Assembly (NCBI RefSeq): GCF_025822765.1
Contig: NZ_JACKUK010000016.1
Span: 188,458 to 252,457, forward strand
Length of the DNA: 64,000 nucleotides
DNA from: Mycobacterium barrassiae
GTDB taxonomy: Bacteria; Actinomycetota; Actinomycetes; Mycobacteriales; Mycobacteriaceae
Direction: 5' to 3'
Positions 1 through 64,000 of the stretch are shown piece by piece (positions within the stretch are counted from its first letter, which is position 1; the number at the start of each line of letters is the position of its first letter). The notes beneath the pieces were generated by a model. It was given only the letters and a program-made list of their open reading frames with translations, did not search any database and was not told the DNA's origin. The position numbers were made by a program, and so were the translations under genes.

Positions 1-1
1 C

Positions 2-1333
2 ACCATTCCGCAGGAGGTGGGCCCGATGCTCGATCAGCTGAGCAAGCTGGTCGACACCATTCCGGGGGACAGGATCAGTGACCTGCTCGAGGAGTCGTTC
101 AAGGCGTTCAACGGAGCCGGCCCGGACTTCCAGTCACTGCTCGACTCCGCGTCCACTCTGACCAATGACGTCAACGGTGTCTCCGATGAGACGCAGAGAT
201 TGATCGATGACAGTGGGCCGCTGCTGGATTCGCAGGCTGAGACCACCGATCAGATCCGGACCTGGGCGCGCAGCCTCGCCGGCGTCACGGGGCAGATCGC
301 GCAGAACGACCCTGAGATCCGTGCGCTGCTGCAACGCGGGCCCGGCTTCTCGGCAGAGGTGTCGGACTTGCTGAACCAGGTGAAGCCGACGTTGCCAATC
401 CTGCTGGCGAACCTCACCACCGTCGGCCAGATCCTCGTCACGTACAACCCGTCGCTGGAACAACTGTTGGTGATGTTCCCGGCGATCATCGCGGCTCAGC
501 AGGCGTTCGGCCTGCCGAAGAACAACCCGACGGGTCTGCCGTCCGGCGACTTCGCGCTGACCATCACGGATCCGCCGCCATGCACCGTCGGCTTCCTGCC
601 GCCGTCACAGTGGCGCAGCCCAGACGACGAGACCGTTGTCGACACACCCGACGGGCTGTATTGCAAACTGCCGCAGGACGCTCCGATCTCGGTGCGCGGC
701 GCCCGCAACTACCCGTGCATGGGGCACCCCGGAAAACGTGCCCCCACAGTCGAACTCTGCAACGATCCCAAGGGCTACCAGCCGCTGGCCATGCGCCAGC
801 ACTATGTCGGGCCTTACCCGATCGATCCCAACCTGATCAGGCAGGGCGTCCCACTGGATGACCGCGTGGACTACCAAGAGCGGATCTATGCACCGGTGCA
901 GGGCACTCCGCTGCCGCCGGGCGCGGTGCCGTCCGGGACGCCGCCGGGCCTACCGCCGGGCCAGCCCCTCCAGCCTGCCCCATTCATGCCGCCCGGCATG
1001 CCACCGCCGTCGGACCAGGCCCCGTTTGCCGTGTCAGGTGCACCGGTAACGGCCAGCGCTTCCGTTGCGCCGCCACCGCCGCCGGGTAACTCGCTCAATG
1101 GGACACCGATTCCCGCGCCGCCGCCTGCGGATCCGGCCCCTGGCGCCGTACCGGCACAACCAAGTTCGTTCGGGGGCAACGGTTCTGGGCATCCCGCCGG
1201 GCCGACCGTCGCCTACACCCCCTACGATCCGCGGACGGGGCAGTACCTGACCGGCGACGGTCAGTTGCAGCAGCAGACCAACATGGCCATCGGATCGGCT
1301 CCCAAGTCGTGGCAGGATTTGATGCCGACGTGA
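2..1333 (+). CDS. mceF: MceF, C-terminal part (Mce lipid-import substrate-binding subunit), 5' truncated by window edge
   Basis: The frame is open from base 2, so the first ATG (17) is internal and the N-terminal membrane anchor and MCE domain lie outside the window. What remains (about 444 residues) matches the MceF layout of M. tuberculosis Mce1F: helical tube-forming region, conserved LLDSQ, QIRTWAR and EQLLVMFP stretches, then the Cys-containing GLYCKLPQD and GKRAPTVELC segments, a long Pro-rich tail (about residues 290-400) and a final KSWQDLMP-like end. Mce proteins form a periplasmic tunnel that carries lipids or sterols to a YrbE permease. MceF is the last of the six mce genes, and here a hairpin and a convergent gene follow, so this is the operon end. 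The Mas partners usually found next to mce genes sit at 13.8-15.4 kb. Which mce operon (1-4 type or other) cannot be told. Confidence 0.87.
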   Translation, partial: TIPQEVGPMLDQLSKLVDTIPGDRISDLLEESFKAFNGAGPDFQSLLDSASTLTNDVNGVSDETQRLIDDSGPLLDSQAETTDQIRTWARSLAGVTGQIAQNDPEIRALLQRGPGFSAEVSDLLNQVKPTLPILLANLTTVGQILVTYNPSLEQLLVMFPAIIAAQQAFGLPKNNPTGLPSGDFALTITDPPPCTVGFLPPSQWRSPDDETVVDTPDGLYCKLPQDAPISVRGARNYPCMGHPGKRAPTVELCNDPKGYQPLAMRQHYVGPYPIDPNLIRQGVPLDDRVDYQERIYAPVQGTPLPPGAVPSGTPPGLPPGQPLQPAPFMPPGMPPPSDQAPFAVSGAPVTASASVAPPPPPGNSLNGTPIPAPPPADPAPGAVPAQPSSFGGNGSGHPAGPTVAYTPYDPRTGQYLTGDGQLQQQTNMAIGSAPKSWQDLMPT

Positions 1334-1476
1334 CGGGACGTCGAATTTTGCGACCCAGCTGAAGGCGCGTCGCCTCCGTGCCGAGTGTGCGTTTTCCTTT
1401 GCGGCGCACCGAGTTTGACGCAGTAATCCGCACAGTCGCCCCGCGGCATGCGAACGATTCTCATCCGCGCATGTGG

Positions 1477-1499
1477 AGCCGTGCCGGCTTGGCACGGCT
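1477..1499. terminator. Hairpin between mceF and the convergent exported-protein gene
   Basis: Perfect 9-bp inverted repeat AGCCGTGCC / GGCACGGCT with a 5-nt loop, placed between two convergent genes. There is no T-run, which is usual for mycobacterial terminators. It can serve both strands. Confidence 0.6.
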
Positions 1500-1509
1500 A
1501 GTAATTGCG

Positions 1510-2028
1510 CTAGGAGATTCTCTCCATCCGCAACGGCATTTCGATGACGACGGGCTTGTTGACGCCGCACGCACCGCTCGGGCCGGCGGTCCGGTCGCGG
1601 CCTACCATCAGGTCGGTGATCTTCAGGTCCCTTTCGTTGGCAATGGGATTGATTCCCCAGAACATGAACTTCTGGAAGCCGTTGACGAACGTGCCGTTGG
1701 AACAGGGAATCCAGTTGGGCACAACGCGGTCGACGATCCACCAATCCGAGAACCGCAGGGTGGCGCTCCAGCCCTGATCGCTGTGCACCTCGCCGGTGCA
1801 TTCGATGGGGCTCACACAGCTCGACGTGATGGTCCAGGTCTGGATCACCGTCTGCTGTTTGATCTTGACTTCGTTGGTCCTCGCCCATTCGCCGTTCGAC
1901 ATCACCCGCCACGTCCCGTTCAGCTCGATGCCGTAGTTCGAGGCGTGCGCCGTGGCCGCACCGCTTAGACTGCCCAGCACGGTGATCACGGTTGCCGCCA
2001 GGCCGGAAACGACTCCTAGTGAGCGCAT
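1510..2028 (-). CDS. Exported conserved mycobacterial protein of unknown function
   Basis: 172 residues from an ATG. The N-terminus is a clear Sec signal peptide (MRSLG start, hydrophobic core, small residues ending in AHA before S31). The mature part is about 140 residues with many Trp and four Cys (TSSCVSP, IECTG, WIPCSNG, SGACGVN), which suggests two disulfides in a secreted beta-rich domain. I recognise it only as the type of small secreted protein common in mycobacteria; no enzymatic motif is visible. It diverges from the 131-residue exported protein on the other side of a shared palindromic motif (2058-2085), so the two may be co-regulated. Confidence 0.8.
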   Translation of the reverse strand: MRSLGVVSGLAATVITVLGSLSGAATAHASNYGIELNGTWRVMSNGEWARTNEVKIKQQTVIQTWTITSSCVSPIECTGEVHSDQGWSATLRFSDWWIVDRVVPNWIPCSNGTFVNGFQKFMFWGINPIANERDLKITDLMVGRDRTAGPSGACGVNKPVVIEMPLRMERIS

Positions 2029-2057
2029 AGGGTCAGCTTAATCGTGCTCAGAGTAAT

Positions 2058-2085
2058 GCTCTCCAAAAGCGAGAATTTCGTTCCC
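2058..2085. promoter_or_regulatory. Candidate operator E of the shared GAGAAT/ATTCTC motif family
   Basis: Contains GCTCTC-N7-GAGAAT (2058-2076) followed by ttc-GTTCCC, so GAGAAT is flanked by an N7 and an N3 partner half-site. The same architecture is at 6920-6950 and 9298-9316. It lies in the 77-bp gap between two divergent exported-protein genes. The left half-site has one mismatch to RTTCTC. Confidence 0.45.
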
Positions 2086-2105
2086 GTTCATGTGAAAATG
2101 GCCAG

Positions 2106-2501
2106 GTGCGGTACGTCATCGGCATGCTTGCTGCGTTGCTAACTGTAGGCACAGTGACGGCGGTTCCAGCGGCCGCACAGCCACCGCCTCCGCCGTCCCC
2201 CGAGGAGTGCAACTCTCCCGAGTGCGTGCCGGGCATCGCGCCCCACATCGTGCTTGGCTCGTACTGCAGCAATACGACGTACTACGCGTTCGGCGTCACG
2301 GATTGGGGCCGGTTGGTGTTCTGTGGGTCGCCACGGCGTTATGAACCCCGGTGGTTCCGGTCACCCGAGATGCACGGCATCAAGCTCGAGAACGATCTGT
2401 GCCCCTCGATGGAGGGTGAGGTCGCACAAGCGCCCGACGGACTGTTCCTGACGTGTGTGGCCAAGGACGGCAGGGCGTACTGGGAACAGGGCAACCTGTA
2501 A
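2106..2501 (+). CDS. Small exported protein, unknown function
   Basis: 131 residues from a GTG. Signal peptide in residues 1-24 (cleavage near AAA-QP), then a Pro-rich linker and a compact domain with six Cys (EECNSPECVP, SYCSN, VFCGS, DLCPS, FLTCV), so it is probably disulfide-bonded and extracytoplasmic. No family motif recognised. It is divergent from the exported gene at 1510-2028 and convergent with the P450 gene, with a hairpin in between. Confidence 0.72.
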   Translation: MRYVIGMLAALLTVGTVTAVPAAAQPPPPPSPEECNSPECVPGIAPHIVLGSYCSNTTYYAFGVTDWGRLVFCGSPRRYEPRWFRSPEMHGIKLENDLCPSMEGEVAQAPDGLFLTCVAKDGRAYWEQGNL

Positions 2502-2544
2502 GTCGCCCCGGTCGGGCTTTCGGTCATCGATGCGCAATCGGCCA

Positions 2545-2602
2545 TTGACTCTGCCATGAGGCCGAAAAAGTCGAGCGATTCGCGGCCTGGACGCAGAGTC
2601 AA
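2545..2602. terminator. Long-range hairpin between convergent genes
   Basis: Ten-bp perfect arms TTGACTCTGC (2545-2554) and GCAGAGTCAA (2593-2602) enclose a second GGCC/GGCC pairing at 2560 and 2584. It lies between the stops of the 131-residue exported protein and the P450, where a bidirectional terminator is expected. A weaker GCCC-N5-GGGC-TTT hairpin sits at 2505-2520. Confidence 0.45.
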
Positions 2603-2644
2603 CGAACATGCGGTTCAGCCGGCGGTCTGGCTCCCGCGTAGCCG

Positions 2645-3985
2645 TTATCCGATCGGCGTGAACTCGATGTTGATCTCGGTGAGCCCACGCAGGATGAACG
2701 TCGGCTCGTACTCGTAGCGGCGCGCGTCGATCGGCCCGTGCTTCTCTTCGCTTACCGTGATGTCGGCCATCCGGTCGAGGATCCGCTCGATCGAGACTCG
2801 GCCCTCGACCCTCGCGAGCGGGGCGCCGGGGCAGGAGTGAATGCCGCGGCTGAACGCGATGTGCTCGCGCACGTTCTTGCGCTCGAGTGAGAACTCGTGC
2901 GGGTTCTCGAAGCGCTTGGGGTCGCGGTTGGCGGCTCCGGGGCTGACCATCACCGTGGTACCCGCCGGCACCGGCTTGTCGCCGAGAGTCGTTGTCTTGC
3001 GGGCCATCCGGAATACGCTCTTCACCGGGCTGTCCATGCGCAGACACTCCTCGATGAAGACCGGGATGAGGCTTCGGTCGTCCCTCAGCTGCTGCTGGAT
3101 GTCGGGTCGGTCGCTGAGCACCCGCATGGCCGCGCCGAGCAGCTTGGCGGTGGTCTCCTGACCGGCCGCGAACAGGAACGTCGCCGTGCGCACCACGTCG
3201 ACCACCTCGGGGGTGGAACCGTCCGGGTATTTCGCGGTGGCGATGGAGGTGAGGACATCGTCGCGGGGGTTCTCGCGGCGCTCCTCGATGTACTGCGAGA
3301 ATTTCTCGTCCGCCCATGCCAGTGGGTTGACGGCGATCACCTCATGGTCGAGCCCGCCGATGTTGGTGCCCGGCTGGCCTGCGCCGAAGGACTCACGGAA
3401 CTCGTCGTGATCGGCTTCGGGGACCCCGAGCAGGTCGGCAACGACCAAGAGCGAGAACGGCTTTGCGTAGGCCGCGAGGAACTCGCACTTGCCGTCCTCG
3501 ATGAACTCGTCGATGTGGCGATCGGCCAGCCGCCACATGAAGTCCTCGTTCTCCTTCAGCCGCTTGGGGGTCAACAGTCGGGAGAGGATGGAGCGTGCAT
3601 CGGTGTGCTGCGGGGGATCCATCGTGACCATGTGCTCGAACATGGGGATCTCCGTGCGGTGCTCTTCGAGCTGCGCGCAGATGTCGTCGCCCTCGGGCGT
3701 GAACGGGATCGGTGTGAACGGACCCATCACTGCGACGCATGACGAGTAGTTCTCGCTGTCCTTGTAGACGGTGTTGGCGGCGTCCCAGCCGGTCACCGCA
3801 AGCACGCCGTTGTTGATCGGACAGCACACGGGATCCTTCGCGCGGATGTGGTCGTAATACGGGTGGGGGTCAGGTACCAGCGAGGGATCGGTGAAGTAGT
3901 CGACCGAATCGAAATCAGAGGCCTGTGAATCAGTGGTCTCGGAATCAGTGGTCTCGGAATCAGTGGTCTCGGAATCAGTGGTCAT
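2645..3985 (-). CDS. Cytochrome P450
   Basis: 446 residues from the ATG at 3985; longer upstream readings are out of keeping with the family. It shows the I-helix AAGQETT (about 273-279), the K-helix E-x-x-R in EECLR (about 313-316), and the heme loop FSRGIHSCPG with the thiolate Cys at 385. It is a soluble class I bacterial P450 that would need ferredoxin and reductase from elsewhere; neither is next to it. The N-terminus is odd: the first 18 or so residues are a (T)TDSE repeat from four copies of a 15-bp unit. It is divergent from a TetR regulator 195 bp away. The substrate is not predictable; the neighbourhood of CoA ligases, hydratase and thiolase suggests hydroxylation of a lipid or terpenoid-like compound. 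Confidence 0.95.
   Translation of the reverse strand: MTTDSETTDSETTDSETTDSQASDFDSVDYFTDPSLVPDPHPYYDHIRAKDPVCCPINNGVLAVTGWDAANTVYKDSENYSSCVAVMGPFTPIPFTPEGDDICAQLEEHRTEIPMFEHMVTMDPPQHTDARSILSRLLTPKRLKENEDFMWRLADRHIDEFIEDGKCEFLAAYAKPFSLLVVADLLGVPEADHDEFRESFGAGQPGTNIGGLDHEVIAVNPLAWADEKFSQYIEERRENPRDDVLTSIATAKYPDGSTPEVVDVVRTATFLFAAGQETTAKLLGAAMRVLSDRPDIQQQLRDDRSLIPVFIEECLRMDSPVKSVFRMARKTTTLGDKPVPAGTTVMVSPGAANRDPKRFENPHEFSLERKNVREHIAFSRGIHSCPGAPLARVEGRVSIERILDRMADITVSEEKHGPIDARRYEYEPTFILRGLTEINIEFTPIG
3927..3985. repeat. Four tandem 15-bp repeats inside the P450 N-terminus
   Basis: Three full copies and one partial copy of the unit gaatcagtggtctcg run from 3927 to the start codon. They encode an acidic Ser/Thr/Asp/Glu repeat. 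Because 15 is a multiple of 3, slippage would change length without breaking the frame. Confidence 0.9.
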
Positions 3986-4070
3986 CGTCTTTGAGCCCTC
4001 CAAGGTCGGCACATACCCGCGTCGTGACTGGGACTGATTCGGCCACTGAGCGGGCCGGCTGGCCGAATAT

Positions 4071-4088
4071 GCTGAGCACTTGCTTAGC
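4071..4088. promoter_or_regulatory. Candidate TetR operator between P450 and tetR
   Basis: An 18-bp imperfect palindrome, gctgagcacttgcttagc, with 14 of 18 positions symmetric. It lies about midway between the divergent P450 and TetR starts, the usual place for an autoregulatory TetR operator. Inferred from symmetry and location only. Confidence 0.4.
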
Positions 4089-4180
4089 ATGGCGTTAAGG
4101 TCAGGGTCAAGAACAGGCGGGCAGGTCGCCACTACGATCGGCGTGTCGTAACGAGGAACGTCGGGAAAAGGATGGATGGC

Positions 4181-4798
4181 ATGACCGGGGTGTCTGGGGC
4201 GCCGCGAAGGATCGGGGCGCCGGAGGCGAAGAACCGGGGTGTGCTGCTCGACGCCGCCGAGAAGTTGCTGCTCGAGGAGGGCTACGCCGCGGTCACGTCG
4301 CGCCGGGTCGCCGAGAAAGCGGGTCTCAAACCCCAGCTCGTCCACTACTACTTCCGCACCATGGAAGATCTCTTGATGGCGGTGTTCCGCCGCATGGCCG
4401 AAGCCGGGCTGAGCGTGCTTTCGATGGCGTTGTCGTCGCCGCAGCCGCTGTGGGCGTTGTGGAGGTTCAGCACGCAGCCCGAGGCCACGAGGCTGACGAT
4501 GGAGTTCATGGGCCTCGCGAATCACCGCAAGGCGCTGCGGGCCGAAATCGTCTACTACGCCGAACGTTTCCGGGCCGAGCAGAATGCGGCGATCGCGGCT
4601 GCGCTCGAACGATACGGCGTTGCGTCCGACGAGGTGCCGCCCGTGGTGTGGACGGTGTTCGCTACGAGCGTGTCCCAGGGCCTGGTGATGGAGCGGGCGC
4701 TTGGCATGACCACCGGCCACGCCGAGACGTTCACGTATTGCGAGCAATGGATTCGCCGACTTGAAGGTGATCCGATTCCCGTCGAGCAAACTTCGTGA
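4181..4798 (+). CDS. TetR/AcrR family transcriptional regulator
   Basis: 205 residues from the ATG at 4181, which has AAGGA 8 nt upstream; an in-frame ATG at 4172 lies inside that ribosome site. The N-terminal helix-turn-helix is typical (LLDAAEKLLLEEGYAAVTSRRVAEKAGLK then LVHYYFRTMEDLL). The C-terminal domain, about residues 65-200, is the variable ligand-binding helical bundle. It is divergent from the P450 gene and so is probably its local repressor. Its 3' end is 8 bp from the convergent exported protein gene. Whether it also acts on the palindromes upstream of the catabolic genes is unknown; its own promoter region lacks that motif. Confidence 0.9.
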   Translation: MTGVSGAPRRIGAPEAKNRGVLLDAAEKLLLEEGYAAVTSRRVAEKAGLKPQLVHYYFRTMEDLLMAVFRRMAEAGLSVLSMALSSPQPLWALWRFSTQPEATRLTMEFMGLANHRKALRAEIVYYAERFRAEQNAAIAAALERYGVASDEVPPVVWTVFATSVSQGLVMERALGMTTGHAETFTYCEQWIRRLEGDPIPVEQTS

Positions 4799-4806
4799 AT
4801 CAGCGC

Positions 4807-5274
4807 CTACCAGTTGCGAATTGAGCAGAGGGCGCCCTTTGGCCCCTGGTCGGTGGACACGACGACGCCGTCCACTGCCATCACGCAATGGACGTTGGGG
4901 GTTTTGGCCCCCTGCCCGCTGGTCGCGGTGACCATCGCCCACTCGTCGGGGTTGGCCAGCGCGACGTCGAGGGTCCACTGACTGTCCGGACCGACACTTG
5001 CCTCCGCCTTGGGGCTGAACACGTACGGATTGTGGCTGTAGTCGGCCCAGTTCGGCGGATCGACGTCGCGGTAGTAGATCTGCACGGACGTCGGCTGCTC
5101 GGCGAAGATCGTGTACTTGACGCTGTGCAGTGCGGGAGGCGGCGGCAGGGGAGGCCCCTGTGCGGCAGCCGTCGCACCCGGAATCGCGATGCCGGCGACC
5201 GCCAAGGTGGTCACCGACGCAAGCCGGAGCAGCGCTGCGCGACGAGTGTGGTGCCGAACCTGCGAAAACATCAT
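4807..5274 (-). CDS. Exported protein with MmpS-like C-terminal domain
   Basis: 155 residues starting MMFSQ. A basic N-terminus followed by a hydrophobic core and AAAQG makes a signal peptide of about 38 residues, then a short Pro-rich linker. The mature domain (KYTIFAE to CSIRNW) resembles the small beta-sandwich of MmpS accessory proteins: it begins with a VxYxI strand and ends with two Cys in the NVHCVMAVDG and GALCSI context that probably form a disulfide. No MmpL gene is adjacent. The MmpS relation is my reading of the pattern, not a database result; a general secreted mycobacterial protein is the alternative. Confidence 0.75.
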   Translation of the reverse strand: MMFSQVRHHTRRAALLRLASVTTLAVAGIAIPGATAAAQGPPLPPPPALHSVKYTIFAEQPTSVQIYYRDVDPPNWADYSHNPYVFSPKAEASVGPDSQWTLDVALANPDEWAMVTATSGQGAKTPNVHCVMAVDGVVVSTDQGPKGALCSIRNW

Positions 5275-5326
5275 TTGCGAATTTTAGAACGATGTTTCCT
5301 GACTCGGAGCCGATTGGCCGTCCGCA

Positions 5327-6472
5327 TCACACCGACAGGATCGTTGCCGATGCCGTTCCTGGTGCACCGTACACCTGCGCCAGGCCGACTTTCGGCTCGC
5401 CCGGCACCTGACGCTCGCCCGCCTCGCCTCGCAGTTGGCGTACCAGCTCGTGCACCTGGCGCAGCCCCGACGCGCCGATCGGCTCGCCGTTGGCGATCAG
5501 TCCGCCGTCGGTGTTGATCGGAATGCTGCCGTGGATCTCGGTGGCACCGTCGGCCAGCAGCTTCTCCTGCTCACCGTCGGCGCACAGCCCGGTTTCGGCC
5601 ATGTGGATCACCTCGGCGCCGGCATCGGTGTCCTGCAGCTGCGCGACGTCCACATCATCGGGACCGATTCCGGCGATCTCGTAGGCGGCCTTGGCCGCGT
5701 ACACAGTCGGCGAGGCGTCCTCGTCGAGCGGCGCGGAGGTCGCATGCACCTCATACGCGCCAAAGGTGCGGGTACGAATCTCGCTGGCGCGCACGAACAC
5801 CGGCTTGTCGGTGAACTTGTGCGCGAGGTCGCCGCGGCACATGATGACCGCGGCTGCGCCCTCATCGGGCGCGCAGAACATGTACTGCGTGAGCGGGTAG
5901 TTCAACACGGTGCTGTTGAGGATCTCCTCGACCGAGATCTCCTTGCGGCGGAACGCATTCGGGTTGAGCGCACCGTTGCGGAAGTTCTTGTTGGCCACCT
6001 TCGCGAGCGTCTCCTGCGAGATGCCGTGCTTGTGGATGTAGTGATTGGCCTTCATGCCGAAGAACTTGGTGGTGACGAACTGCCCGTTTTGCGCGTACCA
6101 CTGTGGCAGCGCGAGCTTGGCCGGGTCGTCGGTGAAGGCGCCGCGCGGGTGCTTGTCCAGGCCCACCGCGACACCGATGTCGTACTTGCCCAGCCGGATG
6201 GTGTCGGCGGTCTGCTGGATGGCGCTTGCCGAGGTGGCACAGGCATTGAACACGTTGGTGAAGGTGATTCCCGTCAGCCCGACGAGCCGGGTGACGGAGT
6301 CGGGATTGGACACCTCGTAGCTGCCGCCGAACCCGAACTGGATGTCCTTCCATTCGACGCCGGCGTCGGCCAGCGCCAGCCGGATGGCCTCGGCCCCCAT
6401 CTGCACCGCGGGCTTGTCGAAGCGGCCGAACGGGTGCAGGCCCACACCGATGATGGCAACGTCGTTCGTCAT
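5327..6472 (-). CDS. Ltp/SCP2-type thiolase (lipid-transfer protein, probable acyl-CoA thiolase or retro-aldolase)
   Basis: 381 residues, the usual length of SCP2-thiolase-like Ltp proteins. Visible landmarks are the nucleophile-region Cys78 in FNACATSASA, VGLDKHPRG, the QLQDTDAGAEV segment, and GEPIGASGLRQVHEL near the C-terminus, where thiolases carry their substrate-site Gly-rich loop. Such proteins act on CoA thioesters, and in steroid side-chain degradation they pair with a DUF35 protein as retro-aldolases. The DUF35 gene is directly upstream, 12 bp away, with AGGAG before this ATG, so the two are one transcription unit. I infer a C-C bond cleavage step in the catabolic pathway of this region. 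True thiolase activity is not proven, because the usual His/Cys pair near the C-terminus is not clear. Confidence 0.87.
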   Translation of the reverse strand: MTNDVAIIGVGLHPFGRFDKPAVQMGAEAIRLALADAGVEWKDIQFGFGGSYEVSNPDSVTRLVGLTGITFTNVFNACATSASAIQQTADTIRLGKYDIGVAVGLDKHPRGAFTDDPAKLALPQWYAQNGQFVTTKFFGMKANHYIHKHGISQETLAKVANKNFRNGALNPNAFRRKEISVEEILNSTVLNYPLTQYMFCAPDEGAAAVIMCRGDLAHKFTDKPVFVRASEIRTRTFGAYEVHATSAPLDEDASPTVYAAKAAYEIAGIGPDDVDVAQLQDTDAGAEVIHMAETGLCADGEQEKLLADGATEIHGSIPINTDGGLIANGEPIGASGLRQVHELVRQLRGEAGERQVPGEPKVGLAQVYGAPGTASATILSV

Positions 6473-6484
6473 GGCATGAGCTCC

Positions 6485-6904
6485 TTACACCGGCTGGAAC
6501 GCGAAGGTGACCACCTCGTTGCCGTCGGCATCGGTGGTGAACGGAATCATGGTCAGCTCAACCTCCTGGCCGAACTGCAGTTTGGCGGGATCGTTCTCCG
6601 TGAGCCGGCCCTCCACCCGGATCACGTCTCCGAGTTGCACCAGCCCGACGCCGAACGGGACGAAGTCCTTGCCGGTCGGACCCGCGTACGGCGCGCCGGG
6701 CGGGAAGCCCTGGGTCGTCCAGGCCACGATGGTGCCGCGGCGGGGCAGCAGAACTTCGGACATCTCCGCCCCGCTGCACTTGGGGCAGTGGTCCTGCACG
6801 GGGAACACCGTGGCGCCGCAGGTGCCGCAGGTGCTGCCGATCAGCTGCGGATTCTCATCCGGCCAGGTGGAAATCTCTGGTGCGAGCGCTTTCTGGGTGG
6901 ACAC
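6485..6904 (-). CDS. DUF35 zinc-ribbon / OB-fold protein, partner of the Ltp thiolase
   Basis: 139 residues from the GTG at 6904; longer readings run into the operator region. The zinc ribbon uses Cys26, Cys29, Cys40 and Cys43 (CGTC...CPKC), followed by the OB-fold half (RRGTIVAWTTQG, VGLVQLGD, RVEGRL). DUF35 proteins form complexes with Ltp-type thiolases, MaoC hydratases or acyl-CoA dehydrogenases and can bind acyl-CoA. It is first in a two-gene unit with the thiolase. A palindromic motif (6920-6950) lies just upstream, so this unit is probably a regulated member of the local catabolic set. Confidence 0.9.
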   Translation of the reverse strand: MSTQKALAPEISTWPDENPQLIGSTCGTCGATVFPVQDHCPKCSGAEMSEVLLPRRGTIVAWTTQGFPPGAPYAGPTGKDFVPFGVGLVQLGDVIRVEGRLTENDPAKLQFGQEVELTMIPFTTDADGNEVVTFAFQPV

Positions 6905-6919
6905 GGGTTGACCATAATC

Positions 6920-6950
6920 GGAAATGGCGTTCTCGTCTAGAGAGAACAGC
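6920..6950. promoter_or_regulatory. Candidate operator A of the shared motif, upstream of DUF35-thiolase
   Basis: GTTCTC (6929-6934), seven bases with a central CTAG, then GAGAAC (6942-6947): a perfect 6-bp inverted repeat. It is preceded by GGAAAT-ggc, which forms the weaker N3 palindrome with GTTCTC, and followed by agc. The layout matches site B at 9298-9316 almost base for base (RTTCTC, CTAG core, GAGAAY, agc). Confidence 0.6.
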
Positions 6951-6956
6951 CTGGCG

Positions 6957-7463
6957 TCAGCGCTCCCGCTCACCCACGATGACCCGCGCGATATCGGCCT
7001 CGATGGCCGCCACCCGGTCGAGGTCCAGACCCCACGGCTGATCGACGCCGACACGTCGATCGAGATCCCACAGCACACACTGCTCGCCCGGCTGCGCGAC
7101 CACCGACCACGCGACCACCGTCCTGCGCAGCTGCTCGTCCATCGAATCCGTGACCACGCCCGCGGGTGCGCCGCCCTCGGGGTGGTGGTGGAGGAAGCGG
7201 CCGTATGCCTTTTCGCAGAACGCGGCGTAGCGCGCGGTGCACAGGATCAGTCCGTGCCATGCCTCGTCCACGGCGTGCGACGGCATGCCGATCAACTGGT
7301 TGTCGCGCAGCGCAGCCCCACAACACCTCAGCCACTGCCGCAGACCGGTGTCGATCAGTTCGCGAGGTTCCCACGGACACGTCTTGAACACGGCCGCCGG
7401 AAGCTCGAGTTCCGACACCGCGTCCAGTACCCGGTCGATCGGGTCACCGCGCCAGCGTCGCAC
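6957..7463 (-). CDS. Conserved protein resembling glycine-rich-domain (DUF1399-like) proteins
   Basis: 168 residues from a GTG placed 7 nt after a TAATGT hexamer, so probably leaderless. The recognisable segment, about residues 60-95, is AVDEAWHGLILCT, ARYAAFCEKAYG and RFLHHHPEG. This D-x-x-W-H ... Y-x-x-F-C ... H-H-P pattern recalls the DUF1399 domain of plant glycine-rich-domain proteins and bacterial relatives. Its clustered His, Cys and Asp could bind a metal, though that is inference. No signal peptide or membrane segment. It shares a divergent promoter region with the SnoaL-like gene and ends 52 bp before the DUF35 start. Function unknown. Confidence 0.75.
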   Translation of the reverse strand: MRRWRGDPIDRVLDAVSELELPAAVFKTCPWEPRELIDTGLRQWLRCCGAALRDNQLIGMPSHAVDEAWHGLILCTARYAAFCEKAYGRFLHHHPEGGAPAGVVTDSMDEQLRRTVVAWSVVAQPGEQCVLWDLDRRVGVDQPWGLDLDRVAAIEADIARVIVGERER

Positions 7464-7475
7464 GTCATCACATTA
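7464..7475 (-). promoter_or_regulatory. -10 element for a leaderless transcript of the DUF1399-like gene
   Basis: On the minus strand TAATGT (7475-7470) is followed by six bases and then the GTG start at 7463, the spacing expected when transcription starts at the initiation codon. No ribosome-binding site is present. Confidence 0.45.
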
Positions 7476-7540
7476 GGCGCGATAACCGATCACGAGGCGA
7501 TGATGCGGCCCACGGCCTCGGCCTAGGACCGGTTTCATAG

Positions 7541-7568
7541 TTGACTGGAGTGGCCAATGGTTTAGCCT
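7541..7568 (+). promoter_or_regulatory. SigA-like promoter for the SnoaL-VOC pair
   Basis: TTGACT (7541-7546), a 16-base spacer and TAGCCT (7563-7568). The GTG at 7575 lies 7 nt after the -10 box, which predicts a leaderless transcript. Confidence 0.5.
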
Positions 7569-7574
7569 GCCGGT

Positions 7575-8000
7575 GTGGACGCCGATAAAGCGCAGATCTC
7601 GGAGGTTTTGATCCGGTACGCCACCGGAATCGACTTCAAGGACTGGGCGCTCCTGCGCACCTGCTGGACCGACGACGTCGACTGTGATTACGGCGAGGTA
7701 GGACGGTATTCGGGCATCGACGCCATCTCCGGGTTGATGGAACAGCTTCACGCGTCGATGGGGCCCACCTATCACCGGCTGTCCAACTTCACGATCACCG
7801 TCGACGGCGATCGCGCAACGGCCAAGTCCTACGTCTACGCCCATCTGCAGGCGGTGCGCGACGATCCGGCCAGTTGGGTTGAGGCCCTTGGCCATTACGA
7901 CGACGAACTCGTCCGCACATCCGACGGATGGCGCATCGGCAAGCGCACCACCCATATCGCGCGGGTGCAGTCCGGGGTCACGCCGGCGCCGCAGCGATGA
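7575..8000 (+). CDS. SnoaL-like / NTF2-fold protein
   Basis: 141 residues, the length of single-domain SnoaL_4 proteins. The N-terminus (ISEVLIRYATGIDFKDWALLRTCWTDD) is the standard helical start of that fold, followed by the curved sheet with TYHRLSNFTITVDGDRATAKSYV. Family members are small dehydratases, isomerases or hydroxylating subunits acting on ring substrates. The GTG start is probably leaderless (see promoter 7541-7568). Its TGA overlaps the ATG of the VOC gene (ATGA), so the two are translationally coupled and probably act on the same intermediate. The exact reaction is unknown. Confidence 0.87.
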   Translation: MDADKAQISEVLIRYATGIDFKDWALLRTCWTDDVDCDYGEVGRYSGIDAISGLMEQLHASMGPTYHRLSNFTITVDGDRATAKSYVYAHLQAVRDDPASWVEALGHYDDELVRTSDGWRIGKRTTHIARVQSGVTPAPQR

Positions 8001-8548
8001 CGGAGGACCTCGCACCCGACCGCCTCGCGAGGACGCTGCCGGGCGCGATCCGCCAGATCGGATACATCGTCGACGACATCGACGCCGCGCTCGCTGCGTG
8101 GGTGGACTTGGGCGTCGGTCCGTGGTTCGTCATGCGCGGCATTCCGATCCGTGCGACCTACCGCGGGCAGCGTTGTGCGACCACGATCTCGATGGCGCTG
8201 GCCAATAGCGGAGAGATGCAGCTCGAGCTGATCCAGCAGGAGGACGACACTCCGAGCATCTACACCGAGTTTCTTCAGGATCACGGTCCCGGGTGCCACC
8301 AATTGGCTTACTGGACCGAGGATTTCGAGGCCACCATGGCATCGGTGCGGGATGCCGGCTGGCCGATCGTGTGGCTCGGTGACGAGGACGTCGGAACTCG
8401 GTTCGCCTACGTCGAGCCGCCTAACAGCCCGGCTCGGGTCATCGAGATCATGGAAAACAACGAAATCACCGCGGGCATGGGCAAATTCGTCCGCGATGCC
8501 GCTGCCGACTGGGATGGCAGCGATCCCATTCGCGTCCTTGGCGGCTGA
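7997..8548 (+). CDS. VOC-superfamily (glyoxalase/epimerase-like) protein
   Basis: 183 residues from the ATG that overlaps the previous stop. It has two beta-alpha-beta-beta-beta modules: IRQIGYIVDDIDAALAAWVDLGVGPW near the start and GCHQLAYWTEDFEATMASVRDAGW in the middle. Likely metal ligands are the His in GCHQLAY and the Glu residues in LELIQ and VIEIME. Related proteins include methylmalonyl-CoA epimerase and glyoxalase-type isomerases. It is co-transcribed with the SnoaL-like protein and ends 5 bp before the convergent enoyl-CoA hydratase gene. Probably an isomerase or lyase in the same catabolic route. Confidence 0.88.
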   Translation: MTEDLAPDRLARTLPGAIRQIGYIVDDIDAALAAWVDLGVGPWFVMRGIPIRATYRGQRCATTISMALANSGEMQLELIQQEDDTPSIYTEFLQDHGPGCHQLAYWTEDFEATMASVRDAGWPIVWLGDEDVGTRFAYVEPPNSPARVIEIMENNEITAGMGKFVRDAAADWDGSDPIRVLGG

Positions 8549-8553
8549 GCGGC

Positions 8554-9270
8554 CTACTTGCCGCGTTTCATCACCTTGTCGGCGGCGGCCCAGTGTTCGT
8601 CGGATACCCACAGGCGGGCAAACGCCGCGACGGCCTCGGTGGTCGTCGCACCCTTCATGACCCGCTTGATCTCGCCTGCAGGGCGGCTGGCCAAAGCGCG
8701 GGCGAGGTCGCGCCAGCCGTCGTCGAAGGACGCGCGCGGTAGGACCCGTTGCACCAGGCCGATGCGTTCGGCCTCCGCGGCGTCGATGATCGTGCCCGTG
8801 CCTGCGAGCAGCAGGGCCTTGCTGTAGCCGACCAGGGCAACCAACCTTTCGGCTCCGCCCCACGCCGGCATTATCTCCAGCGCCACCTGGTTGAAGCCGA
8901 TCTTGATGTCGTCGGCGGCCACCCGGACGTCGGCCGACACCGCGAACTCCGCGCCGCCGCCCAGCGCGTGCCCATTGAGCGCGGCGATCGTCGGCCCGGG
9001 AAAGCCTGCAATCCGATCGCAGATGGTCCGCATCCGGAACGCCATCCCCGACGCCTCGAGTTCGGTGCGCAGTGCGCTGAGTTCCTTGAGATCGCCACCC
9101 GACACGAAGGCGCGGTCGCCGGCCCCCGTGATGACGAGCGCGCGCGCACCATCGGCGCCGTCGAGCGCCTTCTCCAGCTGGTCCATGGCCTCCAGGGAGA
9201 TGGCGTTACGCGCATGCGGTCGATCGACGGTGATGACCGCCAGTCCGTCGTTCACCTCCAGATCAACCAT
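8554..9270 (-). CDS. Enoyl-CoA hydratase/isomerase (crotonase family)
   Basis: 238 residues from the ATG at 9270, which has GGAGA upstream; the longer open frame is an artefact. Crotonase signatures are RPHARNAISLEAMDQL, the first oxyanion-hole segment FVSGGDLKEL, and the second, NGHALGGGAEFAVSADVRVA. It is somewhat short for the family (about 255), with a trimmed C-terminus. It would hydrate a 2-enoyl-CoA or shift a double bond. It is divergent from the acyl-CoA synthetase, and operator B lies between the two starts, so both are probably regulated together. Confidence 0.93.
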   Translation of the reverse strand: MVDLEVNDGLAVITVDRPHARNAISLEAMDQLEKALDGADGARALVITGAGDRAFVSGGDLKELSALRTELEASGMAFRMRTICDRIAGFPGPTIAALNGHALGGGAEFAVSADVRVAADDIKIGFNQVALEIMPAWGGAERLVALVGYSKALLLAGTGTIIDAAEAERIGLVQRVLPRASFDDGWRDLARALASRPAGEIKRVMKGATTTEAVAAFARLWVSDEHWAAADKVMKRGK

Positions 9271-9297
9271 CACTCGTTCTCCGTCTCCGGTATTGGC

Positions 9298-9316
9298 ATT
9301 CTCCCTAGCGGAGAAT
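9298..9316. promoter_or_regulatory. Candidate operator B in the divergent hydratase/synthetase promoter
   Basis: ATTCTC (9298-9303), seven bases containing CTAG, and GAGAAT (9311-9316): a perfect 6-bp inverted repeat in the 81-bp gap between divergent genes. It is flanked by ggc on the left and agc on the right, exactly as at site A. Confidence 0.6.
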
Positions 9317-9351
9317 AGCATCGGGCGCGACGCGGAGGTGTAGCCAAGTTC

Positions 9352-10881
9352 ATGCGAAACATCCCTGATGAGCTGACCAAAAGGTATCTGGCGGAAGGGT
9401 GGTGGACAGAGGAGACGCTCGGCGATCTGGTGGCCGACGGGCTGGCAGCAAATCCGACGACGGGCTTCTACGTGCACTCCGCGGTGCGGCCCTACTCCGG
9501 CACCTTCGGTGACGTCGAAATCGAGGCACGAAGGCTGGCGGCGGGGCTGTGCTCGCGCGGCGTCGGCGCGGGTGACGTCGTCGCCATCCAACTGCCCAAC
9601 TGGATGGAGGCCGCCGCGGCGTTCTGGGCCTCCACATTCCTGGGCGCGGTCGTCGTACCGATCGTGCACTTCTATGGCCGCAAGGAACTCGCCCACATCA
9701 TGGCGACGGCCCGACCCAAGGTCTTCATCACCACCGCGGAGTTCGGCCGGATGACATTCCAGGCCGACCTGTGTGCCGACGTGCCGATCGTCGCCCTGGT
9801 CGGCGAGACCTATGACGACCTCCTCGCCGAAGAGCCGATGGCCGGAACCGTCGCCGCCGACCCTGCGAGCCCCGCGCTCATCGCCTTCACCTCGGGCACC
9901 ACGAGCAATCCCAAAGGAGTCATCCACAGCCATCAGACGCTGGCCTTCGAGACGCGGCAGCTGCTCGAGAACTATCCGCCGGACCGGGGCAGGCAGTTGA
10001 CCGCCACTCCGGTGGGACATTTCATCGGAATGCTCGGCGCCTTCCTCATCCCGGTGCTCGAAGGCGCACCCATCGATCTGTGCGACGTGTGGGACCCGGG
10101 CCGGGTCCTTCAGCTGATCGAACGCGACGGATTGTCCATCGGCGGCGGCCCGCCGTACTTCGTGACCAGCGTGCTGGACCACCCGGACTGCACGCCGGAA
10201 CACATCCGACACTTCACCACCGTGGGACTGGGCGGCTCGACCGTGCCGGCCGCGGTGACCCGTCGGCTGGCCGATCTCGGAATGTTCGTGTTCCGCTCCT
10301 ACGGCAGCACCGAGCATCCGTCGATCACCGGATCGCGTCGCACCGCACCTGAGGACAAGCGGTTGTTCACCGACGGCGACGTCCGGCCCGGGGTCGAGAT
10401 CCGGCTGGGGCCCGACGGCGAGATCTTCAGCCGTGGACCCGATCTGTGCCTCGGGTACACCGACGACGCGCTGACCGAGCAGGCGTTCGACGACGACGGT
10501 TGGTACCGCACGGGTGACGTTGGGGTGTTGGACGACGACGGCTATCTCACCATCACCGACCGCAAGGCCGACGTGATCATCCGCGGCGGCGAGAACATCA
10601 GCGCCCTCGAGGTCGAGGAGGTGCTGCTCGGGATGCCCGCCGTCGTGGAAGCCGTGGTGGTCGCGGTACCCGACAACCGCTTGGGTGAGCGTGCGGCAGC
10701 GGTGCTGCGGCTGCGCGACGGCAGCCAGATGCCGACACTGGACGAGGTGCGTGACCACTTCAAGGCCTCAGGTGTCGCGGTCCAGAAGTGGCCGGAAGAG
10801 CTGCATCGGGTCGAGGACTTTCCGCGCACCGCGAGCGGCAAGGTGCAGAAGTTTCGGGTCCGCCAAAACCTGCGGGGATGA
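9352..10881 (+). CDS. Acyl-CoA synthetase (ANL superfamily, FadD-type)
   Basis: 509 residues. It has the ANL core motifs: P-loop TSGTTSNPKG (about residue 183), FRSYGSTEHPSITGS for acyl and AMP binding, the hinge-region YRTGDVGVLDDDGYLTITDR, and the C-terminal GGENISALEVEEVL with the catalytic Lys in TASGKVQKF. It activates a carboxylic acid with ATP and CoA. The ATG lies 6 nt after TAGCCA and 13 nt from GGAGG, so a leaderless start is possible. It probably primes a substrate of the same pathway as the divergent hydratase. Chain or ring specificity cannot be read. Confidence 0.93.
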   Translation: MRNIPDELTKRYLAEGWWTEETLGDLVADGLAANPTTGFYVHSAVRPYSGTFGDVEIEARRLAAGLCSRGVGAGDVVAIQLPNWMEAAAAFWASTFLGAVVVPIVHFYGRKELAHIMATARPKVFITTAEFGRMTFQADLCADVPIVALVGETYDDLLAEEPMAGTVAADPASPALIAFTSGTTSNPKGVIHSHQTLAFETRQLLENYPPDRGRQLTATPVGHFIGMLGAFLIPVLEGAPIDLCDVWDPGRVLQLIERDGLSIGGGPPYFVTSVLDHPDCTPEHIRHFTTVGLGGSTVPAAVTRRLADLGMFVFRSYGSTEHPSITGSRRTAPEDKRLFTDGDVRPGVEIRLGPDGEIFSRGPDLCLGYTDDALTEQAFDDDGWYRTGDVGVLDDDGYLTITDRKADVIIRGGENISALEVEEVLLGMPAVVEAVVVAVPDNRLGERAAAVLRLRDGSQMPTLDEVRDHFKASGVAVQKWPEELHRVEDFPRTASGKVQKFRVRQNLRG

Positions 10882-10947
10882 ATGGCTGGCCAGAGTGTGA
10901 GAACGTCATTACCACTCCGGCCCAAAACCTTGTTACGGTGGCATCAG

Positions 10948-10962
10948 GAGAATAGGATTCTC
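10948..10962. promoter_or_regulatory. Candidate operator C upstream of the amidohydrolase unit
   Basis: GAGAATAGGATTCTC is a perfect 15-bp palindrome (6-bp arms, 3-bp spacer). A degraded third half-site GATAAG follows after seven bases. It lies 22 bp before the ATG at 10985, ahead of the AAGGAG ribosome site. Confidence 0.65.
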
Positions 10963-10984
10963 GTAAGAGGATAAGGAGTCTTTC

Positions 10985-12175
10985 ATGGGTCAGCTTTCGC
11001 ACCGGGTCGACATTCCGTTTCCGCTGTTCGACGCCGACAACCACCTGTATGAGCCGCCAGAGGCGATGACGAAGTACCTGCCCAAGGAGTACAAGGACGT
11101 CGTCCAGTACGTCGAGGTCAACGGGCGCACCAAGATCGCGCTGAAGGGCCAGATCAGCAACTACATTCCGAATCCCACCTTCTCGGTGGTCGCCAAGCCT
11201 GGCGCCTGGGAGGAGTACTTCAAGTTCGGCAACCCGGAGGGCAAGAGCAAGCGCGAGCTGTTCGGTGAGCCGATGCGCGCCATTCCGGCCTTCTTCGAGC
11301 CCGAGCCGCGCATCGAGAAGATGAACGAGCTGGGTATCGACCGCTCGCTGATGTTCCCGACGCTCGCCAGCCTGATCGAGGAGCGGCTGTCCGACGACCC
11401 GGTCGCCATCCACGTGCTCATCCACTCGCTGAACCAGTGGCTGGACGAGGTTTGGGGCTTCAACTACCAGAACCGCATCTTCACCACCCCCGTGATCACG
11501 CTGCCCATCGTCGAGAAGGCCATCGAGGAACTGGAGTGGGCGGTCAAGCGTGGTGCGCGCGCCATCCTCATCCGGCCGGCTCCGGTGCCCGGGTTCCGCG
11601 GACCACGGTCGTTCGCGCTGCCCGAGTTCGACCCCTTCTGGGAGCGCGTCGTGCACCACGACGTGTTCGTCGGCATGCACTCCTCCGACAGTGGTTACTC
11701 GCGCTACACCTCCGAGTGGGACGGCCAGGCGCAGGAGATGCTGCCGTTCCAGACCAATGCCATGTCGATCCTCAACGAGTGGCGCCCGATCCAGGATGCG
11801 GTGGCATCGTGGGTGATTCACGGTGCGCTGTTCCGGCACCCGAAGCTGAAGGTCGGCATCGTCGAGGCCGGGTCGAAGTGGATGTTCCCGCTGCTGGACT
11901 CGATGGCCGAGGTCTACAAGAAGGCGCCCGAGGCCTTCCTGGGCAACCCGATCGAGGAGATCAAGAACCGCATCTATGTCAGCCCGTTCTACGAGGAGGG
12001 CATCGACGACCTGATCAACCTGATCGGTGTGGACCAGGTGCTGTACGGCTCCGATTGGCCGCACCCTGAGGGGCTGGCCGAGCCGACGCACTACGTGACC
12101 GCGCTCGAGCACCTCTCGATGGAGGACCAGGCGAAGATCATGGGCGGCAACCTCGGTCGCCTCGTCACCGTGTGA
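10985..12175 (+). CDS. Amidohydrolase-family (amidohydrolase_2) metal-dependent hydrolase or decarboxylase
   Basis: 396 residues, ATG preceded by AAGGAG. The TIM-barrel amidohydrolase_2 signature is present: DADNHLYEP at the N-terminus replaces the usual D-x-H-x-H metal site, HHDVFVGMHSSD supplies mid-protein His residues, and YGSDWPHPEG near residue 360 carries the conserved Asp. Relatives include 2-amino-3-carboxymuconate semialdehyde decarboxylase and many hydrolases of ring-derived acids. Its stop overlaps the GTG of the following acyl-CoA synthetase (GTGA), so the two are coupled: a hydrolase or decarboxylase product is perhaps then ligated to CoA. Substrate unknown. Confidence 0.92.
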   Translation: MGQLSHRVDIPFPLFDADNHLYEPPEAMTKYLPKEYKDVVQYVEVNGRTKIALKGQISNYIPNPTFSVVAKPGAWEEYFKFGNPEGKSKRELFGEPMRAIPAFFEPEPRIEKMNELGIDRSLMFPTLASLIEERLSDDPVAIHVLIHSLNQWLDEVWGFNYQNRIFTTPVITLPIVEKAIEELEWAVKRGARAILIRPAPVPGFRGPRSFALPEFDPFWERVVHHDVFVGMHSSDSGYSRYTSEWDGQAQEMLPFQTNAMSILNEWRPIQDAVASWVIHGALFRHPKLKVGIVEAGSKWMFPLLDSMAEVYKKAPEAFLGNPIEEIKNRIYVSPFYEEGIDDLINLIGVDQVLYGSDWPHPEGLAEPTHYVTALEHLSMEDQAKIMGGNLGRLVTV

Positions 12176-13635
12176 CAGGTAGCCAATCTTGGGAGACCAT
12201 CCCCGAGATGGTCTTGAGCGCGGCGGACCGCTTCGGCGATGCGGAAGCGGTCGTCGACGGTCCGCTGCGCCTCACCTTCGCCGAGGTTGTCGATCGGATT
12301 CGCTGTGCGGCAGGCGCTTTCGCCCAATTCGGTATCGCCAAGGGCGATCGGGTAGCCGTCTGGGCGCCGAATTCCGCGGAATGGATCATCGCTGCCTTCG
12401 GCATCATGACGGCCGGTGCGGTGCTGGTTCCGGTGAACACGCGGTTCAAGGCGGACGAAGCCGGCGACATCATCGTCCGCAGCGGAGCCAAGGCCGTGAT
12501 GATCCAAAAGGGTTTCCTGGATCAGGACTATGTCGCGCCTGAAGGCGTACCTGTGATCGATCTGAAGTCCGACTTCCTGTCCGGCGGTTCGCCGTTCGAG
12601 GCCGGCGGTCTGCGGGGCACGGACATCTCCGACATCATCTTCACCTCGGGCACAACGGGTCGGCCCAAGGGCGCCAAGATGAATCACCTCCAGACGCTGC
12701 GCGCCTACGAGGAATGGGCCACCCTCGCGGATCTCCGTGAGGGTGACCGCTATCTGATGATCAACCCGTACTTCCACACGTTCGGGTTGAAGGCGGGCCT
12801 GGTCGCGTCGTTCCTGCGTGGTGCCACGATGGTGCCGCTGGCGGTGTTCGACGTCGATCGAGTGGTGGAACTCGTTGAGGCCGAACGCATCACGATGTTG
12901 CCCGGGCCGCCGACGCTGTATCACTCGCTGTTGACGATCAGCGACAAATCCAAGCTGGCCTCCCTGCGCGCCGCGGTGACCGGTGCGGCGGACATCCCCG
13001 TCGAACTGATCCGGCGAATTCGTCACGACCTTCCGTTCCAGTCGCTGATGACGGGCTACGGTCTCACCGAGGCGGGCAACGTCACGCTGTCTCGGCCCGG
13101 TGACTCAGCCGAGGACGTCGCATGCACGGCGGGCCTGCCGTGCGAAGGCGTCGAGGTCCGCATCGCAGATGACGGCGAGGTGTTGGTGCGCGGCTACAAC
13201 GTCATGCAGGGATACCTCGACGACCCCGTCGCGACCGCCGAGTCCATCGATCCGGACGGCTGGCTGCACACCGGCGATCTGGGCACGCTCGACGACGCGG
13301 GACGACTGCGGATCGTCGGGCGCAAGAAGGACATGTTCATCGTCGGCGGCTTCAACGCCTACCCCGCCGAGATCGAAGGCTTCCTCCTGGAGCATCCGGC
13401 TGTCGCGCAGGCCGCGGTCATCGGGGTGCCCGACGAGCGGATGGGGCAGGTGGGCAAAGCGTTCATCGTGACGAAGGAGGATGGGCCGGCGATCAGCGCG
13501 GCCGACCTCATCGAGTGGAGCCGAGGGCGAATGGCGGGATTCAAGGCGCCGCGGTATGTAGAGTTCCTCGACAAGCTGCCGTTGAACGCCACCGGCAAGG
13601 TGATGAAGGACGACTTGCTCAAACGACAGGGCTGA
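12172..13635 (+). CDS. Acyl-CoA synthetase, FadD3-like
   Basis: 487 residues from a GTG overlapping the amidohydrolase stop. ANL motifs: IIFTSGTTGRPKGAKMNH, MTGYGLTEAGNVTLS, WLHTGDLGTLDDAGRLRIVGR, GGFNAYPAEIEGFL and the C-terminal catalytic Lys in NATGKVMKDDL. Its overall style (INPYFHTFGLKAG, LPGPPTLYHSLL) is close to FadD3, which activates the steroid CD-ring propionate. A polycyclic or branched carboxylate is therefore a fair guess, but there is no cholesterol-gene context here. A 7-bp-arm hairpin follows the gene. Confidence 0.93.
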   Translation: MTGSQSWETIPEMVLSAADRFGDAEAVVDGPLRLTFAEVVDRIRCAAGAFAQFGIAKGDRVAVWAPNSAEWIIAAFGIMTAGAVLVPVNTRFKADEAGDIIVRSGAKAVMIQKGFLDQDYVAPEGVPVIDLKSDFLSGGSPFEAGGLRGTDISDIIFTSGTTGRPKGAKMNHLQTLRAYEEWATLADLREGDRYLMINPYFHTFGLKAGLVASFLRGATMVPLAVFDVDRVVELVEAERITMLPGPPTLYHSLLTISDKSKLASLRAAVTGAADIPVELIRRIRHDLPFQSLMTGYGLTEAGNVTLSRPGDSAEDVACTAGLPCEGVEVRIADDGEVLVRGYNVMQGYLDDPVATAESIDPDGWLHTGDLGTLDDAGRLRIVGRKKDMFIVGGFNAYPAEIEGFLLEHPAVAQAAVIGVPDERMGQVGKAFIVTKEDGPAISAADLIEWSRGRMAGFKAPRYVEFLDKLPLNATGKVMKDDLLKRQG

Positions 13636-13650
13636 GCGTGCTCACAGCGC

Positions 13651-13696
13651 GTAAATAGCATTTCCGCAGGAAGGGCGGCTTGATCCGGGCCTGCGG
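13651..13696. repeat. Hairpin after fadD; degenerate member of a palindromic repeat family
   Basis: Arms CCGCAGG (13664-13670) and CCTGCGG (13690-13696). The left flank, with aaatagcattt, resembles the arms of the larger palindromes at 36208-36264 and 52725-52781. It may also serve as the terminator of the amidohydrolase-fadD unit. Confidence 0.4.
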
Positions 13697-13730
13697 CGGG
13701 AGGGTATCGTCGCGGCGATACGCAAAAATG

Positions 13731-13745
13731 GAAAATGGCATTCTC
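13731..13745. promoter_or_regulatory. Candidate operator D upstream of the mas pair
   Basis: GAAAAT-ggc-ATTCTC, an N3 palindrome with one mismatch in six pairs to GAGAAT-N3-ATTCTC. It lies 34 bp before the GTG of the first mas gene. No N7 partner half-site follows. Confidence 0.5.
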
Positions 13746-13779
13746 ATGAGTAGTGGGCATAACGGACAAGGAGGTCGCC

Positions 13780-14694
13780 GTGCCGTCATTCAGGCGCCGC
13801 GCGTCAGCGACCGACACTGATCACGTCGAAGAACCGGCCGGCACGCTGGACGGCGCCGTGGACGAACGCGTCGCCGATGACGAAGTCGACGCGCTGACGT
13901 TGGCTGAGCAGGCCGAGGCCGAGGCGGCCGAGGCCGAAGCGCTCGCCGCCGCAGCGCGCGCGAGGGCGCGGGCGATCCGGCTACGTCGGGAAGCGGAGGA
14001 GGCCAAGAAGGCCAAGGAGGAGGCCGAGGCGGAGGCTGACTCGAAGGCCGAGGCCGACACCGTCGTCGCAGACCCGGACGATGCGACCGAAGCCGGCACC
14101 GATACGACTGAAGTCGAAGACAAGAAAAAGGACGACGTCGAAGAGAACGACGTCGAAGAGACAGAGGAAGACACGGAAGTCGCCGCGCCGAAGCGACGTC
14201 GGTGGAGTCTCGTCGTCAAGATCGTGGCGATGACGCTGGCGATTCTCGGCACCGTCGCACTCCTGGCCGCCAGCGGATACATGATCGTCCAGCACCGCAA
14301 AGAAACCGACCAGCAGAGGCTCAACGCGGAGTACCTCGCCGCGGGCCGGCAAAGTGTTGTGACGCTGATGTCGCTGGACTTCAACAAGGCCCAGGAAGAC
14401 GTGGATCGCATCATCGCGAACTCCACCGGACAGTTCAAAACCGACTTCGAGAATCAGGCCGAGGATTTCGTCAAGGTCGCCCAGGAGTCGAAGGTCGTCA
14501 CCGACGTCACCGTCACGGCGGCGGCCGTCGAGTCGATGACCCCGGACTCCGCCGTCGTGCTGGTGGCCGCAACCTCGCGCGTCACCAATGCCGCAGGCGC
14601 CAAACAGGAACCGCGCGCCTGGCGGCTGTCGGTCAACCTCGAGCGGGTCGACGACGGCCAGGTGAAGATGTCGAAAGTTGAGTTCGTACCGTGA
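13780..14694 (+). CDS. Mce-associated membrane protein (Mas/Mam type)
   Basis: 304 residues from the GTG at 13780, chosen because AAGGAGG ends 5 nt upstream; an in-frame GTG at 13753 is less likely. Residues 30-135 are a charged Ala/Glu/Lys/Asp coiled-coil-like cytoplasmic region. One membrane helix follows (LVVKIVAMTLAILGTVALLA) and then a roughly 130-residue external domain (YLAAGRQSVVTLMSLDF, FVKVAQESKVVTDVTVTAAAV). That is the layout of proteins downstream of mce operons that stabilise or accompany the Mce transporter. It overlaps the next mas gene by 4 bp (GTGA). Placed 12 kb from the mceF end, it may serve that transporter. Confidence 0.85.
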   Translation: MPSFRRRASATDTDHVEEPAGTLDGAVDERVADDEVDALTLAEQAEAEAAEAEALAAAARARARAIRLRREAEEAKKAKEEAEAEADSKAEADTVVADPDDATEAGTDTTEVEDKKKDDVEENDVEETEEDTEVAAPKRRRWSLVVKIVAMTLAILGTVALLAASGYMIVQHRKETDQQRLNAEYLAAGRQSVVTLMSLDFNKAQEDVDRIIANSTGQFKTDFENQAEDFVKVAQESKVVTDVTVTAAAVESMTPDSAVVLVAATSRVTNAAGAKQEPRAWRLSVNLERVDDGQVKMSKVEFVP

Positions 14695-15371
14695 GCACCG
14701 ACGAGAAGACGGCGAAGACAGCCGCGCCGGAAGACGAGTCCACGCTCGACGACAGCAGCGAAGCCGTCGAGATCACTGAGTCCGGCGAAATCACCGAGGA
14801 CTCAAAGGCGGACGACTCCGAGAAGACCGACAAGAAGGACAAGCCCGCCAGCCGCAAGATCGGAGACCGGCGCCTGCTCCGCGCGGCGCGTCGCAACCTC
14901 GGCGTCATCATCGTGGCGGCGGCACTCGTCATCTCGGCGGGACTCGCGACGGGTCTGTACTTCTTGCAGTACAAGCCCGACCAGGAGACCAATGCCGCTG
15001 CGGGCAACGTCGCACTGGAGGCAGCGAAGAACGGGACCGTCGCGCTGCTGTCGTACTCGCCGGACACGCTCGACCAGGACTTCGCCAACGCCAAGTCGAA
15101 ACTGACCGGTGACTTCCTTTCGTATTACACGCAATTCACCGAGCAGATCGTCACCCCGGCGGCCAAGGAGAAGCAGGTCAAGACCGTCGCCGTCGTCGTC
15201 CGGGCGGGAGTGATCGAGATACACCAGGACTCCGCAGTGGTGCTGGTGTTCATCAACCAGACGACCACCAGCAAGGAGAACCCGGATGGGGCGTTCGCCG
15301 CGAGCAGCGTCAAGGTCGGCTTGAAGAAGGTCGACGGCCGCTGGCTGATCTCCGCCTTCGACCCCGTATAG
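14691..15371 (+). CDS. Mce-associated membrane protein, second of the pair
   Basis: 226 residues, start overlapping the previous stop. Same plan as its neighbour: an acidic and lysine-rich N-terminal 60 residues, one membrane helix (NLGVIIVAAALVISAGLATGLYFL), then the Mas domain (KNGTVALLSYSPDTLDQDFANAKSKLTGDF, VKTVAVVVRAGVIEIHQDSAVVLVFINQ). The two probably form a heteromeric membrane component, as mas pairs do after mce operons. The IspD-like gene starts 14 bp downstream on the same strand. Confidence 0.85.
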   Translation: MSTDEKTAKTAAPEDESTLDDSSEAVEITESGEITEDSKADDSEKTDKKDKPASRKIGDRRLLRAARRNLGVIIVAAALVISAGLATGLYFLQYKPDQETNAAAGNVALEAAKNGTVALLSYSPDTLDQDFANAKSKLTGDFLSYYTQFTEQIVTPAAKEKQVKTVAVVVRAGVIEIHQDSAVVLVFINQTTTSKENPDGAFAASSVKVGLKKVDGRWLISAFDPV

Positions 15372-15385
15372 CGACGCGCGGATCA

Positions 15386-16087
15386 GTGAACCTCTCCGGC
15401 GTTGTGCCGCTGCCGATTTCGGCCGCGGACAGCGGGGCGGCGTTCGTACCGCTACATACTGAACCGCCGTTGGTCCGTGTCGTTGCAGCGCTGCTCGCAG
15501 CAATCAACGAACCGGAGCGCATCGTCGTTGGCGCCGCTGAGTCGCTCGTCGGCGATGTACGTGACATCCTCGCCTCCGACGGTCTGGCGGCGGTGAGTGT
15601 CTTCCCGGTTGGCGGTGCGCCGACTCGAGCGGACTGCCTACGCGCGGGTGTGGAATACCTTCGGCAGGCAGCGTTTTCGACGAGTCACGTTCTCGTCCAC
15701 GATGTCTCGCATCCCCTCGCTTCCGTCGAACTCGTTACACGCGTCGCCGCAACCATGCGAGAGGGCGGCACGGTGGTGATGCCGATGCTCGCGGTCACGG
15801 ACAGCGTCAAGGCCGTCGATGAACTCGGGGCGGTTACCGCCACCGTTGATCGATCGCCGTTGCGCGCTGTGCAGTTCCCGCGCGGTTACAGCCTCGACGC
15901 GTTGAGCGAGATGCTCGCGCAGCAGTCTTCGGCCGATTTCGACGAGGTCGCGGCCGCCATCGGTGTCGTCGGAACCACCACCGTCGTCGACGGCGACCGC
16001 GACGCATTTCGCGCCGAACTGCCCCGCGACGCCGAGTTCGTCGAGGCGATCATCGCGAGCAGGGCGCCTGACCCTCACGGCGCATGA
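15386..16087 (+). CDS. Degenerate IspD-like nucleotidyltransferase homologue
   Basis: 233 residues from a GTG. The overall fold pattern follows IspD (MEP cytidylyltransferase): VLVHDVSHPLAS at the position of HDAARP, VVMPMLAVTDSVKAVD for the DTIK region, VQFPRGYSLDAL for TPQ-F. The N-terminal CTP-binding loop (AAG-x-G-x-R and a following Lys) is absent, replaced by PLPISAADSGAAFVPL. It therefore probably lacks cytidylyltransferase activity. It follows the mas pair by 14 bp and overlaps the intact IspD-like gene on the other strand by 38 bp. It could be a regulatory paralogue or have another function. Confidence 0.7.
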   Translation: MNLSGVVPLPISAADSGAAFVPLHTEPPLVRVVAALLAAINEPERIVVGAAESLVGDVRDILASDGLAAVSVFPVGGAPTRADCLRAGVEYLRQAAFSTSHVLVHDVSHPLASVELVTRVAATMREGGTVVMPMLAVTDSVKAVDELGAVTATVDRSPLRAVQFPRGYSLDALSEMLAQQSSADFDEVAAAIGVVGTTTVVDGDRDAFRAELPRDAEFVEAIIASRAPDPHGA

Positions 16088-16790
16088 GAAGCCGCTCCGC
16101 GACAGCGACGTCGGCAGCGTAGGTCACCTTCAGGTTGCGCAGTTCGCCACGGAATGTGCGCACCTTTACGTCGGTGAAGGCCTCGACACATGACGACGTG
16201 TCGGTGCCCTCGAACCCCTCGCGTGCCGCCGCCCGATACGCCTCCAGCAGCGCCGCGGCGCGAAACGCCTGCGGGGTTTGGACACGGACCAGAGCGCCGG
16301 GTTCGGTCACCGGTTGGAGATCATCTTCGGCGCGGGTACGGAGTACATCGTCGAGGGAAATTGCCGGGATCGCACCGCCGGCGTCGCGGGCGAGGCTCAG
16401 CGCGGTGACGAACATGTCCGCCCCGGCGACCGGCCGTGCAGCATCGTGAATGGCGACGACATCGACGGCCCCGGCTTCGATGTCGGCGGCCAGATACTGC
16501 AACACGTTGAATTCCGACCCGTGCCTACTGTCCCCGCCCTCGACGAACTCCACTGTTGCCGAGGGCAATTCCCGCCGTAGCGTGTCCTGCGCCAACTCAC
16601 GTTCGCCGCGCCTGTACACCAACACGATGCGGGCGATCTCGGGAACTCGAGTCAGCGTGTCGATCGACCAGGTCACCATCGAGCGACCGCCGATCGGAAG
16701 ATAGGCCTTGTTGCCGTCGGCGCCGACCCGAGTGCCCAGACCGGCGGCAAGCACAACAGCCACAGCGTTGGACTCGTGCGGCGCGCTCAT
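16050..16790 (-). CDS. ispD-like: IspD-family 2-C-methyl-D-erythritol 4-phosphate cytidylyltransferase
   Basis: 246 residues from the ATG at 16790. The CTP-binding loop VLAAGLGTRVGADGNKAYLPIGG near residue 12 has the conserved Arg and Lys. GGDSRHGS, VVAIHDAARPVAG, QTPQAFRAAAL and the C-terminal NLKVTYAADVAVAERLL complete the family pattern. Canonical IspD makes CDP-methylerythritol in the MEP isoprenoid pathway. In mycobacteria the housekeeping ispD is normally next to ispF and carD, which are not here, so this is probably an accessory paralogue. It may use another sugar- or polyol-phosphate. The convergent overlap with a degenerate homologue is unusual. Confidence 0.8.
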   Translation of the reverse strand: MSAPHESNAVAVVLAAGLGTRVGADGNKAYLPIGGRSMVTWSIDTLTRVPEIARIVLVYRRGERELAQDTLRRELPSATVEFVEGGDSRHGSEFNVLQYLAADIEAGAVDVVAIHDAARPVAGADMFVTALSLARDAGGAIPAISLDDVLRTRAEDDLQPVTEPGALVRVQTPQAFRAAALLEAYRAAAREGFEGTDTSSCVEAFTDVKVRTFRGELRNLKVTYAADVAVAERLLMRREGQAPCSR

Positions 16791-16839
16791 CGCTAATATC
16801 TTGTCACTGGGCGTTGTCACTGGGGCGCGGTGCGTCCGG

Positions 16840-17262
16840 TCAATTCGCCAGGTCGAAGGCGCTGCGCACCTTGGTCGGCGTGATCCGCACGACGAGTTCG
16901 CCGGGCACTCCGTTCCTGCGGCCGTATTCCTGGGCCCGGTCCGCGCCCATGTACCGGCCGCCGGCGCGCGTGGCGATGTCGAGCAACTCCTGCGGATCTT
17001 CGCTGATCGAAGCGACGCCCTGGATCTGGACGAACGAGTAGGGCGGATGTGGATCGTCGACGCACAGCACGACACGTGGATCCCGGACGAGCGCCCTGCC
17101 TTTGGCGGTGTCCTTACCCGTGTTGAACGCCAGCTGGCCGTTGTCCACGACGAACCACACGGGAGCCACCAAGGGACGGCCGTCGGACGCCAGATAGCCC
17201 AGCATTCCGGTGCGGGTCCCTTCGGACAAAAAGGCGATGACATCGTCTGAAAGTTCGGTCAC
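16840..17262 (-). CDS. PPOX-class flavin/F420-dependent oxidoreductase, small
   Basis: 140 residues, the size of single-domain split-barrel pyridoxamine-phosphate-oxidase-like proteins. Recognisable features are GMLGYLASDGRPLVAPVWFVVDNGQLAFNTG (barrel strands 1-3), DPRVVLCVDDPHPPYSFVQIQGVASI, and a C-terminal VVRITPTKVRS. Mycobacterial members use F420 or FMN to reduce biliverdin, quinones or other substrates, or only bind the cofactor. It lies 49 bp upstream of ispD-like and on the same strand, so they may share a transcript. Cofactor choice is not decidable from sequence alone. Confidence 0.85.
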   Translation of the reverse strand: MTELSDDVIAFLSEGTRTGMLGYLASDGRPLVAPVWFVVDNGQLAFNTGKDTAKGRALVRDPRVVLCVDDPHPPYSFVQIQGVASISEDPQELLDIATRAGGRYMGADRAQEYGRRNGVPGELVVRITPTKVRSAFDLAN

Positions 17263-17289
17263 GGCTCCAACGTAGGACGCCGTCGACCG

Positions 17290-17406
17290 TCAGTCATCTG
17301 CGTGACGCTCGTAGTCCCATCTCTCGAGCCTCCTCTGCAGGCTGTACAGGCCTATCGCGGTCAATGGCGCACATATCGAGAGGCCGACCACCATCAGCGT
17401 GTGCAT
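17290..17406 (-). CDS. 38-residue single-pass membrane protein
   Basis: From the ATG at 17406: an N-terminal hydrophobic helix (HTLMVVGLSICAPLTAIGLY) followed by the basic/acidic tail QRRLERWDYERHADD. The helix-plus-RWDYERHA pattern is one I associate with tiny conserved mycobacterial membrane proteins, and the codon use fits coding DNA. It ends 27 bp before the PPOX gene start and is divergent from ltrA. Confidence 0.5.
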   Translation of the reverse strand: MHTLMVVGLSICAPLTAIGLYSLQRRLERWDYERHADD

Positions 17407-17477
17407 GGTGCGCCGATGCGAAGCGGTCCATGTCCTCGATCGTGGCCCGCGGCCGGCGTGAACACCTGCGTAGTGCC

Positions 17478-17494
17478 CTACCCCAGTCGGGTAG
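17478..17494. promoter_or_regulatory. Inverted repeat in front of ltrA
   Basis: CTACCC-N5-GGGTAG, perfect 6-bp arms, 18 bp upstream of the ltrA ATG and within the gap to the divergent small membrane protein gene. Candidate operator; no regulator assigned. Confidence 0.35.
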
Positions 17495-17511
17495 TGCGGT
17501 GAAATGTAGCG

Positions 17512-18777
17512 ATGAGTGACGCGCACGAGCCACCCATCACCATCCGGCACCCGGTTCGCCGGATGACGGGCCGTGACCCCGACGAAGTGCATCGGGTCGC
17601 CACGCCGCTGGAGCTGCTGTTCGACCTGACGTTCGTCGTCGCGTTCGGCATCGCCGCCAACGAGTTCGCCCACCAACTGGCCGATAACCACGTCGGCGCC
17701 GGTCTGCTCGCCTTCACACTAGCGGCGTTCTCGGTGTGCTGGGCCTGGATCAACTTCAGCTGGTTCGCGTCGGCGTACGACACCGACGACTGGGTCTATC
17801 GACTGATGACGATGCTGCAGATGGTCGGCGTCATCATCATGGCGTTGGGCTTCCCACCGATGTTCGCCTCGGTCGAACACGGCGGTCACGTAGACAGCCG
17901 GGTGATGGTGGCCGGATACGTCATCATGCGAATCGCGTTGGTGGGGCAGTGGTTACGGGCGGCCGCACAAGACCCCGTGCGCCGTTCGGCCTGTTTGACC
18001 TATGCGCTCTGGATCACCGTCGCACAGGTGGGCTGGATCGCAGGGGCCATGGTGCACAAGTCGATTCCGGTGACGTTTGCCATGGTCGCCGTACTGATCG
18101 GAATCGAGACACTTGGGCCGATCATCGCCGAGTACCGCGCGGGCGGCACTCCCTGGCACGCACACCATATCGCCGAAAGGTATGGCTTACTGGCGATCAT
18201 CGCGCTCGGCGAAGGGGTGGTCGGCACCGTGGCATCCCTGTCGGCCGTCGTGGGCGAACAGGGCTGGTCGTTCGACTGCGCGTTCGTGGTGGTGGCCGGG
18301 ATCGGGCTGACGTTCGGCATGTGGTGGTCATATTTTGTGGTGCCGCAGGCGGAATTGCTGCGTGCTCACCGCGAGCGGTCGTTCTGGTTCGGCTATCTGC
18401 CGATCGTGATGTACGGCGCGATCGTCGCGACCGGCGCCGGCCTGCACGTCGCCGGCACGTACATCGAGCATCACTCCAAGCTGAGTTCCGTACAGACCGT
18501 GCTGGCCGTCGCGCTCCCGGTCGGGTTGTACATCGTTTCGATCTACGCGCTGTACTTCGTGATCGTGCGAAAGGTCGCACTGTTCCACGTCGTGCTTCTC
18601 GTCCTCAGCGCGGTGGTGCTGGCCGTCGCCGTCTGGTTGGCCGGCGCGGGCTTCTCGATGGCCAACTGTCTACTCGTCGTGACCCTCGCGCCCTTGGTGA
18701 CCGTCGTGGGCTATGAGGTGGCCGGCCATCGGCACGCAGCCCCGGACATCCTCGACGCGCTGGCGGGCCGTCGCTAG
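17512..18777 (+). CDS. Low-temperature-requirement A (LtrA) family membrane protein
   Basis: 421 residues. The N-terminal family signature EVHRVATPLELLFDLTFVVAFGIAANEFAH is clear, followed by about ten to twelve hydrophobic helices, including HHIAERYGLLAIIALGEGVVGTV and GIGLTFGMWWSYFV. LtrA proteins are integral membrane proteins of uncertain role, named from a Listeria cold-growth mutant. The stop overlaps that of the convergent MFS gene by 4 bp. No companion gene suggests a substrate. Confidence 0.92.
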   Translation: MSDAHEPPITIRHPVRRMTGRDPDEVHRVATPLELLFDLTFVVAFGIAANEFAHQLADNHVGAGLLAFTLAAFSVCWAWINFSWFASAYDTDDWVYRLMTMLQMVGVIIMALGFPPMFASVEHGGHVDSRVMVAGYVIMRIALVGQWLRAAAQDPVRRSACLTYALWITVAQVGWIAGAMVHKSIPVTFAMVAVLIGIETLGPIIAEYRAGGTPWHAHHIAERYGLLAIIALGEGVVGTVASLSAVVGEQGWSFDCAFVVVAGIGLTFGMWWSYFVVPQAELLRAHRERSFWFGYLPIVMYGAIVATGAGLHVAGTYIEHHSKLSSVQTVLAVALPVGLYIVSIYALYFVIVRKVALFHVVLLVLSAVVLAVAVWLAGAGFSMANCLLVVTLAPLVTVVGYEVAGHRHAAPDILDALAGRR

Positions 18778-20048
18778 CGCGTTTGCGCCGGGCTCGGGTC
18801 GAAGCTCTCGATCAGCATCCTTTCGTTCTCTGCCTTCATCACCGCGCGCGCCTTGCGGCGAGTGATGAGGATGCCGACCACGGCCAGCGTCCACACGGCG
18901 TACTGAACCGTCCACGCCACCCGGAACGATTCGAACGAGATTCCGCCCACCGCGTCGAGGATGATGCCCATGAACTGCATGACCAGCAGGGAGGCGATGA
19001 AGCCGCCCATGTTGACCATGCCCGAGGCGGTGCCCAGCGTCGCGCGTGGGTTGAACGTGCGCGCGAAGTCGAAACCGACCATCGAGCCAGGACCGCCAAC
19101 CGAGATCACGACGATGAGCACGACCAGCAGCCACAGCGGCGCGGGTCCGGGGAGCGCCAGGACCACGGACCAGATGATGGCGTTGCTGGCGATTATGCAC
19201 AGCACCAACCGCGACCTGCGGTGCGGAACGCGTCCAGTGAAGATGCCGATCATGATTCCCGCGGTGATGGCGGCGACGACCGAGAGCGTCAGCAGAGTTC
19301 CCGCAACGGTCGCCGAAAGACCCTGGGCCACCGTCAGATACGGAACACCCCACATCAGTGCGAACACCGTCACCGAGAACTGGGTGCCCATGTGGGTGAA
19401 GAACCCGAGCCGGGTCCCTGGCCGCAACCAGACGGTCTTCACGCTGGTCAGAACCTCACGCACCGACGTGCTCTCATGCTCGACGATGCGGCCCTCCGGA
19501 GTGTCGCGGACCAGAAGCAGCGTGAGGACCATGGACAGCAGTCCCACTGCGGCCACCGACACGTACGCGGTCGTCCAGCCCGCCCCGGCGAGCAGGGCGA
19601 AGAACGGGATGGCCGACAACACCTGGCCGAGTTGGCCGCAGATGCCGGTGAGCTGCGTGACCAGCGGCACCTGTCGAGGTTTGAACCAGTGCGGCACCAG
19701 GCGCAGGACGGAGATGAAGGTGAACGCGTCGCCAAGGCCGACCACGGCCCGTGCGCCGATGGCCGTCGGCAGGGATTCGGTGAACGCCAGCACGAGCTGA
19801 CCCGAGGCCATCAACGTGGCACCTGCCACGATCAGTGCTTTGGAGCCGAACCGATCGAGCAGTAGGCCTGCCGGGACTTGAGCGCCGGCGTACACGATGA
19901 CCTGCAGTACGACGAACGCCGACAACACGGTGGGGCCTGCGCTGAAGCGGGCGGCCGCGTCGAGACCGGAAACGCCCAGGGTGGTGCGGTCGAGGACCGC
20001 GACGATGTAGGCCAGGAGTCCGGTGGTCCACACGATCCACGGACGCAC
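18774..20048 (-). CDS. MFS transporter
   Basis: 424 residues from a GTG. It has twelve hydrophobic segments, with the N-half MFS signature LLLDRFGSKALIVAGATLMASGQ between helices 2 and 3 and a positively charged central loop (about residues 190-220). It would export or import a small solute using the proton gradient. The C-terminal tail (RRKARAVMKAENERML) is charged and cytoplasmic. It is monocistronic, convergent with ltrA and divergent from the MerR gene, whose regulator may respond to its substrate (inference from adjacency only). Confidence 0.92.
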   Translation of the reverse strand: MRPWIVWTTGLLAYIVAVLDRTTLGVSGLDAAARFSAGPTVLSAFVVLQVIVYAGAQVPAGLLLDRFGSKALIVAGATLMASGQLVLAFTESLPTAIGARAVVGLGDAFTFISVLRLVPHWFKPRQVPLVTQLTGICGQLGQVLSAIPFFALLAGAGWTTAYVSVAAVGLLSMVLTLLLVRDTPEGRIVEHESTSVREVLTSVKTVWLRPGTRLGFFTHMGTQFSVTVFALMWGVPYLTVAQGLSATVAGTLLTLSVVAAITAGIMIGIFTGRVPHRRSRLVLCIIASNAIIWSVVLALPGPAPLWLLVVLIVVISVGGPGSMVGFDFARTFNPRATLGTASGMVNMGGFIASLLVMQFMGIILDAVGGISFESFRVAWTVQYAVWTLAVVGILITRRKARAVMKAENERMLIESFDPSPAQTR

Positions 20049-20331
20049 TACGAACCTCTGACTTTCCCGATTTGTCTCGATTTGTCACGATCTGGCTGAT
20101 ACCGCCAATTTTCATCGTCCCGCAATCGCGGTCTCGAATGCCAATCGTTTGATAGTGAGGTGGTTCGCCGTTGGCTACCGAGTTGGCTGTAACTTGACGA
20201 GACCGTCGGTATCGAAGTCACCACCGCGTCAAAATTTGCTGATCGCGATACGTGAAACGATTAGCTGGCGACATTTGGGCCCGATGGTGGGGTGTTCGCT
20301 CGGGTGGTGAACGTCACGCTAGAGTAGGGGC
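20049..20331. other. Intergenic region between MFS and MerR genes
   Basis: This gap separates divergent genes. It holds a short direct repeat (cgatttgtctcgatttgtcacgat, about 20072-20095 as two and a half copies) that could be a binding site near the MFS start, AT-richer sequence, and a TAGAGT hexamer at about 20321 that could be the -10 box for the MerR transcript. No gene is seen in it. Confidence 0.4.
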
Positions 20332-20397
20332 ATGAGCCGTCGCGGTCATCAGCTCGTCCGCGCCCCGGTCCAGATCGGGGTGCGCTGCATTGGCTGA
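20332..20397 (+). CDS. Possible 21-residue leader ORF upstream of the MerR gene
   Basis: ATG at 20332 with TAGGGG just before it, and a stop (TGA) at 20395-20397 that overlaps the TTG start of the MerR gene at 20390 by 8 bp. Translation termination here could deliver ribosomes to the weak TTG start. The peptide itself is not recognisable. Confidence 0.35.
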   Translation: MSRRGHQLVRAPVQIGVRCIG

Positions 20398-21163
20398 GTA
20401 CCGGCTTGACGAACTCGCGAAAATCTCCGGAGTCAGTGCACGCAACATCCGTGCCTATCGAGAACGAGGGTTGCTGGATCCGCCGCGCCGGGTCGGTCGT
20501 GCGGCGCTTTACGACGACTACCACTTTTCACAGTTACGCACCATCACGCAGCTGCTGAACCGGGGCTTCAACTCGGCTCACATCGCCGAGTTTTTCGCCA
20601 GCATGCGCCAGGGTGCCGACCTCGCTGACATCCTTGGCATCCAGCGCGCCCTCCTGGGACCGCGCGCGGACGGATACCCCGAGGGCGTGTCGGACCAGGC
20701 GACTCCACAGGACGGCGGGCCTGCGTCGGTCGGGCAACACGTCATCGACATCGATCCGGCCGGCAGCGAGGCGCGCAAGCTGATCGAGTCCGGCCTTGCC
20801 GAGATGCGCAACGGCCGCGTTGTCTGTCTGGATCCGAGGATCGCCGAGATTCTGGGGCGCACCAAGGACCACCTGCTGTACGTTCGCGCCCTGCTGCAGA
20901 TCTGCGACTCGACCCGTAACGCCATCGATGGTCTGGCCCTCGCGTTCCTCCAGGCACTGGAACAGTGTGTCGAGGCGAAGCTCGGTGATGAGCATGTGCT
21001 GCGGGGAAGCGAGATCGACGAACTCGAGCGAATCACCCAGGATTACCGCGATCTATGGGACCGGGTCGTGTCGGACCGGTTGAGCGAATCACTGCGGCGC
21101 CAGCAGTCGGCTGCGATATCGCGCTACACCACCGGGGTCCTGAGCGAAGCCGGGCGACAGTAA
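20390..21163 (+). CDS. MerR-family transcriptional regulator
   Basis: 257 residues from a TTG. The N-terminal winged helix is typical of MerR: YRLDELAKISGVSARNIRAYRERGLLDPPRRVGRAALYDDYHFSQLRTI. A long C-terminal effector region (residues 80-257) has no Cys cluster, so it does not look like a metal sensor. No better start with a ribosome site is present; the overlap with a 21-codon ORF suggests coupled translation. Likely target: itself and the divergent MFS transporter. Ends 6 bp before the stop of the convergent ABC permease gene. Confidence 0.88.
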   Translation: MAEYRLDELAKISGVSARNIRAYRERGLLDPPRRVGRAALYDDYHFSQLRTITQLLNRGFNSAHIAEFFASMRQGADLADILGIQRALLGPRADGYPEGVSDQATPQDGGPASVGQHVIDIDPAGSEARKLIESGLAEMRNGRVVCLDPRIAEILGRTKDHLLYVRALLQICDSTRNAIDGLALAFLQALEQCVEAKLGDEHVLRGSEIDELERITQDYRDLWDRVVSDRLSESLRRQQSAAISRYTTGVLSEAGRQ

Positions 21164-21169
21164 ACCCGG

Positions 21170-21970
21170 CTAGAGTCTGGTGCTCGCGGGGTCACCGCCG
21201 AAGCGTTGAGCCAGCCACACCGGAATGATCGCGACGATGGTCAGCGCGGCGGCGACCACGTTGATCACGGGGGCCTGGTTGGGGCGGAACAGGTTTCCGA
21301 AAATCCATATGGGTAGCGTCTGCACCGTCGGTCCCGCGGTGAAGGTGGTGACGACGATCTCGTCGAAGGACAACGCGAAGGCCAACACCGCGCCCGCCAC
21401 CAGCGAACCTCGTAGCATCGGGAACGTCACGTAGCGAAACGTCTGCCACGGCGACGCACCCAGGTCGGCCGATGCGTCTTCGAGATGGCCGCCCATCCGA
21501 CGCAGTCGCGCCTGGCTGTTGTTGAAGACGATGACGATGCAGAACGTCGCGTGTCCGATGATGACAGTGGCCAGGCCAAGGCCCACGCCCAGCGCGGAGG
21601 TGAACGTCGCGTTCAAGGCGATGCCGGTGACGATCCCGGGCAGCGTAATCGGCAGTACCACAAGAAAACTCACCACATGCTTGCCGAAGAAGTCATAGCG
21701 CTGCACAGCGACGGCGGCCATGGTGCCCAGGACCAGCGCGATGGCCGTCGCGCCAAGGCCGACCACCGCTGAATTCCCCAGCGACTGCCACATGCCATCG
21801 CTGTTCCAGGCGTCCGACCACCAGTGCATGGTGAAACCGGTTGGGGGAAAGGCGAACGTGCGCGAACTGTTGAAGGCGTTGACCACGACGAGCAGCAGCG
21901 GCACGTAGAGGAACAGCAGTACCAGCAGTGTCCATCCCACGACCAGGCGGCGTGCAGTGGGCGACAGCAT
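21170..21970 (-). CDS. ABC transporter permease, PotC-like (polyamine type)
   Basis: 266 residues from the ATG at 21970. It has six membrane helices and the permease EAA loop LEDASADLGASPWQTFRYVTFPMLRG near residue 180, which docks on the ATPase. Last gene of a four-gene operon (ATPase, binding protein, permease 1, permease 2), with its ATG overlapping the preceding stop (TGATG). The set matches spermidine/putrescine-type importers, though actinobacterial members may carry other small solutes. Confidence 0.92.
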   Translation of the reverse strand: MLSPTARRLVVGWTLLVLLFLYVPLLLVVVNAFNSSRTFAFPPTGFTMHWWSDAWNSDGMWQSLGNSAVVGLGATAIALVLGTMAAVAVQRYDFFGKHVVSFLVVLPITLPGIVTGIALNATFTSALGVGLGLATVIIGHATFCIVIVFNNSQARLRRMGGHLEDASADLGASPWQTFRYVTFPMLRGSLVAGAVLAFALSFDEIVVTTFTAGPTVQTLPIWIFGNLFRPNQAPVINVVAAALTIVAIIPVWLAQRFGGDPASTRL

Positions 21971-22821
21971 CAGACGTTCTCCAATGCGCCGGTGCGGCGC
22001 ATCGCGAGCAAGTAGGCCACGATTGCCAGCAGTGGGATGATCGACAGCGCCGCGGCCAGCGGTTGGTTGTTGGCCGTGACCAGCTGGCCGTAGATGATGT
22101 TGCCGAGCAGTTGGGTCTTGCCGCCGACGATGGTCACCGCGATGTAGTCGCCGAATGACAGGGAAAAGGTGAAGATCGATCCGGCCGCGATACCTGGGAA
22201 CACCAACGGCGCCACCACCATTCGGAGTGTGGCTGCGTCGGAGGCCCCGAGATCGGAGCTCGCGTCGATCAGCGAGTCCGGCACACGGGAGAACGCCGCG
22301 AACACCGGGATGACCATGTACGGCAGCCACAGATAGGTGAGGGTGATGATGGTGGCGACCAGTCCGTATCCGGGGGTGTAGTCCGTCGCCCACGACAGCG
22401 GCCCCTCCGGAGACAGCAGCATCCGCCACGCGTACGCCTTCACCAGATAACTGGCCCACAGCGGTGTCGTCACCGCCACCACGAGCGCCAATCGCACTCG
22501 CGGCGTGGCGATTTTGGCCATGTAGAACGCCAGCGGCACCGCAAGCACCGCGCACAGCACGGTGACCGTCAACGCCACCGACACGGTCCGCACCGTCGCC
22601 GTCCGGAAGACGTCATCGGTCAGCACCCGTGTGACGTTGTCCAGGGTGAACGAGTGCACCACCGCGCCGGTGAAGGAGTTGGTGCTCCAGAAGGCCGAAA
22701 CCAAAAGCACTGCAAGGGAGCCGAGGTAGGCGACGACCAGCCAGGTCAACGGCGGTGCAAGCAGCAGCGCGAGGCTGATGCGCCGCCGTACCGTTACCGA
22801 CTGGGCGACCCCGCGCGGCAT
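21970..22821 (-). CDS. ABC transporter permease, PotB-like (polyamine type)
   Basis: 283 residues, using the ATG at 22821 that overlaps the binding-protein stop (TGATG). It has a basic N-terminus, six helices and the EAA loop LIDASSDLGASDAATLRMVVAPLVFPG at about residue 190. It pairs with the PotC-like permease to form the membrane pore. The close coupling on both sides supports equal expression of the complex. Confidence 0.92.
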   Translation of the reverse strand: MPRGVAQSVTVRRRISLALLLAPPLTWLVVAYLGSLAVLLVSAFWSTNSFTGAVVHSFTLDNVTRVLTDDVFRTATVRTVSVALTVTVLCAVLAVPLAFYMAKIATPRVRLALVVAVTTPLWASYLVKAYAWRMLLSPEGPLSWATDYTPGYGLVATIITLTYLWLPYMVIPVFAAFSRVPDSLIDASSDLGASDAATLRMVVAPLVFPGIAAGSIFTFSLSFGDYIAVTIVGGKTQLLGNIIYGQLVTANNQPLAAALSIIPLLAIVAYLLAMRRTGALENV

Positions 22822-24014
22822 CAGCCCTTGATTTGCTGCCACTTGTCGACCCACTCGTTGTAGGCCGTGCAGTTGTCACCGCTGCCATCGACACAGTTCT
22901 TCTGCGGTGTGGTCCAGTAGTGGATCTTGGACGCGAAGCTTTCGTCGGTGGCGTGGTAGATGTCGCAGAAGTCCGCCTGGGCCGTGTGCTCACAGGCCTC
23001 GGCGTTGGCGGGCGCCTCGCCGAAGAACTCGGCGACCTCCGCGTTGACCTCCGGCGAGGTGATCCAGTTCATCCATTTGTACATGCAGTTGGGATGCGCG
23101 GCCTTCGAGGAGATCATCCAGGTGTCCGACCACCCGGTCGAACCCTCTTTGGGCAGAACTGTGTTGACCTGCACCCGGTTTCCCGCGCCGATGGTGTTCG
23201 CGATGACCTGCCACGTCGTCCCGATGACCGAGGTGCCGGACTCGAACGCCTGCACTTCTTTGGTGTAGTCCGACCAGTACTCGCCGATGTTCTCGCGCTG
23301 CTTCATGAGCAGTTCGGTGGCGGCGTCGAGTTGTTCAGGCGTCAGCGAATACGGGTCCTTGATGTCGAGATCGGGCTTGGTCTTGGACAGGTACAAGGCC
23401 GCGTCGGCGATGTAGATGGGGGAGTCGTAGGCGGTGACCTTGCCCCGATACTTGCTCGCGTCGTCGAACACCGCCGACCACGAGTTGGGCGCATCGCGAA
23501 CGACCTCGATGTTGTACATCAGCAGATTGGCGCCCCAACCGTGGGGGACCCCATACATCTGCCCGTCCACCGAATTCCACGGCTTGTCTTTGAGGAACGA
23601 CGAAATCGAGGCGTAGTTCGGGATGAGATCGGTGTTGACCGGCGCCACGTCGCCGGCATAGATGAGTCGAAGCGTCGCGTCGCCGGACGCCGACACGCCG
23701 TCGTACTGACCGCTGCGCATCAGCGCGACCATCTCGTCGGAGGTGTTGCCGATCTTCACGTTGGTCTGGCATCCGGTCTGCTGCTCGAACGGCGTAATCC
23801 AGTCGGCCGTGCTGTCGTTCGAGCCATCCTCGGCGTAGCCCGCCCACGCGATGAGGTTCAGCTCGCCCTCACCGTCGCCGACGGCGGACAGTGGATCCAT
23901 CTTCGGCGGTTTCTCGCCGGTGCTGGATTGCTCGGAACCGCAGGCGGTGGTGCCGGCCAGCACGAGTAAGGCGCATGCGGTGAGCACCAGGGCGGCTCGT
24001 GACTTCGACGGCAT
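22821..24014 (-). CDS. Lipoprotein solute-binding protein, PotD/spermidine-putrescine type
   Basis: 397 residues. The signal peptide ends in the lipobox LAGTTAC with the lipidated Cys at 25. The mature part follows family 1/PotD layout: LNLIAWAGYAEDGSNDSTADWITPFEQQTGC, YDGVSASGDATLRLIYAGDVAPV, MYGVPHGWGANLLMYN, and a C-terminal lobe with several Cys (ACEH, DFCDI, NCVDG, NCTAYN) unusual for PotD and likely disulfide-paired. It captures the solute outside the membrane for the permease pair. Starts 3 bp after the ATPase stop. Confidence 0.92.
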   Translation of the reverse strand: MPSKSRAALVLTACALLVLAGTTACGSEQSSTGEKPPKMDPLSAVGDGEGELNLIAWAGYAEDGSNDSTADWITPFEQQTGCQTNVKIGNTSDEMVALMRSGQYDGVSASGDATLRLIYAGDVAPVNTDLIPNYASISSFLKDKPWNSVDGQMYGVPHGWGANLLMYNIEVVRDAPNSWSAVFDDASKYRGKVTAYDSPIYIADAALYLSKTKPDLDIKDPYSLTPEQLDAATELLMKQRENIGEYWSDYTKEVQAFESGTSVIGTTWQVIANTIGAGNRVQVNTVLPKEGSTGWSDTWMISSKAAHPNCMYKWMNWITSPEVNAEVAEFFGEAPANAEACEHTAQADFCDIYHATDESFASKIHYWTTPQKNCVDGSGDNCTAYNEWVDKWQQIKG

Positions 24015-24017
24015 ACG

Positions 24018-25103
24018 TCACTCCTCTTTCGTCAAGGTGTGCACGGCTTTGTCCGGCCATGCCAACGTTATTGCGCTTCCGTGCTGCAGGTCTGGAGGTA
24101 GCCAAGTACTGGCGGTGAGAACCGTTGCGGTCAAGGTGACGCCGACCTGCGTGTGCGCGGTGATCCGCGTAGTGGGGCCGGCGTAGATGAGCTCCGAGAC
24201 CGTCGCGGCGACCGTCCGCACGCCGGGTACCGAGTCGGTGCCGGCCGCGAACACCCCGATGCGCTCGGGTCGGACCACGAACATCCCCGGGCGTCCCACG
24301 AGCGCTTCGGCCGCGGCGCCGTCGAGCACATTCGAGGTTCCGACGAAACCGGCCACGAATCTGTTCACCGGGTTTTCGTAGACGTCGCGTGCCGCGCCGA
24401 TCTGCTCGATGCGTCCGTGGTTGAACACGGCCAACCGGTCGCAGACGCTCAGTGCCTCGTCCTGGTCGTGGGTGACGATCACGAACGTGATGCCGACTTC
24501 GCGCTGGATCGCCTTGAGTTCGATCTGCATCTGTTCGCGGAGCTTGAGGTCCAACGCGCCGAGGGGCTCGTCGAGTAGCAACACCCGCGGCCGCCCGACA
24601 AGTGCCCGCGCCAGCGCGACGCGCTGTTGCTGCCCACCCGATAACTGTGCCGGGCGCCGTCGCGCGTGCTCGGTCAGCCGGACCATGTCGAGCGCATCGG
24701 CGGTGCGCCGCCTGCGCTCGGCCTTCGGTACGCCACGCACCTTCAAGCCGTATTCCACGTTCTGCGCGACAGTCATGTGCGGGAACAGCGCGTACTCCTG
24801 GAACACGGTGTTGACGTCGCGATGCCGCGCGGGCAGGCCCGTGACGTCGACGCCGCCGAGTTTGATCACGCCCGAGGTGGGCTGCTCGAATCCCGCGATC
24901 ATGCGCAGGACGGTGGTCTTGCCCGATCCGGACGGGCCCAGGATCGCGAACAGCTCGCCGTCGCCGACAGTGAGGTCGGCGCCGTCGACAGCCACGACCC
25001 CTGTACCGAACTCCTTGCGGACACCGATCAGCTCGACCTGCGGATTCCGAACGTCAGACGCCGCATTCACAGCGGAATCTGCGCCGATTGTGTCCGAAGG
25101 CAT
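24018..25103 (-). CDS. ABC transporter ATPase, PotA-like
   Basis: 361 residues from the ATG at 25103; the longer open frame upstream is not supported. Walker A GPSGSGKT at 56-63, Q-loop in FQEYALFPH, signature LSGGQQQR at 154-161, Walker B VLLLDEPLGALD, switch His in VTHDQDEAL. A C-terminal TOBE-type regulatory domain (residues 240-361) is present, as in PotA/MalK. First gene of the transporter operon; it powers uptake through the PotB/PotC-like pore. Confidence 0.93.
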   Translation of the reverse strand: MPSDTIGADSAVNAASDVRNPQVELIGVRKEFGTGVVAVDGADLTVGDGELFAILGPSGSGKTTVLRMIAGFEQPTSGVIKLGGVDVTGLPARHRDVNTVFQEYALFPHMTVAQNVEYGLKVRGVPKAERRRRTADALDMVRLTEHARRRPAQLSGGQQQRVALARALVGRPRVLLLDEPLGALDLKLREQMQIELKAIQREVGITFVIVTHDQDEALSVCDRLAVFNHGRIEQIGAARDVYENPVNRFVAGFVGTSNVLDGAAAEALVGRPGMFVVRPERIGVFAAGTDSVPGVRTVAATVSELIYAGPTTRITAHTQVGVTLTATVLTASTWLPPDLQHGSAITLAWPDKAVHTLTKEE

Positions 25104-25292
25104 GGCCAATCGTATGGATCCGCATGCTCGGACCGCCACTTCAACGTCGAACAACGTCGAATAACGGCGAAATTCCGCACTCCGAATTCGCTCGGCTACT
25201 ACGCCGGGTCCGTGCGATCCCCACAGGCGGCGGCGTAAATCTTGATGCAGCTGTGACCAGTGGCGCTGGGGTGAATTGTGATGCATTTGTCG

Positions 25293-25298
25293 TACTCT
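25293..25298 (+). promoter_or_regulatory. -10 box for a probable leaderless DUF1906 gene
   Basis: TACTCT lies 7 nt before the GTG at 25306, with no ribosome site between. This matches leaderless starts common in mycobacteria. Confidence 0.4.
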
Positions 25299-25305
25299 GT
25301 GGCAC

Positions 25306-26028
25306 GTGTCAATTTCCCGGCGCGACGTGCTGAAAGGTGCGGCGGCAGTGCCTGCCGCCCTCGCGGTCGGCGCCGGCCTGCAGGGGCTGACGTCAGCAAC
25401 GGCGTCCGCGGCGCCGCTGGGCATCCTTCTCGACTACGCCGCCGGGGTCATCCGTGCCAGCGACATCCGCGCCTCAGGCGCGGTGGGTGCGATTCGGTAC
25501 GTCTCGGACCGTCGACCGGGCGGCCAATGGATGCTCGGCAAGCCGATCCAGTTGCCCGAGGCACGTGACCTCTACCAAAACGGGCTCAAGATCGTGTCCT
25601 GCTACCAGTTCGGCAAGCAGGACACTGCGGACTGGCTCGGCGGGCAGAACGCCGGCGTGGCACATGCCAAGCGGGGCTGGGAGTTACACGTCGCCGCGGG
25701 CGGCTCCTACGGCGCGCCGATCTATGCGTCGATCGATGACGATCCCACATACGAGCAGTACAAGCAGCAGGTCGCGCCCTACCTACGCGGTTGGGAAGCA
25801 GTGCTGGGCCATCAGCGCACCGGCGTGTACGCCAACTCCAAGACCATCGAGTGGGCGCTGCAGGACGGGCTGGGCGCCTACTTCTGGCAGCACAACTGGG
25901 GCTCCCCGGGCAAGATCGCCCATCCGGCCGCGCATCTACATCAGGTCGAAATCGACAAGCGATCGGTCGGGGGAGTCGGTGTCGACATCAACCACATTTT
26001 GAAGCCCCAATTCGGGCAGTGGGACTGA
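25306..26028 (+). CDS. Tat-exported DUF1906 (glycoside-hydrolase-like) protein, Rv2525c orthologue
   Basis: 240 residues. The Tat signal SRRDVLKGAAAVPAALAVGAG starts at residue 4. The mature protein is a TIM-barrel-like DUF1906 domain (LGILLDYAAGVIRASDIRASGAVGAIRYVSDRRPGG, YASIDDDPTYEQYKQQ, GVYANSKTIEWAL, YFWQHNWGS). It closely follows M. tuberculosis Rv2525c, a Tat substrate whose loss alters the cell surface. As there, it lies directly upstream of fas in the same direction. It may act on a peptidoglycan- or glycan-related substrate, but activity is unproven. Confidence 0.93.
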   Translation: MSISRRDVLKGAAAVPAALAVGAGLQGLTSATASAAPLGILLDYAAGVIRASDIRASGAVGAIRYVSDRRPGGQWMLGKPIQLPEARDLYQNGLKIVSCYQFGKQDTADWLGGQNAGVAHAKRGWELHVAAGGSYGAPIYASIDDDPTYEQYKQQVAPYLRGWEAVLGHQRTGVYANSKTIEWALQDGLGAYFWQHNWGSPGKIAHPAAHLHQVEIDKRSVGGVGVDINHILKPQFGQWD

Positions 26029-26519
26029 AAACATTACCGACGAGTAAGTATCGCCAGCAAACTTTTTGACGTCGCCGGCGCCGCCGATGAGACAAATCTC
26101 GTCCGATTGTCGTCTCAGCGCGCCGCGGCGGCGCCCGCCGAAAGCGCCGGAAATTTTATGTAACGATTCCATAACAGTACTGCTTTGATCTGCGCAGTTG
26201 CACTTACTCGACCGTAACCACCCGCATGCAGGACGTTTGTCCCGGAAGGGTTCCGCCCGCTCGAGGGCCCGCGTTATCCAAGGGGCTGTTACCCATGCGT
26301 AGAACTCGCTAGTAACCATTTTGGGGGCGAAAATGGGGTCGTCTCTTATGACACTCTTAGTACGGCTGGAATGTCCGCTGGACCGGATGAACGAGTCGGA
26401 TTCGACGCTGAATCGCAAGGCCCCGCACGGGAGCGTGGGCCGGCTGAGCTTCTAGAGACGACACAGCCGCCATAGACGACGAGCGATACGCGCAGACAGT
26501 ACCGAGGAGAACACGACAC
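26029..26519. promoter_or_regulatory. Upstream region of fas
   Basis: A 491-bp gap with no gene. It holds a GC-rich stem around 26110-26140, probably ending the DUF1906 transcript. An AT-richer stretch runs from 26150 to 26210, and an inverted repeat CCATTTT-N7-AAAATGG lies at 26316-26336. GAGGAGA is just before the fas GTG. In M. tuberculosis and M. smegmatis fas is activated by FasR through inverted repeats in this region; the repeat at 26316 is a candidate by position, not by a confirmed match. Confidence 0.5.
26316..26336. promoter_or_regulatory. Inverted repeat in the fas upstream region
   Basis: CCATTTT (26316-26322) and AAAATGG (26330-26336), perfect 7-bp arms with a 7-bp spacer, about 185 bp before the fas start. 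Confidence 0.4.
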
Positions 26520-29500
26520 GTGACGATCAACGAGCAGCACCGGGTGACCGCCGACTCAACCACCGAGCGTTCGGGAGCCCGTCCCACCGCGCACGCGCTC
26601 GTCGATCGGTTGAACGCCGGTGAGCCGTACGCCGTCGCGTTCGGCGGCCAGGGTGCGTCCTGGCTGGAGAACCTCGAGGAGCTGGTGAGCTCCGCCGGTA
26701 TCGAGTCCGAGCTCAGTGAGGTAGTCGGCGAGGCCGAGCTGCTGCTGCAGCCCGTCGCCCGCGAGCTGGTCGTCGTGCGGCCGATCGGCTTCGAGCCCCT
26801 GCAGTGGGTTCGTGCCCTCGCCGCTGAGGAGCCGCTACCGGCCACCAAACAACTCGTCACGGCCGCGATCTCTGGCCCAGGCATCCTGCTGGCCCAGATG
26901 GCCGCCGTCCGCGCGCTCACGAGGCAGGGCCTGGATCTGTACAACACGCCGCCGGTGGCGATGGCGGGCCACTCGCAGGGCGTCATCGCCTGCGAGGCGC
27001 TGCGGGCCAGGGGCGCGAAGGATGCTGAGCTGCTGGCGCTACTGCAGCTGATCGGCGCGGCTGGCTCGCTGGTGTCGCGCCGCCGCGGCATGGTCGGCCG
27101 CGGCGACAAGACGCCGATGATGTCGGTGACCAACGTCGACCCGGAACGCATCGGCGAACTGCTCGAGGAGTTCAGCAAGGACGTCCGCACGGTGCTCCCG
27201 CCGGTGCTGTCGATCCGCAACGGCAGGCGTTCCGTCGTCATCACCGGTACGCCGGAGCAACTCGGCCGGTTCCAGCTCTACTGCAGCAAGATCACCGAAC
27301 GCGAAGAGGCCGAACGGAAGAACAAGATCCGCGGCGGTGCCGTGTTCGCACCCGAGTTCCACGGGGTGCAGGTCGAGGTCGGCTTCCACACCCCACGTCT
27401 GGCCGACGGCGTCGAGGTGGTCGACCGCTGGGCCGAGAAGTGCGGCATCGACGCTGAGATGGCCCACGAGATGACCGAATCGATCTTCGTTCGCCCGATC
27501 GACTGGGTGGCCGAGATCGAGCGGCTCCACGAGTCGGGCGCCAAGTGGATCGTCGACCTCGGACCGAGCGACACCGTGACGCGCCTGACAGCACCGGTGA
27601 TCCGCGGACTCGGCATCGGCATCGTTCCCGCGGCCACCCGCGCCGGGCAGCGCAACCTGTTCACCGTCGGCGCCGAGCCCGAGGTGCTGCCGCCGTGGTC
27701 GAGCTTCAAGCCGACCACCGTGAAGCTGCCCGACGGTTCGGTCAAGCTGTCCACCAAGTTCACCAGGCTGACCGGGCGGTCGCCGATCCTGCTCGCCGGC
27801 ATGACCCCCACGACCGTCGACGCCAAGATCGTCGCCGCGGCCGCCAACGCCGGCCACTGGGCCGAACTCGCCGGCGGCGGTCAGGTCACCGAGGAGGTCT
27901 TCTCCGACCGCATCGCCGAGCTCACAAACCTGCTCGAGCCGGGTCGCGCGGTGCAGTTCAACGCGCTCTTCCTGGATCCCTACCTGTGGAAACTGCAGGT
28001 CGGCGGAAAGCGGTTGGTGCAGAGGGCACGTCAGTCCGGCGCGCCGATCGACGGCGTGGTCGTCAGCGCAGGCGTCCCCGACCTCGAGGAGGCCGTCGAG
28101 CTGATCGACGAGCTGCACTCGGTCGGCATCAGCAATGTGGTGTTCAAGCCGGGCACGGTCGACCAGATCAAGGCGGTCATCAAGATCGCGAATGAGGTGC
28201 CCGACAAGGACGTGATCGTGCACATCGAGGGTGGGCGCGCGGGCGGTCACCACTCGTGGGAGGACCTGGACGACCTTCTGTTGGTGACGTACGCCGATCT
28301 CCGGAAGCTGACCAACATCACCGTCTGCGTCGGCGGTGGCATCGGCACGCCGGAGCGTGCCGCGGAGTACCTGTCGGGCGCCTGGGCCACGGCCTACGGA
28401 TTCCCCGAGATGCCGGTCGACGGGATCCTCGTCGGAACCGCGGCGATGGCGACCCTGGAGGCCACCACCTCGCCGGCCGTCAAGCAGATGCTGGTTGACA
28501 CCACCGGTACCGACGACTGGATCAGCGCCGGAAAAGCCAGCGGCGGAATGGCTTCCAGCCGTAGCCAGCTGGGCGCCGACATCCACGAGATCGACAACAC
28601 GGCGTCGCGGTGCGGTCGCCTGCTCGACGAGGTCGCCGGTGACGCCGATGCCGTCGCGGCGCGTCGTGACGAGCTGATCGCCGCGATGGCCAACACGGCC
28701 AAGCCGTACTTCGGCGATGTCAGCGAGATGACCTACCTGCAGTGGCTCAACCGTTATGTCGAGCTGACGATCGGTGACGGCGACAGCACGGCCGACACGG
28801 CATCGCCCGACAGCCCGTGGATCGCGGACACCTGGCGCGACCGGTTCGCCGAGATGCTCAAGCGCGCCGAGGCGCGCCTGCATCCGCAGGACTCCGGCCG
28901 GATCGAGACGCTGTACGGAGACACGCCCGAAGGCCAAGCGCTGCTTGACGATCCGCAGGCCGCGATCGATCAGCTGCTGGAGCGCTACCCGGACGCCCAG
29001 ACGCTCAAGCTGCACCCGGCCGACGTGCCGTTCTTCATCACGCTCTGCAAGACGATGGGCAAGCCCGTCAACTTCGTGCCCGTCATCGACAAGGATGTGC
29101 GTCGGTGGTGGCGCAGCGACTCGCTGTGGCAGGCCCACGACGCGCGCTACACCGCCGACCAGGTGTGCATCATCCCCGGCACCCAGTCGGTCGCCGGGAT
29201 CACGCGGGTCGACGAGCCGGTCGGCGAACTGCTGGACCGCTTCGAGCAGGCCTCGATCGACGAGCTGGTCGCATCGGGTGCCGAGCCGGTTCCTGTGGTG
29301 TCCCGCCGCCAGGCCCGCAACGACGTCACCGGTGCGCTCGCGGTCGTGCTCGATTCGCCCGACGTGCTGTGGGCCGGCCGGACCGCCATCAACCCCGTGC
29401 ACCGCATCGGCGCGCCGCACGAATGGCAGGCCAACGAAAACCGCAGTGCCACACACCCATCCACGGGTGCACGGCTCGAGCTCACGGCCGAGGGCACGGT

Positions 29501-32500
29501 CACGCTGAGTGTGCCGCTGAGCGATATCTGGATCGACATCCGATTCACGCTCCCGCCCTGCACCGTCAACGGCGGCATGCCTGTCGTCACCGTCGAGGAC
29601 GCGTCGAAGGCCATGCGCTCGGTCCTCGCGATCGCCGCGGGAGTCGACGGCCCGGACGCATTGCCTCCGGTGCACGACAACACCTCGACGGTCACCGTCG
29701 AATGGGATCCCGAGCAGGTCGCCGACCACACCGGTGTCACCGCGACGTTCGGCGCACCGCTCGCGCCGGGTCTCACCCTGGTGCCCGATGCGCTCGTCGG
29801 CCACTGCTGGCCTGCGGTCTTCGCGGCCATCGGTGCCGCGGTCACCGACGACGGTGTCCCCGTTGTCGAGGGTCTGCTGAGCCTGGTCCACCTGGACCAC
29901 GCCGCGCATCTGATCGCGCCGATGCCGAAGACGACCGCCGAGTTGACGGTCACCGCAACGAGTTCGGCAGCCTTCGACACCGAGTACGGCCGCGTCGTGC
30001 CGGTCGCCGTGAAGGTGTCCGATGCCCACGGCAACGTCCTGGCGGAACTGCAGGAGCGGTTCGCCATCCGGGGCCGCACCGGTGGCGTCGAACTGGACGA
30101 TCCGCCGCGTGCCGGTGGTGCGATCACCGACAACGCGACCGAGACGCCACGCCGTCGTCGCCGCGACGTCACCGTCACGGCACCGACCGACATGCGGGCG
30201 TTCGCGGTGGTCTCCGGCGACCACAACCCCATCCACACCGACCGTGCCGCCGCGCTGCTGGCCGGGCTCAAATCGCCCATCGTGCACGGCATGTGGCTCT
30301 CGGCGGCCGCGCAACACGTCGTCGCCGCCACCGACGGCAAGCCCGCTCCGCCGGCCCGCGTTGTCGGCTGGACGTCGCGATTCCTCGGCATGGTCCTGCC
30401 GGGTGATGACATCGAGTTCCGGGTCGACCGGGTCGGAATCGACCGTGGCGCAGAGATCGTCGAGGTCGCCGCGCGGGTCGACAACGAGCTCGTGATGTCG
30501 GCGACCGCACAGCTGGCGGCCCCGAAAACCGTCTATGCGTTCCCCGGCCAGGGCATTCAGCACAAGGGCATGGGTATGGAGGTGCGCGCCAGGTCCAAGG
30601 CCGCGCGCAAGGTGTGGGACAAGGCGGACAAGTTCACCCGCGACACCTTGGGCTTCTCCGTGCTCCATGTGGTGCGGGACAACCCGACCAGCCTGATCGC
30701 CAGCGGCGTGCACTACCACCATCCCGACGGTGTGCTGTTCCTGACACAGTTCACTCAGGTGGCCATGGCGACCGTCGCGGCCGCCCAGGTGGCCGAGATG
30801 CGTGAGCAGGGCGCGTTCGTCGAGGATGCGATCGCCTGCGGCCACTCGGTCGGCGAGTACACCGCACTGGCCTGTGTCAGTGGCGTCTACGAGCTCGAGG
30901 CGCTGCTCGAGGTGGTGTTCCACCGCGGCAGCAAGATGCACGACATCGTCCCGCGCGACCACCTCGGCCGGTCTAACTACCGGCTGGCCGCGATCCGGCC
31001 GTCGCAGATCGATCTCGACGACGCCGAGGTCGTCGACTTCGTCGCCGAAATCTCCGAGCGCACAGGTGAATTCCTGGAGATCGTGAACTTCAACCTGCGC
31101 GGCTCGCAGTACGCCATCGCGGGCACGGTGCGCGGTCTCGAGGTGCTCGAGGAAGAGGTCGAGAAGCGTCGCGAGATCACCGGTGGCAAGCGCTCGTTCA
31201 TCCTGGTACCGGGTATCGACGTGCCCTTCCACTCGTCTGTGCTGCGCGTCGGTGTCGCCGACTTCCGCCGCTCGCTCGAGCGCGTCATGCCGCGCGATCA
31301 GGACCCGAGCCTGATCGTCGGCAGATACATCCCCAACCTGGTGCCACGGCCGTTCACGTTGGACCGCGACTTCATCCAGGAGATCCGCGATCTGGTGCCC
31401 GCCGAACCGCTCGACGAGATCCTCGCCGACTACGACACGTGGCGGAACGAGAAGCCTCGCGAGTTGATGCGCAAGGTCGTCATCGAGCTGCTCGCATGGC
31501 AGTTCGCCAGCCCGGTGCGCTGGATCGAGACGCAGGATCTGCTCTTCATCGAGGAGGCTGCGGGTGGTCTCGGCATCGAGCGGTTCGTCGAGATCGGCGT
31601 CAAGTCGGCTCCGACGGTCGCCGGCCTCGCCGCCAACACCCTGAAGCTGCCCGAGTATTCGCACAGCACAACCGAAGTGTTGAACTCGGAGCGCGACGCC
31701 GCGGTGCTGTTCGCGACGGACACCGATCCCGAGCCCGAACTCGACGATGACGTCGAGGTCGACGCGGCACCCGCACCGGTGGAAGCGGCCGCCCCCGTCG
31801 AGGCCGCACCCGTCCCTGCCACAATGTCGGGCGGGCCGGCATCCAATGTCGCGCCCGCCGGCGCTCCGCGTCCGGATGACCTCGTCTTCGACGCGGCGGA
31901 TGCCACGATGGCATTGATCGCGCTGTCGGCGAAGATGCGCATCGATCAGATCGAAGCGCTGGACTCCATCGAGTCCATCACGGATGGCGCGTCGTCACGA
32001 CGCAACCAGCTGCTGGTCGACCTCGGTTCGGAGCTGAACCTCGGTGCCATCGACGGCGCCGCGGAGGCCGATCTGGCCGGGCTGAAGGGACAGGTCACCA
32101 AGCTGGCCCGCACCTACAAGCCTTACGGCCCAGTGCTTTCCGACGCGATCAACGACCAGCTCCGCACGGTCCTCGGACCGTCGGGCAAGCGGCCTGCGTA
32201 CATCGCCGAACGGGTCAAGAAGACCTGGGAGTTGGGCGACGGCTGGGTCAAGCACGTCACCGTCGAGGTGGCGCTGGGCACCCGTGAGGGGTCGAGCGTG
32301 CGCGGCGGCCAGTTGGGCGGCCTGCACGACGGCGCCGTCGCGGACGCGGCGAGTGTCGACAAGGTGATCGACGCCGCAGTGGCAGCGGTTGGCGCACGTA
32401 AGGGTGTGGCGGTCACGATGCCCGCGGCGGCCGGTGCCGGTGGCGGCGTGGTCGATTCCGCCGCGCTGGGTGAGTTCGCCGAACAGGTGACGGGGCCCAA

Positions 32501-35500
32501 CGGTGTGCTGGCCTCGGCGGCGCGCCTGATCCTGGGTCAGCTGGGCCTGGACACTCCGGTCAGTGCGCCCGAGGCGACGGACGCCGAGCTCATCGATCTG
32601 GTGACCGCCGAATTGGGTTCGGACTGGCCGCGTTTGGTGGCGCCGACGTTCGACGGCCGCAAGGCGGTGCTGTTCGACGACCGCTGGGCCAGCGCGCGTG
32701 AGGACCTGGCCAGAATCTGGCTGCTCGACGAAGGTGAGATCGACCGCGACTGGCAGCACCTGTCTCAGCGGTTCGAAGGTGCCGGACACATTGTCGGCAC
32801 CCAGGCCACCTGGTGGCAGGGCAAGGCGCTGGCGACGGGTCGCAACATCCACGCCTCGCTGTACGGCCGCGCGGCGGCCGGTGCGGAGAACCCGGGCAAG
32901 GGCCGCTACAGCGATGAGGTCGCGGTCGTCACCGGTGCATCGAAGGGGTCGATCGCGGCGTCTGTGGTGGCTCAGCTGCTCGACGGCGGGGCGACGGTCA
33001 TCGCGACCACCTCGAGGCTGGACGACGAGCGCCTCGCGTTCTACCGCACCCTGTACCGCAACAACGCCCGATACGAAGCGAAGTTGTGGGTCGTGCCTGC
33101 GAACATGGCGTCCTACAGCGACATCGACGCGCTTGTGGAGTGGGTCGGTACGGAGCAGACGGAAAGCCTTGGACCGCAATCCATTCACATCAAGGATGCG
33201 CTGACGCCGACGCTGCTGTTCCCGTTCGCAGCGCCGCGGGTGGCCGGCGACCTGTCCGATGCCGGCTCGCGTGCCGAGATCGAGATGAAGGTCCTGCTGT
33301 GGGCCGTTCAGCGGCTCATCGGCGGACTTTCGCATGTCGGCGCCGAACGCGACATCGCGGCGCGACTGCACGTGGTCCTGCCGGGATCGCCGAACCGCGG
33401 CATGTTCGGCGGTGACGGGGCCTACGGCGAGTCCAAGTCCGCGCTCGACGCCTTGGTGACCCGGTGGAAGGCCGAGTCGTCGTGGGCGCAGCGGGTTTCG
33501 TTGGCGCACGCGCTGATCGGCTGGACGAAGGGCACCGGCCTGATGGGTCACAACGACGCCATCGTGGGCGCCGTGGAGGAAGCCGGTGTGACGACCTACA
33601 CCACCGACGAGATGGCGACGATGTTGCTCGACCTGTGCGACATCGAGTCCAAGGTGGCCGCGGCCAGGGAGCCGCTGCAGGCCGACCTGACCGGTGGCCT
33701 GGCCGATGTCGATCTCGACATGGCCGAGCTGGCGGCCAAGGCCCGCGAGGAGATGCTCGGCGAGGCTGACGAGGAGCAGGACGCCGACGAGGCGGGCACG
33801 ATTCGTGCGCTGCCGTCGCCGCCACGCGGATACAAGGCCGCGCCGCCTCCGGAGTGGGACGACCTCGACGTCGACCCGGCCGATCTGGTGGTGATCGTGG
33901 GCGGTGCCGAACTCGGGCCGTACGGCTCGTCGCGGACCCGCTTCGAGATGGAGGTCGACAACGAGCTGTCGGCCGCCGGCGTGCTCGAATTGGCCTGGAC
34001 CACAGGGCTGGTCAAGTGGGAGGACGATCCCACCCCGGGCTGGTACGACACCAATACCGGCGAGCTCGTCGACGAAGGCGAGCTCGTGGAGCGCTACCAC
34101 GACGCGGTCATCGAGCGCGTCGGCATCCGCGAGTTCGTCGACGACGGCGCGATCGATCCGGATCACGCGTCACCGATCATGGTTTCGGTGTTCCTCGACA
34201 AGGACTTCACGTTCGTCGTGTCGTCGGAGGCCGAGGCGCGGCCGTTCGTGGAGTTCGATCCGGAGCACACCGTCATCGCGCCGGTACCGGACAGCAACGA
34301 CTGGCAGGTCACGCGCAAGGCGGGCACCGAGATTCGAGTGCCCCGCAAGACGAAGCTGACCCGCACCGTTGGCGCACAGATCCCCACGGGCTTCGACCCG
34401 AGTGTCTACGGCGTTCCCGCGGACATGATGTCGTCGATCGACCGGTTGGCGCTGTGGAACCTCGTCACGACCGTCGACGCATTCCTGTCGGCCGGGTTCA
34501 CCCCCACCGAGCTGATGCGCTGGGTGCACCCGAGCCAGGTGGCCAGCACGCAGGGCACCGGCATGGGCGGCATGACGTCGATGCAGACGATGTACCACGG
34601 CAACCTGCTCGGTCGGAACAAGCCGAACGACATCCTGCAGGAGGTCCTGCCGAATGTCATTGCCGGACACGTGGTTCAGTCCTACATCGGCAGCTACGGG
34701 GCGATGATCCACCCGGTCGGCGCCTGCGCCACCGCGGCGATCTCGGTCGAGGAAGGGGTGGACAAGATCCGCCTCGGCAAGGCCGACTTCGTCATCGCCG
34801 GCGGTTATGACGACCTGACGCTGGAGGCCATCATCGGCTTCGGTGACATGGCGGCGACGGCGGACACCGCGACGATGCGCGCCAAGGGCATCAGCGACTC
34901 GAAGTTCTCCCGCGCCAACGACCGTCGTCGGCTCGGGTTCGTCGAAGGGCAGGGCGGCGGAACCATCCTGCTCGCGCGCGGCGCCCTCGCGTGCAAGATG
35001 GGACTGCCGGTGCTGGCGGTCGTCGGATACGTGTCATCATTCGGTGACGGGATCCACACGTCGATCCCCGCGCCGGGGCTCGGTGCGCTGGCTGCCGGTC
35101 GCGGCGGCAAGGATTCGCAGCTTTCGCGGGCACTCGCGAAGCTGGGCGTCGGCGCCGACGACATCGCGGTGGTGTCCAAGCACGACACCTCCACGTTGGC
35201 CAACGATCCGAACGAGACCGAGCTGCACGAGCGGCTGGCCGACGCGATGGGCCGCTCGCCGGGTGCGCCGCTGTTCGTCGTGTCGCAGAAGAGCCTGACG
35301 GGTCACTCGAAGGGCGGCGCCGCGGCGTTCCAGATGATGGGGCTGTGCCAGATCCTGCGCGACGGTGTCATTCCGCCGAACCGCAGCCTGGATTGCGTCG
35401 ACGACGAACTCGCCAACGCCGCCCACATGGTCTGGCTGCGCGACAGTCTGAAGCTGGGGGACAAGTTCCCGCTGAAGGCCGGTCTGATCACCAGCCTCGG

Positions 35501-35777
35501 GTTCGGGCACGTGTCCGGACTGGTGGCGTTGGTGCATCCGCAGGCGTTCATCGCGGCGCTGGCCCCCGATCAGCGTGAGGACTACCGGCGTCGGGCAGAT
35601 GCGCGGGTGCTCGCCGGTCAGCTGCGCCTGGCGTCGGCGATCGCTGGTGGGCGGCCGCTCTACGAGAAACCGTCCGACCGCCGGTTCGCCGGCGACACCT
35701 CCGAGAAGGCACAGGAAGCCACAATGCTCCTCGACGACGCGGCGCGGCTGAGCGAGGACGATGTATACACGGCCTGA
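26520..35777 (+). CDS. fas: Type I fatty acid synthase
   Basis: 3,085 residues from a GTG, full length for mycobacterial FAS I (M. tuberculosis Fas about 3,070). Domains in order: acetyltransferase with GHSQG Ser152; enoyl reductase with the flavin-site GGRAGGHHSWED near 571; dehydratase with GDHNPIHTD near 1233-1240; malonyl/palmitoyl transferase with GHSVG Ser1443; ACP with the phosphopantetheine Ser in GASSRR (1825 or 1826); ketoreductase with VVTGASKG near 2136; and ketosynthase with Cys2736 in GACATAA. It makes C16-C18 and C24-C26 acyl-CoAs for membrane lipids and mycolate alpha-chains. acpS, which activates the ACP, follows by 24 bp. Open frames on the opposite strand are shadows. Confidence 0.99.
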   Translation: MTINEQHRVTADSTTERSGARPTAHALVDRLNAGEPYAVAFGGQGASWLENLEELVSSAGIESELSEVVGEAELLLQPVARELVVVRPIGFEPLQWVRALAAEEPLPATKQLVTAAISGPGILLAQMAAVRALTRQGLDLYNTPPVAMAGHSQGVIACEALRARGAKDAELLALLQLIGAAGSLVSRRRGMVGRGDKTPMMSVTNVDPERIGELLEEFSKDVRTVLPPVLSIRNGRRSVVITGTPEQLGRFQLYCSKITEREEAERKNKIRGGAVFAPEFHGVQVEVGFHTPRLADGVEVVDRWAEKCGIDAEMAHEMTESIFVRPIDWVAEIERLHESGAKWIVDLGPSDTVTRLTAPVIRGLGIGIVPAATRAGQRNLFTVGAEPEVLPPWSSFKPTTVKLPDGSVKLSTKFTRLTGRSPILLAGMTPTTVDAKIVAAAANAGHWAELAGGGQVTEEVFSDRIAELTNLLEPGRAVQFNALFLDPYLWKLQVGGKRLVQRARQSGAPIDGVVVSAGVPDLEEAVELIDELHSVGISNVVFKPGTVDQIKAVIKIANEVPDKDVIVHIEGGRAGGHHSWEDLDDLLLVTYADLRKLTNITVCVGGGIGTPERAAEYLSGAWATAYGFPEMPVDGILVGTAAMATLEATTSPAVKQMLVDTTGTDDWISAGKASGGMASSRSQLGADIHEIDNTASRCGRLLDEVAGDADAVAARRDELIAAMANTAKPYFGDVSEMTYLQWLNRYVELTIGDGDSTADTASPDSPWIADTWRDRFAEMLKRAEARLHPQDSGRIETLYGDTPEGQALLDDPQAAIDQLLERYPDAQTLKLHPADVPFFITLCKTMGKPVNFVPVIDKDVRRWWRSDSLWQAHDARYTADQVCIIPGTQSVAGITRVDEPVGELLDRFEQASIDELVASGAEPVPVVSRRQARNDVTGALAVVLDSPDVLWAGRTAINPVHRIGAPHEWQANENRSATHPSTGARLELTAEGTVTLSVPLSDIWIDIRFTLPPCTVNGGMPVVTVEDASKAMRSVLAIAAGVDGPDALPPVHDNTSTVTVEWDPEQVADHTGVTATFGAPLAPGLTLVPDALVGHCWPAVFAAIGAAVTDDGVPVVEGLLSLVHLDHAAHLIAPMPKTTAELTVTATSSAAFDTEYGRVVPVAVKVSDAHGNVLAELQERFAIRGRTGGVELDDPPRAGGAITDNATETPRRRRRDVTVTAPTDMRAFAVVSGDHNPIHTDRAAALLAGLKSPIVHGMWLSAAAQHVVAATDGKPAPPARVVGWTSRFLGMVLPGDDIEFRVDRVGIDRGAEIVEVAARVDNELVMSATAQLAAPKTVYAFPGQGIQHKGMGMEVRARSKAARKVWDKADKFTRDTLGFSVLHVVRDNPTSLIASGVHYHHPDGVLFLTQFTQVAMATVAAAQVAEMREQGAFVEDAIACGHSVGEYTALACVSGVYELEALLEVVFHRGSKMHDIVPRDHLGRSNYRLAAIRPSQIDLDDAEVVDFVAEISERTGEFLEIVNFNLRGSQYAIAGTVRGLEVLEEEVEKRREITGGKRSFILVPGIDVPFHSSVLRVGVADFRRSLERVMPRDQDPSLIVGRYIPNLVPRPFTLDRDFIQEIRDLVPAEPLDEILADYDTWRNEKPRELMRKVVIELLAWQFASPVRWIETQDLLFIEEAAGGLGIERFVEIGVKSAPTVAGLAANTLKLPEYSHSTTEVLNSERDAAVLFATDTDPEPELDDDVEVDAAPAPVEAAAPVEAAPVPATMSGGPASNVAPAGAPRPDDLVFDAADATMALIALSAKMRIDQIEALDSIESITDGASSRRNQLLVDLGSELNLGAIDGAAEADLAGLKGQVTKLARTYKPYGPVLSDAINDQLRTVLGPSGKRPAYIAERVKKTWELGDGWVKHVTVEVALGTREGSSVRGGQLGGLHDGAVADAASVDKVIDAAVAAVGARKGVAVTMPAAAGAGGGVVDSAALGEFAEQVTGPNGVLASAARLILGQLGLDTPVSAPEATDAELIDLVTAELGSDWPRLVAPTFDGRKAVLFDDRWASAREDLARIWLLDEGEIDRDWQHLSQRFEGAGHIVGTQATWWQGKALATGRNIHASLYGRAAAGAENPGKGRYSDEVAVVTGASKGSIAASVVAQLLDGGATVIATTSRLDDERLAFYRTLYRNNARYEAKLWVVPANMASYSDIDALVEWVGTEQTESLGPQSIHIKDALTPTLLFPFAAPRVAGDLSDAGSRAEIEMKVLLWAVQRLIGGLSHVGAERDIAARLHVVLPGSPNRGMFGGDGAYGESKSALDALVTRWKAESSWAQRVSLAHALIGWTKGTGLMGHNDAIVGAVEEAGVTTYTTDEMATMLLDLCDIESKVAAAREPLQADLTGGLADVDLDMAELAAKAREEMLGEADEEQDADEAGTIRALPSPPRGYKAAPPPEWDDLDVDPADLVVIVGGAELGPYGSSRTRFEMEVDNELSAAGVLELAWTTGLVKWEDDPTPGWYDTNTGELVDEGELVERYHDAVIERVGIREFVDDGAIDPDHASPIMVSVFLDKDFTFVVSSEAEARPFVEFDPEHTVIAPVPDSNDWQVTRKAGTEIRVPRKTKLTRTVGAQIPTGFDPSVYGVPADMMSSIDRLALWNLVTTVDAFLSAGFTPTELMRWVHPSQVASTQGTGMGGMTSMQTMYHGNLLGRNKPNDILQEVLPNVIAGHVVQSYIGSYGAMIHPVGACATAAISVEEGVDKIRLGKADFVIAGGYDDLTLEAIIGFGDMAATADTATMRAKGISDSKFSRANDRRRLGFVEGQGGGTILLARGALACKMGLPVLAVVGYVSSFGDGIHTSIPAPGLGALAAGRGGKDSQLSRALAKLGVGADDIAVVSKHDTSTLANDPNETELHERLADAMGRSPGAPLFVVSQKSLTGHSKGGAAAFQMMGLCQILRDGVIPPNRSLDCVDDELANAAHMVWLRDSLKLGDKFPLKAGLITSLGFGHVSGLVALVHPQAFIAALAPDQREDYRRRADARVLAGQLRLASAIAGGRPLYEKPSDRRFAGDTSEKAQEATMLLDDAARLSEDDVYTA

Positions 35778-35801
35778 CGGCAGTGATATAGCGTGCTGCC
35801 C

Positions 35802-36194
35802 ATGGCGGTAGTCGGTGTAGGGATCGATCTGGTTTCCATCCCCGACTTCGCCGCACAGGTCGACCAGCCGGGGACGGTGTTCGCGGAGACGTTCACGCCC
35901 GGTGAGCGTCGCGACGCCGCCGACAAGAGTTCTTCGGCGGCGCGGCATCTGGCGGCGCGGTGGGCGGCCAAGGAGGCTGTGATCAAGGCGTGGTCGGGGT
36001 CGAGGTTCGCCAAGCGGCCGATGCTGCCGGAGGGCATTCACCGCGACATCGAGGTCGTCACCGACATGTGGGGCAGGCCGAAGGTGCGGCTCACCGGCGC
36101 GATCGGTGAGCACCTGAAGGACGTGACGATTCACCTGTCGATGACGCACGAGGCCGACACGGCAGCCGCCGTGGTGATCCTGGAAGAGCGTTAG
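35802..36194 (+). CDS. acpS: Holo-[acyl-carrier-protein] synthase
   Basis: 130 residues from the ATG at 35802, equal to the M. tuberculosis protein; a GTG at 35793 is in frame but less likely. GVGIDLVSIPDFA holds the Mg-binding Asp9, and HLAARWAAKEAVIKAW holds the second acidic motif. It transfers 4'-phosphopantetheine from CoA to the FAS I ACP Ser. It lies directly behind fas, so the enzyme and its target are made together. A large hairpin follows. Confidence 0.97.
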   Translation: MAVVGVGIDLVSIPDFAAQVDQPGTVFAETFTPGERRDAADKSSSAARHLAARWAAKEAVIKAWSGSRFAKRPMLPEGIHRDIEVVTDMWGRPKVRLTGAIGEHLKDVTIHLSMTHEADTAAAVVILEER

Positions 36195-36207
36195 GCGCTT
36201 CTTGCGC

Positions 36208-36264
36208 CGAAATTGCATTCCAGCAGGGAAATCGCGAGTAGAGGCCTGCTGAAATGCAATTTCG
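36208..36264. repeat. Large intergenic palindrome, REP-like family member
   Basis: Left arm 36208-36227 and right arm 36245-36264 pair over 20 bp with one mismatch around a 17-nt loop. The outer arm reads cgaaattgcattcc. A 24-bp palindrome at 52725-52781 has nearly the same outer arm. Placed after acpS, it probably ends the fas-acpS transcript. Confidence 0.75.
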
Positions 36265-36280
36265 CGGTTAGCGTCGAACC

Positions 36281-37627
36281 ATGAGCGATTTGGTGCAGCG
36301 GGTGCGCGACGTCCTGCCCGCGGTGCGACGGGATCTCGAGGACCTGGTGCGCATCGAGTCGGTGTGGGCCGATCCGGCACGCCGAGATGAGGTGTTTCGC
36401 AGCGCCGACGCCGTGGCAAAGCTGTTGACCGAGGCGGGCTTTACGGACGTCCAGATCGTCAGCGAGGGCGGCGCGCCTGCCGTCATCGCCCGGCATCCGG
36501 CACCACCGGGTGCGCCCACCGTGTTGCTGTACGCCCATCACGACGTACAGCCGGAGGGCGACCACTCGCAGTGGCATTCTCCGCCGTTCGAGCCCACCGA
36601 GCGTGACGGCCGCCTCTATGGGCGAGGCACTGCCGATGACAAGGCTGGAATCGCAACACATTTGGCGGCCTTTCGCGCGCACGGCGGCAACCCACCGGTA
36701 GGGGTGACGGTGTTCGTCGAGGGCGAGGAGGAGTCGGGATCGCCGTCGCTGTCCCGATTACTGGAGGCGCACCGCGACGCGCTGGCATCCGACGTGATCG
36801 TGATCGCCGACTCCGACAACTGGAGCACGGAGGTGCCGTCGTTGACGGTAGCTCTGCGCGGACTCGCCGACTGCGTCGTCGAGGTGGCGACGCTGGAGAA
36901 CGGCCTGCACTCCGGATTGTGGGGCGGCGCTGTTCCCGATGCATTGACGGCGCTGGTGCGTCTGTTGGCCACTCTGCACGACGATGAGGGCAACGTGGCG
37001 GTGGAAGGATTGCACGAAGCCGAGGCGGCCGACGTCGACTACCCGCCGGAGCGGCTTCGTGCGGAGACCGGCGTGCTGGACGGTGTCCGCGAGACCGGAT
37101 CCGGCTCCGTGCCGCAACGACTTTGGGCCAAACCCGCGATCACCGTGATCGGAATCGATACCACGCCCATCGACAAGGCGTCGAATACCTTGATTCCGCG
37201 GGCGCGGGCGAAGGTGAGCATGCGTGTCGCGCCGGGTGGCGACGCGGAAGAACACCTGGCCGCTCTGACGCGCCACCTCGAGCGGAATGCGCCGTGGGGA
37301 GCGCAGGTGACCGTCACACCGGGCGACGTCGGCCAACCGTACGCGATCGACGCCACCGGACCGGTCTATGACGCGGCCCGTTCGGCGTTCCGGCAAGCAT
37401 GGGGTACCGACGCCGTCGATACCGGTGTGGGTGGTTCGATCCCGTTCATCGCCGAGTTCGCGAAGGCGTTTCCGTCGGCCAAGATCTTGGTGACCGGTGT
37501 GGAAGACCCTGCGACACAAGCGCATAGCGTCAACGAGAGCCTGCACCTGGGTGTGCTGGAACGCGCAGCGACCGCAGAAGCGCTGCTGCTGGCGAATTTG
37601 GGGTCAGACGGACAGGTCGCGCCGTAG
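36281..37627 (+). CDS. M20-family dipeptidase/metallopeptidase (Rv2522c orthologue)
   Basis: 448 residues. M20 metal sites are visible: LLYAHHDVQPEGD (first His and Asp), GRGTADDKAG (bridging Asp), VEGEEESGS (catalytic and binding Glu), and a late His in THAHSVNESL-type sequence near residue 415 (QAHSVNESLHLG). The dimerisation (lid) domain occupies about 190-330. It hydrolyses dipeptides or N-acyl amino acids in the cytoplasm. The position between acpS and bcp is that of Rv2522c. Its 3' end overlaps bcp on the other strand by 24 bp. Confidence 0.93.
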   Translation: MSDLVQRVRDVLPAVRRDLEDLVRIESVWADPARRDEVFRSADAVAKLLTEAGFTDVQIVSEGGAPAVIARHPAPPGAPTVLLYAHHDVQPEGDHSQWHSPPFEPTERDGRLYGRGTADDKAGIATHLAAFRAHGGNPPVGVTVFVEGEEESGSPSLSRLLEAHRDALASDVIVIADSDNWSTEVPSLTVALRGLADCVVEVATLENGLHSGLWGGAVPDALTALVRLLATLHDDEGNVAVEGLHEAEAADVDYPPERLRAETGVLDGVRETGSGSVPQRLWAKPAITVIGIDTTPIDKASNTLIPRARAKVSMRVAPGGDAEEHLAALTRHLERNAPWGAQVTVTPGDVGQPYAIDATGPVYDAARSAFRQAWGTDAVDTGVGGSIPFIAEFAKAFPSAKILVTGVEDPATQAHSVNESLHLGVLERAATAEALLLANLGSDGQVAP

Positions 37628-38077
37628 CTTGGCGACGTGGCCGGTGGCGCGGATGTTGTACTGCGCCACCTCGATCTTGCCCTTCTCGTCGACCACGAAC
37701 GTCGAGCGGATGACGCCCTCGACCTTCTTGCCGTACATCATCTTCTCGCCGAAGGCGCCCCACGCGGTCAGCACCTTGCGGTCCGGGTCGGACAGCAGGG
37801 GGAAGGTCAGCTTTTCCTTGTCGCGGAACTTGGCCAGCTTCTCGGGCTTGTCGGGGGAGATTCCGACGACATCGAGTCCGGCGTCGTTGAGTTCGCGCAG
37901 ATTGTCGCGGAAGTCGCACGCCTCTTTGGTGCAGCCGGGCGTGGATGCGGCGGGGTAGAAGTACACGATGACCTTGCGGCCCTTGTAGTCGGAGAGCTTG
38001 ACAATCTTGCCGTCGGCGTCGGGCAGGCTGAACGACGGGGCTTTGTCGCCCACCTCGAGTCGCGGAGTCTGTGGCAC
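37604..38077 (-). CDS. bcp: Thiol peroxidase, Bcp/PrxQ
   Basis: 157 residues from the GTG at 38077, the same length as M. tuberculosis Bcp (Rv2521). PASTPGCTKEACDFRD-type motif with peroxidatic Cys49 and a second Cys54 five residues on, the arrangement of atypical two-Cys PrxQ enzymes. It reduces hydrogen peroxide and organic hydroperoxides using thioredoxin. Convergent with, and overlapping, the M20 peptidase gene; divergent from the DUF3618 gene. Confidence 0.96.
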   Translation of the reverse strand: MPQTPRLEVGDKAPSFSLPDADGKIVKLSDYKGRKVIVYFYPAASTPGCTKEACDFRDNLRELNDAGLDVVGISPDKPEKLAKFRDKEKLTFPLLSDPDRKVLTAWGAFGEKMMYGKKVEGVIRSTFVVDEKGKIEVAQYNIRATGHVAKLRRDLSV

Positions 38078-38190
38078 GCGCGCGCATCCCTTCTCGTGGA
38101 CCGGTTCACTTCGATTACTGCGAGCTGATCTAGGGTAGTTCCGCAAGGCACCGGACTTGGCGCAGGGCTTGGAGCTTATGGGAGGTGGAC

Positions 38191-38418
38191 GTGGCGGACC
38201 GCGACCCCGACACGATCAAGAAAGAGATCGACCAGGCTCGTGACCAGCTGGCGTTGACCGTCGACTCCCTGGCTGAGCGCGCAAACCCGCGTCGGCTCGC
38301 CGATGACGCCAAGGCCGGATTGGTGAATTTCGTCAAGAAGCCGGCGGTGGCCGTGTCGCTGGCAGGTGTCGGCACCGTCGTGATCGTGCTCGTAATACGC
38401 CGAATCAGGCGGCGCTGA
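38191..38418 (+). CDS. DUF3618 membrane protein (Rv2520c orthologue)
   Basis: 75 residues from the GTG at 38191, preferred to the GTG at 38185 because GGAGG (38181-38185) is spaced 5 nt from it and would overlap the other. The N-terminus has DPDTIKKEIDQARDQLALTVDSLAERANPRRLADDAK, the DUF3618 amphipathic helix, followed by one membrane helix (VAVSLAGVGTVVIVLVI) and a basic end. The function is unknown; a membrane-stress role is only a guess from the family. Same position as in M. tuberculosis. Confidence 0.9.
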   Translation: MADRDPDTIKKEIDQARDQLALTVDSLAERANPRRLADDAKAGLVNFVKKPAVAVSLAGVGTVVIVLVIRRIRRR

Positions 38419-38429
38419 GGCGGGTCGGC

Positions 38430-38600
38430 TCAGCGCCGACGGGCCACGCGAAACAGTTCGGAGAACCAGGAGCTCGGCGGATTGGCCACTCGGCCGATGC
38501 GGCTGCAGTTGTGCACCGCGATCGGGCCGTGCGCAGTTACCTCATCGTCGGCCAGCGCGTCACCGACGCCGACTCCGAACGATGCGCCAATCTGCGACAT
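38430..38600 (-). CDS. Small hypothetical protein, 56 residues
   Basis: ATG at 38600 with AAGGA nine bases upstream, stop 11 bp past the end of the DUF3618 gene on the other strand. The peptide starts MSQIGASFGVGVGDALADDEV, contains VHNCSRIGRVANPPSSW and ends in basic FRVARRR. It has no membrane helix. I do not recognise it; the frame is clean and has codon bias typical of the region, but it could be chance. Confidence 0.4.
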   Translation of the reverse strand: MSQIGASFGVGVGDALADDEVTAHGPIAVHNCSRIGRVANPPSSWFSELFRVARRR

Positions 38601-38921
38601 CCAGCTAAGTCCTTGTCTCGTAGTTCACACTGTCACCACCCGGCTGGGGCCGGGTTTGTCAGCTAACCCGGACTCTAACATCACAGGCGGTCTTTGTGCA
38701 GCTTGAAACCAGAGAATCTGCGCAGAGAGTTGCCTCCGCAACGATCATTCGCCCAGCGTAATCCGTCGCGTAGATAGGCTCAGTTATGTTCCAGCACACA
38801 CGCAGCAGGTCAACGGGTGAGCCCGGCGAAGTACTGACGCAAACGTAAGCCGCAACCGCCCGAGACGGGCGGAAAGATAGTGCGGAGAAGGTAGCCTCCG
38901 GCGGAGCGCGGAGGACGTGAG
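38601..38921. other. 321-bp gap between the small ORF and tRNA-Lys, rich in inverted repeats
   Basis: No gene found. On the plus strand it contains a CCCGG/CCGGG stem with cagctaacccgg (38636-38672), a nested structure near 38845-38885 (CCGCA ... TGCGG enclosing CCGCCCG-aga-CGGGCGG), and a CCTCCG/CGGAGG stem at about 38895-38913. The compact pairings could be a structured RNA on either strand; no known family could be matched by eye. Confidence 0.35.
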
Positions 38922-38994
<73 letters not shown>

Positions 38995-39138
38995 TGCGTG
39001 TGCGACAATAACAGGCCCCGCGGCACAGGGTGAAATGCACCCGTCACCGCTGGAGGACAAAGTCGTCTTAGGTGCCGCCACTCGCGGCTGCCCTTAGACT
39101 ATTGCCAAGAATCGTCCCTTCGTCAGGTGGAGCAAACA

Positions 39139-40359
39139 ATGTGGCAGGTCAGGTCCCAGGCCGGTCCGCGGCGCAGTCGTAGATGGCTGGCAGCCGTCCT
39201 GCTTGTTCCTGCGATCGTGGTGGGGCTGTCGGCGTGCAGCACCAAGTCCGCGCCGCAGGCGCCGCAGGTCATCGCTGACAAGGGCACCCCCTTCGGCGAC
39301 CTGTTGCTACCCAAGCTGGCGTCGACGGTGAAGGACGGGGACGTCGGCGTGAGCACCGCGGTGCCCGTGACGGTGACCGCCGAGGACGGCGTTCTGGGCA
39401 CGGTCACCATGGTCAACGAAAACGGCGACCCCGTTGAAGGCAAGCTCAGCCGCGACGGGCTGCAGTGGGCCACCGCCGAACCTCTCGGGTACAACAAGCG
39501 CTACACGCTGACCGCCGAAGCTTTGGGCCTCGGCGGTGCCACCTCGCGGCAGATGACGTTCGAGACGCACTCGCCGGAGAACCTCACGATGGCGTACGTG
39601 GTGCCCAGCGATGGCGAGGTGGTCGGTGTCGGCCAGCCGGTCGCCGTCCAGTTCGACGAGAACATTCCGAACCGGGTGGCGGCCCAGCAGGCCATCAAGA
39701 TCACGACCAACCCTCCCGTGGAGGGCGCGTTCTACTGGCTCAACAATCGCGAAGTGCGTTGGCGCCCAGCGCATTACTGGAGGCCGGGCACGACGGTCGA
39801 GGTGAACGTCAAGACCTATGGTGTCGACCTGGGTGACGGCTTGTTCGGCCAGGAGGACATCACCACGCACTTCACCATCGGCGACGAGGTGATCAGCCGC
39901 ATCGACGACAACACCAAGACCATGACGGTGACGCGCAACGGCGAAGTGATCAAGACCATGCCGGTGTCGATGGGCAAGAACAGCACACCGACCAACAACG
40001 GCACGTACATCGTCGGTGACCGTCGATCGCACATGGTGATGGACTCGTCCACATACGGCGTGCCGACCAACTCGCCGAACGGGTACCGCACCGAGGTGGA
40101 TTGGGCCACCCAGATCTCCTACAGCGGGATCTACGTGCACGCGGCGCCGTGGTCGGTGGGCAGCCAGGGCTACAGCAACGTCAGCCACGGGTGTGTCAAC
40201 GTGAGCACTAGTAACGGGCAGTGGTTCTACGAGAACTCCAAGCGGGGAGACATCGTCGAGGTGGTCAACACTGTGGGTTCGACATTGCCCGGCACCGACG
40301 GCCTGGGCGACTGGAACATCCCGTGGTCACAGTGGAAGGCCGGCAACGCCAACGTCTGA
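39139..40359 (+). CDS. ldtB: L,D-transpeptidase LdtB (Ldt2, Rv2518c orthologue)
   Basis: 406 residues from the ATG at 39139, which has AGGTGGA about 9 nt upstream; a GTG at 39127 is in frame. The lipobox LSAC puts the lipidated Cys at 33. Two Ig-like domains (about 45-250) precede the YkuD catalytic domain, with His334 in YVHAAPWS and the nucleophile Cys352 in VSHGCVN. It makes 3-3 cross-links in peptidoglycan and, in M. tuberculosis, is the major carbapenem-sensitive non-classical transpeptidase. A strong terminator follows. Confidence 0.97.
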
Positions 40360-40403
40360 CCCGCCTCGCGAGCCCGTCAGGGGCGTCATCCCGACAGATA
40401 AAG

Positions 40404-40436
40404 CACCGCCCGTCCTGAGGTTCAGGCCGGGCGGTG
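40404..40436. terminator. Strong hairpin after ldtB and before the tRNA-His fragment
   Basis: Arms CACCGCCCG (40404-40412) and CGGGCGGTG (40428-40436), with an inner CCTGA/TCAGG pairing. It could end ldtB on the plus strand and, on the minus strand, be the original terminator of tRNA-His before island insertion. Confidence 0.75.
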
Positions 40437-40440
40437 TCTC

Positions 40441-40471
40441 GTCGGAGTGGCTGACGGGACTCGAACCCGCG
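40441..40471 (-). repeat. tRNA-His 3' fragment: candidate attachment site of an island
   Basis: 31 bp identical, except one base, to 50342-50372, which covers the 3' acceptor and T-arm of tRNA-His. Only the 3' part of the tRNA is present here and the sequence diverges abruptly after 40471. This is the pattern left when an element integrates in a tRNA 3' end and carries a restored copy. Confidence 0.7.
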
Positions 40472-40592
40472 CAGGAGACTGATCGCAGTGCGTGAAACGC
40501 CCGTCAAAGCGCTTTGACCAGCGGCGCAGCTAGTGCTGACCAGCATTGTGGGATGAGTAATAGCGAAGAAGCCCTGTTGCAGAAATCGCGGC

Positions 40593-42920
40593 TCAGGTGT
40601 AGGCGACGTGGACGCCGTGGATGTGCCCCTCGAAAGGGAAGGGGGCCCGTTCTCGGTAGTCCAGCGAGACCGGCGATCCCAGACATATCCCGATGTCGAA
40701 GCAGTCGTTGGCGGTGAACAGCAGCGGAGCGCTGATGGGCACCTGTCCCTGTCCTACCATCTCGCCGTTGACGCGCAGCGCGACGTCGAGCGGGCCCGCG
40801 GGCCGCTGCTCGGCGTAGCGGGTTTCTACGACGATCGTCGCGGTTCCCGCGGGCAGCTTCGTCGCCGAGCGGATCTTTGTGCGCTGCAGGATGAACAGGT
40901 TGTATTCGTAGCAGAGGTAGCCATCGTCCAGATAACACGTCAGCCCGCCGGAGGCCGCCCCGAGTGCGTACAGCACACCGTTCGCGCTGTCGGGCAGATC
41001 GGCCCCGATGGTAACGGTGTTGTTCTTGTTTCCCAATGCGGGCGCGCAGAATTCGGGCATTCGGACGGTGTCGCCGGAGAACTCCCATTCCCGGTAGGGC
41101 GGCGCGATGCGTAACTCGGGGTGGTAGACGGGGACCCACAGCCCGCCGCCGATGGGCAGCACCGAGTTCCGGGCGGCCTCGATCGCGAACATCTCCCGCA
41201 TCTGGAGCAGTTTGTCGGGGTGTTGCTCGGCGAGGTCCGCCGCTTGTGACCAGTCTTCGTCCAGATGGTAGAGCTCCCACGTGTCGTTGTCCGGGGTCCA
41301 CGTCTCGATGCCCTCGGGCGTACCGGGCACCCACGGCAGCCGAGGACCGCGCGCGGACGCGAGCCAGCCGTCGTGGTAGATCGCCCGGCTGCCCATGATC
41401 TCGAAGTACTGGGTCGGCTTCCCGCCGAAGGCGGCACGGTCGACCAGCGTGCTGGCGAAGCTTGCCCCGGCTATCGGAATCTGCGGTTCTCCGTTGACGG
41501 TGCGCGGCGGAACGATGCCGATGACGTCGTAGACGGTCGGCACGACGTCGTTGCAGTGCAGGAACACGTCACGAGGCGTCGGGTCGGGGTCGACTTTGGC
41601 CGGCCACTTGACCGCCATCGGATTGCGGGTGCCGCCGAGGTGCGATGCCAACAGCTTCATACCCTTGTACGGCGTGCTGCCCGCCCACGCCCATGCCGCG
41701 TGGTACTGGTTGTCAACCAGCGGCGACCCCAGCACGTCCAGGCCGCCCAGTTGCTCGAGGGCGTCGATGTGCTGGCGAACGGTGGTCGGAATGCCGTTCT
41801 GCGCCAGCAACTCTGCGATGGTGCCGTTCTGTCCCTCGCCGGACGAGCCGTTGTCACCCCAGATGTAGAAGAAGAGCGTGTTGTCGCCGTAGCCGAGCCG
41901 GTCGAGCTCGTCGGCGATGCGTCCGACCTGTACGTCGACGTGCTCGGCGTAGCCCGCCGCCACCTCCATGAGCCGACGTTGAAAGGGCTTCTCGTCGTCG
42001 GGGATGCTGTCCCACGAGGCCAGCGTGGCGTCGCGCTCGGTGAGTTGGCAGTCCTGCGGGATCCAGCCCTTCGCCTTGGATCGGGCAAAAACCCGCTCTC
42101 GGTACGCGTCCCAGCCGTCGTCGAACTTGCCGGCGTAGCGGTCGGCCCACTCCTTCATAATGTGGTGCGGTCCGTGCAGACAGCCGCTGGCCCAGTACAT
42201 GAAGAACGGCTTGTCGGCGTGGAAGGCCTTGTGCCGCCTCAGCCAGCTTATGGCGTCGTCGGCCAAATCCTCGGACAGGTGGTAGCCCTCTTCCGGTGTC
42301 TTCGGGGGAGCGACCACGGTGGTGTTGCGCACCAGATGCGGCTCGTACTGCGACGCCTCACCGGCGAGGAAGCCGTAGAAGTACTCGAATCCCAGTCCGG
42401 TGGGCCAGTTTTCGAACGGACCGGCCGCCGTCGTCTCTTCGGCCGGGGTGTTGTGCCACTTGCCGAATGCCGACGTGGCGTAGCCGTACTGCTTGAGCAC
42501 CTCGGCCATCGTCGCGCTGCTGCGCGGGATCTTGCCGGCGTAGCCGTCCCAGTCATTGGCCAGCTCGGCGATCTGACCGTTGCCGATCTCGTGGTGGTTG
42601 CGCCCGGTCAACAGCGACGCCCGGGTGGGCGAGCACATCGCGGTGGTGTGAAACCGATTGTAGGACACACCCTCCGAGCAGATTCTGTCCATGGTTTCGG
42701 TGCGGACCTCGCCGCCGAACGTGGTGGGCAGGCCCGGACCTGCGTCGTCAATCAGCACGATCACCACGTTCGGCGCTCCGTCGCCAAGTCGCCGCGGGAC
42801 GACGCGCTGGGCGTAGGTGGATTCCTGCAGTGTGCGTCCGGCAACACTAGCCGAGGGCACGGGCGCGAACGGCAGGGTCTCACCGCCCGGCAGTTTCGGA
42901 GCTACCACATCGTTGGTCAT
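40593..42920 (-). CDS. Arylsulfatase-type sulfatase
   Basis: 775 residues from the ATG at 42920 (AAGGGA upstream); an in-frame ATG at 42971 would add 17 residues. Metal-site LIDDAGPG near 57-63, then the formylglycine motif CSPTRASLLTGRN with Cys96, KWHNTP, and DNGSSGEG at about 345. The C-terminal 200 residues form a beta-rich domain like those of M. tuberculosis AtsA/AtsD. It hydrolyses sulfate esters and needs a formylglycine-generating enzyme, which is not in the window. No signal peptide is visible. Probably first gene of an operon with the downstream SnoaL-like, CoA ligase and acyltransferase genes, or a separate unit after them. Confidence 0.94.
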   Translation of the reverse strand: MTNDVVAPKLPGGETLPFAPVPSASVAGRTLQESTYAQRVVPRRLGDGAPNVVIVLIDDAGPGLPTTFGGEVRTETMDRICSEGVSYNRFHTTAMCSPTRASLLTGRNHHEIGNGQIAELANDWDGYAGKIPRSSATMAEVLKQYGYATSAFGKWHNTPAEETTAAGPFENWPTGLGFEYFYGFLAGEASQYEPHLVRNTTVVAPPKTPEEGYHLSEDLADDAISWLRRHKAFHADKPFFMYWASGCLHGPHHIMKEWADRYAGKFDDGWDAYRERVFARSKAKGWIPQDCQLTERDATLASWDSIPDDEKPFQRRLMEVAAGYAEHVDVQVGRIADELDRLGYGDNTLFFYIWGDNGSSGEGQNGTIAELLAQNGIPTTVRQHIDALEQLGGLDVLGSPLVDNQYHAAWAWAGSTPYKGMKLLASHLGGTRNPMAVKWPAKVDPDPTPRDVFLHCNDVVPTVYDVIGIVPPRTVNGEPQIPIAGASFASTLVDRAAFGGKPTQYFEIMGSRAIYHDGWLASARGPRLPWVPGTPEGIETWTPDNDTWELYHLDEDWSQAADLAEQHPDKLLQMREMFAIEAARNSVLPIGGGLWVPVYHPELRIAPPYREWEFSGDTVRMPEFCAPALGNKNNTVTIGADLPDSANGVLYALGAASGGLTCYLDDGYLCYEYNLFILQRTKIRSATKLPAGTATIVVETRYAEQRPAGPLDVALRVNGEMVGQGQVPISAPLLFTANDCFDIGICLGSPVSLDYRERAPFPFEGHIHGVHVAYT

Positions 42921-42983
42921 CGTCGTCCCTTCGCGGTGTTCGGGTGCGTTGTCACTGTAGGGAAGTGACATGGCGTCGTGGTG

Positions 42984-43583
42984 TCAGTCGAGGAAGGGAT
43001 TGTGTGACGGAAGCGGCTTGATCAGTGGATCGAGCAGTTTTGCCGACTGCTCGGCGTTGAGGACGTCGCCGGGCTGCAATGGGATGATCTCGCGCACCGT
43101 CTCGTCGTACTCCCAGACGTCCTCGCCGATCAGCCGACCCCGGTCGTCGTACGGCCAGATCATGTGCTCGGCGGTCTTGACCAGGTAATACCCATTGGGG
43201 TCGACAGGCACGCCCTCAGCTGCCAACACGTGGCCAGGCGTCTGCTGGTAGATCAGCGAAGTGGACACGATCATGTGGTCGCTCACGGCCAGCTTTTCGT
43301 CCTCGGCGTAGAAGATGCACTGTGCGGATTCGGACCATTCGTGATACACGGCCTTGACGGCCTCGGCGCCGCTGAGAGTGAGGGTCTTGCCCAGCATGTT
43401 GAAGTGATAGACGGGCTGTTCGACGGTCATGTCGGGCGCGAAGATCTCTTGATAGCGGCCGGCCATCTCCAGGTAGCGGTGCCGGTTGTAGGCGTGCAAC
43501 AGATAGAGGTGGCGGGGGTTCTCGATCGTCTCGATCAGGTGCTCCACCGCGCGGTTCGTCTTGGTGATGTCAAATGTGTTCAT
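42984..43583 (-). CDS. SnoaL/NTF2-like protein
   Basis: 199 residues from the ATG at 43583, with AAAGGA 5 nt upstream. N-terminal helix (NRAVEHLIETIENPRHLYLLHAYNRHRYLEMAGRYQEIF), then a cone-shaped sheet with DHMIVSTSLIYQQTPGHVL and HMIWPYDDRGRLIGEDVWEY; this fits the SnoaL-like fold at larger than usual size. Enzymatic role unknown; relatives are found next to steroid- or lipid-active enzymes. It lies 11 bp after the CoA ligase gene on the same strand and 63 bp before the sulfatase, so all are likely co-transcribed. Confidence 0.8.
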   Translation of the reverse strand: MNTFDITKTNRAVEHLIETIENPRHLYLLHAYNRHRYLEMAGRYQEIFAPDMTVEQPVYHFNMLGKTLTLSGAEAVKAVYHEWSESAQCIFYAEDEKLAVSDHMIVSTSLIYQQTPGHVLAAEGVPVDPNGYYLVKTAEHMIWPYDDRGRLIGEDVWEYDETVREIIPLQPGDVLNAEQSAKLLDPLIKPLPSHNPFLD

Positions 43584-43594
43584 TTCGGTTCCTT

Positions 43595-45208
43595 TCATGC
43601 TGTCGCGAACATCGTTCGCAGTTCGGATTTCTTGAATTTGCCTGTGGCAGAGCAGGGAAGCGCTTCCATGAACTCGAAGCGATCGGGCAGTTGCCACTTG
43701 GCGAACTCCTTGGCGAGGTGTTCGCGCAGTTCTTCAGACGACGCCTTCGCGTTGTCCCGTAGCACCACGACCGCGAGCGGACGCTCGCCCCACCGGTCGT
43801 CGGGCACCGCGATCACGGCGGCCTGAGCGACCGAGGGGTGTGACATGAGCTGGTTCTCCAGATCCACTGATGAAATCCACTCACCGCCGGATTTGACGAG
43901 ATCTTTTGAGCGATCGCAGATGCGGATACAACCGTGCCTATCGATGCGCACCACGTCGCCGGTGCGGAACCAGCCATCGTCGGTGAAGTTCTCGGCACCA
44001 CGACCGCCGTGGTAGCGGGCCGCAACCCAAGGTCCGCGCACTTCCAGTTCACCCATCGCCGCGTCGTCCCAGGCGATCGTGTCGCCGTCGTCATCGCGGG
44101 CGCGGATCTCGAAGAATGGGCTGGCGACGCCCTGGCGCATGCGGTAGCCGTACCGCTCCTCCTGGTCACACGTGTCCCGGTGCTCGGGTTGCCGACAGAC
44201 CGCTCCCAGGGGTGCGGTTTCGGTCATTCCCCATGCCTGCACGACGGTCAGCCCGTGGCGGTCGAATCCCTCCAACATCGACTGCGGAACCGCCGCACCC
44301 CCGACGATCAGCCGGTCCAATTCTGGCAGTTTCCACCGGTCAGGCTCGGCGTCGAGCGCGGCGAGCATGCCCATCCAGACGGTAGGAACGCCAGCTGTCA
44401 TCGTCACGTGCTCGGTTGCACACAAATCGAGCACGCTCTCGGGATCGAGCCGCGGGCCTGGTAATACCAGCCGAGCTCCGGCGAGTGCCGCGGCGTACGG
44501 CAGGCCCCAGGCGTTGGCGTGGAACATCGGTACAACCGGGAGGACGGTGTCCCTGGCCGACACCGCCAGCTGGTCGGGCAGCGCGGCGACAAGGGAATGC
44601 AACACCAGGGCGCGGTGGGAGTACACGACACCCTTGGGGCGACCTGTGGTGCCGGAGGTGTAGCACATTGCCGCCGGTTGACGCTCGTCGAGGGCAGGCC
44701 ATTCGACCGGCTCCGCGTTCGCCAGCAGCGACTCGTAGTCCAGCGTTCCGGCAGGTGCCTCGCCGGTGTGTGTGACGACGACGATATGGGCTAAATCTGT
44801 TGTAGCGCAGAAGCTGTCGAATATTTCCAGTAGCGATTCATCGATGACGAGTACTTTGTCTGCGGCGTCGTTGACGATGAAGCCGAGCTCGTCGGGGAAG
44901 AGCCGCGGGTTGAGGGTGTGGATGACAGCGCCCATTGCGGGCACTGCGAAATACAGTTCCAAGTGCTCGCTTTGGTTCCACATCAGGGTGGCAACCCGGT
45001 CGCCGTCGCCGACGCCCAGCGAGCGCAGCGCGCCTGCGAGTCGGCGAGCGCGTGAAGCGCAATCACCGATGGTGGTCCGACTCACCGCACCGGATGGCCG
45101 GCGCGAGATCACCGCTCGATCGGCGTGGAACCGCTCGGCCCGTTCAACGATGCCGGTCAGTGTGAGCTGGTGGTCGTCCATGCTTCCGCTGGCGATGTGG
45201 GAGGTCAT
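43595..45208 (-). CDS. Acyl-CoA ligase (medium/long-chain FadD type)
   Basis: 537 residues, ATG overlapping the WS/DGAT stop (ATGA). ANL motifs: MCYTSGTTGRPKGVVYSHRA, VVQAWGMTETAPLGAV, WFRTGDVVRIDRHGCIRICDR, KSGGEWISSVDLENQL, and a catalytic Lys in CSATGKFKKSEL. The pattern VPMFHANAWGLPYAA is typical of medium- and long-chain fatty acid ligases. It would give acyl-CoA to the acyltransferase encoded just upstream. Confidence 0.94.
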   Translation of the reverse strand: MTSHIASGSMDDHQLTLTGIVERAERFHADRAVISRRPSGAVSRTTIGDCASRARRLAGALRSLGVGDGDRVATLMWNQSEHLELYFAVPAMGAVIHTLNPRLFPDELGFIVNDAADKVLVIDESLLEIFDSFCATTDLAHIVVVTHTGEAPAGTLDYESLLANAEPVEWPALDERQPAAMCYTSGTTGRPKGVVYSHRALVLHSLVAALPDQLAVSARDTVLPVVPMFHANAWGLPYAAALAGARLVLPGPRLDPESVLDLCATEHVTMTAGVPTVWMGMLAALDAEPDRWKLPELDRLIVGGAAVPQSMLEGFDRHGLTVVQAWGMTETAPLGAVCRQPEHRDTCDQEERYGYRMRQGVASPFFEIRARDDDGDTIAWDDAAMGELEVRGPWVAARYHGGRGAENFTDDGWFRTGDVVRIDRHGCIRICDRSKDLVKSGGEWISSVDLENQLMSHPSVAQAAVIAVPDDRWGERPLAVVVLRDNAKASSEELREHLAKEFAKWQLPDRFEFMEALPCSATGKFKKSELRTMFATA

Positions 45209-46731
45209 GAGCTGGCCTTTCTGCGGGTCGACGCTGTGGTGTGCGAGGCGGTGACTTCCGGCGGTGCGGTGTGCGCGGATGCGAGTTCGGCGAGTTCGGC
45301 CAGTCCGGCGCGAAGCGCGTCGAGGATCGGCCAGGCGTCGTCGACCAGTTCGCGGTCGACGACGATGCCGAACTCAAGCGAGTCCTGGTAGCTCATCACG
45401 GTGATGTTGATGCCGATTCCGTCGAGCACACCGGACACCGGGAATTGGGCGTTCTGGCGGGCGCCACCCAGATACAGCGGAGTCGACGAACCGGGAACGT
45501 TCGAAATCATCACGTTCGCAGGCTGATTCAGCCCGCGCACACCCGCCAACCGCGAGGTTGCGCGGGCGGCTTGTGCGAGCAGTGCGGGCGGGATGAAGTG
45601 GTTTGCGTCCTGCAACAACGACGCCGGCAACGCGCGGTGACGCTCCTTCGCCGCCCGCATCGCGTTGCTGATGCGGGTCAACCGCTGCAGTGGGTCGGCC
45701 TCATCCGTCGGTAGCTCGGTCAGCAGCACTGACACTCGATTGCCGAAGGTGCCCTTCTGCTCCGGGGTCCGCACCGACATCGGCACGAACCCGGCGAGTG
45801 GCTCGGCGGGCAGTTCATCGTGCTCGTTCAGCCAGGAGCGCAGTCCCGAGGTGCAGATCGCGATGACGACGTCGTTGACCGTGCAGCCGAATGTGTTCTT
45901 GATCGCCTTGACCTCGTGCAGCGACATCGACCCGAACGCAACGCGGCGGTGCGGGGAAACACGCGCCTGGAATCGGGTGCGGGGCGGCGCGATGTCGCTA
46001 CCGGGTACCGGCAGCGCGTTGGACGAGGCCGGCAATGCGCGTTTGATCGCCCTGCTGGTGCGCGCGACGAGCTTCACGCCAGGCAGGTGCCGGATGGTCG
46101 GGACGTCGTCGAGGTGCGGCAGCGCGGTTGGACCTGCGCGCATCACCCGCAGCGGCTGGCACATGAGACCGACCAGCCCGCGGCCGAGCATGTGAAGATC
46201 GGAGGGGAACGGCTCGGCGACCACGGGAGGTACCGGATCGCGTTCGCTGTCGGTGCTGTCGTCGAGCAGGATGCTCATGACCTCGGCGCCCGACACCCCG
46301 TCGACAGCGGCGTGATGCATCTTGGTCAGCACGGCCACCCGGCCATCGTCGAGTCCCCCGATGACGTAGACCTCCCACAGTGGCCGCGCCCGGTCGAGCT
46401 GACGGCCGATGATCCGGGCCACCTGTTCGGCAAGCTGTCGGTCGTTTCCGGGCGCCGGCAGCGCGAGTTCCCGGACGTGATACTCGATGTCGAAGGTCCC
46501 ATCGTCGACCCAGTACGGGTAGTCGAGGGACAGCGGTACCTGCGCCAGCCGCCAGCGGAACGTGGGCAACAGGTGCAGGCGCCGGCTGATCAGCTCACGG
46601 ACGAGCGCCGCGTCGAGCGGGCGGCCAGAAACTGTCTGGGCGTCGTAGATTCCGAGAACGCTGACGTGCCCTTGGACCCGATCGTTCTCCATGGCCAGGA
46701 ACTGAGTGTCGAGGCTGGTCAGTTGTCGCAT
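45205..46731 (-). CDS. Wax ester synthase / diacylglycerol acyltransferase (WS/DGAT)
   Basis: 508 residues. The active-site HHxxxDG is HHAAVDG at 139-145; the N-terminus LTSLDTQFLAMEN, the PLWEVYVIGGL stretch and the C-terminal NVMISNVPGSSTPLYLGG and NITVMSYQDSLEFGIVVD are family hallmarks. It esterifies fatty acyl-CoA to diacylglycerol or a long-chain alcohol to form storage lipid at the membrane. First gene of a minus-strand unit, coupled to an acyl-CoA ligase. The PucR-type regulator is divergent, 116 bp away, and likely controls the unit. Confidence 0.95.
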   Translation of the reverse strand: MRQLTSLDTQFLAMENDRVQGHVSVLGIYDAQTVSGRPLDAALVRELISRRLHLLPTFRWRLAQVPLSLDYPYWVDDGTFDIEYHVRELALPAPGNDRQLAEQVARIIGRQLDRARPLWEVYVIGGLDDGRVAVLTKMHHAAVDGVSGAEVMSILLDDSTDSERDPVPPVVAEPFPSDLHMLGRGLVGLMCQPLRVMRAGPTALPHLDDVPTIRHLPGVKLVARTSRAIKRALPASSNALPVPGSDIAPPRTRFQARVSPHRRVAFGSMSLHEVKAIKNTFGCTVNDVVIAICTSGLRSWLNEHDELPAEPLAGFVPMSVRTPEQKGTFGNRVSVLLTELPTDEADPLQRLTRISNAMRAAKERHRALPASLLQDANHFIPPALLAQAARATSRLAGVRGLNQPANVMISNVPGSSTPLYLGGARQNAQFPVSGVLDGIGINITVMSYQDSLEFGIVVDRELVDDAWPILDALRAGLAELAELASAHTAPPEVTASHTTASTRRKASS

Positions 46732-46847
46732 GCATTAATGGTCTGCGAGAAGACGCCCCCTTTTCTTGTCTGTGATCGCCAACGCTGTGGCCGGCTGTTG
46801 TCGAATATCCGCACTGCTTCCGAAGCCGCGGCGCTACCGTGCAGATC

Positions 46848-48194
46848 ATGGAGCCGAGCTGGGACGGTGTCCGAGGTGAAGACGAGCGTCGCTTGTGGGT
46901 GACGGTGCTGCGGCCGGCGGCCGCCGAACTCGCTGAGCGCGCCGGGGAGATCGCCGCCGTGGCGAACGAGCACACCAGTGCACGGCTGCCCGAGCTGCTC
47001 GCGAGTCCAGAGGCGCTCGAAGTCAACCGCGCGAGCACCGAGGCCAGCATCCGCGACTTCGCCGCGGTGCTCATCGACGGAGCCGATCCGGCCAATGCCG
47101 CCGACCTGCCCGCGCCGACTCTCGCCTACGCCCGCGACGGCGCACAACATGGCGTCGAACTGACCACCTTGATGCGCAGCTATCGGCTCGCCCACGCCGT
47201 CACCGCGCGCTGCTTCAATGAGATCCTCGATGCGCACGCGGACAACGCCGACGATCGAAGACTGGCCGCGGAGTTGGGCTCGGCGTGGATGTTCGCCTAC
47301 GTCGACGCCGCCTTATGCCAGGCCGAGCAGGTCTACACCGCCGAACGGGACCGTTGGGTACGCAGCGCGGCGGCCAGCCAAGTCGATACGATCACCACGA
47401 TCCTCGCCGGCCAACCCATCGACACCGACGTGGCTACGCGCCGGCTGCGCCACGAAGTCCGCCGCTGGCACGTCGCCGCTATCGCCTGGCTCGATACCCA
47501 CGAGGAGGGAAGCAATACGCAGGCGATGCTCGAAGCGGCCATTCGCGACATCGCCTCCGCGGTCGGCAACCAGAACCCGTTGCTGTATCCCCTGGGCATC
47601 CTGTCGGTCGCGGCGTGGGTCAGCTCGCACAGCGAGATTCCGTCAAAGGTGTTGGACGAGTTGCGCATTCGCACCACTGCCGCGCCGGGCGTCCGAGTTG
47701 CGATAGGGGAGCCCGGCAGCGGGGTGGCGGGTCTGCGGTCCAGTCACGTCGAAGCGCTCGAAGCGCAACGGATCGCCCGGCTCGCGCGGCGGCCGGTGGG
47801 TACGGTGACGCGGTATCAGGCCGTCGCATTGCGCGCTATCGCCACGGTCGACATCGAGCAGTCGCGAACGTTCGTGAGACGCGAACTCGGTCGGCTCGGC
47901 GAGGCGGACGAAACCACCCGCCGGCTGGCCGCCACCGTGCGCGCGTTTCTCGACGAGAACTGCAGCCGGGGCCGGACCGCAAAACGGCTGCACGTCCACG
48001 AGAACACCGTCGCCTACCGGATCCGACAGGCAGAGGAGCTGCTGGGCCGGTCCGTCGACAAGCGCACGCTCGAACTCCGCGTCGCGCTGGCGCTCGCCGA
48101 CCTGATCCAGGACCAGACGACGGCCAAGCGATTATCGGTAGCCGAAAACGGCTCGCGCGCAACCCGACTCGGTTCGGCTATGCCGACGTCCTAG
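46848..48194 (+). CDS. PucR-type transcriptional regulator (CdaR/PucR C-terminal HTH)
   Basis: 448 residues from the ATG at 46848, chosen because TACCGT ends 7 nt before it (leaderless start); a GTG at 46839 is in frame. Residues 1-190 are a helical sensor region. The middle carries the GGDEF-like fold seen in PucR regulators (VRVAIGEPGSGVAGLRSSHVEALEAQRIAR). The C-terminus is the PucR HTH (VRAFLDENCSRGRTAKRLHVHENTVAYRIRQAEELLG). Such proteins activate catabolic or lipid genes in response to a metabolite. Divergent from the WS/DGAT operon. The 3' end overlaps the SDR gene by 4 bp. Confidence 0.9.
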   Translation: MEPSWDGVRGEDERRLWVTVLRPAAAELAERAGEIAAVANEHTSARLPELLASPEALEVNRASTEASIRDFAAVLIDGADPANAADLPAPTLAYARDGAQHGVELTTLMRSYRLAHAVTARCFNEILDAHADNADDRRLAAELGSAWMFAYVDAALCQAEQVYTAERDRWVRSAAASQVDTITTILAGQPIDTDVATRRLRHEVRRWHVAAIAWLDTHEEGSNTQAMLEAAIRDIASAVGNQNPLLYPLGILSVAAWVSSHSEIPSKVLDELRIRTTAAPGVRVAIGEPGSGVAGLRSSHVEALEAQRIARLARRPVGTVTRYQAVALRAIATVDIEQSRTFVRRELGRLGEADETTRRLAATVRAFLDENCSRGRTAKRLHVHENTVAYRIRQAEELLGRSVDKRTLELRVALALADLIQDQTTAKRLSVAENGSRATRLGSAMPTS

Positions 48195-48988
48195 TCAACC
48201 GACTCCCGATTCAGCATCGCATCGCGGACCCGGCCCGCCCCGGCCCACCGCGCGAGGTCGCCGATGAACAGGGGTGCCACCGCGCCGATGCCCACCAGCA
48301 TCCGCAGGCCGGCCGATGCGACGGTCGTCTCCGTCTTGCCGCGCTCGACCGCATCGGCTACCGCGCGGGCGACATCCTCCGGTGAGCTGGTGCCGAAATA
48401 TCGCGGAAGGGATACTCCAGTGTCGGCCAGCATGCCCGCGTCGCGCACCGGTCCGGGGAAGACTGTCGAGACACCGACACCCGAGCCACGAAGTTCGTGC
48501 CTGAGAGCCAGCCCGAGTCCACGCAGGCCCCACTTGGTGGCCGTGTACATAGTGCCGTTCCCCGGTGTCGCAATGAGTCCGGCGCCCGAGGAGATGAACA
48601 CGATGTGGCCGCGGCCGCGCTCGCGCATCGGCTCCATCGCCGCGCGAGCGAGGGCGGCGGGGGCCAACAGATTGACGCGGACCGCGTGTTCTATCTGTGC
48701 GTCACTCAACATGCCAAGATCCTCCGGAATGCCCACGCCGGCGTTGGCCACGAGCACGTCCACCGGACCAGCTCGGCTTACCAGATCACGTACTTCGCCG
48801 AGGTCGGTGAGATCGGCGGTCAGCGCACGTACGGACGGACCGAGCGATTCGGCCAGCAGGCGCAATTCCGGTTCCCGCCTACCCGTGACCGTGAGACGGC
48901 AACCCCGCGAAGCCAATTCGTGGGCAATGGCGTGGCCGATGCCGCCGGTCGCGCCTGTGACCAAGACACTACGTCCGTAGAGCTTCAT
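48191..48988 (-). CDS. Short-chain dehydrogenase/reductase
   Basis: 265 residues. The cofactor motif VLVTGATGGIGHAIA near residue 10 and NAG at VANAGVG are present, as is the catalytic YTATK with Ser upstream (FISSGAGLIATPGNGTMYTATKWGL). A C-terminal hydrophobic stretch after residue 220 (LRMLVGIGAVAPLFIGDL) is common in mycobacterial lipid-active SDRs and may touch the membrane. NADP preference is suggested by TGRREPE. Same strand as the next SDR, 24 bp apart. Confidence 0.92.
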   Translation of the reverse strand: MKLYGRSVLVTGATGGIGHAIAHELASRGCRLTVTGRREPELRLLAESLGPSVRALTADLTDLGEVRDLVSRAGPVDVLVANAGVGIPEDLGMLSDAQIEHAVRVNLLAPAALARAAMEPMRERGRGHIVFISSGAGLIATPGNGTMYTATKWGLRGLGLALRHELRGSGVGVSTVFPGPVRDAGMLADTGVSLPRYFGTSSPEDVARAVADAVERGKTETTVASAGLRMLVGIGAVAPLFIGDLARWAGAGRVRDAMLNRESVD

Positions 48989-49012
48989 TGTTGATACCTC
49001 ATCACTTGGAAG

Positions 49013-49861
49013 TCACTTCGAAAGTTCCGCGAGCCGGGTGGCCGCCCAGCGGGCCACCGGCGGGGCGGCGCGCGAGAGCAGATACATCAGATGGGCCTCG
49101 GCCGCGATGGGCGCGACTGACCGGTCCCTGTCAACCGCACGAAGAATGTTGCGTGCGACACGCTCTGGCGAGTAGCCGCGCTTCTGATATGTCGACGTCA
49201 GACGGTTGCGCCGTTGCTCAGCGTCGCCGTCGCCGCGGATAGGACTGTTCTGTGTGATAGCGGTGTTGATGACGCCGGGGCATACGGCAGTGACACCGAT
49301 GCGGTGCGGTGCCAACTCCATGCGCAACGCCTCAGACAACCCCAGCACTGCGAATTTCGTTGCGCTGTAAGCAGTCAACTGCGGATTGGCCAGCAGACCC
49401 GCTGCCGACGACAGATTGACGACGTGACCTCCGCGGCCGGCGTCGATCATCGTCGGCAAGAAGGCGTTGCAGCCGTGCACCACGCCCATCAGGTTGATGC
49501 CAACCAACCAGTCCCAATCCTTGACGCTGGTATCAAGGAATTCACCGACCAGACCTACACCGGCGTTGTTGATTAACAGGTCCACCGCACCGTAATGGTC
49601 GAGCGTGTCCTGCGCGAAGCTCGACATCGCCTCGGAGTCAGAGACATCGACGCGCCCGGTCAACACCCGGCCACCGAAGCTTCGCACCGTCGCGGCGGTG
49701 TCGGCCAGACCGTTGTCGTTGATATCGCATAGGGCCAGGTCGGCGCCGCGTCTTGCACATAGAAGCGCCAGCTCGCGGCCGATGCCGCTGCCTGCGCCGG
49801 TGATCACCGCGACTCGGTCGGTGAGATTCGCGGTTCGTAACCGAGGTGAATTTTTGGGCAT
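49013..49861 (-). CDS. Short-chain dehydrogenase/reductase
   Basis: 282 residues from the ATG at 49861; longer readings have no ribosome site. VAVITGAGSGIGRELALLCARRGADLALCDIND (NAD(P) site), LINNAGVG, and VNLSSAAGLLANPQLTAYSATKFAVLGL with the Ser-Tyr-Lys triad. The acidic CDIND end of strand 2 suggests NAD. C-terminal AHLMYLLSRAAPPVARW resembles that of the other island SDR. Probably acts with it on lipid alcohols or ketones. It lies next to the island's right boundary. Confidence 0.92.
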   Translation of the reverse strand: MPKNSPRLRTANLTDRVAVITGAGSGIGRELALLCARRGADLALCDINDNGLADTAATVRSFGGRVLTGRVDVSDSEAMSSFAQDTLDHYGAVDLLINNAGVGLVGEFLDTSVKDWDWLVGINLMGVVHGCNAFLPTMIDAGRGGHVVNLSSAAGLLANPQLTAYSATKFAVLGLSEALRMELAPHRIGVTAVCPGVINTAITQNSPIRGDGDAEQRRNRLTSTYQKRGYSPERVARNILRAVDRDRSVAPIAAEAHLMYLLSRAAPPVARWAATRLAELSK

Positions 49862-49962
49862 GCGGAAAACGTACGGCTGGACGATGTGGTGCCGCTCGTG
49901 TGAAAGCGCCAACACCGTCCACGCCTGTTGTGCATTCGCGACAGAAGCGCATGGTGCGCCGC

Positions 49963-50106
49963 TCATTTCAGGAACTGAAAGAGGTGAGCGCCGATCATGC
50001 GCATTGCCGCGTGCGCCGAGGCGGCCTGAGATCGGGTGAACCCATGGTCGATCGAGGGCAGACGGTGGTGGGTCACCGCAACCCCCCGGCCGGCCAGGTC
50101 GTATGC
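49963..50106 (-). pseudogene. Remnant of an alpha/beta-hydrolase C-terminus
   Basis: A 47-codon stretch ending in a stop reads YDLAGRGVAVTHHRLPSIDHGF then TRSQAASAHAAMRMIGAHL. The H-H-R-x-P-x-x-x-H-G-F pattern followed by an Ala-rich helix is the catalytic-His region of esterase/acetyl-hydrolase proteins. Upstream sequence in this frame does not continue the protein, and no catalytic Ser region is found, so only the tail survives. Confidence 0.45.
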
Positions 50107-50302
50107 GGGTGCGTGGGTCGGTGTTGGCTTGTCTCGTGTAGACGAGACGATGAGGCCCCGTTGTGGTGGACGCACAAGGAGTGGCCGGCGTTGAGCTGTC
50201 CGACGCCGCGTGTGTGCCGGCGTTCGAGGAGCTGAGGTGGTGAAACGACGGGATCGGCATTCGCTATTGCACGGTCCGTCGCATCGACCCGGAAACGAAC
50301 AC

Positions 50303-50332
50303 CGCCCCACCTGCGAATTCGCAGGTGGGGCG
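50303..50332. terminator. Perfect hairpin downstream of tRNA-His
   Basis: Two 15-bp arms meet directly at the centre (cgccccacctgcgaa and its complement). On the minus strand it follows tRNA-His immediately and is its likely terminator; it would have come in with the island. Confidence 0.75.
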
Positions 50333-50341
50333 ATGGTTTCA

Positions 50342-50372
50342 GTCGGGGTGGCTGACGGGACTCGAACCCGCG
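50342..50372 (-). repeat. Second copy of the 31-bp tRNA-His repeat
   Basis: Covers the tRNA-His 3' end and a few bases beyond. One mismatch to 40441-40471, at the discriminator base. Confidence 0.75.
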
Positions 50373-50420
50373 ACAGCCAGGATCACAACCTGGTGCTCTA
50401 CCAACTGAACTACAGCCACC
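50347..50420 (-). tRNA. tRNA-His(GTG)
   Basis: 74 nt on the minus strand including the extra 5' G typical of tRNA-His. Acceptor GTGGCTG/CAGCCAC, D-arm GTTC-AGTTGGTA-GAGC, anticodon loop TTGTGAT (GTG), T-arm GCGGG-TTCGAGT-CCCGT, discriminator C. Its 3' half is duplicated 9.9 kb away, and it lies next to orn as in M. tuberculosis. Confidence 0.98.
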
Positions 50421-50446
50421 ATCGCCGCTCGCGCGGCCTGTCGATA

Positions 50447-51094
50447 TTAGCCGCTCGGACGCTCTGCGGCCGAATCGATACCCGCAGACTCGCCGTTGGC
50501 CGCCCCCAATTGCTCGGCGACCGCGGCGATATCACTGGTCGACGGCCCAGGCGGCGGGACGAAGGCGGTCTGGCGGTAGTACTTCAGCTCGCGGATCGAC
50601 TCGTGGATGTCGGCCAGCGCACGGTGCGCCAACCCCTTCTCGGGTTGGCCGAAGTAGATCCGCGGATACCAGCGGCGGCACAGTTCCTTGATGGAGCTGA
50701 CGTCGATCATCCGGTAGTGCAGGAACTCGTCGAGCTTGGGCATGTCCCGCGCGATGAACCCCCGGTCCGTGGCGATCGAGTTGCCGGCCAGGGGAGCGGT
50801 CTTGGCCTGCTTCACGTGCGTGCGGATGTAATCGAGGACGAGTTCCTCGGCGGCCGCCAGGTCGACCGTCGACGCGCGCACCTCCTCGGTCAGGCCCGAC
50901 CGATTGTGCATGTCCTTGACCACGTCGATCATCGACGACAACGCCTCGTCGTCGGCGTGGATCACCACGTCGATGCCGTCACCCAGGATGTTGAGGTCGG
51001 CGTCGGTGACGAGCACCGCGATCTCGATCAACCGGTCTTTCGACAGGTCGAGGCCGGTCATCTCACAGTCGATCCACACGAGTTCGTCACGCAC
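50447..51094 (-). CDS. orn: Oligoribonuclease
   Basis: 215 residues from the GTG at 51094, matching the M. tuberculosis Orn length and start ([16 protein letters not shown]). DEDDh residues include Asp9 and Glu11 in [10 protein letters not shown], later [16 protein letters not shown], and the His/Asp pair in [11 protein letters not shown]. It degrades 2-5-nt RNA and linear dinucleotides such as pGpG and pApA. The C-terminal 35 residues are a disordered, acidic mycobacterial tail. Divergent from the ATPase gene 25 bp away. Confidence 0.97.
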
Positions 51095-51119
51095 AGCGCT
51101 CACAGTACTGTTTTCGACC

Positions 51120-52712
<1,593 letters not shown>

Positions 52713-52724
52713 ACCCACCCGCTG

Positions 52725-52781
52725 CGAAATAGCATTCCGGGTCGTGATTTCTCGTGGATCACGACCCGGAATGCTATTTCG
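52725..52781. repeat. Large perfect palindrome, REP-like family member
   Basis: Two perfect 24-bp arms (52725-52748, 52758-52781) with a 9-nt loop. The outer arm reads cgaaatagcattcc, like 36208. It lies between the stops of the convergent ATPase and cmrA genes and would end both transcripts. Confidence 0.85.
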
Positions 52782-52796
52782 GCGCAGCAGAAGGCG

Positions 52797-53603
52797 CTAG
52801 CCGCCGCCGAGCTTCTTGTAGACGGCGCCGACGATCGGCGTCACGACCGCCCGCGGGGTGTAGCCGGCGGCCACCGACATCGCCTTGCTGGTGACGCCGG
52901 GGACGATCCGCATCTTGTTGCGCTCGAGCCCGTCCAGCGACAGCTTGGCGGTGTACTCGGTGGAGATCCACAAGAAGTCGGGAATCAGCTTCTCGACCAG
53001 CGACTGTTCGTGCTCGGCGGGCAGCGTCTCGCGCACCGGCCCCGGCGCGAGCAGCGTCACGTGCACCCCGACCCGTTTGAGCTCACTGCGCAGCGACTCG
53101 CTGAATGTGTTGACGAACGCCTTGCTGGCCGCATAGGTGGCGTTGTTCGGGATCGGCGAATTGCCCGCGGCGGAACCCGAAATCAGAATGCCGCCGGCCT
53201 TGCGCGACACCATGCCAGGAAGCACGGCGAGTACGAGGTCGTGCACGCCGAGCACATTGAGCTGTACCTGAGCCTGCTCCCCGGCGGGATCGAGCGACGC
53301 CACCGGACCGAACGTCGCGGTGCCCGCATTCGCGCACAGGATCGAGATGTTGCGGTCCGCCAGCTCCTCACACAGTTTCCCGCGTTCGGCCGGGTCGGCG
53401 AGGTCGACCGGACGCACCTCGACGGTCACGCCGTACTGCCCGGTGATCCGGTCCGCCAGCGACCGCAACACCTCTTCGCGACGTGCGGTGATGATCAGGT
53501 GGTGCCCGCGGGCAGCGAGCTCGAGGGCGAGCGCCTCGCCGATGTTCTGCGACGCGCCGGTGACGACCGCACGGGCATCCGCGCTGGGAGCGGGTACTGG
53601 CAT
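52797..53603 (-). CDS. cmrA: CmrA-type ketoacyl reductase (mycolate precursor reductase, Rv2509 orthologue)
   Basis: 268 residues from the ATG at 53603 (MPVPAPSADARAVVTGASQNIG), the same length as Rv2509. SDR motifs TGASQNIGEALA, CANAG, and ISGSAAGNSPIPNNATYAASKAF with Ser, Tyr and Lys of the active site. In mycobacteria and corynebacteria CmrA reduces the beta-keto group of the newly condensed mycolate to give the mycolic motif. Divergent from the MFS transporter, whose ATG lies 26 bp away. Confidence 0.94.
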   Translation of the reverse strand: MPVPAPSADARAVVTGASQNIGEALALELAARGHHLIITARREEVLRSLADRITGQYGVTVEVRPVDLADPAERGKLCEELADRNISILCANAGTATFGPVASLDPAGEQAQVQLNVLGVHDLVLAVLPGMVSRKAGGILISGSAAGNSPIPNNATYAASKAFVNTFSESLRSELKRVGVHVTLLAPGPVRETLPAEHEQSLVEKLIPDFLWISTEYTAKLSLDGLERNKMRIVPGVTSKAMSVAAGYTPRAVVTPIVGAVYKKLGGG

Positions 53604-53628
53604 GGGCCGGACTATATCGTGGGCCAGC

Positions 53629-54945
53629 ATGAGCGAACTGCGGTCGTCCGCACCAGCCGCGAGGCGGTCGCAGATCGTGTCGTGGGCGCTGTGGGACTTC
53701 GGCTCGACGGGGCTGAACGCGGTCGTGGTGACCTTCGTTTTCTCGATCTATCTGACCAACGCCGTGGGCGACGGGCTGCCCGGTGAGACCACTCCGACGA
53801 GCTGGCTCGGGTGGGCGCTGGGCGCCGCCGGCCTGGTGGTCGCCCTGCTGGCGCCGGCGACGGGGGTGTGGGTCGACGCCCCGTGGCGGCGCCGCAACAC
53901 GCTTGCCGCGCTGAGCGCGACGTCGGTCGCCTTGACGGTGGCGATGAGCGTGGTCCGCGAGGACTACCGCTACCTGGCGCTCGGTCTGCTGCTGGTGGCT
54001 GCCGTCTCGGCATGCAACGACCTGGCCGCTGTGCCGTACAACGCGATGCTGCGCCAGCTGTCCACGCCGCAGACGTCGGGCCAGATCTCTGGAATCGGCT
54101 TCGGGGCAGGCTATTTCGGCAGCGTCGTCTTGTTGCTCGTCGTCTATTTCGGATTCGTGTCCGGCGATGGCGACCACACCGGTCTGTTGAATCTTCCTGC
54201 TGCCGACGGTCAGAACGTCCGTACCGCCATGGTCTTCACGGCGGTCTGGTTCGCACTGTTCGCATGCCCGCTGCTCTTCGCCGTGCCCGTCGCGAAGCCG
54301 GAATCCGCGGCGCCTGCGGCGGTCGGGTTCTTCGGCGGATATCGCAAGTTGTGGCACGAGATCCGCAGCGAATGGCGCCGCGATCACAACGTCGTCTACT
54401 ACCTGATCGCAAGTGCGGTTTTCCGCGACGGGCTCACGGGTGTGTTCGCCTTCGGCGCGGTGCTTGGGGTCAAGGTCTACGGCGTCTCGTCGGGGGATGT
54501 TCTGCTGTTCGGGGTGAGCGCCAGCGTCGTCGCCGCCATCGGGGCGATCATGGGGGGTCTGCTGGACGATCGGTTCGGCGCCAAGCCGGTGATCGTCGGC
54601 GCGCTGACGTTGATGATCGTGGTCGGCCTGGTTCTCATGGCCTTGTCCGGCGTTCTGGCGTTCTGGATCTGCGGGCTCCTGCTCTGCCTGTTCCTCGGCC
54701 CCACGCTGTCCGCCGCGCGCACTCTCATGCTGCGAATGTCGGCAGATGGAAAGGAGGGTGTCGCCTTCGGGCTCTACACCACCACCGGACGGGCGGTGTC
54801 GTATCTCGCTCCCGTCATGTTCTCGACGTTCATCGCGATCTTCGGCACCGATCGCGCCGGCATCGGCGGGATCATCGTCGTACTGCTGGCCGGACTACTG
54901 GGCATGCTGGCGGTGAAGACGCCGGGCCGGGTGGCCGCCGCCTAA
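53629..54945 (+). CDS. UMF1-type MFS transporter (Rv2508c orthologue)
   Basis: 438 residues from the ATG at 53629. Twelve membrane segments; WALWDFGSTGLNAVVVTFVFSIYLT at the N-terminus and LDDRFGAKPVIVGALTL in the second half are family-like MFS signatures. Substrate unknown. It shares a 25-bp divergent start region with cmrA, so they may be co-regulated. Its stop overlaps that of the convergent MmpS-like gene by 4 bp. Confidence 0.93.
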   Translation: MSELRSSAPAARRSQIVSWALWDFGSTGLNAVVVTFVFSIYLTNAVGDGLPGETTPTSWLGWALGAAGLVVALLAPATGVWVDAPWRRRNTLAALSATSVALTVAMSVVREDYRYLALGLLLVAAVSACNDLAAVPYNAMLRQLSTPQTSGQISGIGFGAGYFGSVVLLLVVYFGFVSGDGDHTGLLNLPAADGQNVRTAMVFTAVWFALFACPLLFAVPVAKPESAAPAAVGFFGGYRKLWHEIRSEWRRDHNVVYYLIASAVFRDGLTGVFAFGAVLGVKVYGVSSGDVLLFGVSASVVAAIGAIMGGLLDDRFGAKPVIVGALTLMIVVGLVLMALSGVLAFWICGLLLCLFLGPTLSAARTLMLRMSADGKEGVAFGLYTTTGRAVSYLAPVMFSTFIAIFGTDRAGIGGIIVVLLAGLLGMLAVKTPGRVAAA

Positions 54946-55736
54946 CCCACCGCGGTGCAGATCGTCAGCCCTGCGCCGGTGCGCTGCTCCACCGTGACAC
55001 CGTTGACGGAGATCGAACAGTTCACCTCGCGGCCCACGTTGATGATGCTGATGCTCGCGGAAGCGTTTGCAGGCTCGGGCAATTCGACTTCCTTGCTCCA
55101 CGGAAGCAGGACGTTGAACTCCGTCTGTAGCAGTCCGCCGTTGTCGACATAGGTGATGTTGATGGCCCGCCCCGACCCGTCGACGGTATAGACCACCGTC
55201 TCCGTCGCGCGGGGCTCGGTCGGGCTGGTGGTCGGCGGCGTCGTCGGCCGTGTCGGAATCGGAAGCACCGGGGTCGAGGGGGTGCGCGACGTCGTCGTGG
55301 GCGGCCGGGTGGGGGAGGCCTCGGGTAGCGACGGTGGCGGCGCGACGACGGTCTCCTGACGGGCGCTGTTGTCGTAGACGATGACCAATGCGATCACCAG
55401 GCCGATGACAGCAAGCACCGCGGCCGTCGCCAGTATCCACAACCAGCGGGGCGGCTTCGACTCGTCGGGCGGCGGCTCGCCCTGGCCCTCGGGCGGGTAC
55501 TGTCCGCGGCCGTACTCGCCGGTCGCGTACGGGTCATAACCGTACGGCGAATAGGCAGGCAGCTGCTCGGTCGGCGGCGGCGCGGCGGGGGCCTGGTAGG
55601 TGGTGCCGTAGGGGGCCTGGCTGGCGTAGGCCGGGTCGTTGTAGCCCGGGTAGGCATTACCCGGCGGTTGCGACGGAGCCGGCCCGTCGCGGTAGCCCGA
55701 TTGGTCGTCACGCCCGCGGTGCGGTGAATCGGTCAT
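54942..55736 (-). CDS. Pro-rich membrane protein with MmpS-like external domain (Rv2507-like)
   Basis: 264 residues from the ATG at 55736, with GAGGTGG just upstream. Cytoplasmic part (1-95) is rich in Pro, Tyr and Gly. One membrane helix (WLWILATAAVLAVIGLVIALVIVY, about 98-121), a Pro/Thr-rich stalk (122-178), and a C-terminal roughly 85-residue domain: VVYTVDGSGRAINITYVDNGGLLQ, VLLPWSKEV, NCSISVNGV ... TICTA. This matches the MmpS fold, with two Cys. Probably an envelope protein in synteny with Rv2507. Confidence 0.88.
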   Translation of the reverse strand: MTDSPHRGRDDQSGYRDGPAPSQPPGNAYPGYNDPAYASQAPYGTTYQAPAAPPPTEQLPAYSPYGYDPYATGEYGRGQYPPEGQGEPPPDESKPPRWLWILATAAVLAVIGLVIALVIVYDNSARQETVVAPPPSLPEASPTRPPTTTSRTPSTPVLPIPTRPTTPPTTSPTEPRATETVVYTVDGSGRAINITYVDNGGLLQTEFNVLLPWSKEVELPEPANASASISIINVGREVNCSISVNGVTVEQRTGAGLTICTAVG

Positions 55737-55861
55737 GCCCACCTCATGGCTGCGAGGGTACCTGTGCAGGCGCTCAGCCGACCCCGGCGACCGGTATTGC
55801 GCCGGTCACGTGTCACCGTCGCCACGTTTACCGCCTACGACCTCGGTTTACCCTTGGTCCG

Positions 55862-57739
55862 ATGGCTGAGCAGGTTCGCCGCGTCTACGGCGCATCGATG
55901 TCGCCGGACGCCACCGCGTTCGCGCATCTCGTCGACGACGGCGGATACCCCCGCGCGGTGCAGCGGTTCCTGCGCGGGTGGCGAGCCAGTAGCTCCCGGG
56001 ACGTCGAACTGCCCATCGAGGGACCGGTCAACCGCGTCATCCACTCCGCGGACGGTCATTGGCTCGCGTGTGAAGTGGCGCCTGAAGGCGGCAGCCGAAG
56101 CCAGATCTGGGTGGTGACAACCGATCCCGACGACCGCGACGCGCGCCGTATCGACACGTGGCCGCCCGGAACACCCGAGGGCACAGCGGAATTGATCAGT
56201 TGGGACGGTACCCGGGTCGCGGCGATCCTCACGGGTGACGACGGCGTCGGAAGCTCGTGCCTGATCGATCCCGCCGACGGCACAACCGTGGTGCTCGACC
56301 GGCGTTCCGGCGGCAGGCTGGTCGACGCGTGGGCGGGAGTGGCCCTCGTGCGGGTGGGGCCACGCGGCTACCGAGACCTCATCATGCTGCGCGGGCAGAC
56401 CGAAATCGCCTTGCTGCCCTACGATCCCGGCTCGACCACGGACAACGGGATCATCCTCGACGACCACAGTCCCCGCCGTCTGCGCGCCGGTCTGGAGGGG
56501 GAGTCCTACGAGCTGTATCAGCCCGCGAGCGAGTATGGCGTCAACAGCACCGAAGGATATGTGCGTGCACTGATCCGCAGTGAGAACGGTGCCGAGCATG
56601 CTCGGCTGCTCGAGGTCACCACCACCCCGGATGGGGTGGCCTACCAGGTGATCGCCGAACGGCCGGGCTACGAACTCGACGAGTTCACCGTAAGCGATGA
56701 CCTCTCGACGGTGGCGATCCTGTGGAATCTCCACGGCGCCAGTGAATTACAGATCATCGAGCTTGCCGACTACACGGCCTATCCGCCGATCCCGCTGCCC
56801 GGAATGGTGGCAAGTCAGCTGAGTATCAGCGCCGGCGGTTCGATGTTGGCGCTGACGGTGGAGAGCCCGTCGATGCCGCCGACGGTCGAACTCGTCGATC
56901 CCCGTACGGGCGAATGGGAACACGTCGACCGCGAACCGAGCCTGGGTCCGGTATCGGCCGACCCGACGCTGGAGACCATCACGGCACGTGACGGACTGAC
57001 GTTCACCGGGTGGCTGTTCCGGCCTCCCGAGGGTGTCGAGCAGATCGGCGCGATGCTGTTTCTGCACGGCGGGCCCGAAGGGCAGGGCAGGCCCGGGTAC
57101 AACGAGTTCTTCCCGCCACTGCTGGAAGCGGGCATCGCGGTATTCCTACCCAACGTGCGCGGTTCCGGGGGGTTCGGCCGCTCGTTCATGCACGCCGACG
57201 ACCGGGAGAAACGATTCGCCGCCATCGACGACGTCGCCGATGCCGTGAACTTCCTCGCCGACAACGGTCATGCGCACCGTGAGCGCATCGCGTGCTGTGG
57301 CTGGTCCTACGGCGGCTACCTGACCCAGGCGGCACTCACCTTCCATCCGGATCTGTTCGCGGCAGGCATCAGCATCTGCGGCATGAGCGACCTGAATACC
57401 TGGTATCGCACCACCGAACCATGGATCGCCGCTGCCGCGTACCCGAAGTACGGCCATCCCGTCAGTGATCGCGACCTGCTCGAGCAGTTGTCGCCGCTGC
57501 AACGGGTGGAGGCGTTGACGGCTCCGCTGCTTCTGGTGCACGGCGCCAACGACACCAACGTCCCGCCGGACGAGTCATTGCAGATGTTCACCGCCCTGCG
57601 AGAACTCGGGCGCACCGTCGAACACCTGGTCTTTGAGGACGACGGTCACGAAATCGACAAGCGGGAAAACCGCGCCGTGCTGGTCAAGGCGATGCTCGAA
57701 TGGCTACTCACGGCTTTCGCGGCACGTCAGCCGTCGTAG
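55862..57739 (+). CDS. S9-family prolyl-oligopeptidase-like peptidase/esterase
   Basis: 625 residues from the ATG at 55862. Residues 30-370 form a predicted beta-propeller, followed by an alpha/beta-hydrolase domain with the catalytic triad Ser482 (GWSYGGYL), Asp564 (NDTNVPP) and His596 (DDGHEI). Length fits acylaminoacyl-peptidase or dipeptidyl-peptidase-like members. No signal peptide, so it is probably cytoplasmic. It interrupts the Rv2507-Rv2506 order known from M. tuberculosis. It may cleave short peptides, feeding amino acid catabolism, though that link is only positional. Confidence 0.93.
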   Translation: MAEQVRRVYGASMSPDATAFAHLVDDGGYPRAVQRFLRGWRASSSRDVELPIEGPVNRVIHSADGHWLACEVAPEGGSRSQIWVVTTDPDDRDARRIDTWPPGTPEGTAELISWDGTRVAAILTGDDGVGSSCLIDPADGTTVVLDRRSGGRLVDAWAGVALVRVGPRGYRDLIMLRGQTEIALLPYDPGSTTDNGIILDDHSPRRLRAGLEGESYELYQPASEYGVNSTEGYVRALIRSENGAEHARLLEVTTTPDGVAYQVIAERPGYELDEFTVSDDLSTVAILWNLHGASELQIIELADYTAYPPIPLPGMVASQLSISAGGSMLALTVESPSMPPTVELVDPRTGEWEHVDREPSLGPVSADPTLETITARDGLTFTGWLFRPPEGVEQIGAMLFLHGGPEGQGRPGYNEFFPPLLEAGIAVFLPNVRGSGGFGRSFMHADDREKRFAAIDDVADAVNFLADNGHAHRERIACCGWSYGGYLTQAALTFHPDLFAAGISICGMSDLNTWYRTTEPWIAAAAYPKYGHPVSDRDLLEQLSPLQRVEALTAPLLLVHGANDTNVPPDESLQMFTALRELGRTVEHLVFEDDGHEIDKRENRAVLVKAMLEWLLTAFAARQPS

Positions 57740-57837
57740 CCCGATCGTTGCCCAAAGTCAGGTTTGAAGAATTGTCTGCCGGGTAAACACGCTGCGTGCG
57801 CACCGATTTGGGGCGCAATTGAAGATGGAGGCGCAGC

Positions 57838-58047
57838 ATGCGAGGCGGTGGGCTACTCGGCGTTTTAGTGCTCATCTGGTTGCTGATCGGCGCGTTTGCG
57901 GCGTATCAGCGCGGTTACTTTGAAACTGGCGCAACCAACTGCGCGACAACGGGAAGTATTGCTCTCACCGTGGTCGTCGGCCCGCTCAACTATGCGGGCG
58001 TCAATCCGAAGGTAACGGACTGCAACATTCCGCAACCCAGTCAATAG
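57838..58047 (+). CDS. Small membrane or exported protein, 69 residues
   Basis: ATG with GATGGAGG upstream. N-terminal hydrophobic helix (LLGVLVLIWLLIGAFAAY), then an external region with two Cys (TNCATTG, VTDCNIP) that could pair. Looks like a short conserved mycobacterial membrane-anchored protein; function unknown. Followed by a 51-residue membrane protein 37 bp away. Confidence 0.7.
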   Translation: MRGGGLLGVLVLIWLLIGAFAAYQRGYFETGATNCATTGSIALTVVVGPLNYAGVNPKVTDCNIPQPSQ

Positions 58048-58084
58048 CCCACTGGCAGTTGGCATTTCACAGAATGGAGTCACG

Positions 58085-58240
58085 ATGATCATCCTTGGAG
58101 TCATCCTCGCCGTGCTCGGCTGGATCCTCGGTATCAGCGTTCTCACGACGATCGGTGTCATCCTGGTCGTCATCGGTGCCGTCTTCTGGATCCTCGGATC
58201 CGTCGGACGTCCCGTCGGTGGCCGCCGAGCCTGGTACTAG
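58085..58240 (+). CDS. 51-residue membrane protein, DUF6131-like
   Basis: Two hydrophobic helices almost back to back (IILGVILAVLGWILGISVL, TIGVILVVIGAVFWILGSVG), then a short tail RPVGGRRAWY. This pattern is that of DUF6131 proteins, common tiny actinobacterial membrane proteins of unknown function. Its stop overlaps the bkaR stop on the opposite strand by 4 bp. Confidence 0.75.
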   Translation: MIILGVILAVLGWILGISVLTTIGVILVVIGAVFWILGSVGRPVGGRRAWY

Positions 58241-58872
58241 CCGCTCACGGTCCCAGTGGCCGAGGTCAACGCAGCAACCGTCATCGCGCGAAGGATGGCA
58301 CGCTCGTTGACCTCGGCCTTCTTGGTGGCATTGGGCTTCACCGAGTGTGGAGTCGAATTCAGTAGTCCGAACGTCGCGTGCGCCATCATGCGGGCATCGT
58401 CTTCGGCTAGCGACGGGTGCAACTGACGCAACACATCGACCCAGATCTCGACGTATTGTCGTTGCGCCTTGCGGACCTGACGTTTGGCCGTCGGAGGCAG
58501 ATGGGGAAGGTCGCGATCCTGGATACGGATCAGATCCGATTCGCCGAGTGCGAAGTCCAGATGGAAGTCGATCAGTCCGTCCAAGGCCGAACGGGGATCG
58601 TCTGCATGTGCGACGACGTCCGTGGCGCCGGCCAACAGTCGAGTGCTGATTCCGACCAGCAGCTCGACCAGCATCGCCTCCTTGTTGGGGAAATGGCGGT
58701 AGATCGCCGGTCCGCTGACGCCTGCCGCGGCCCCGATGTCCTCCAGTCGTACCGCCAGGTAGCCGCGTTCGGCGACCAGGCGTTCGGCCGCAGCGATCAG
58801 TTGCGACCGCCGGTCGGATTTGGCCCGGCTGCGGCGCGTTGCGGCGATGACAGGCTCCGAAGTGGAGGACAT
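58237..58872 (-). CDS. bkaR: TetR-family repressor of branched-chain amino acid catabolism (BkaR, Rv2506 orthologue)
   Basis: 211 residues from the ATG at 58872 (215 in M. tuberculosis). The HTH is LIAAAERLVAERGYLAVRLEDIGAAAGVSGPAIYRHFPNKEAML. The remaining 140 residues are the ligand domain. In M. tuberculosis BkaR represses the accD1-accA1-fadE19 and bkd genes for branched-chain keto acid breakdown. The same divergent arrangement is here, with two palindromic operators between it and accD1, so it probably also controls itself. Confidence 0.93.
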   Translation of the reverse strand: MSSTSEPVIAATRRSRAKSDRRSQLIAAAERLVAERGYLAVRLEDIGAAAGVSGPAIYRHFPNKEAMLVELLVGISTRLLAGATDVVAHADDPRSALDGLIDFHLDFALGESDLIRIQDRDLPHLPPTAKRQVRKAQRQYVEIWVDVLRQLHPSLAEDDARMMAHATFGLLNSTPHSVKPNATKKAEVNERAILRAMTVAALTSATGTVSG

Positions 58873-58905
58873 ATGCACACTCCAAACGGACTGGTGGACA
58901 TTTCG

Positions 58906-58921
58906 GTTAATCGTGACTAAC
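58906..58921. promoter_or_regulatory. BkaR operator candidate 1
   Basis: GTTAATCGTGACTAAC, palindromic GTTARTNNNNAYTAAC in the bkaR-accD1 gap. The TAACAT ending at 58923 could be a -10 box. Confidence 0.75.
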
Positions 58922-58930
58922 ATACCACGA

Positions 58931-60519
<1,589 letters not shown>

Positions 60520-60523
60520 TGAC

Positions 60524-62524
60524 GTGACCGTATTCGACACTGTCCTCATTGCCAACCGTGGCGAGATCGCGGTGCGCGTCATCCGCACATTGCGCGCGAT
60601 GGGCATCCGCTCGGTCGCGGTTTTCAGCGACGCCGATGCCGGTGCCCGCCACGTCGCGGAGGCCGACGTCGCCGTCAACATCGGACCCGCCGCGGCGAGG
60701 GAGAGCTATCTCAACATCGATGCCGTCGTAGCTGCGGCGCGGCGCACCGGTGCTCAGGCGGTTCATCCGGGGTACGGATTCCTCTCGGAGAACGCCCAAT
60801 TCGCTGCTGCATTGGATGCGGCGGGCATCGTGTTCATCGGTCCACCGGCCGCCGCGATCGAGACCATGGGCGACAAGATCGCCGCGAAGGCCGCGGTGTC
60901 GGCCTTCGGAGTCCCGGTGGTGCCCGGTGTGTCCCGCCCGGGCCTGACCGACGCCGATCTGATCGCCGGCGCGGAAGAGGTCGGGTATCCGGTTCTCGTC
61001 AAACCGTCTGCCGGAGGCGGCGGCAAAGGGATGCGCGTCGTCCATGAGCCCTCGGAGTTGGCGGCCGCCCTCGCCAGCGCGCGCCGCGAGGCCGGTGCGG
61101 CTTTCGGTGACGACACCTTGTTCCTCGAGCGCTTCGTGCTGAACCCGCGACACATCGAGGTTCAGGTGCTGGCCGACGGTTTCGGCAACGTCGTACATCT
61201 CGGCGAGCGCGAGTGCAGCCTGCAGCGCAGGCACCAGAAGGTGATCGAAGAAGCGCCCTCGCCGCTGCTGGACGCGGCGACGAGGGAGCGGATCGGTGCC
61301 GCGGCCTGCAACACGGCCCGTAGCGTGGACTACACCGGCGCAGGCACAGTCGAATTCATCGTGTCCGCTGACCGGCCCGACGAATTCTTCTTCATGGAGA
61401 TGAACACCCGGCTGCAGGTGGAGCATCCGGTGACCGAGATGGTCACCGGTATCGACCTCGTCGAGCAGCAGGTGCTCATCGCCGCAGGTCACAAGCTGCC
61501 GATCACGCAAGATGACGTCAGCCTGAACGGGCACGCGATCGAGGCGCGGGTGTATGCCGAGGATCCGGGCCGCGGCTTCCTGCCGACGGGCGGCACCGTG
61601 CTCGATCTTTCCGAACCCGCCGGATCCGAGGTCCGCGTGGACTCCGGGCTCGCCCGGGGCACGGTCGTCGGAAGCGACTACGACCCGATGCTGTCGAAGG
61701 TCATCGCGCACGCGGACGACCGTGCCGGCGCCATCCGCGCCCTCGATACGGCGTTGGCGCAAACCGCGGTCCTGGGTGTCACCACGAACATCGAGTTCCT
61801 TCGGTTTCTGCTGGCCGATCCCGACGTCATCGCCGGCGACCTCGACACCGGACTGCTCGACCGTCGCCTGCCCGACTTCACGTCCGCCGAACCGGCTGAT
61901 CGCGAGCTGATCGCTGCGGCGGCGTACAAGTGGCTGCGCAAGTGGCCGGACCCCGTCACCGATCTGTGGGCGGTGCCGTCGGGATGGCGGATGGGGCAAC
62001 CTGCGCCGGCGACGTTCCGGTTGCATTCCGGCGACCGAACCGACCACGTGTATCTCACGGGCACGCCGACCGCCGCGACCGCCGAGGTCGAACATGGCGA
62101 AACCCATTCGGTAGCAGCGGCTCTGGACGGTGACGTGCTCGCGCTCACCCTGGATGGGTTGCGGACAGAGTTCCGGGTCGCGACCTCCGACGGACAGATC
62201 TGGTTGTCCGGCGCCGGACTCACCACCGTGATCGACGAAGTCCGCGAGGCCCCGGTGCGGCCCGACGACGAACTGGGCGGCGATGCCGAACTGACCAGCC
62301 CCATGCCGGGTTCGGTTGTCGCGGTCGGTGTTTCCGATGGACAGCAGGTCGACGCGGGAACCGTGGTGGTGACCGTGGAGGCGATGAAGATGGAACACGC
62401 CCTCACCGCACCCGTCGACGGCGTGGTGGAACTACTCGTCGCCGTGGGCGACCAGGTCAAGGTGGGTCAGCCGTTGGCGAAGGTCATCGTGGCGGCCACC
62501 CCAACGCAGGAGGAAGAGTCATGA
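60524..62524 (+). CDS. accA1: Acyl-CoA carboxylase alpha subunit AccA1 (biotin carboxylase + BCCP)
   Basis: 666 residues from the GTG at 60524. Biotin carboxylase domain 1-445 ([32 protein letters not shown]-grasp [29 protein letters not shown]). A linker region (BT-like, 460-580) leads to the biotinyl domain with the target Lys622 in [10 protein letters not shown]. It makes carboxybiotin for AccD1. Slightly longer than M. tuberculosis AccA1 (654). Its stop overlaps fadE19 (ATGA). Confidence 0.97.
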
Positions 62525-63681
62525 CGGATTTTCTCGCGACGGGCATGTTGCCCGATCACTATGAGCAGCTTGCCAAGACTGTTCGCGACTTCGCCCAGTC
62601 CGTGGTCGCCCCGGTCGCGGCCAAACACGATGAGGAGCATTCCTTCCCGTACGAGGTCGTCGCGGGCATGGCCGACATGGGGTTGTTCGGCCTGCCCTTC
62701 CCCGAGGAGTACGGCGGCATGGGCGGCGACTACTTCGCGCTGTGCCTGGCGCTGGAAGAACTCGGCAAGGTCGATCAGAGTGTGGCGATCACGCTGGAGG
62801 CCGGCGTTTCGCTGGGCGCCATGCCCGTTTACCGCTTCGGCAACGAGGAGCAGAAGCAGGAGTGGCTGCCGCTGCTGGCGAGCGGTAAGGCGCTCGGGGC
62901 GTTCGGCCTGACCGAGGCGGGGGGCGGCACCGACGCGGGCGCGACCAAGACGACGGCGAAACTCGACGACGGGCACTGGGTGATCAACGGCTCAAAGCAG
63001 TTCATCACCAACTCGGGTACCGACATCACCAAGCTGGTGACCGTCACCGCGGTGACGGGCGAAACCGACGGCAGGAAAGAGATCTCGTCGATCCTGGTTC
63101 CCGTTCCCACACCGGGATTCACCGCCGAGCCGGCCTACAACAAGGTCGGATGGAATGCGTCGGACACCCACCCGCTGAGCTTCGACGACGTTCGCGTGCC
63201 GCAGGAAAACCTGCTGGGTGAGCGCGGTCGCGGCTACGCCAACTTCCTGCGCATCCTCGACGAGGGCCGGATCGCCATCGCCGCGTTGTCGGTCGGTGCG
63301 GCGCAGGGCTGCGTCGACGAATGCGTGAAGTACTCCAAGGAGAGAGAAGCGTTCGGCCAGAAGATCGGCGCCTACCAGGCGGTCTCGTTCAAGATCGCTC
63401 GCATGGAGGCACGCGCGCACGCCGCGCGCACCGCGTACTACGACGCGGCCGCGCTGATGTTGGCGGGCAAGCCGTTCAAGAAGGCCGCGGCCATCGCCAA
63501 ATTGGTGGCCAGTGAGGCGGCGATGGACAACGCCCGCGATGCGACGCAGGTGTTCGGCGGCTACGGCTTCATGAACGAGTACTCTGTCGCCCGTCATTAC
63601 CGCGACAGCAAGATTCTCGAAATCGGTGAGGGGACAACGGAAGTGCAGCTGATGCTGATCGCCAGGGAGGCCGGGCTGTGA
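62521..63681 (+). CDS. fadE19: Acyl-CoA dehydrogenase FadE19 (isovaleryl-CoA dehydrogenase-like)
   Basis: 386 residues, the usual length. ACAD signatures: [22 protein letters not shown] (FAD/acyl binding), [37 protein letters not shown], and [38 protein letters not shown] at the C-terminus. In this operon it probably oxidises isovaleryl-CoA or a related branched acyl-CoA before carboxylation. Overlaps accA1 by 4 bp and the next gene by 4 bp (GTGA). Confidence 0.96.
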
Positions 63682-64000
63682 GCGGAGCGAACGATTCAGC
63701 TTCGGTGAGCGACAAACGCGTCGTCGTCCAGCGGGGCCTCTGGTTCGAGGAGTTCGAGACCGGAGTGCTGTACCAGCACCGTCCGGGCCGCACCATCACC
63801 GAGGCGGACAACGTCCTGTTCACCACCCTGACCATGAACACCCAGGCGCTGCACCTCGATGCGGCGTTCTCCGATGCTCTACCTCCGTTCAACCAGCGGC
63901 TGGTGAATTCGATGTTCACGTTGTCGACTCTGGTGGGTCTGTCGGTCGCGCAGCTGACGCAGGGCACGATCGTCGGGAATCTCGGATTCGGTGAAGTCGC
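63678..64000 (+). CDS. MaoC-like dehydratase (Rv2499c orthologue), 3' truncated by window edge
   Basis: About 107 residues from a GTG overlapping the fadE19 stop; the frame continues past the window end. [48 protein letters not shown] is the N-terminal half of a MaoC hot-dog domain. The catalytic D-x(4)-H motif region shows as ...[10 protein letters not shown], where the Asp may be replaced by Asn. Same place as Rv2499c, which precedes citE and bkd genes in M. tuberculosis. Probably hydrates an enoyl-CoA of branched-chain catabolism. Confidence 0.9.

Follow-up and report, generated by a model that had tools for sequence, protein, structure and literature searches.

KstR and KstR2 are autoregulated TetR-family repressors of the mycobacterial cholesterol-catabolism regulons, with the operators TNNAACNNGTTNNA and AGCAAGNNCTTGCT, respectively, and QacR is a TetR repressor that loads two dimers on one operator. 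In this study, we analyzed 64,000 nucleotides of Mycobacterium barrassiae (assembly GCF_025822765.1, contig NZ_JACKUK010000016.1, here C16, positions 188,458 to 252,457), called the window below, in which a sequence-only reading had reported one palindromic operator family. The system at this locus resembles those of KstR and KstR2 in having a putative autoregulated TetR repressor and many operators scattered across a large lipid-catabolism region, and the gene content in common includes an mce operon, CoA ligases, acyl-CoA dehydrogenases, DUF35-thiolases, and P450s. Unlike the KstR motif TNNAACNNGTTNNA, the consensus here, GAGAAYNNNRTTCTC, lacks the AAC-N2-GTT core and does not qualify as a KstR operator, and the candidate repressor matched KstR chains in the PDB weakly (E 0.008-0.01, residues about 26-129), a similarity that does not indicate orthology. 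The operators also differ from those of KstR and KstR2 in that they can pair 22 bp apart. As in QacR, the number of half-sites per operator exceeds two, which fits two bound dimers; here we read this pairing from half-site spacing alone. The features are listed in Table 1.

Table 1. Operators, predicted promoter hexamers, and genes of the region; positions are those of the window unless prefixed with C16.
Feature	Position	Strand	Description
Last Mce-type gene of an mce run starting upstream of the window	17..1333	+	Pfam Mce4_CUP1
Site A	2058..2085		GCTCTC-N7-GAGAAT-N3-GTTCCC, three half-sites; between two divergent exported-protein genes
Window TetR's own operator	4070..4089		Perfect palindrome TGCTGAGCACTTGCTTAGCA; outside the regulon
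Window TetR	4172-4798	+	Divergent from P450 2645-3985; not the regulator on present evidence
Thiolase	5327..6472	-	Downstream of site B; Pfam Thiolase_N, Thiolase_C_1
DUF35 (ChsH2-type OB/zinc ribbon) protein	6485..6915	-	First gene after site B, probable start at 6915; Pfam OB_ChsH2_C, zf-ChsH2
Site B	6920..6947		GGAAAT-N3-GTTCTC-N7-GAGAAC; core GTTCTC-N7-GAGAAC at 6929-6947, outer half GGAAAT at 6920; upstream of DUF35-thiolase genes (leftward)
Enoyl-CoA hydratase/isomerase	8554..9270	-	Leftward from site C; Pfam ECH_1
Site C promoter	9291..9321		Predicted -35 TTGGCA 9293-9298 and -10 TAGCAT 9316-9321; 17-bp spacer
Site C	9298-9316		ATTCTC-N7-GAGAAT; between hydratase and CoA ligase genes
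AMP-binding acyl-CoA ligase	9352..10881	+	Rightward from site C; Pfam AMP-binding
Site D promoter	10930..10962	+	Predicted -35 TTGTTA 10930-10935 and -10 TAGGAT 10953-10958, the latter within the operator
Site D	10948-10962	+	GAGAAT-AGG-ATTCTC = GAGAATAGGATTCTC; 22 bp upstream of the amidohydrolase ATG
Amidohydrolase (Amidohydro_2)	10985..12175	+	First gene after site D; Pfam
Second AMP-binding CoA ligase	12172..13635	+	Shares the amidohydrolase's unit; Pfam
Site E	13731-13745		GAAAAT-GGC-ATTCTC = GAAAATGGCATTCTC; precedes the mas (Mce-associated) pair
Two proteins after site E	13753..15371	+	mas pair by position and by the label of the sequence-only reading
Candidate repressor, TetR family	C16:102555-103214	-	About 85 kb upstream of the window, outside it

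All five sites were present in the sequence at their reported positions. We counted two arrangements of the half-sites, GAGAAY-N3-RTTCTC (N3) and RTTCTC-N7-GAGAAY (N7). The 5.9-Mb genome contains 9 exact copies of N3, every one within C16:55,999-199,419, and no copy of a reversed-control palindrome. Sites B and C are the only exact N7 copies genome-wide, and the relaxed form TTCTC-N7-GAGAA, without the outer R/Y, occurs 8 times compared with 2 for its control. Within the window there are one exact N3 and two exact N7 copies; 60 dinucleotide (Markov) simulations of the window gave on average 0.017 and 0.000 such sites, and none of the 60 contained three or more. When up to one mismatch was allowed, C16:1-312457 held 23 sites (14 N3 and 9 N7), of which 3 are clearly intragenic; the motif is not equally dense in coding DNA. 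The crude gene caller marked site B as coding too, having taken an over-long start for the DUF35 gene. The remaining sites make up 14 operator-bearing promoter regions spread along about 146 kb of C16, 5 of them being sites A-E. Sites A-E are hence the end of a longer series spanning about 150 kb: the proposed regulon of five units consists of real sites and is larger than had been described. As claimed for the other intergenic regions, window positions 13746-64000 contain no additional copy at up to one mismatch. Chance palindromes or an effect of promoter composition might be suspected, as the flanks consist partly of promoter hexamers, but the nine sites against none for the reversed control, all in one stretch of one contig, together with the simulations and the conservation in relatives, leave this explanation with next to no probability, and the counts have already refuted it.

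To follow the sites in relatives, we surveyed the same promoters in 22 loci, that of M. barrassiae included. Sites C and D were kept in all 22, and site B had the exact N7 form in 21, the exception being L103, a locus with no DUF35 or thiolase match. A one-mismatch site was present at the place of site E in 20/22 loci, and in 15 of the 21 loci that cover the intergenic region of site A, this region contained a site differing at no more than one position. The operators are thus conserved at orthologous promoters, which supports the proposal of a single family located at promoters. The CTAG core, reported as common to sites A and B, is present at B and C and absent from A. Relatives mostly retain it at B (as GTCYAG), where a -35 may occupy the same position, and not at C, where we rejected it as an operator component because the 7-bp spacer varies. 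In a set of 30 loci, again with our own included, all have the pattern TTGGCATTCTC-N7-GAGAATA[ACG]CAT at site C and an exact N3 with TANNAT inside at site D. Because site C lies between the -35 and -10 hexamers assigned from consensus and site D on the -10, promoter occlusion is the most likely mode of action at both.

The flanks of the operators suggest how the two arrangements are related. Outside 97 thinned N3 sites, extra half-sites with at least 4/6 matches peaked at a 7-bp gap (55%, against 0-36% for the other 16 gaps); outside 19 thinned N7 sites, the peak fell at 3 bp (84%, against 0-42% for the other 14 gaps). From this reciprocity, N3 and N7 appear to belong to a single system in which two dimers would sit 22 bp, or two helical turns, apart, and N7 as a separate operator of another protein is disfavoured, with exceptions in the flanks. 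Next to unthinned N3 sites, gap 13 came close to gap 7 (56% vs 60%), and at 5 or more matches gap 5 exceeded gap 7 (21% vs 17%); next to N7 sites at 5 or more matches, gaps 10 and 3 were level once the sites had been thinned (21% each), and before thinning gap 10 was the more frequent (20% vs 8%). Promoter hexamers add to the half-site signal in the flanks.

Scanning the genome and its relatives showed that the sites concentrate at orthologous promoters and at one regulator gene, as had been anticipated for a regulon. This gene encodes the candidate repressor, and we put the probability that the sites are operators of this one TetR-family protein at about 0.83, judging from comparative sequence evidence. 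The protein contains a TetR_N domain (PF00440, 31.2 bits with a cut-off of 24) and matched 29 PDB sequences at E<=0.01, most of them named transcriptional regulators or repressors. At E<=1e-5 it had three NCBIfam matches, ScbR, BetI, and FasR, and was rejected as a member of each, as the scores (42.7, 26.6, and 26.3 bits) are below the curated cut-offs (150, 201.3, and 330). Residues 7-84 are invariant across 13 aligned sequences, own included, and the best match per genome of the genus is 76-99% identical; named plasmids gave no match at E<=1e-20. In 80/80 named loci, taken as the best 80 of 365, an exact operator precedes the repressor ORF by 113-134 bp; in the genus set the distance is about 122-131 bp in 30/30 loci, own included, and the two sets probably overlap in species.

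It is improbable, though compatible with purely comparative evidence, that another regulator binds the sites and that the upstream TetR gene is one target among others. The repressor does persist in a few genomes without an exact strict operator nearby: G056 has a one-base variant, GAGAATAGCGTTCTC, G026 only an N7-like site, and G088 a site with 2 mismatches, and in G063 no operator form was found at the repressor locus. The auto-operator in every named locus favours the simpler reading, as does the way in which repressor and motif track each other in other genera. Six genomes carry a full second copy of the repressor, 80-82% identical to the query; at the second-copy loci L188, L190, and L191 we found neither N3 at up to one mismatch nor exact N7.

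We then asked whether repressor and motif co-occur. The repressor is present in 95 of 118 genomes of the genus, and repressor and motif were found together in 93, neither in 21, the repressor only in 2, and the motif only in 2 (G044 and G070, with one motif each); 3 of the repressor-negative genomes were assigned by elimination, not by name. Outside the genus, where the repressor occurs in seven other genera of the family, 23 repressor-positive genomes average 6.6 motifs and 118 repressor-negative genomes 1.1 (Mann-Whitney p about 1e-12, without phylogeny correction). Some of the latter have 3-5 motifs. The contrast holds within genera: in g23, genomes with the repressor have 13, 3, 10, 9, and 7 motifs and those without it 2, 0, 2, and 0. 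Within the genus, co-occurrence is nearly as good for the window TetR (92/118) and for an IclR gene (91/118), and it cannot alone pick the regulator because the supercluster as a whole is passed on together.

The window TetR had been named as a candidate regulator on account of its position near the sites, and it accompanies the motif in the genus. Its promoter had also been said to lack the motif, and indeed the 260 bp upstream of it lacked any GAGAAT-type site, even with 2 mismatches allowed, in 21/21 relatives. Instead, the promoter between it and the P450 gene contains the 20-bp palindrome TGCTGAGCACTTGCTTAGCA, which is exact in 20/21 relatives, has one mismatch in the other, and is a single copy in the genome at 0 mismatches. 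The protein is also less conserved than the candidate repressor, with 57-95% best identity per genome. Having a conserved operator of its own, the window TetR was rejected as the regulator; it is very unlikely to bind sites A-E, and the upstream TetR fits better.

The IclR-family protein (C16:70040-70687), with HTH_IclR and IclR_C domains, is a still less probable regulator. The exact site at C16:70870, 182 bp from its start, separates its gene from a divergent hydrolase/monooxygenase/LigB operon, and an exact site is similarly placed beside the gene in G020, G081, and G065, but none adjoins it in G034, G085, G089, and G100, for which the site lists are complete. The 141 genomes from outside the genus yielded no close form; 7 have IclRs with 42-48% identity, and only 2 of these belong to the 23 repressor-positive genomes. 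The IclR gene more probably represents a target or neighbour.

The genes behind the sites do not settle the substrate. The acyl-CoA ligase after site C is present in 56/118 genomes of the genus at E<=1e-100, and neither of the two proteins after site E had a match in Pfam. Operators at C16:176907 and 177059 sit upstream of 177123, the first gene of the same-strand mce run whose last gene opens the window, and the run is probably one transcript. An operator also precedes a MeaB-like GTPase gene (C16:61745; scan at up to one mismatch). The large subunit of the neighbouring mutase matches acid_CoA_mut_N, its closest PDB match being 2-hydroxyisobutyryl-CoA mutase and the next methylmalonyl-CoA mutase; no operator was found upstream of the mutase itself at up to one mismatch.

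We propose that each repressor dimer would cover the -10 (site D) or the interval between -35 and -10 (site C) and block RNA polymerase, and that an acyl-CoA or another pathway intermediate would release it. Release would switch on the mce importer together with the two genes that follow site E, and would also induce P450s, Rieske-like oxygenases, CoA ligases, acyl-CoA dehydrogenases, hydratases, DUF35-thiolases, CoA-transferase-like proteins, and the MeaB-like mutase chaperone, which together might import and degrade a hydrophobic compound. On balance, we lean towards one undescribed TetR repressor, KstR-like for another hydrophobic compound and acting on paired operators with dimers 22 bp apart on one DNA face, as the master switch of a catabolic supercluster of ~150 kb. 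This supercluster would include an mce importer of its own, adjoin a branch with a B12-dependent acyl-CoA mutase, and occur in roughly four fifths of the sampled mycobacterial species and in the seven other genera. The literature searched, including for five written forms of the motif, yielded no description of the operator or regulon, in line with its having been called undescribed; the short sequences GAGAATTT and GAGAATTC in PMC4757040 are predicted sites of Rv0081 and have no relation to this operator. Overall, the observation of the sequence-only reading is confirmed and its interpretation partly supported.

The role of non-cholesterol Mce systems is a standing question. The regulon would tie many genes of unassigned substrate, an orphan mce importer among them, to one programme, whose candidate regulator and 15-bp operator are open to direct test. 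The releasing compound, or deletion of a single gene, would bear directly on the purpose of the importer and the pathway, and the operator would serve as a marker motif for mapping this pathway across mycobacteria.

The five palindromic operators of the window described in the sequence-only reading (sites A to E) were all found in place. We counted the motif in two forms, GAGAAY-N3-RTTCTC (N3) and RTTCTC-N7-GAGAAY (N7). The 64-kb window holds one exact N3 and two exact N7 copies, against means of 0.017 and 0.000 in 60 dinucleotide (Markov) simulations of the window, with three or more exact sites in 0/60. A scan of the whole genome (5,900,227 bases in 49 contigs) yielded nine exact N3 copies, every one on the window's own contig (C16) from 55,999 to 199,419, and no copy of the reversed control; the strict form GAGAAT-N3-ATTCTC occurred seven times. 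There were eight copies of TTCTC-N7-GAGAA versus two for its control, and the outer R and Y were present at sites B and C only.

When at most one mismatch was allowed, C16:1-312457 contained 23 sites (14 N3 and 9 N7). The motif was not equally dense in coding DNA: three of the 23 sites (14846, 77610 and 296190) were clearly intragenic and were dropped. A crude gene caller scored about 91% of this stretch as coding. The same caller marked site B as coding, having picked a long start. The remaining sites form 14 promoter regions, listed in the table with their genes. The aldehyde dehydrogenase gene is followed by a CoA-transferase-like gene and a yrbE/mce run ending at window position 1333; the yrbE genes and the P450 at 148144 were assigned from our own reading of the sequences rather than a family search. 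A Pfam search with the two genes after site E gave no match. Elsewhere on the contig, a two-subunit B12 acyl-CoA mutase has the residues DLPTQCGYDSD, compared with DLATHRGYDSD in human methylmalonyl-CoA mutase and DMPTLMGYDSD in 2-hydroxyisobutyryl-CoA mutase. Two convergent, overlapping window genes each match IspD, the first of them perhaps being a paralogue that has diverged.

Operator sites and features (C16 coordinates unless marked as window or as a locus, L, cut from a compared genome)
Operator site	Gene or feature	Description	Basis
window 2058-2085		site A	
window 6920-6947		site B	
window 9298-9316		site C	
window 10948-10962		site D	
window 13731-13745		site E	
55986/55999	56079	CoA-ligase-like	best NCBIfam matches below cut-offs
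61732/61745	60943; 61803	SDR; MeaB GTPase	MeaB: NCBIfam, above cut-off
70870	70040-74351	IclR and divergent hydrolase, FAD monooxygenase, LigB dioxygenase	
102527	101678	acyl-CoA thioesterase	
103337	103414	acyl-CoA dehydrogenase	
111200/111344	110639; 111439	CMD-type protein; amidohydrolase	
148101	148144	P450	own reading
163498/163622	162306; 163682	amidohydrolase; acyl-CoA dehydrogenase	
176907/177059	176163; 177123	SDR; aldehyde dehydrogenase	
	178619	CoA-transferase-like	
	109288	Rieske-like protein	NCBIfam match below cut-off
	173615	P450-like protein	NCBIfam match below cut-off
	102555-103214 (minus)	candidate repressor (TetR)	
	window 4172-4798 (plus)	window TetR	
	window 4070-4089	palindrome TGCTGAGCACTTGCTTAGCA	
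	window 3910-3990	short tandem repeat	
	window 15386-16087	IspD match	85.4 bits
	window 16050-16790	IspD match	148 bits
	51553-53555 (L045 11553-13555)	B12 acyl-CoA mutase	
	L187 9687-11279	repressor and window-TetR orthologue	
	L188 7377-8021; L190 6832-7467; L191 7273-7908	second repressor copies	

Sites A to E are kept at the same places in related species. In 30/30 loci around the window CoA ligase, own included, site C reads TTGGCATTCTC-N7-GAGAATA[ACG]CAT and site D is an exact N3 site. Among 22 longer loci (the window, L053 and L084-L103; tallied by eye, with up to one mismatch for A and E), C and D were each retained in all 22, B in 21, E in 20 (absent from L085 and L101) and A in 15 of the 21 covering its region (not in L092, L095, L097 and L100-L102; L084 lies outside coverage). 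The one locus lacking site B, L103, had no DUF35 or thiolase match. Two genomes that we guess to be slow growers, G022 and G085 (L192, L194), have sites with at most one mismatch before the P450-like gene and before two gene pairs, CMD/amidohydrolase and dehydrogenase/repressor; G085 (L193) has more of them at two other pairs, amidohydrolase/dehydrogenase and SDR/aldehyde dehydrogenase.

Counting at least four of six matches outside the exact sites as an extra half-site, we found a peak at a gap of 7 bp around 97 thinned N3 sites (55%; range over the remaining 16 gaps, 0-36%) and at 3 bp around 19 thinned N7 sites (84%; range over the remaining 14, 0-42%). Because of these two peaks, the N3 and N7 forms are best read, from sequence, as parts of a single longer operator (half-N3-half-N7-half-N3-half) that would accommodate two dimers spaced by 22 bp. 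Around all 231 unthinned N3 sites, gap 7 reached 60% and gap 13 56%; with a stricter cut of at least five matches, gap 5 led gap 7 outside N3 sites (21% vs 17%), and outside N7 sites gap 10 equalled gap 3 after thinning (21% each) and exceeded it around 64 unthinned sites (20% vs 8%; an earlier tally used 63 sites). The side peaks (gaps 13 and 5 outside N3, gap 10 outside N7) may be promoter elements. At site C, the outer halves overlap a putative -35 (TTGGCA) and -10 (TAGCAT) spaced 17 bp; at site D, the putative -10 (TAGGAT) lies within the operator, 17 bp from TTGTTA, and in relatives, read by eye, a TTG precedes it by 17 or 18 bp. Since C and D overlap these elements, a repressor bound there would occlude the promoter.

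Which regulator binds these sites was not decided by co-occurrence within the genus. Among 118 genus genomes, 93 had both the motif and the candidate repressor, 21 neither, two the TetR alone and two the motif alone (three TetR-negative genomes being assigned by elimination), and the window TetR (92/118) and IclR (91/118) co-occur with the motif nearly as well. The window TetR, earlier named as a candidate regulator, is disfavoured because its promoter carries a different conserved palindrome, TGCTGAGCAYYTGCTTAGCA (exact in 20/21 relatives, one mismatch in the other), and no GAGAAT-type site at up to two mismatches in 21/21. This 20-bp palindrome, located between the window TetR and the P450 gene, has a single 0-mismatch copy in the genome and is the probable local operator of that TetR; the start of that P450 gene holds a short tandem repeat (protein TTDSETTDSE). 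IclR is disfavoured because a search outside the genus found no close relatives. In G056, the orthologue of the window TetR lies next to the repressor gene and is divergent from it, which suggests that the two serve one pathway.

We favour the candidate repressor because of its auto-operator, its tracking with the motif outside the genus and the case against the other regulators. Site 103337 lies between this leftward gene and the rightward acyl-CoA dehydrogenase. An exact GAGAAT-N3-ATTCTC stands 113-134 bp upstream of the repressor in all 80 top-ranked loci out of 365 related ones in named genomes (nearest relatives, not a random draw), with centres ACT (64), AGT (13) and AAT (3), and about 122-131 bp upstream in 30/30 genus-set loci, own included; the species in the two sets probably overlap. 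The repressor was present in 33/151 family genomes and 8/31 genera. Outside the genus, genomes with it averaged 6.6 motifs (23 genomes) versus 1.1 in those without (118 genomes), some of which had 3-5. The exact site is 129 bp upstream in G136 and G161, from another genus, and 84 bp upstream in G250; four genomes (G026, G063, G056 and G088) retain the repressor with no exact strict operator nearby. Six genomes have a second full copy and a seventh (G059) two fragments. The three second-copy loci that we read (L188, L190 and L191) lacked an N3 site at up to one mismatch; these copies, located beside acyl-CoA mutase, thiolase and DUF35 genes, are perhaps sub-regulators with a shifted operator.

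The candidate repressor has a TetR_N domain, and its three NCBIfam matches (ScbR, BetI and FasR) all fall below cut-off (ScbR, 42.7 bits; cut-off 150). It matches KstR structures weakly (E 0.008-0.01); it would act in the manner of a KstR-type catabolic repressor, but is not KstR. By analogy with KstR-like systems, our guess is that the ligand would be an acyl-CoA intermediate. In the papers searched, mostly outside subscription, the motif did not occur in any of the written forms tried, and searches by topic, judged on titles and abstract openings, returned no description of the regulon. The proposed regulon is unusually large and widespread for its kind.
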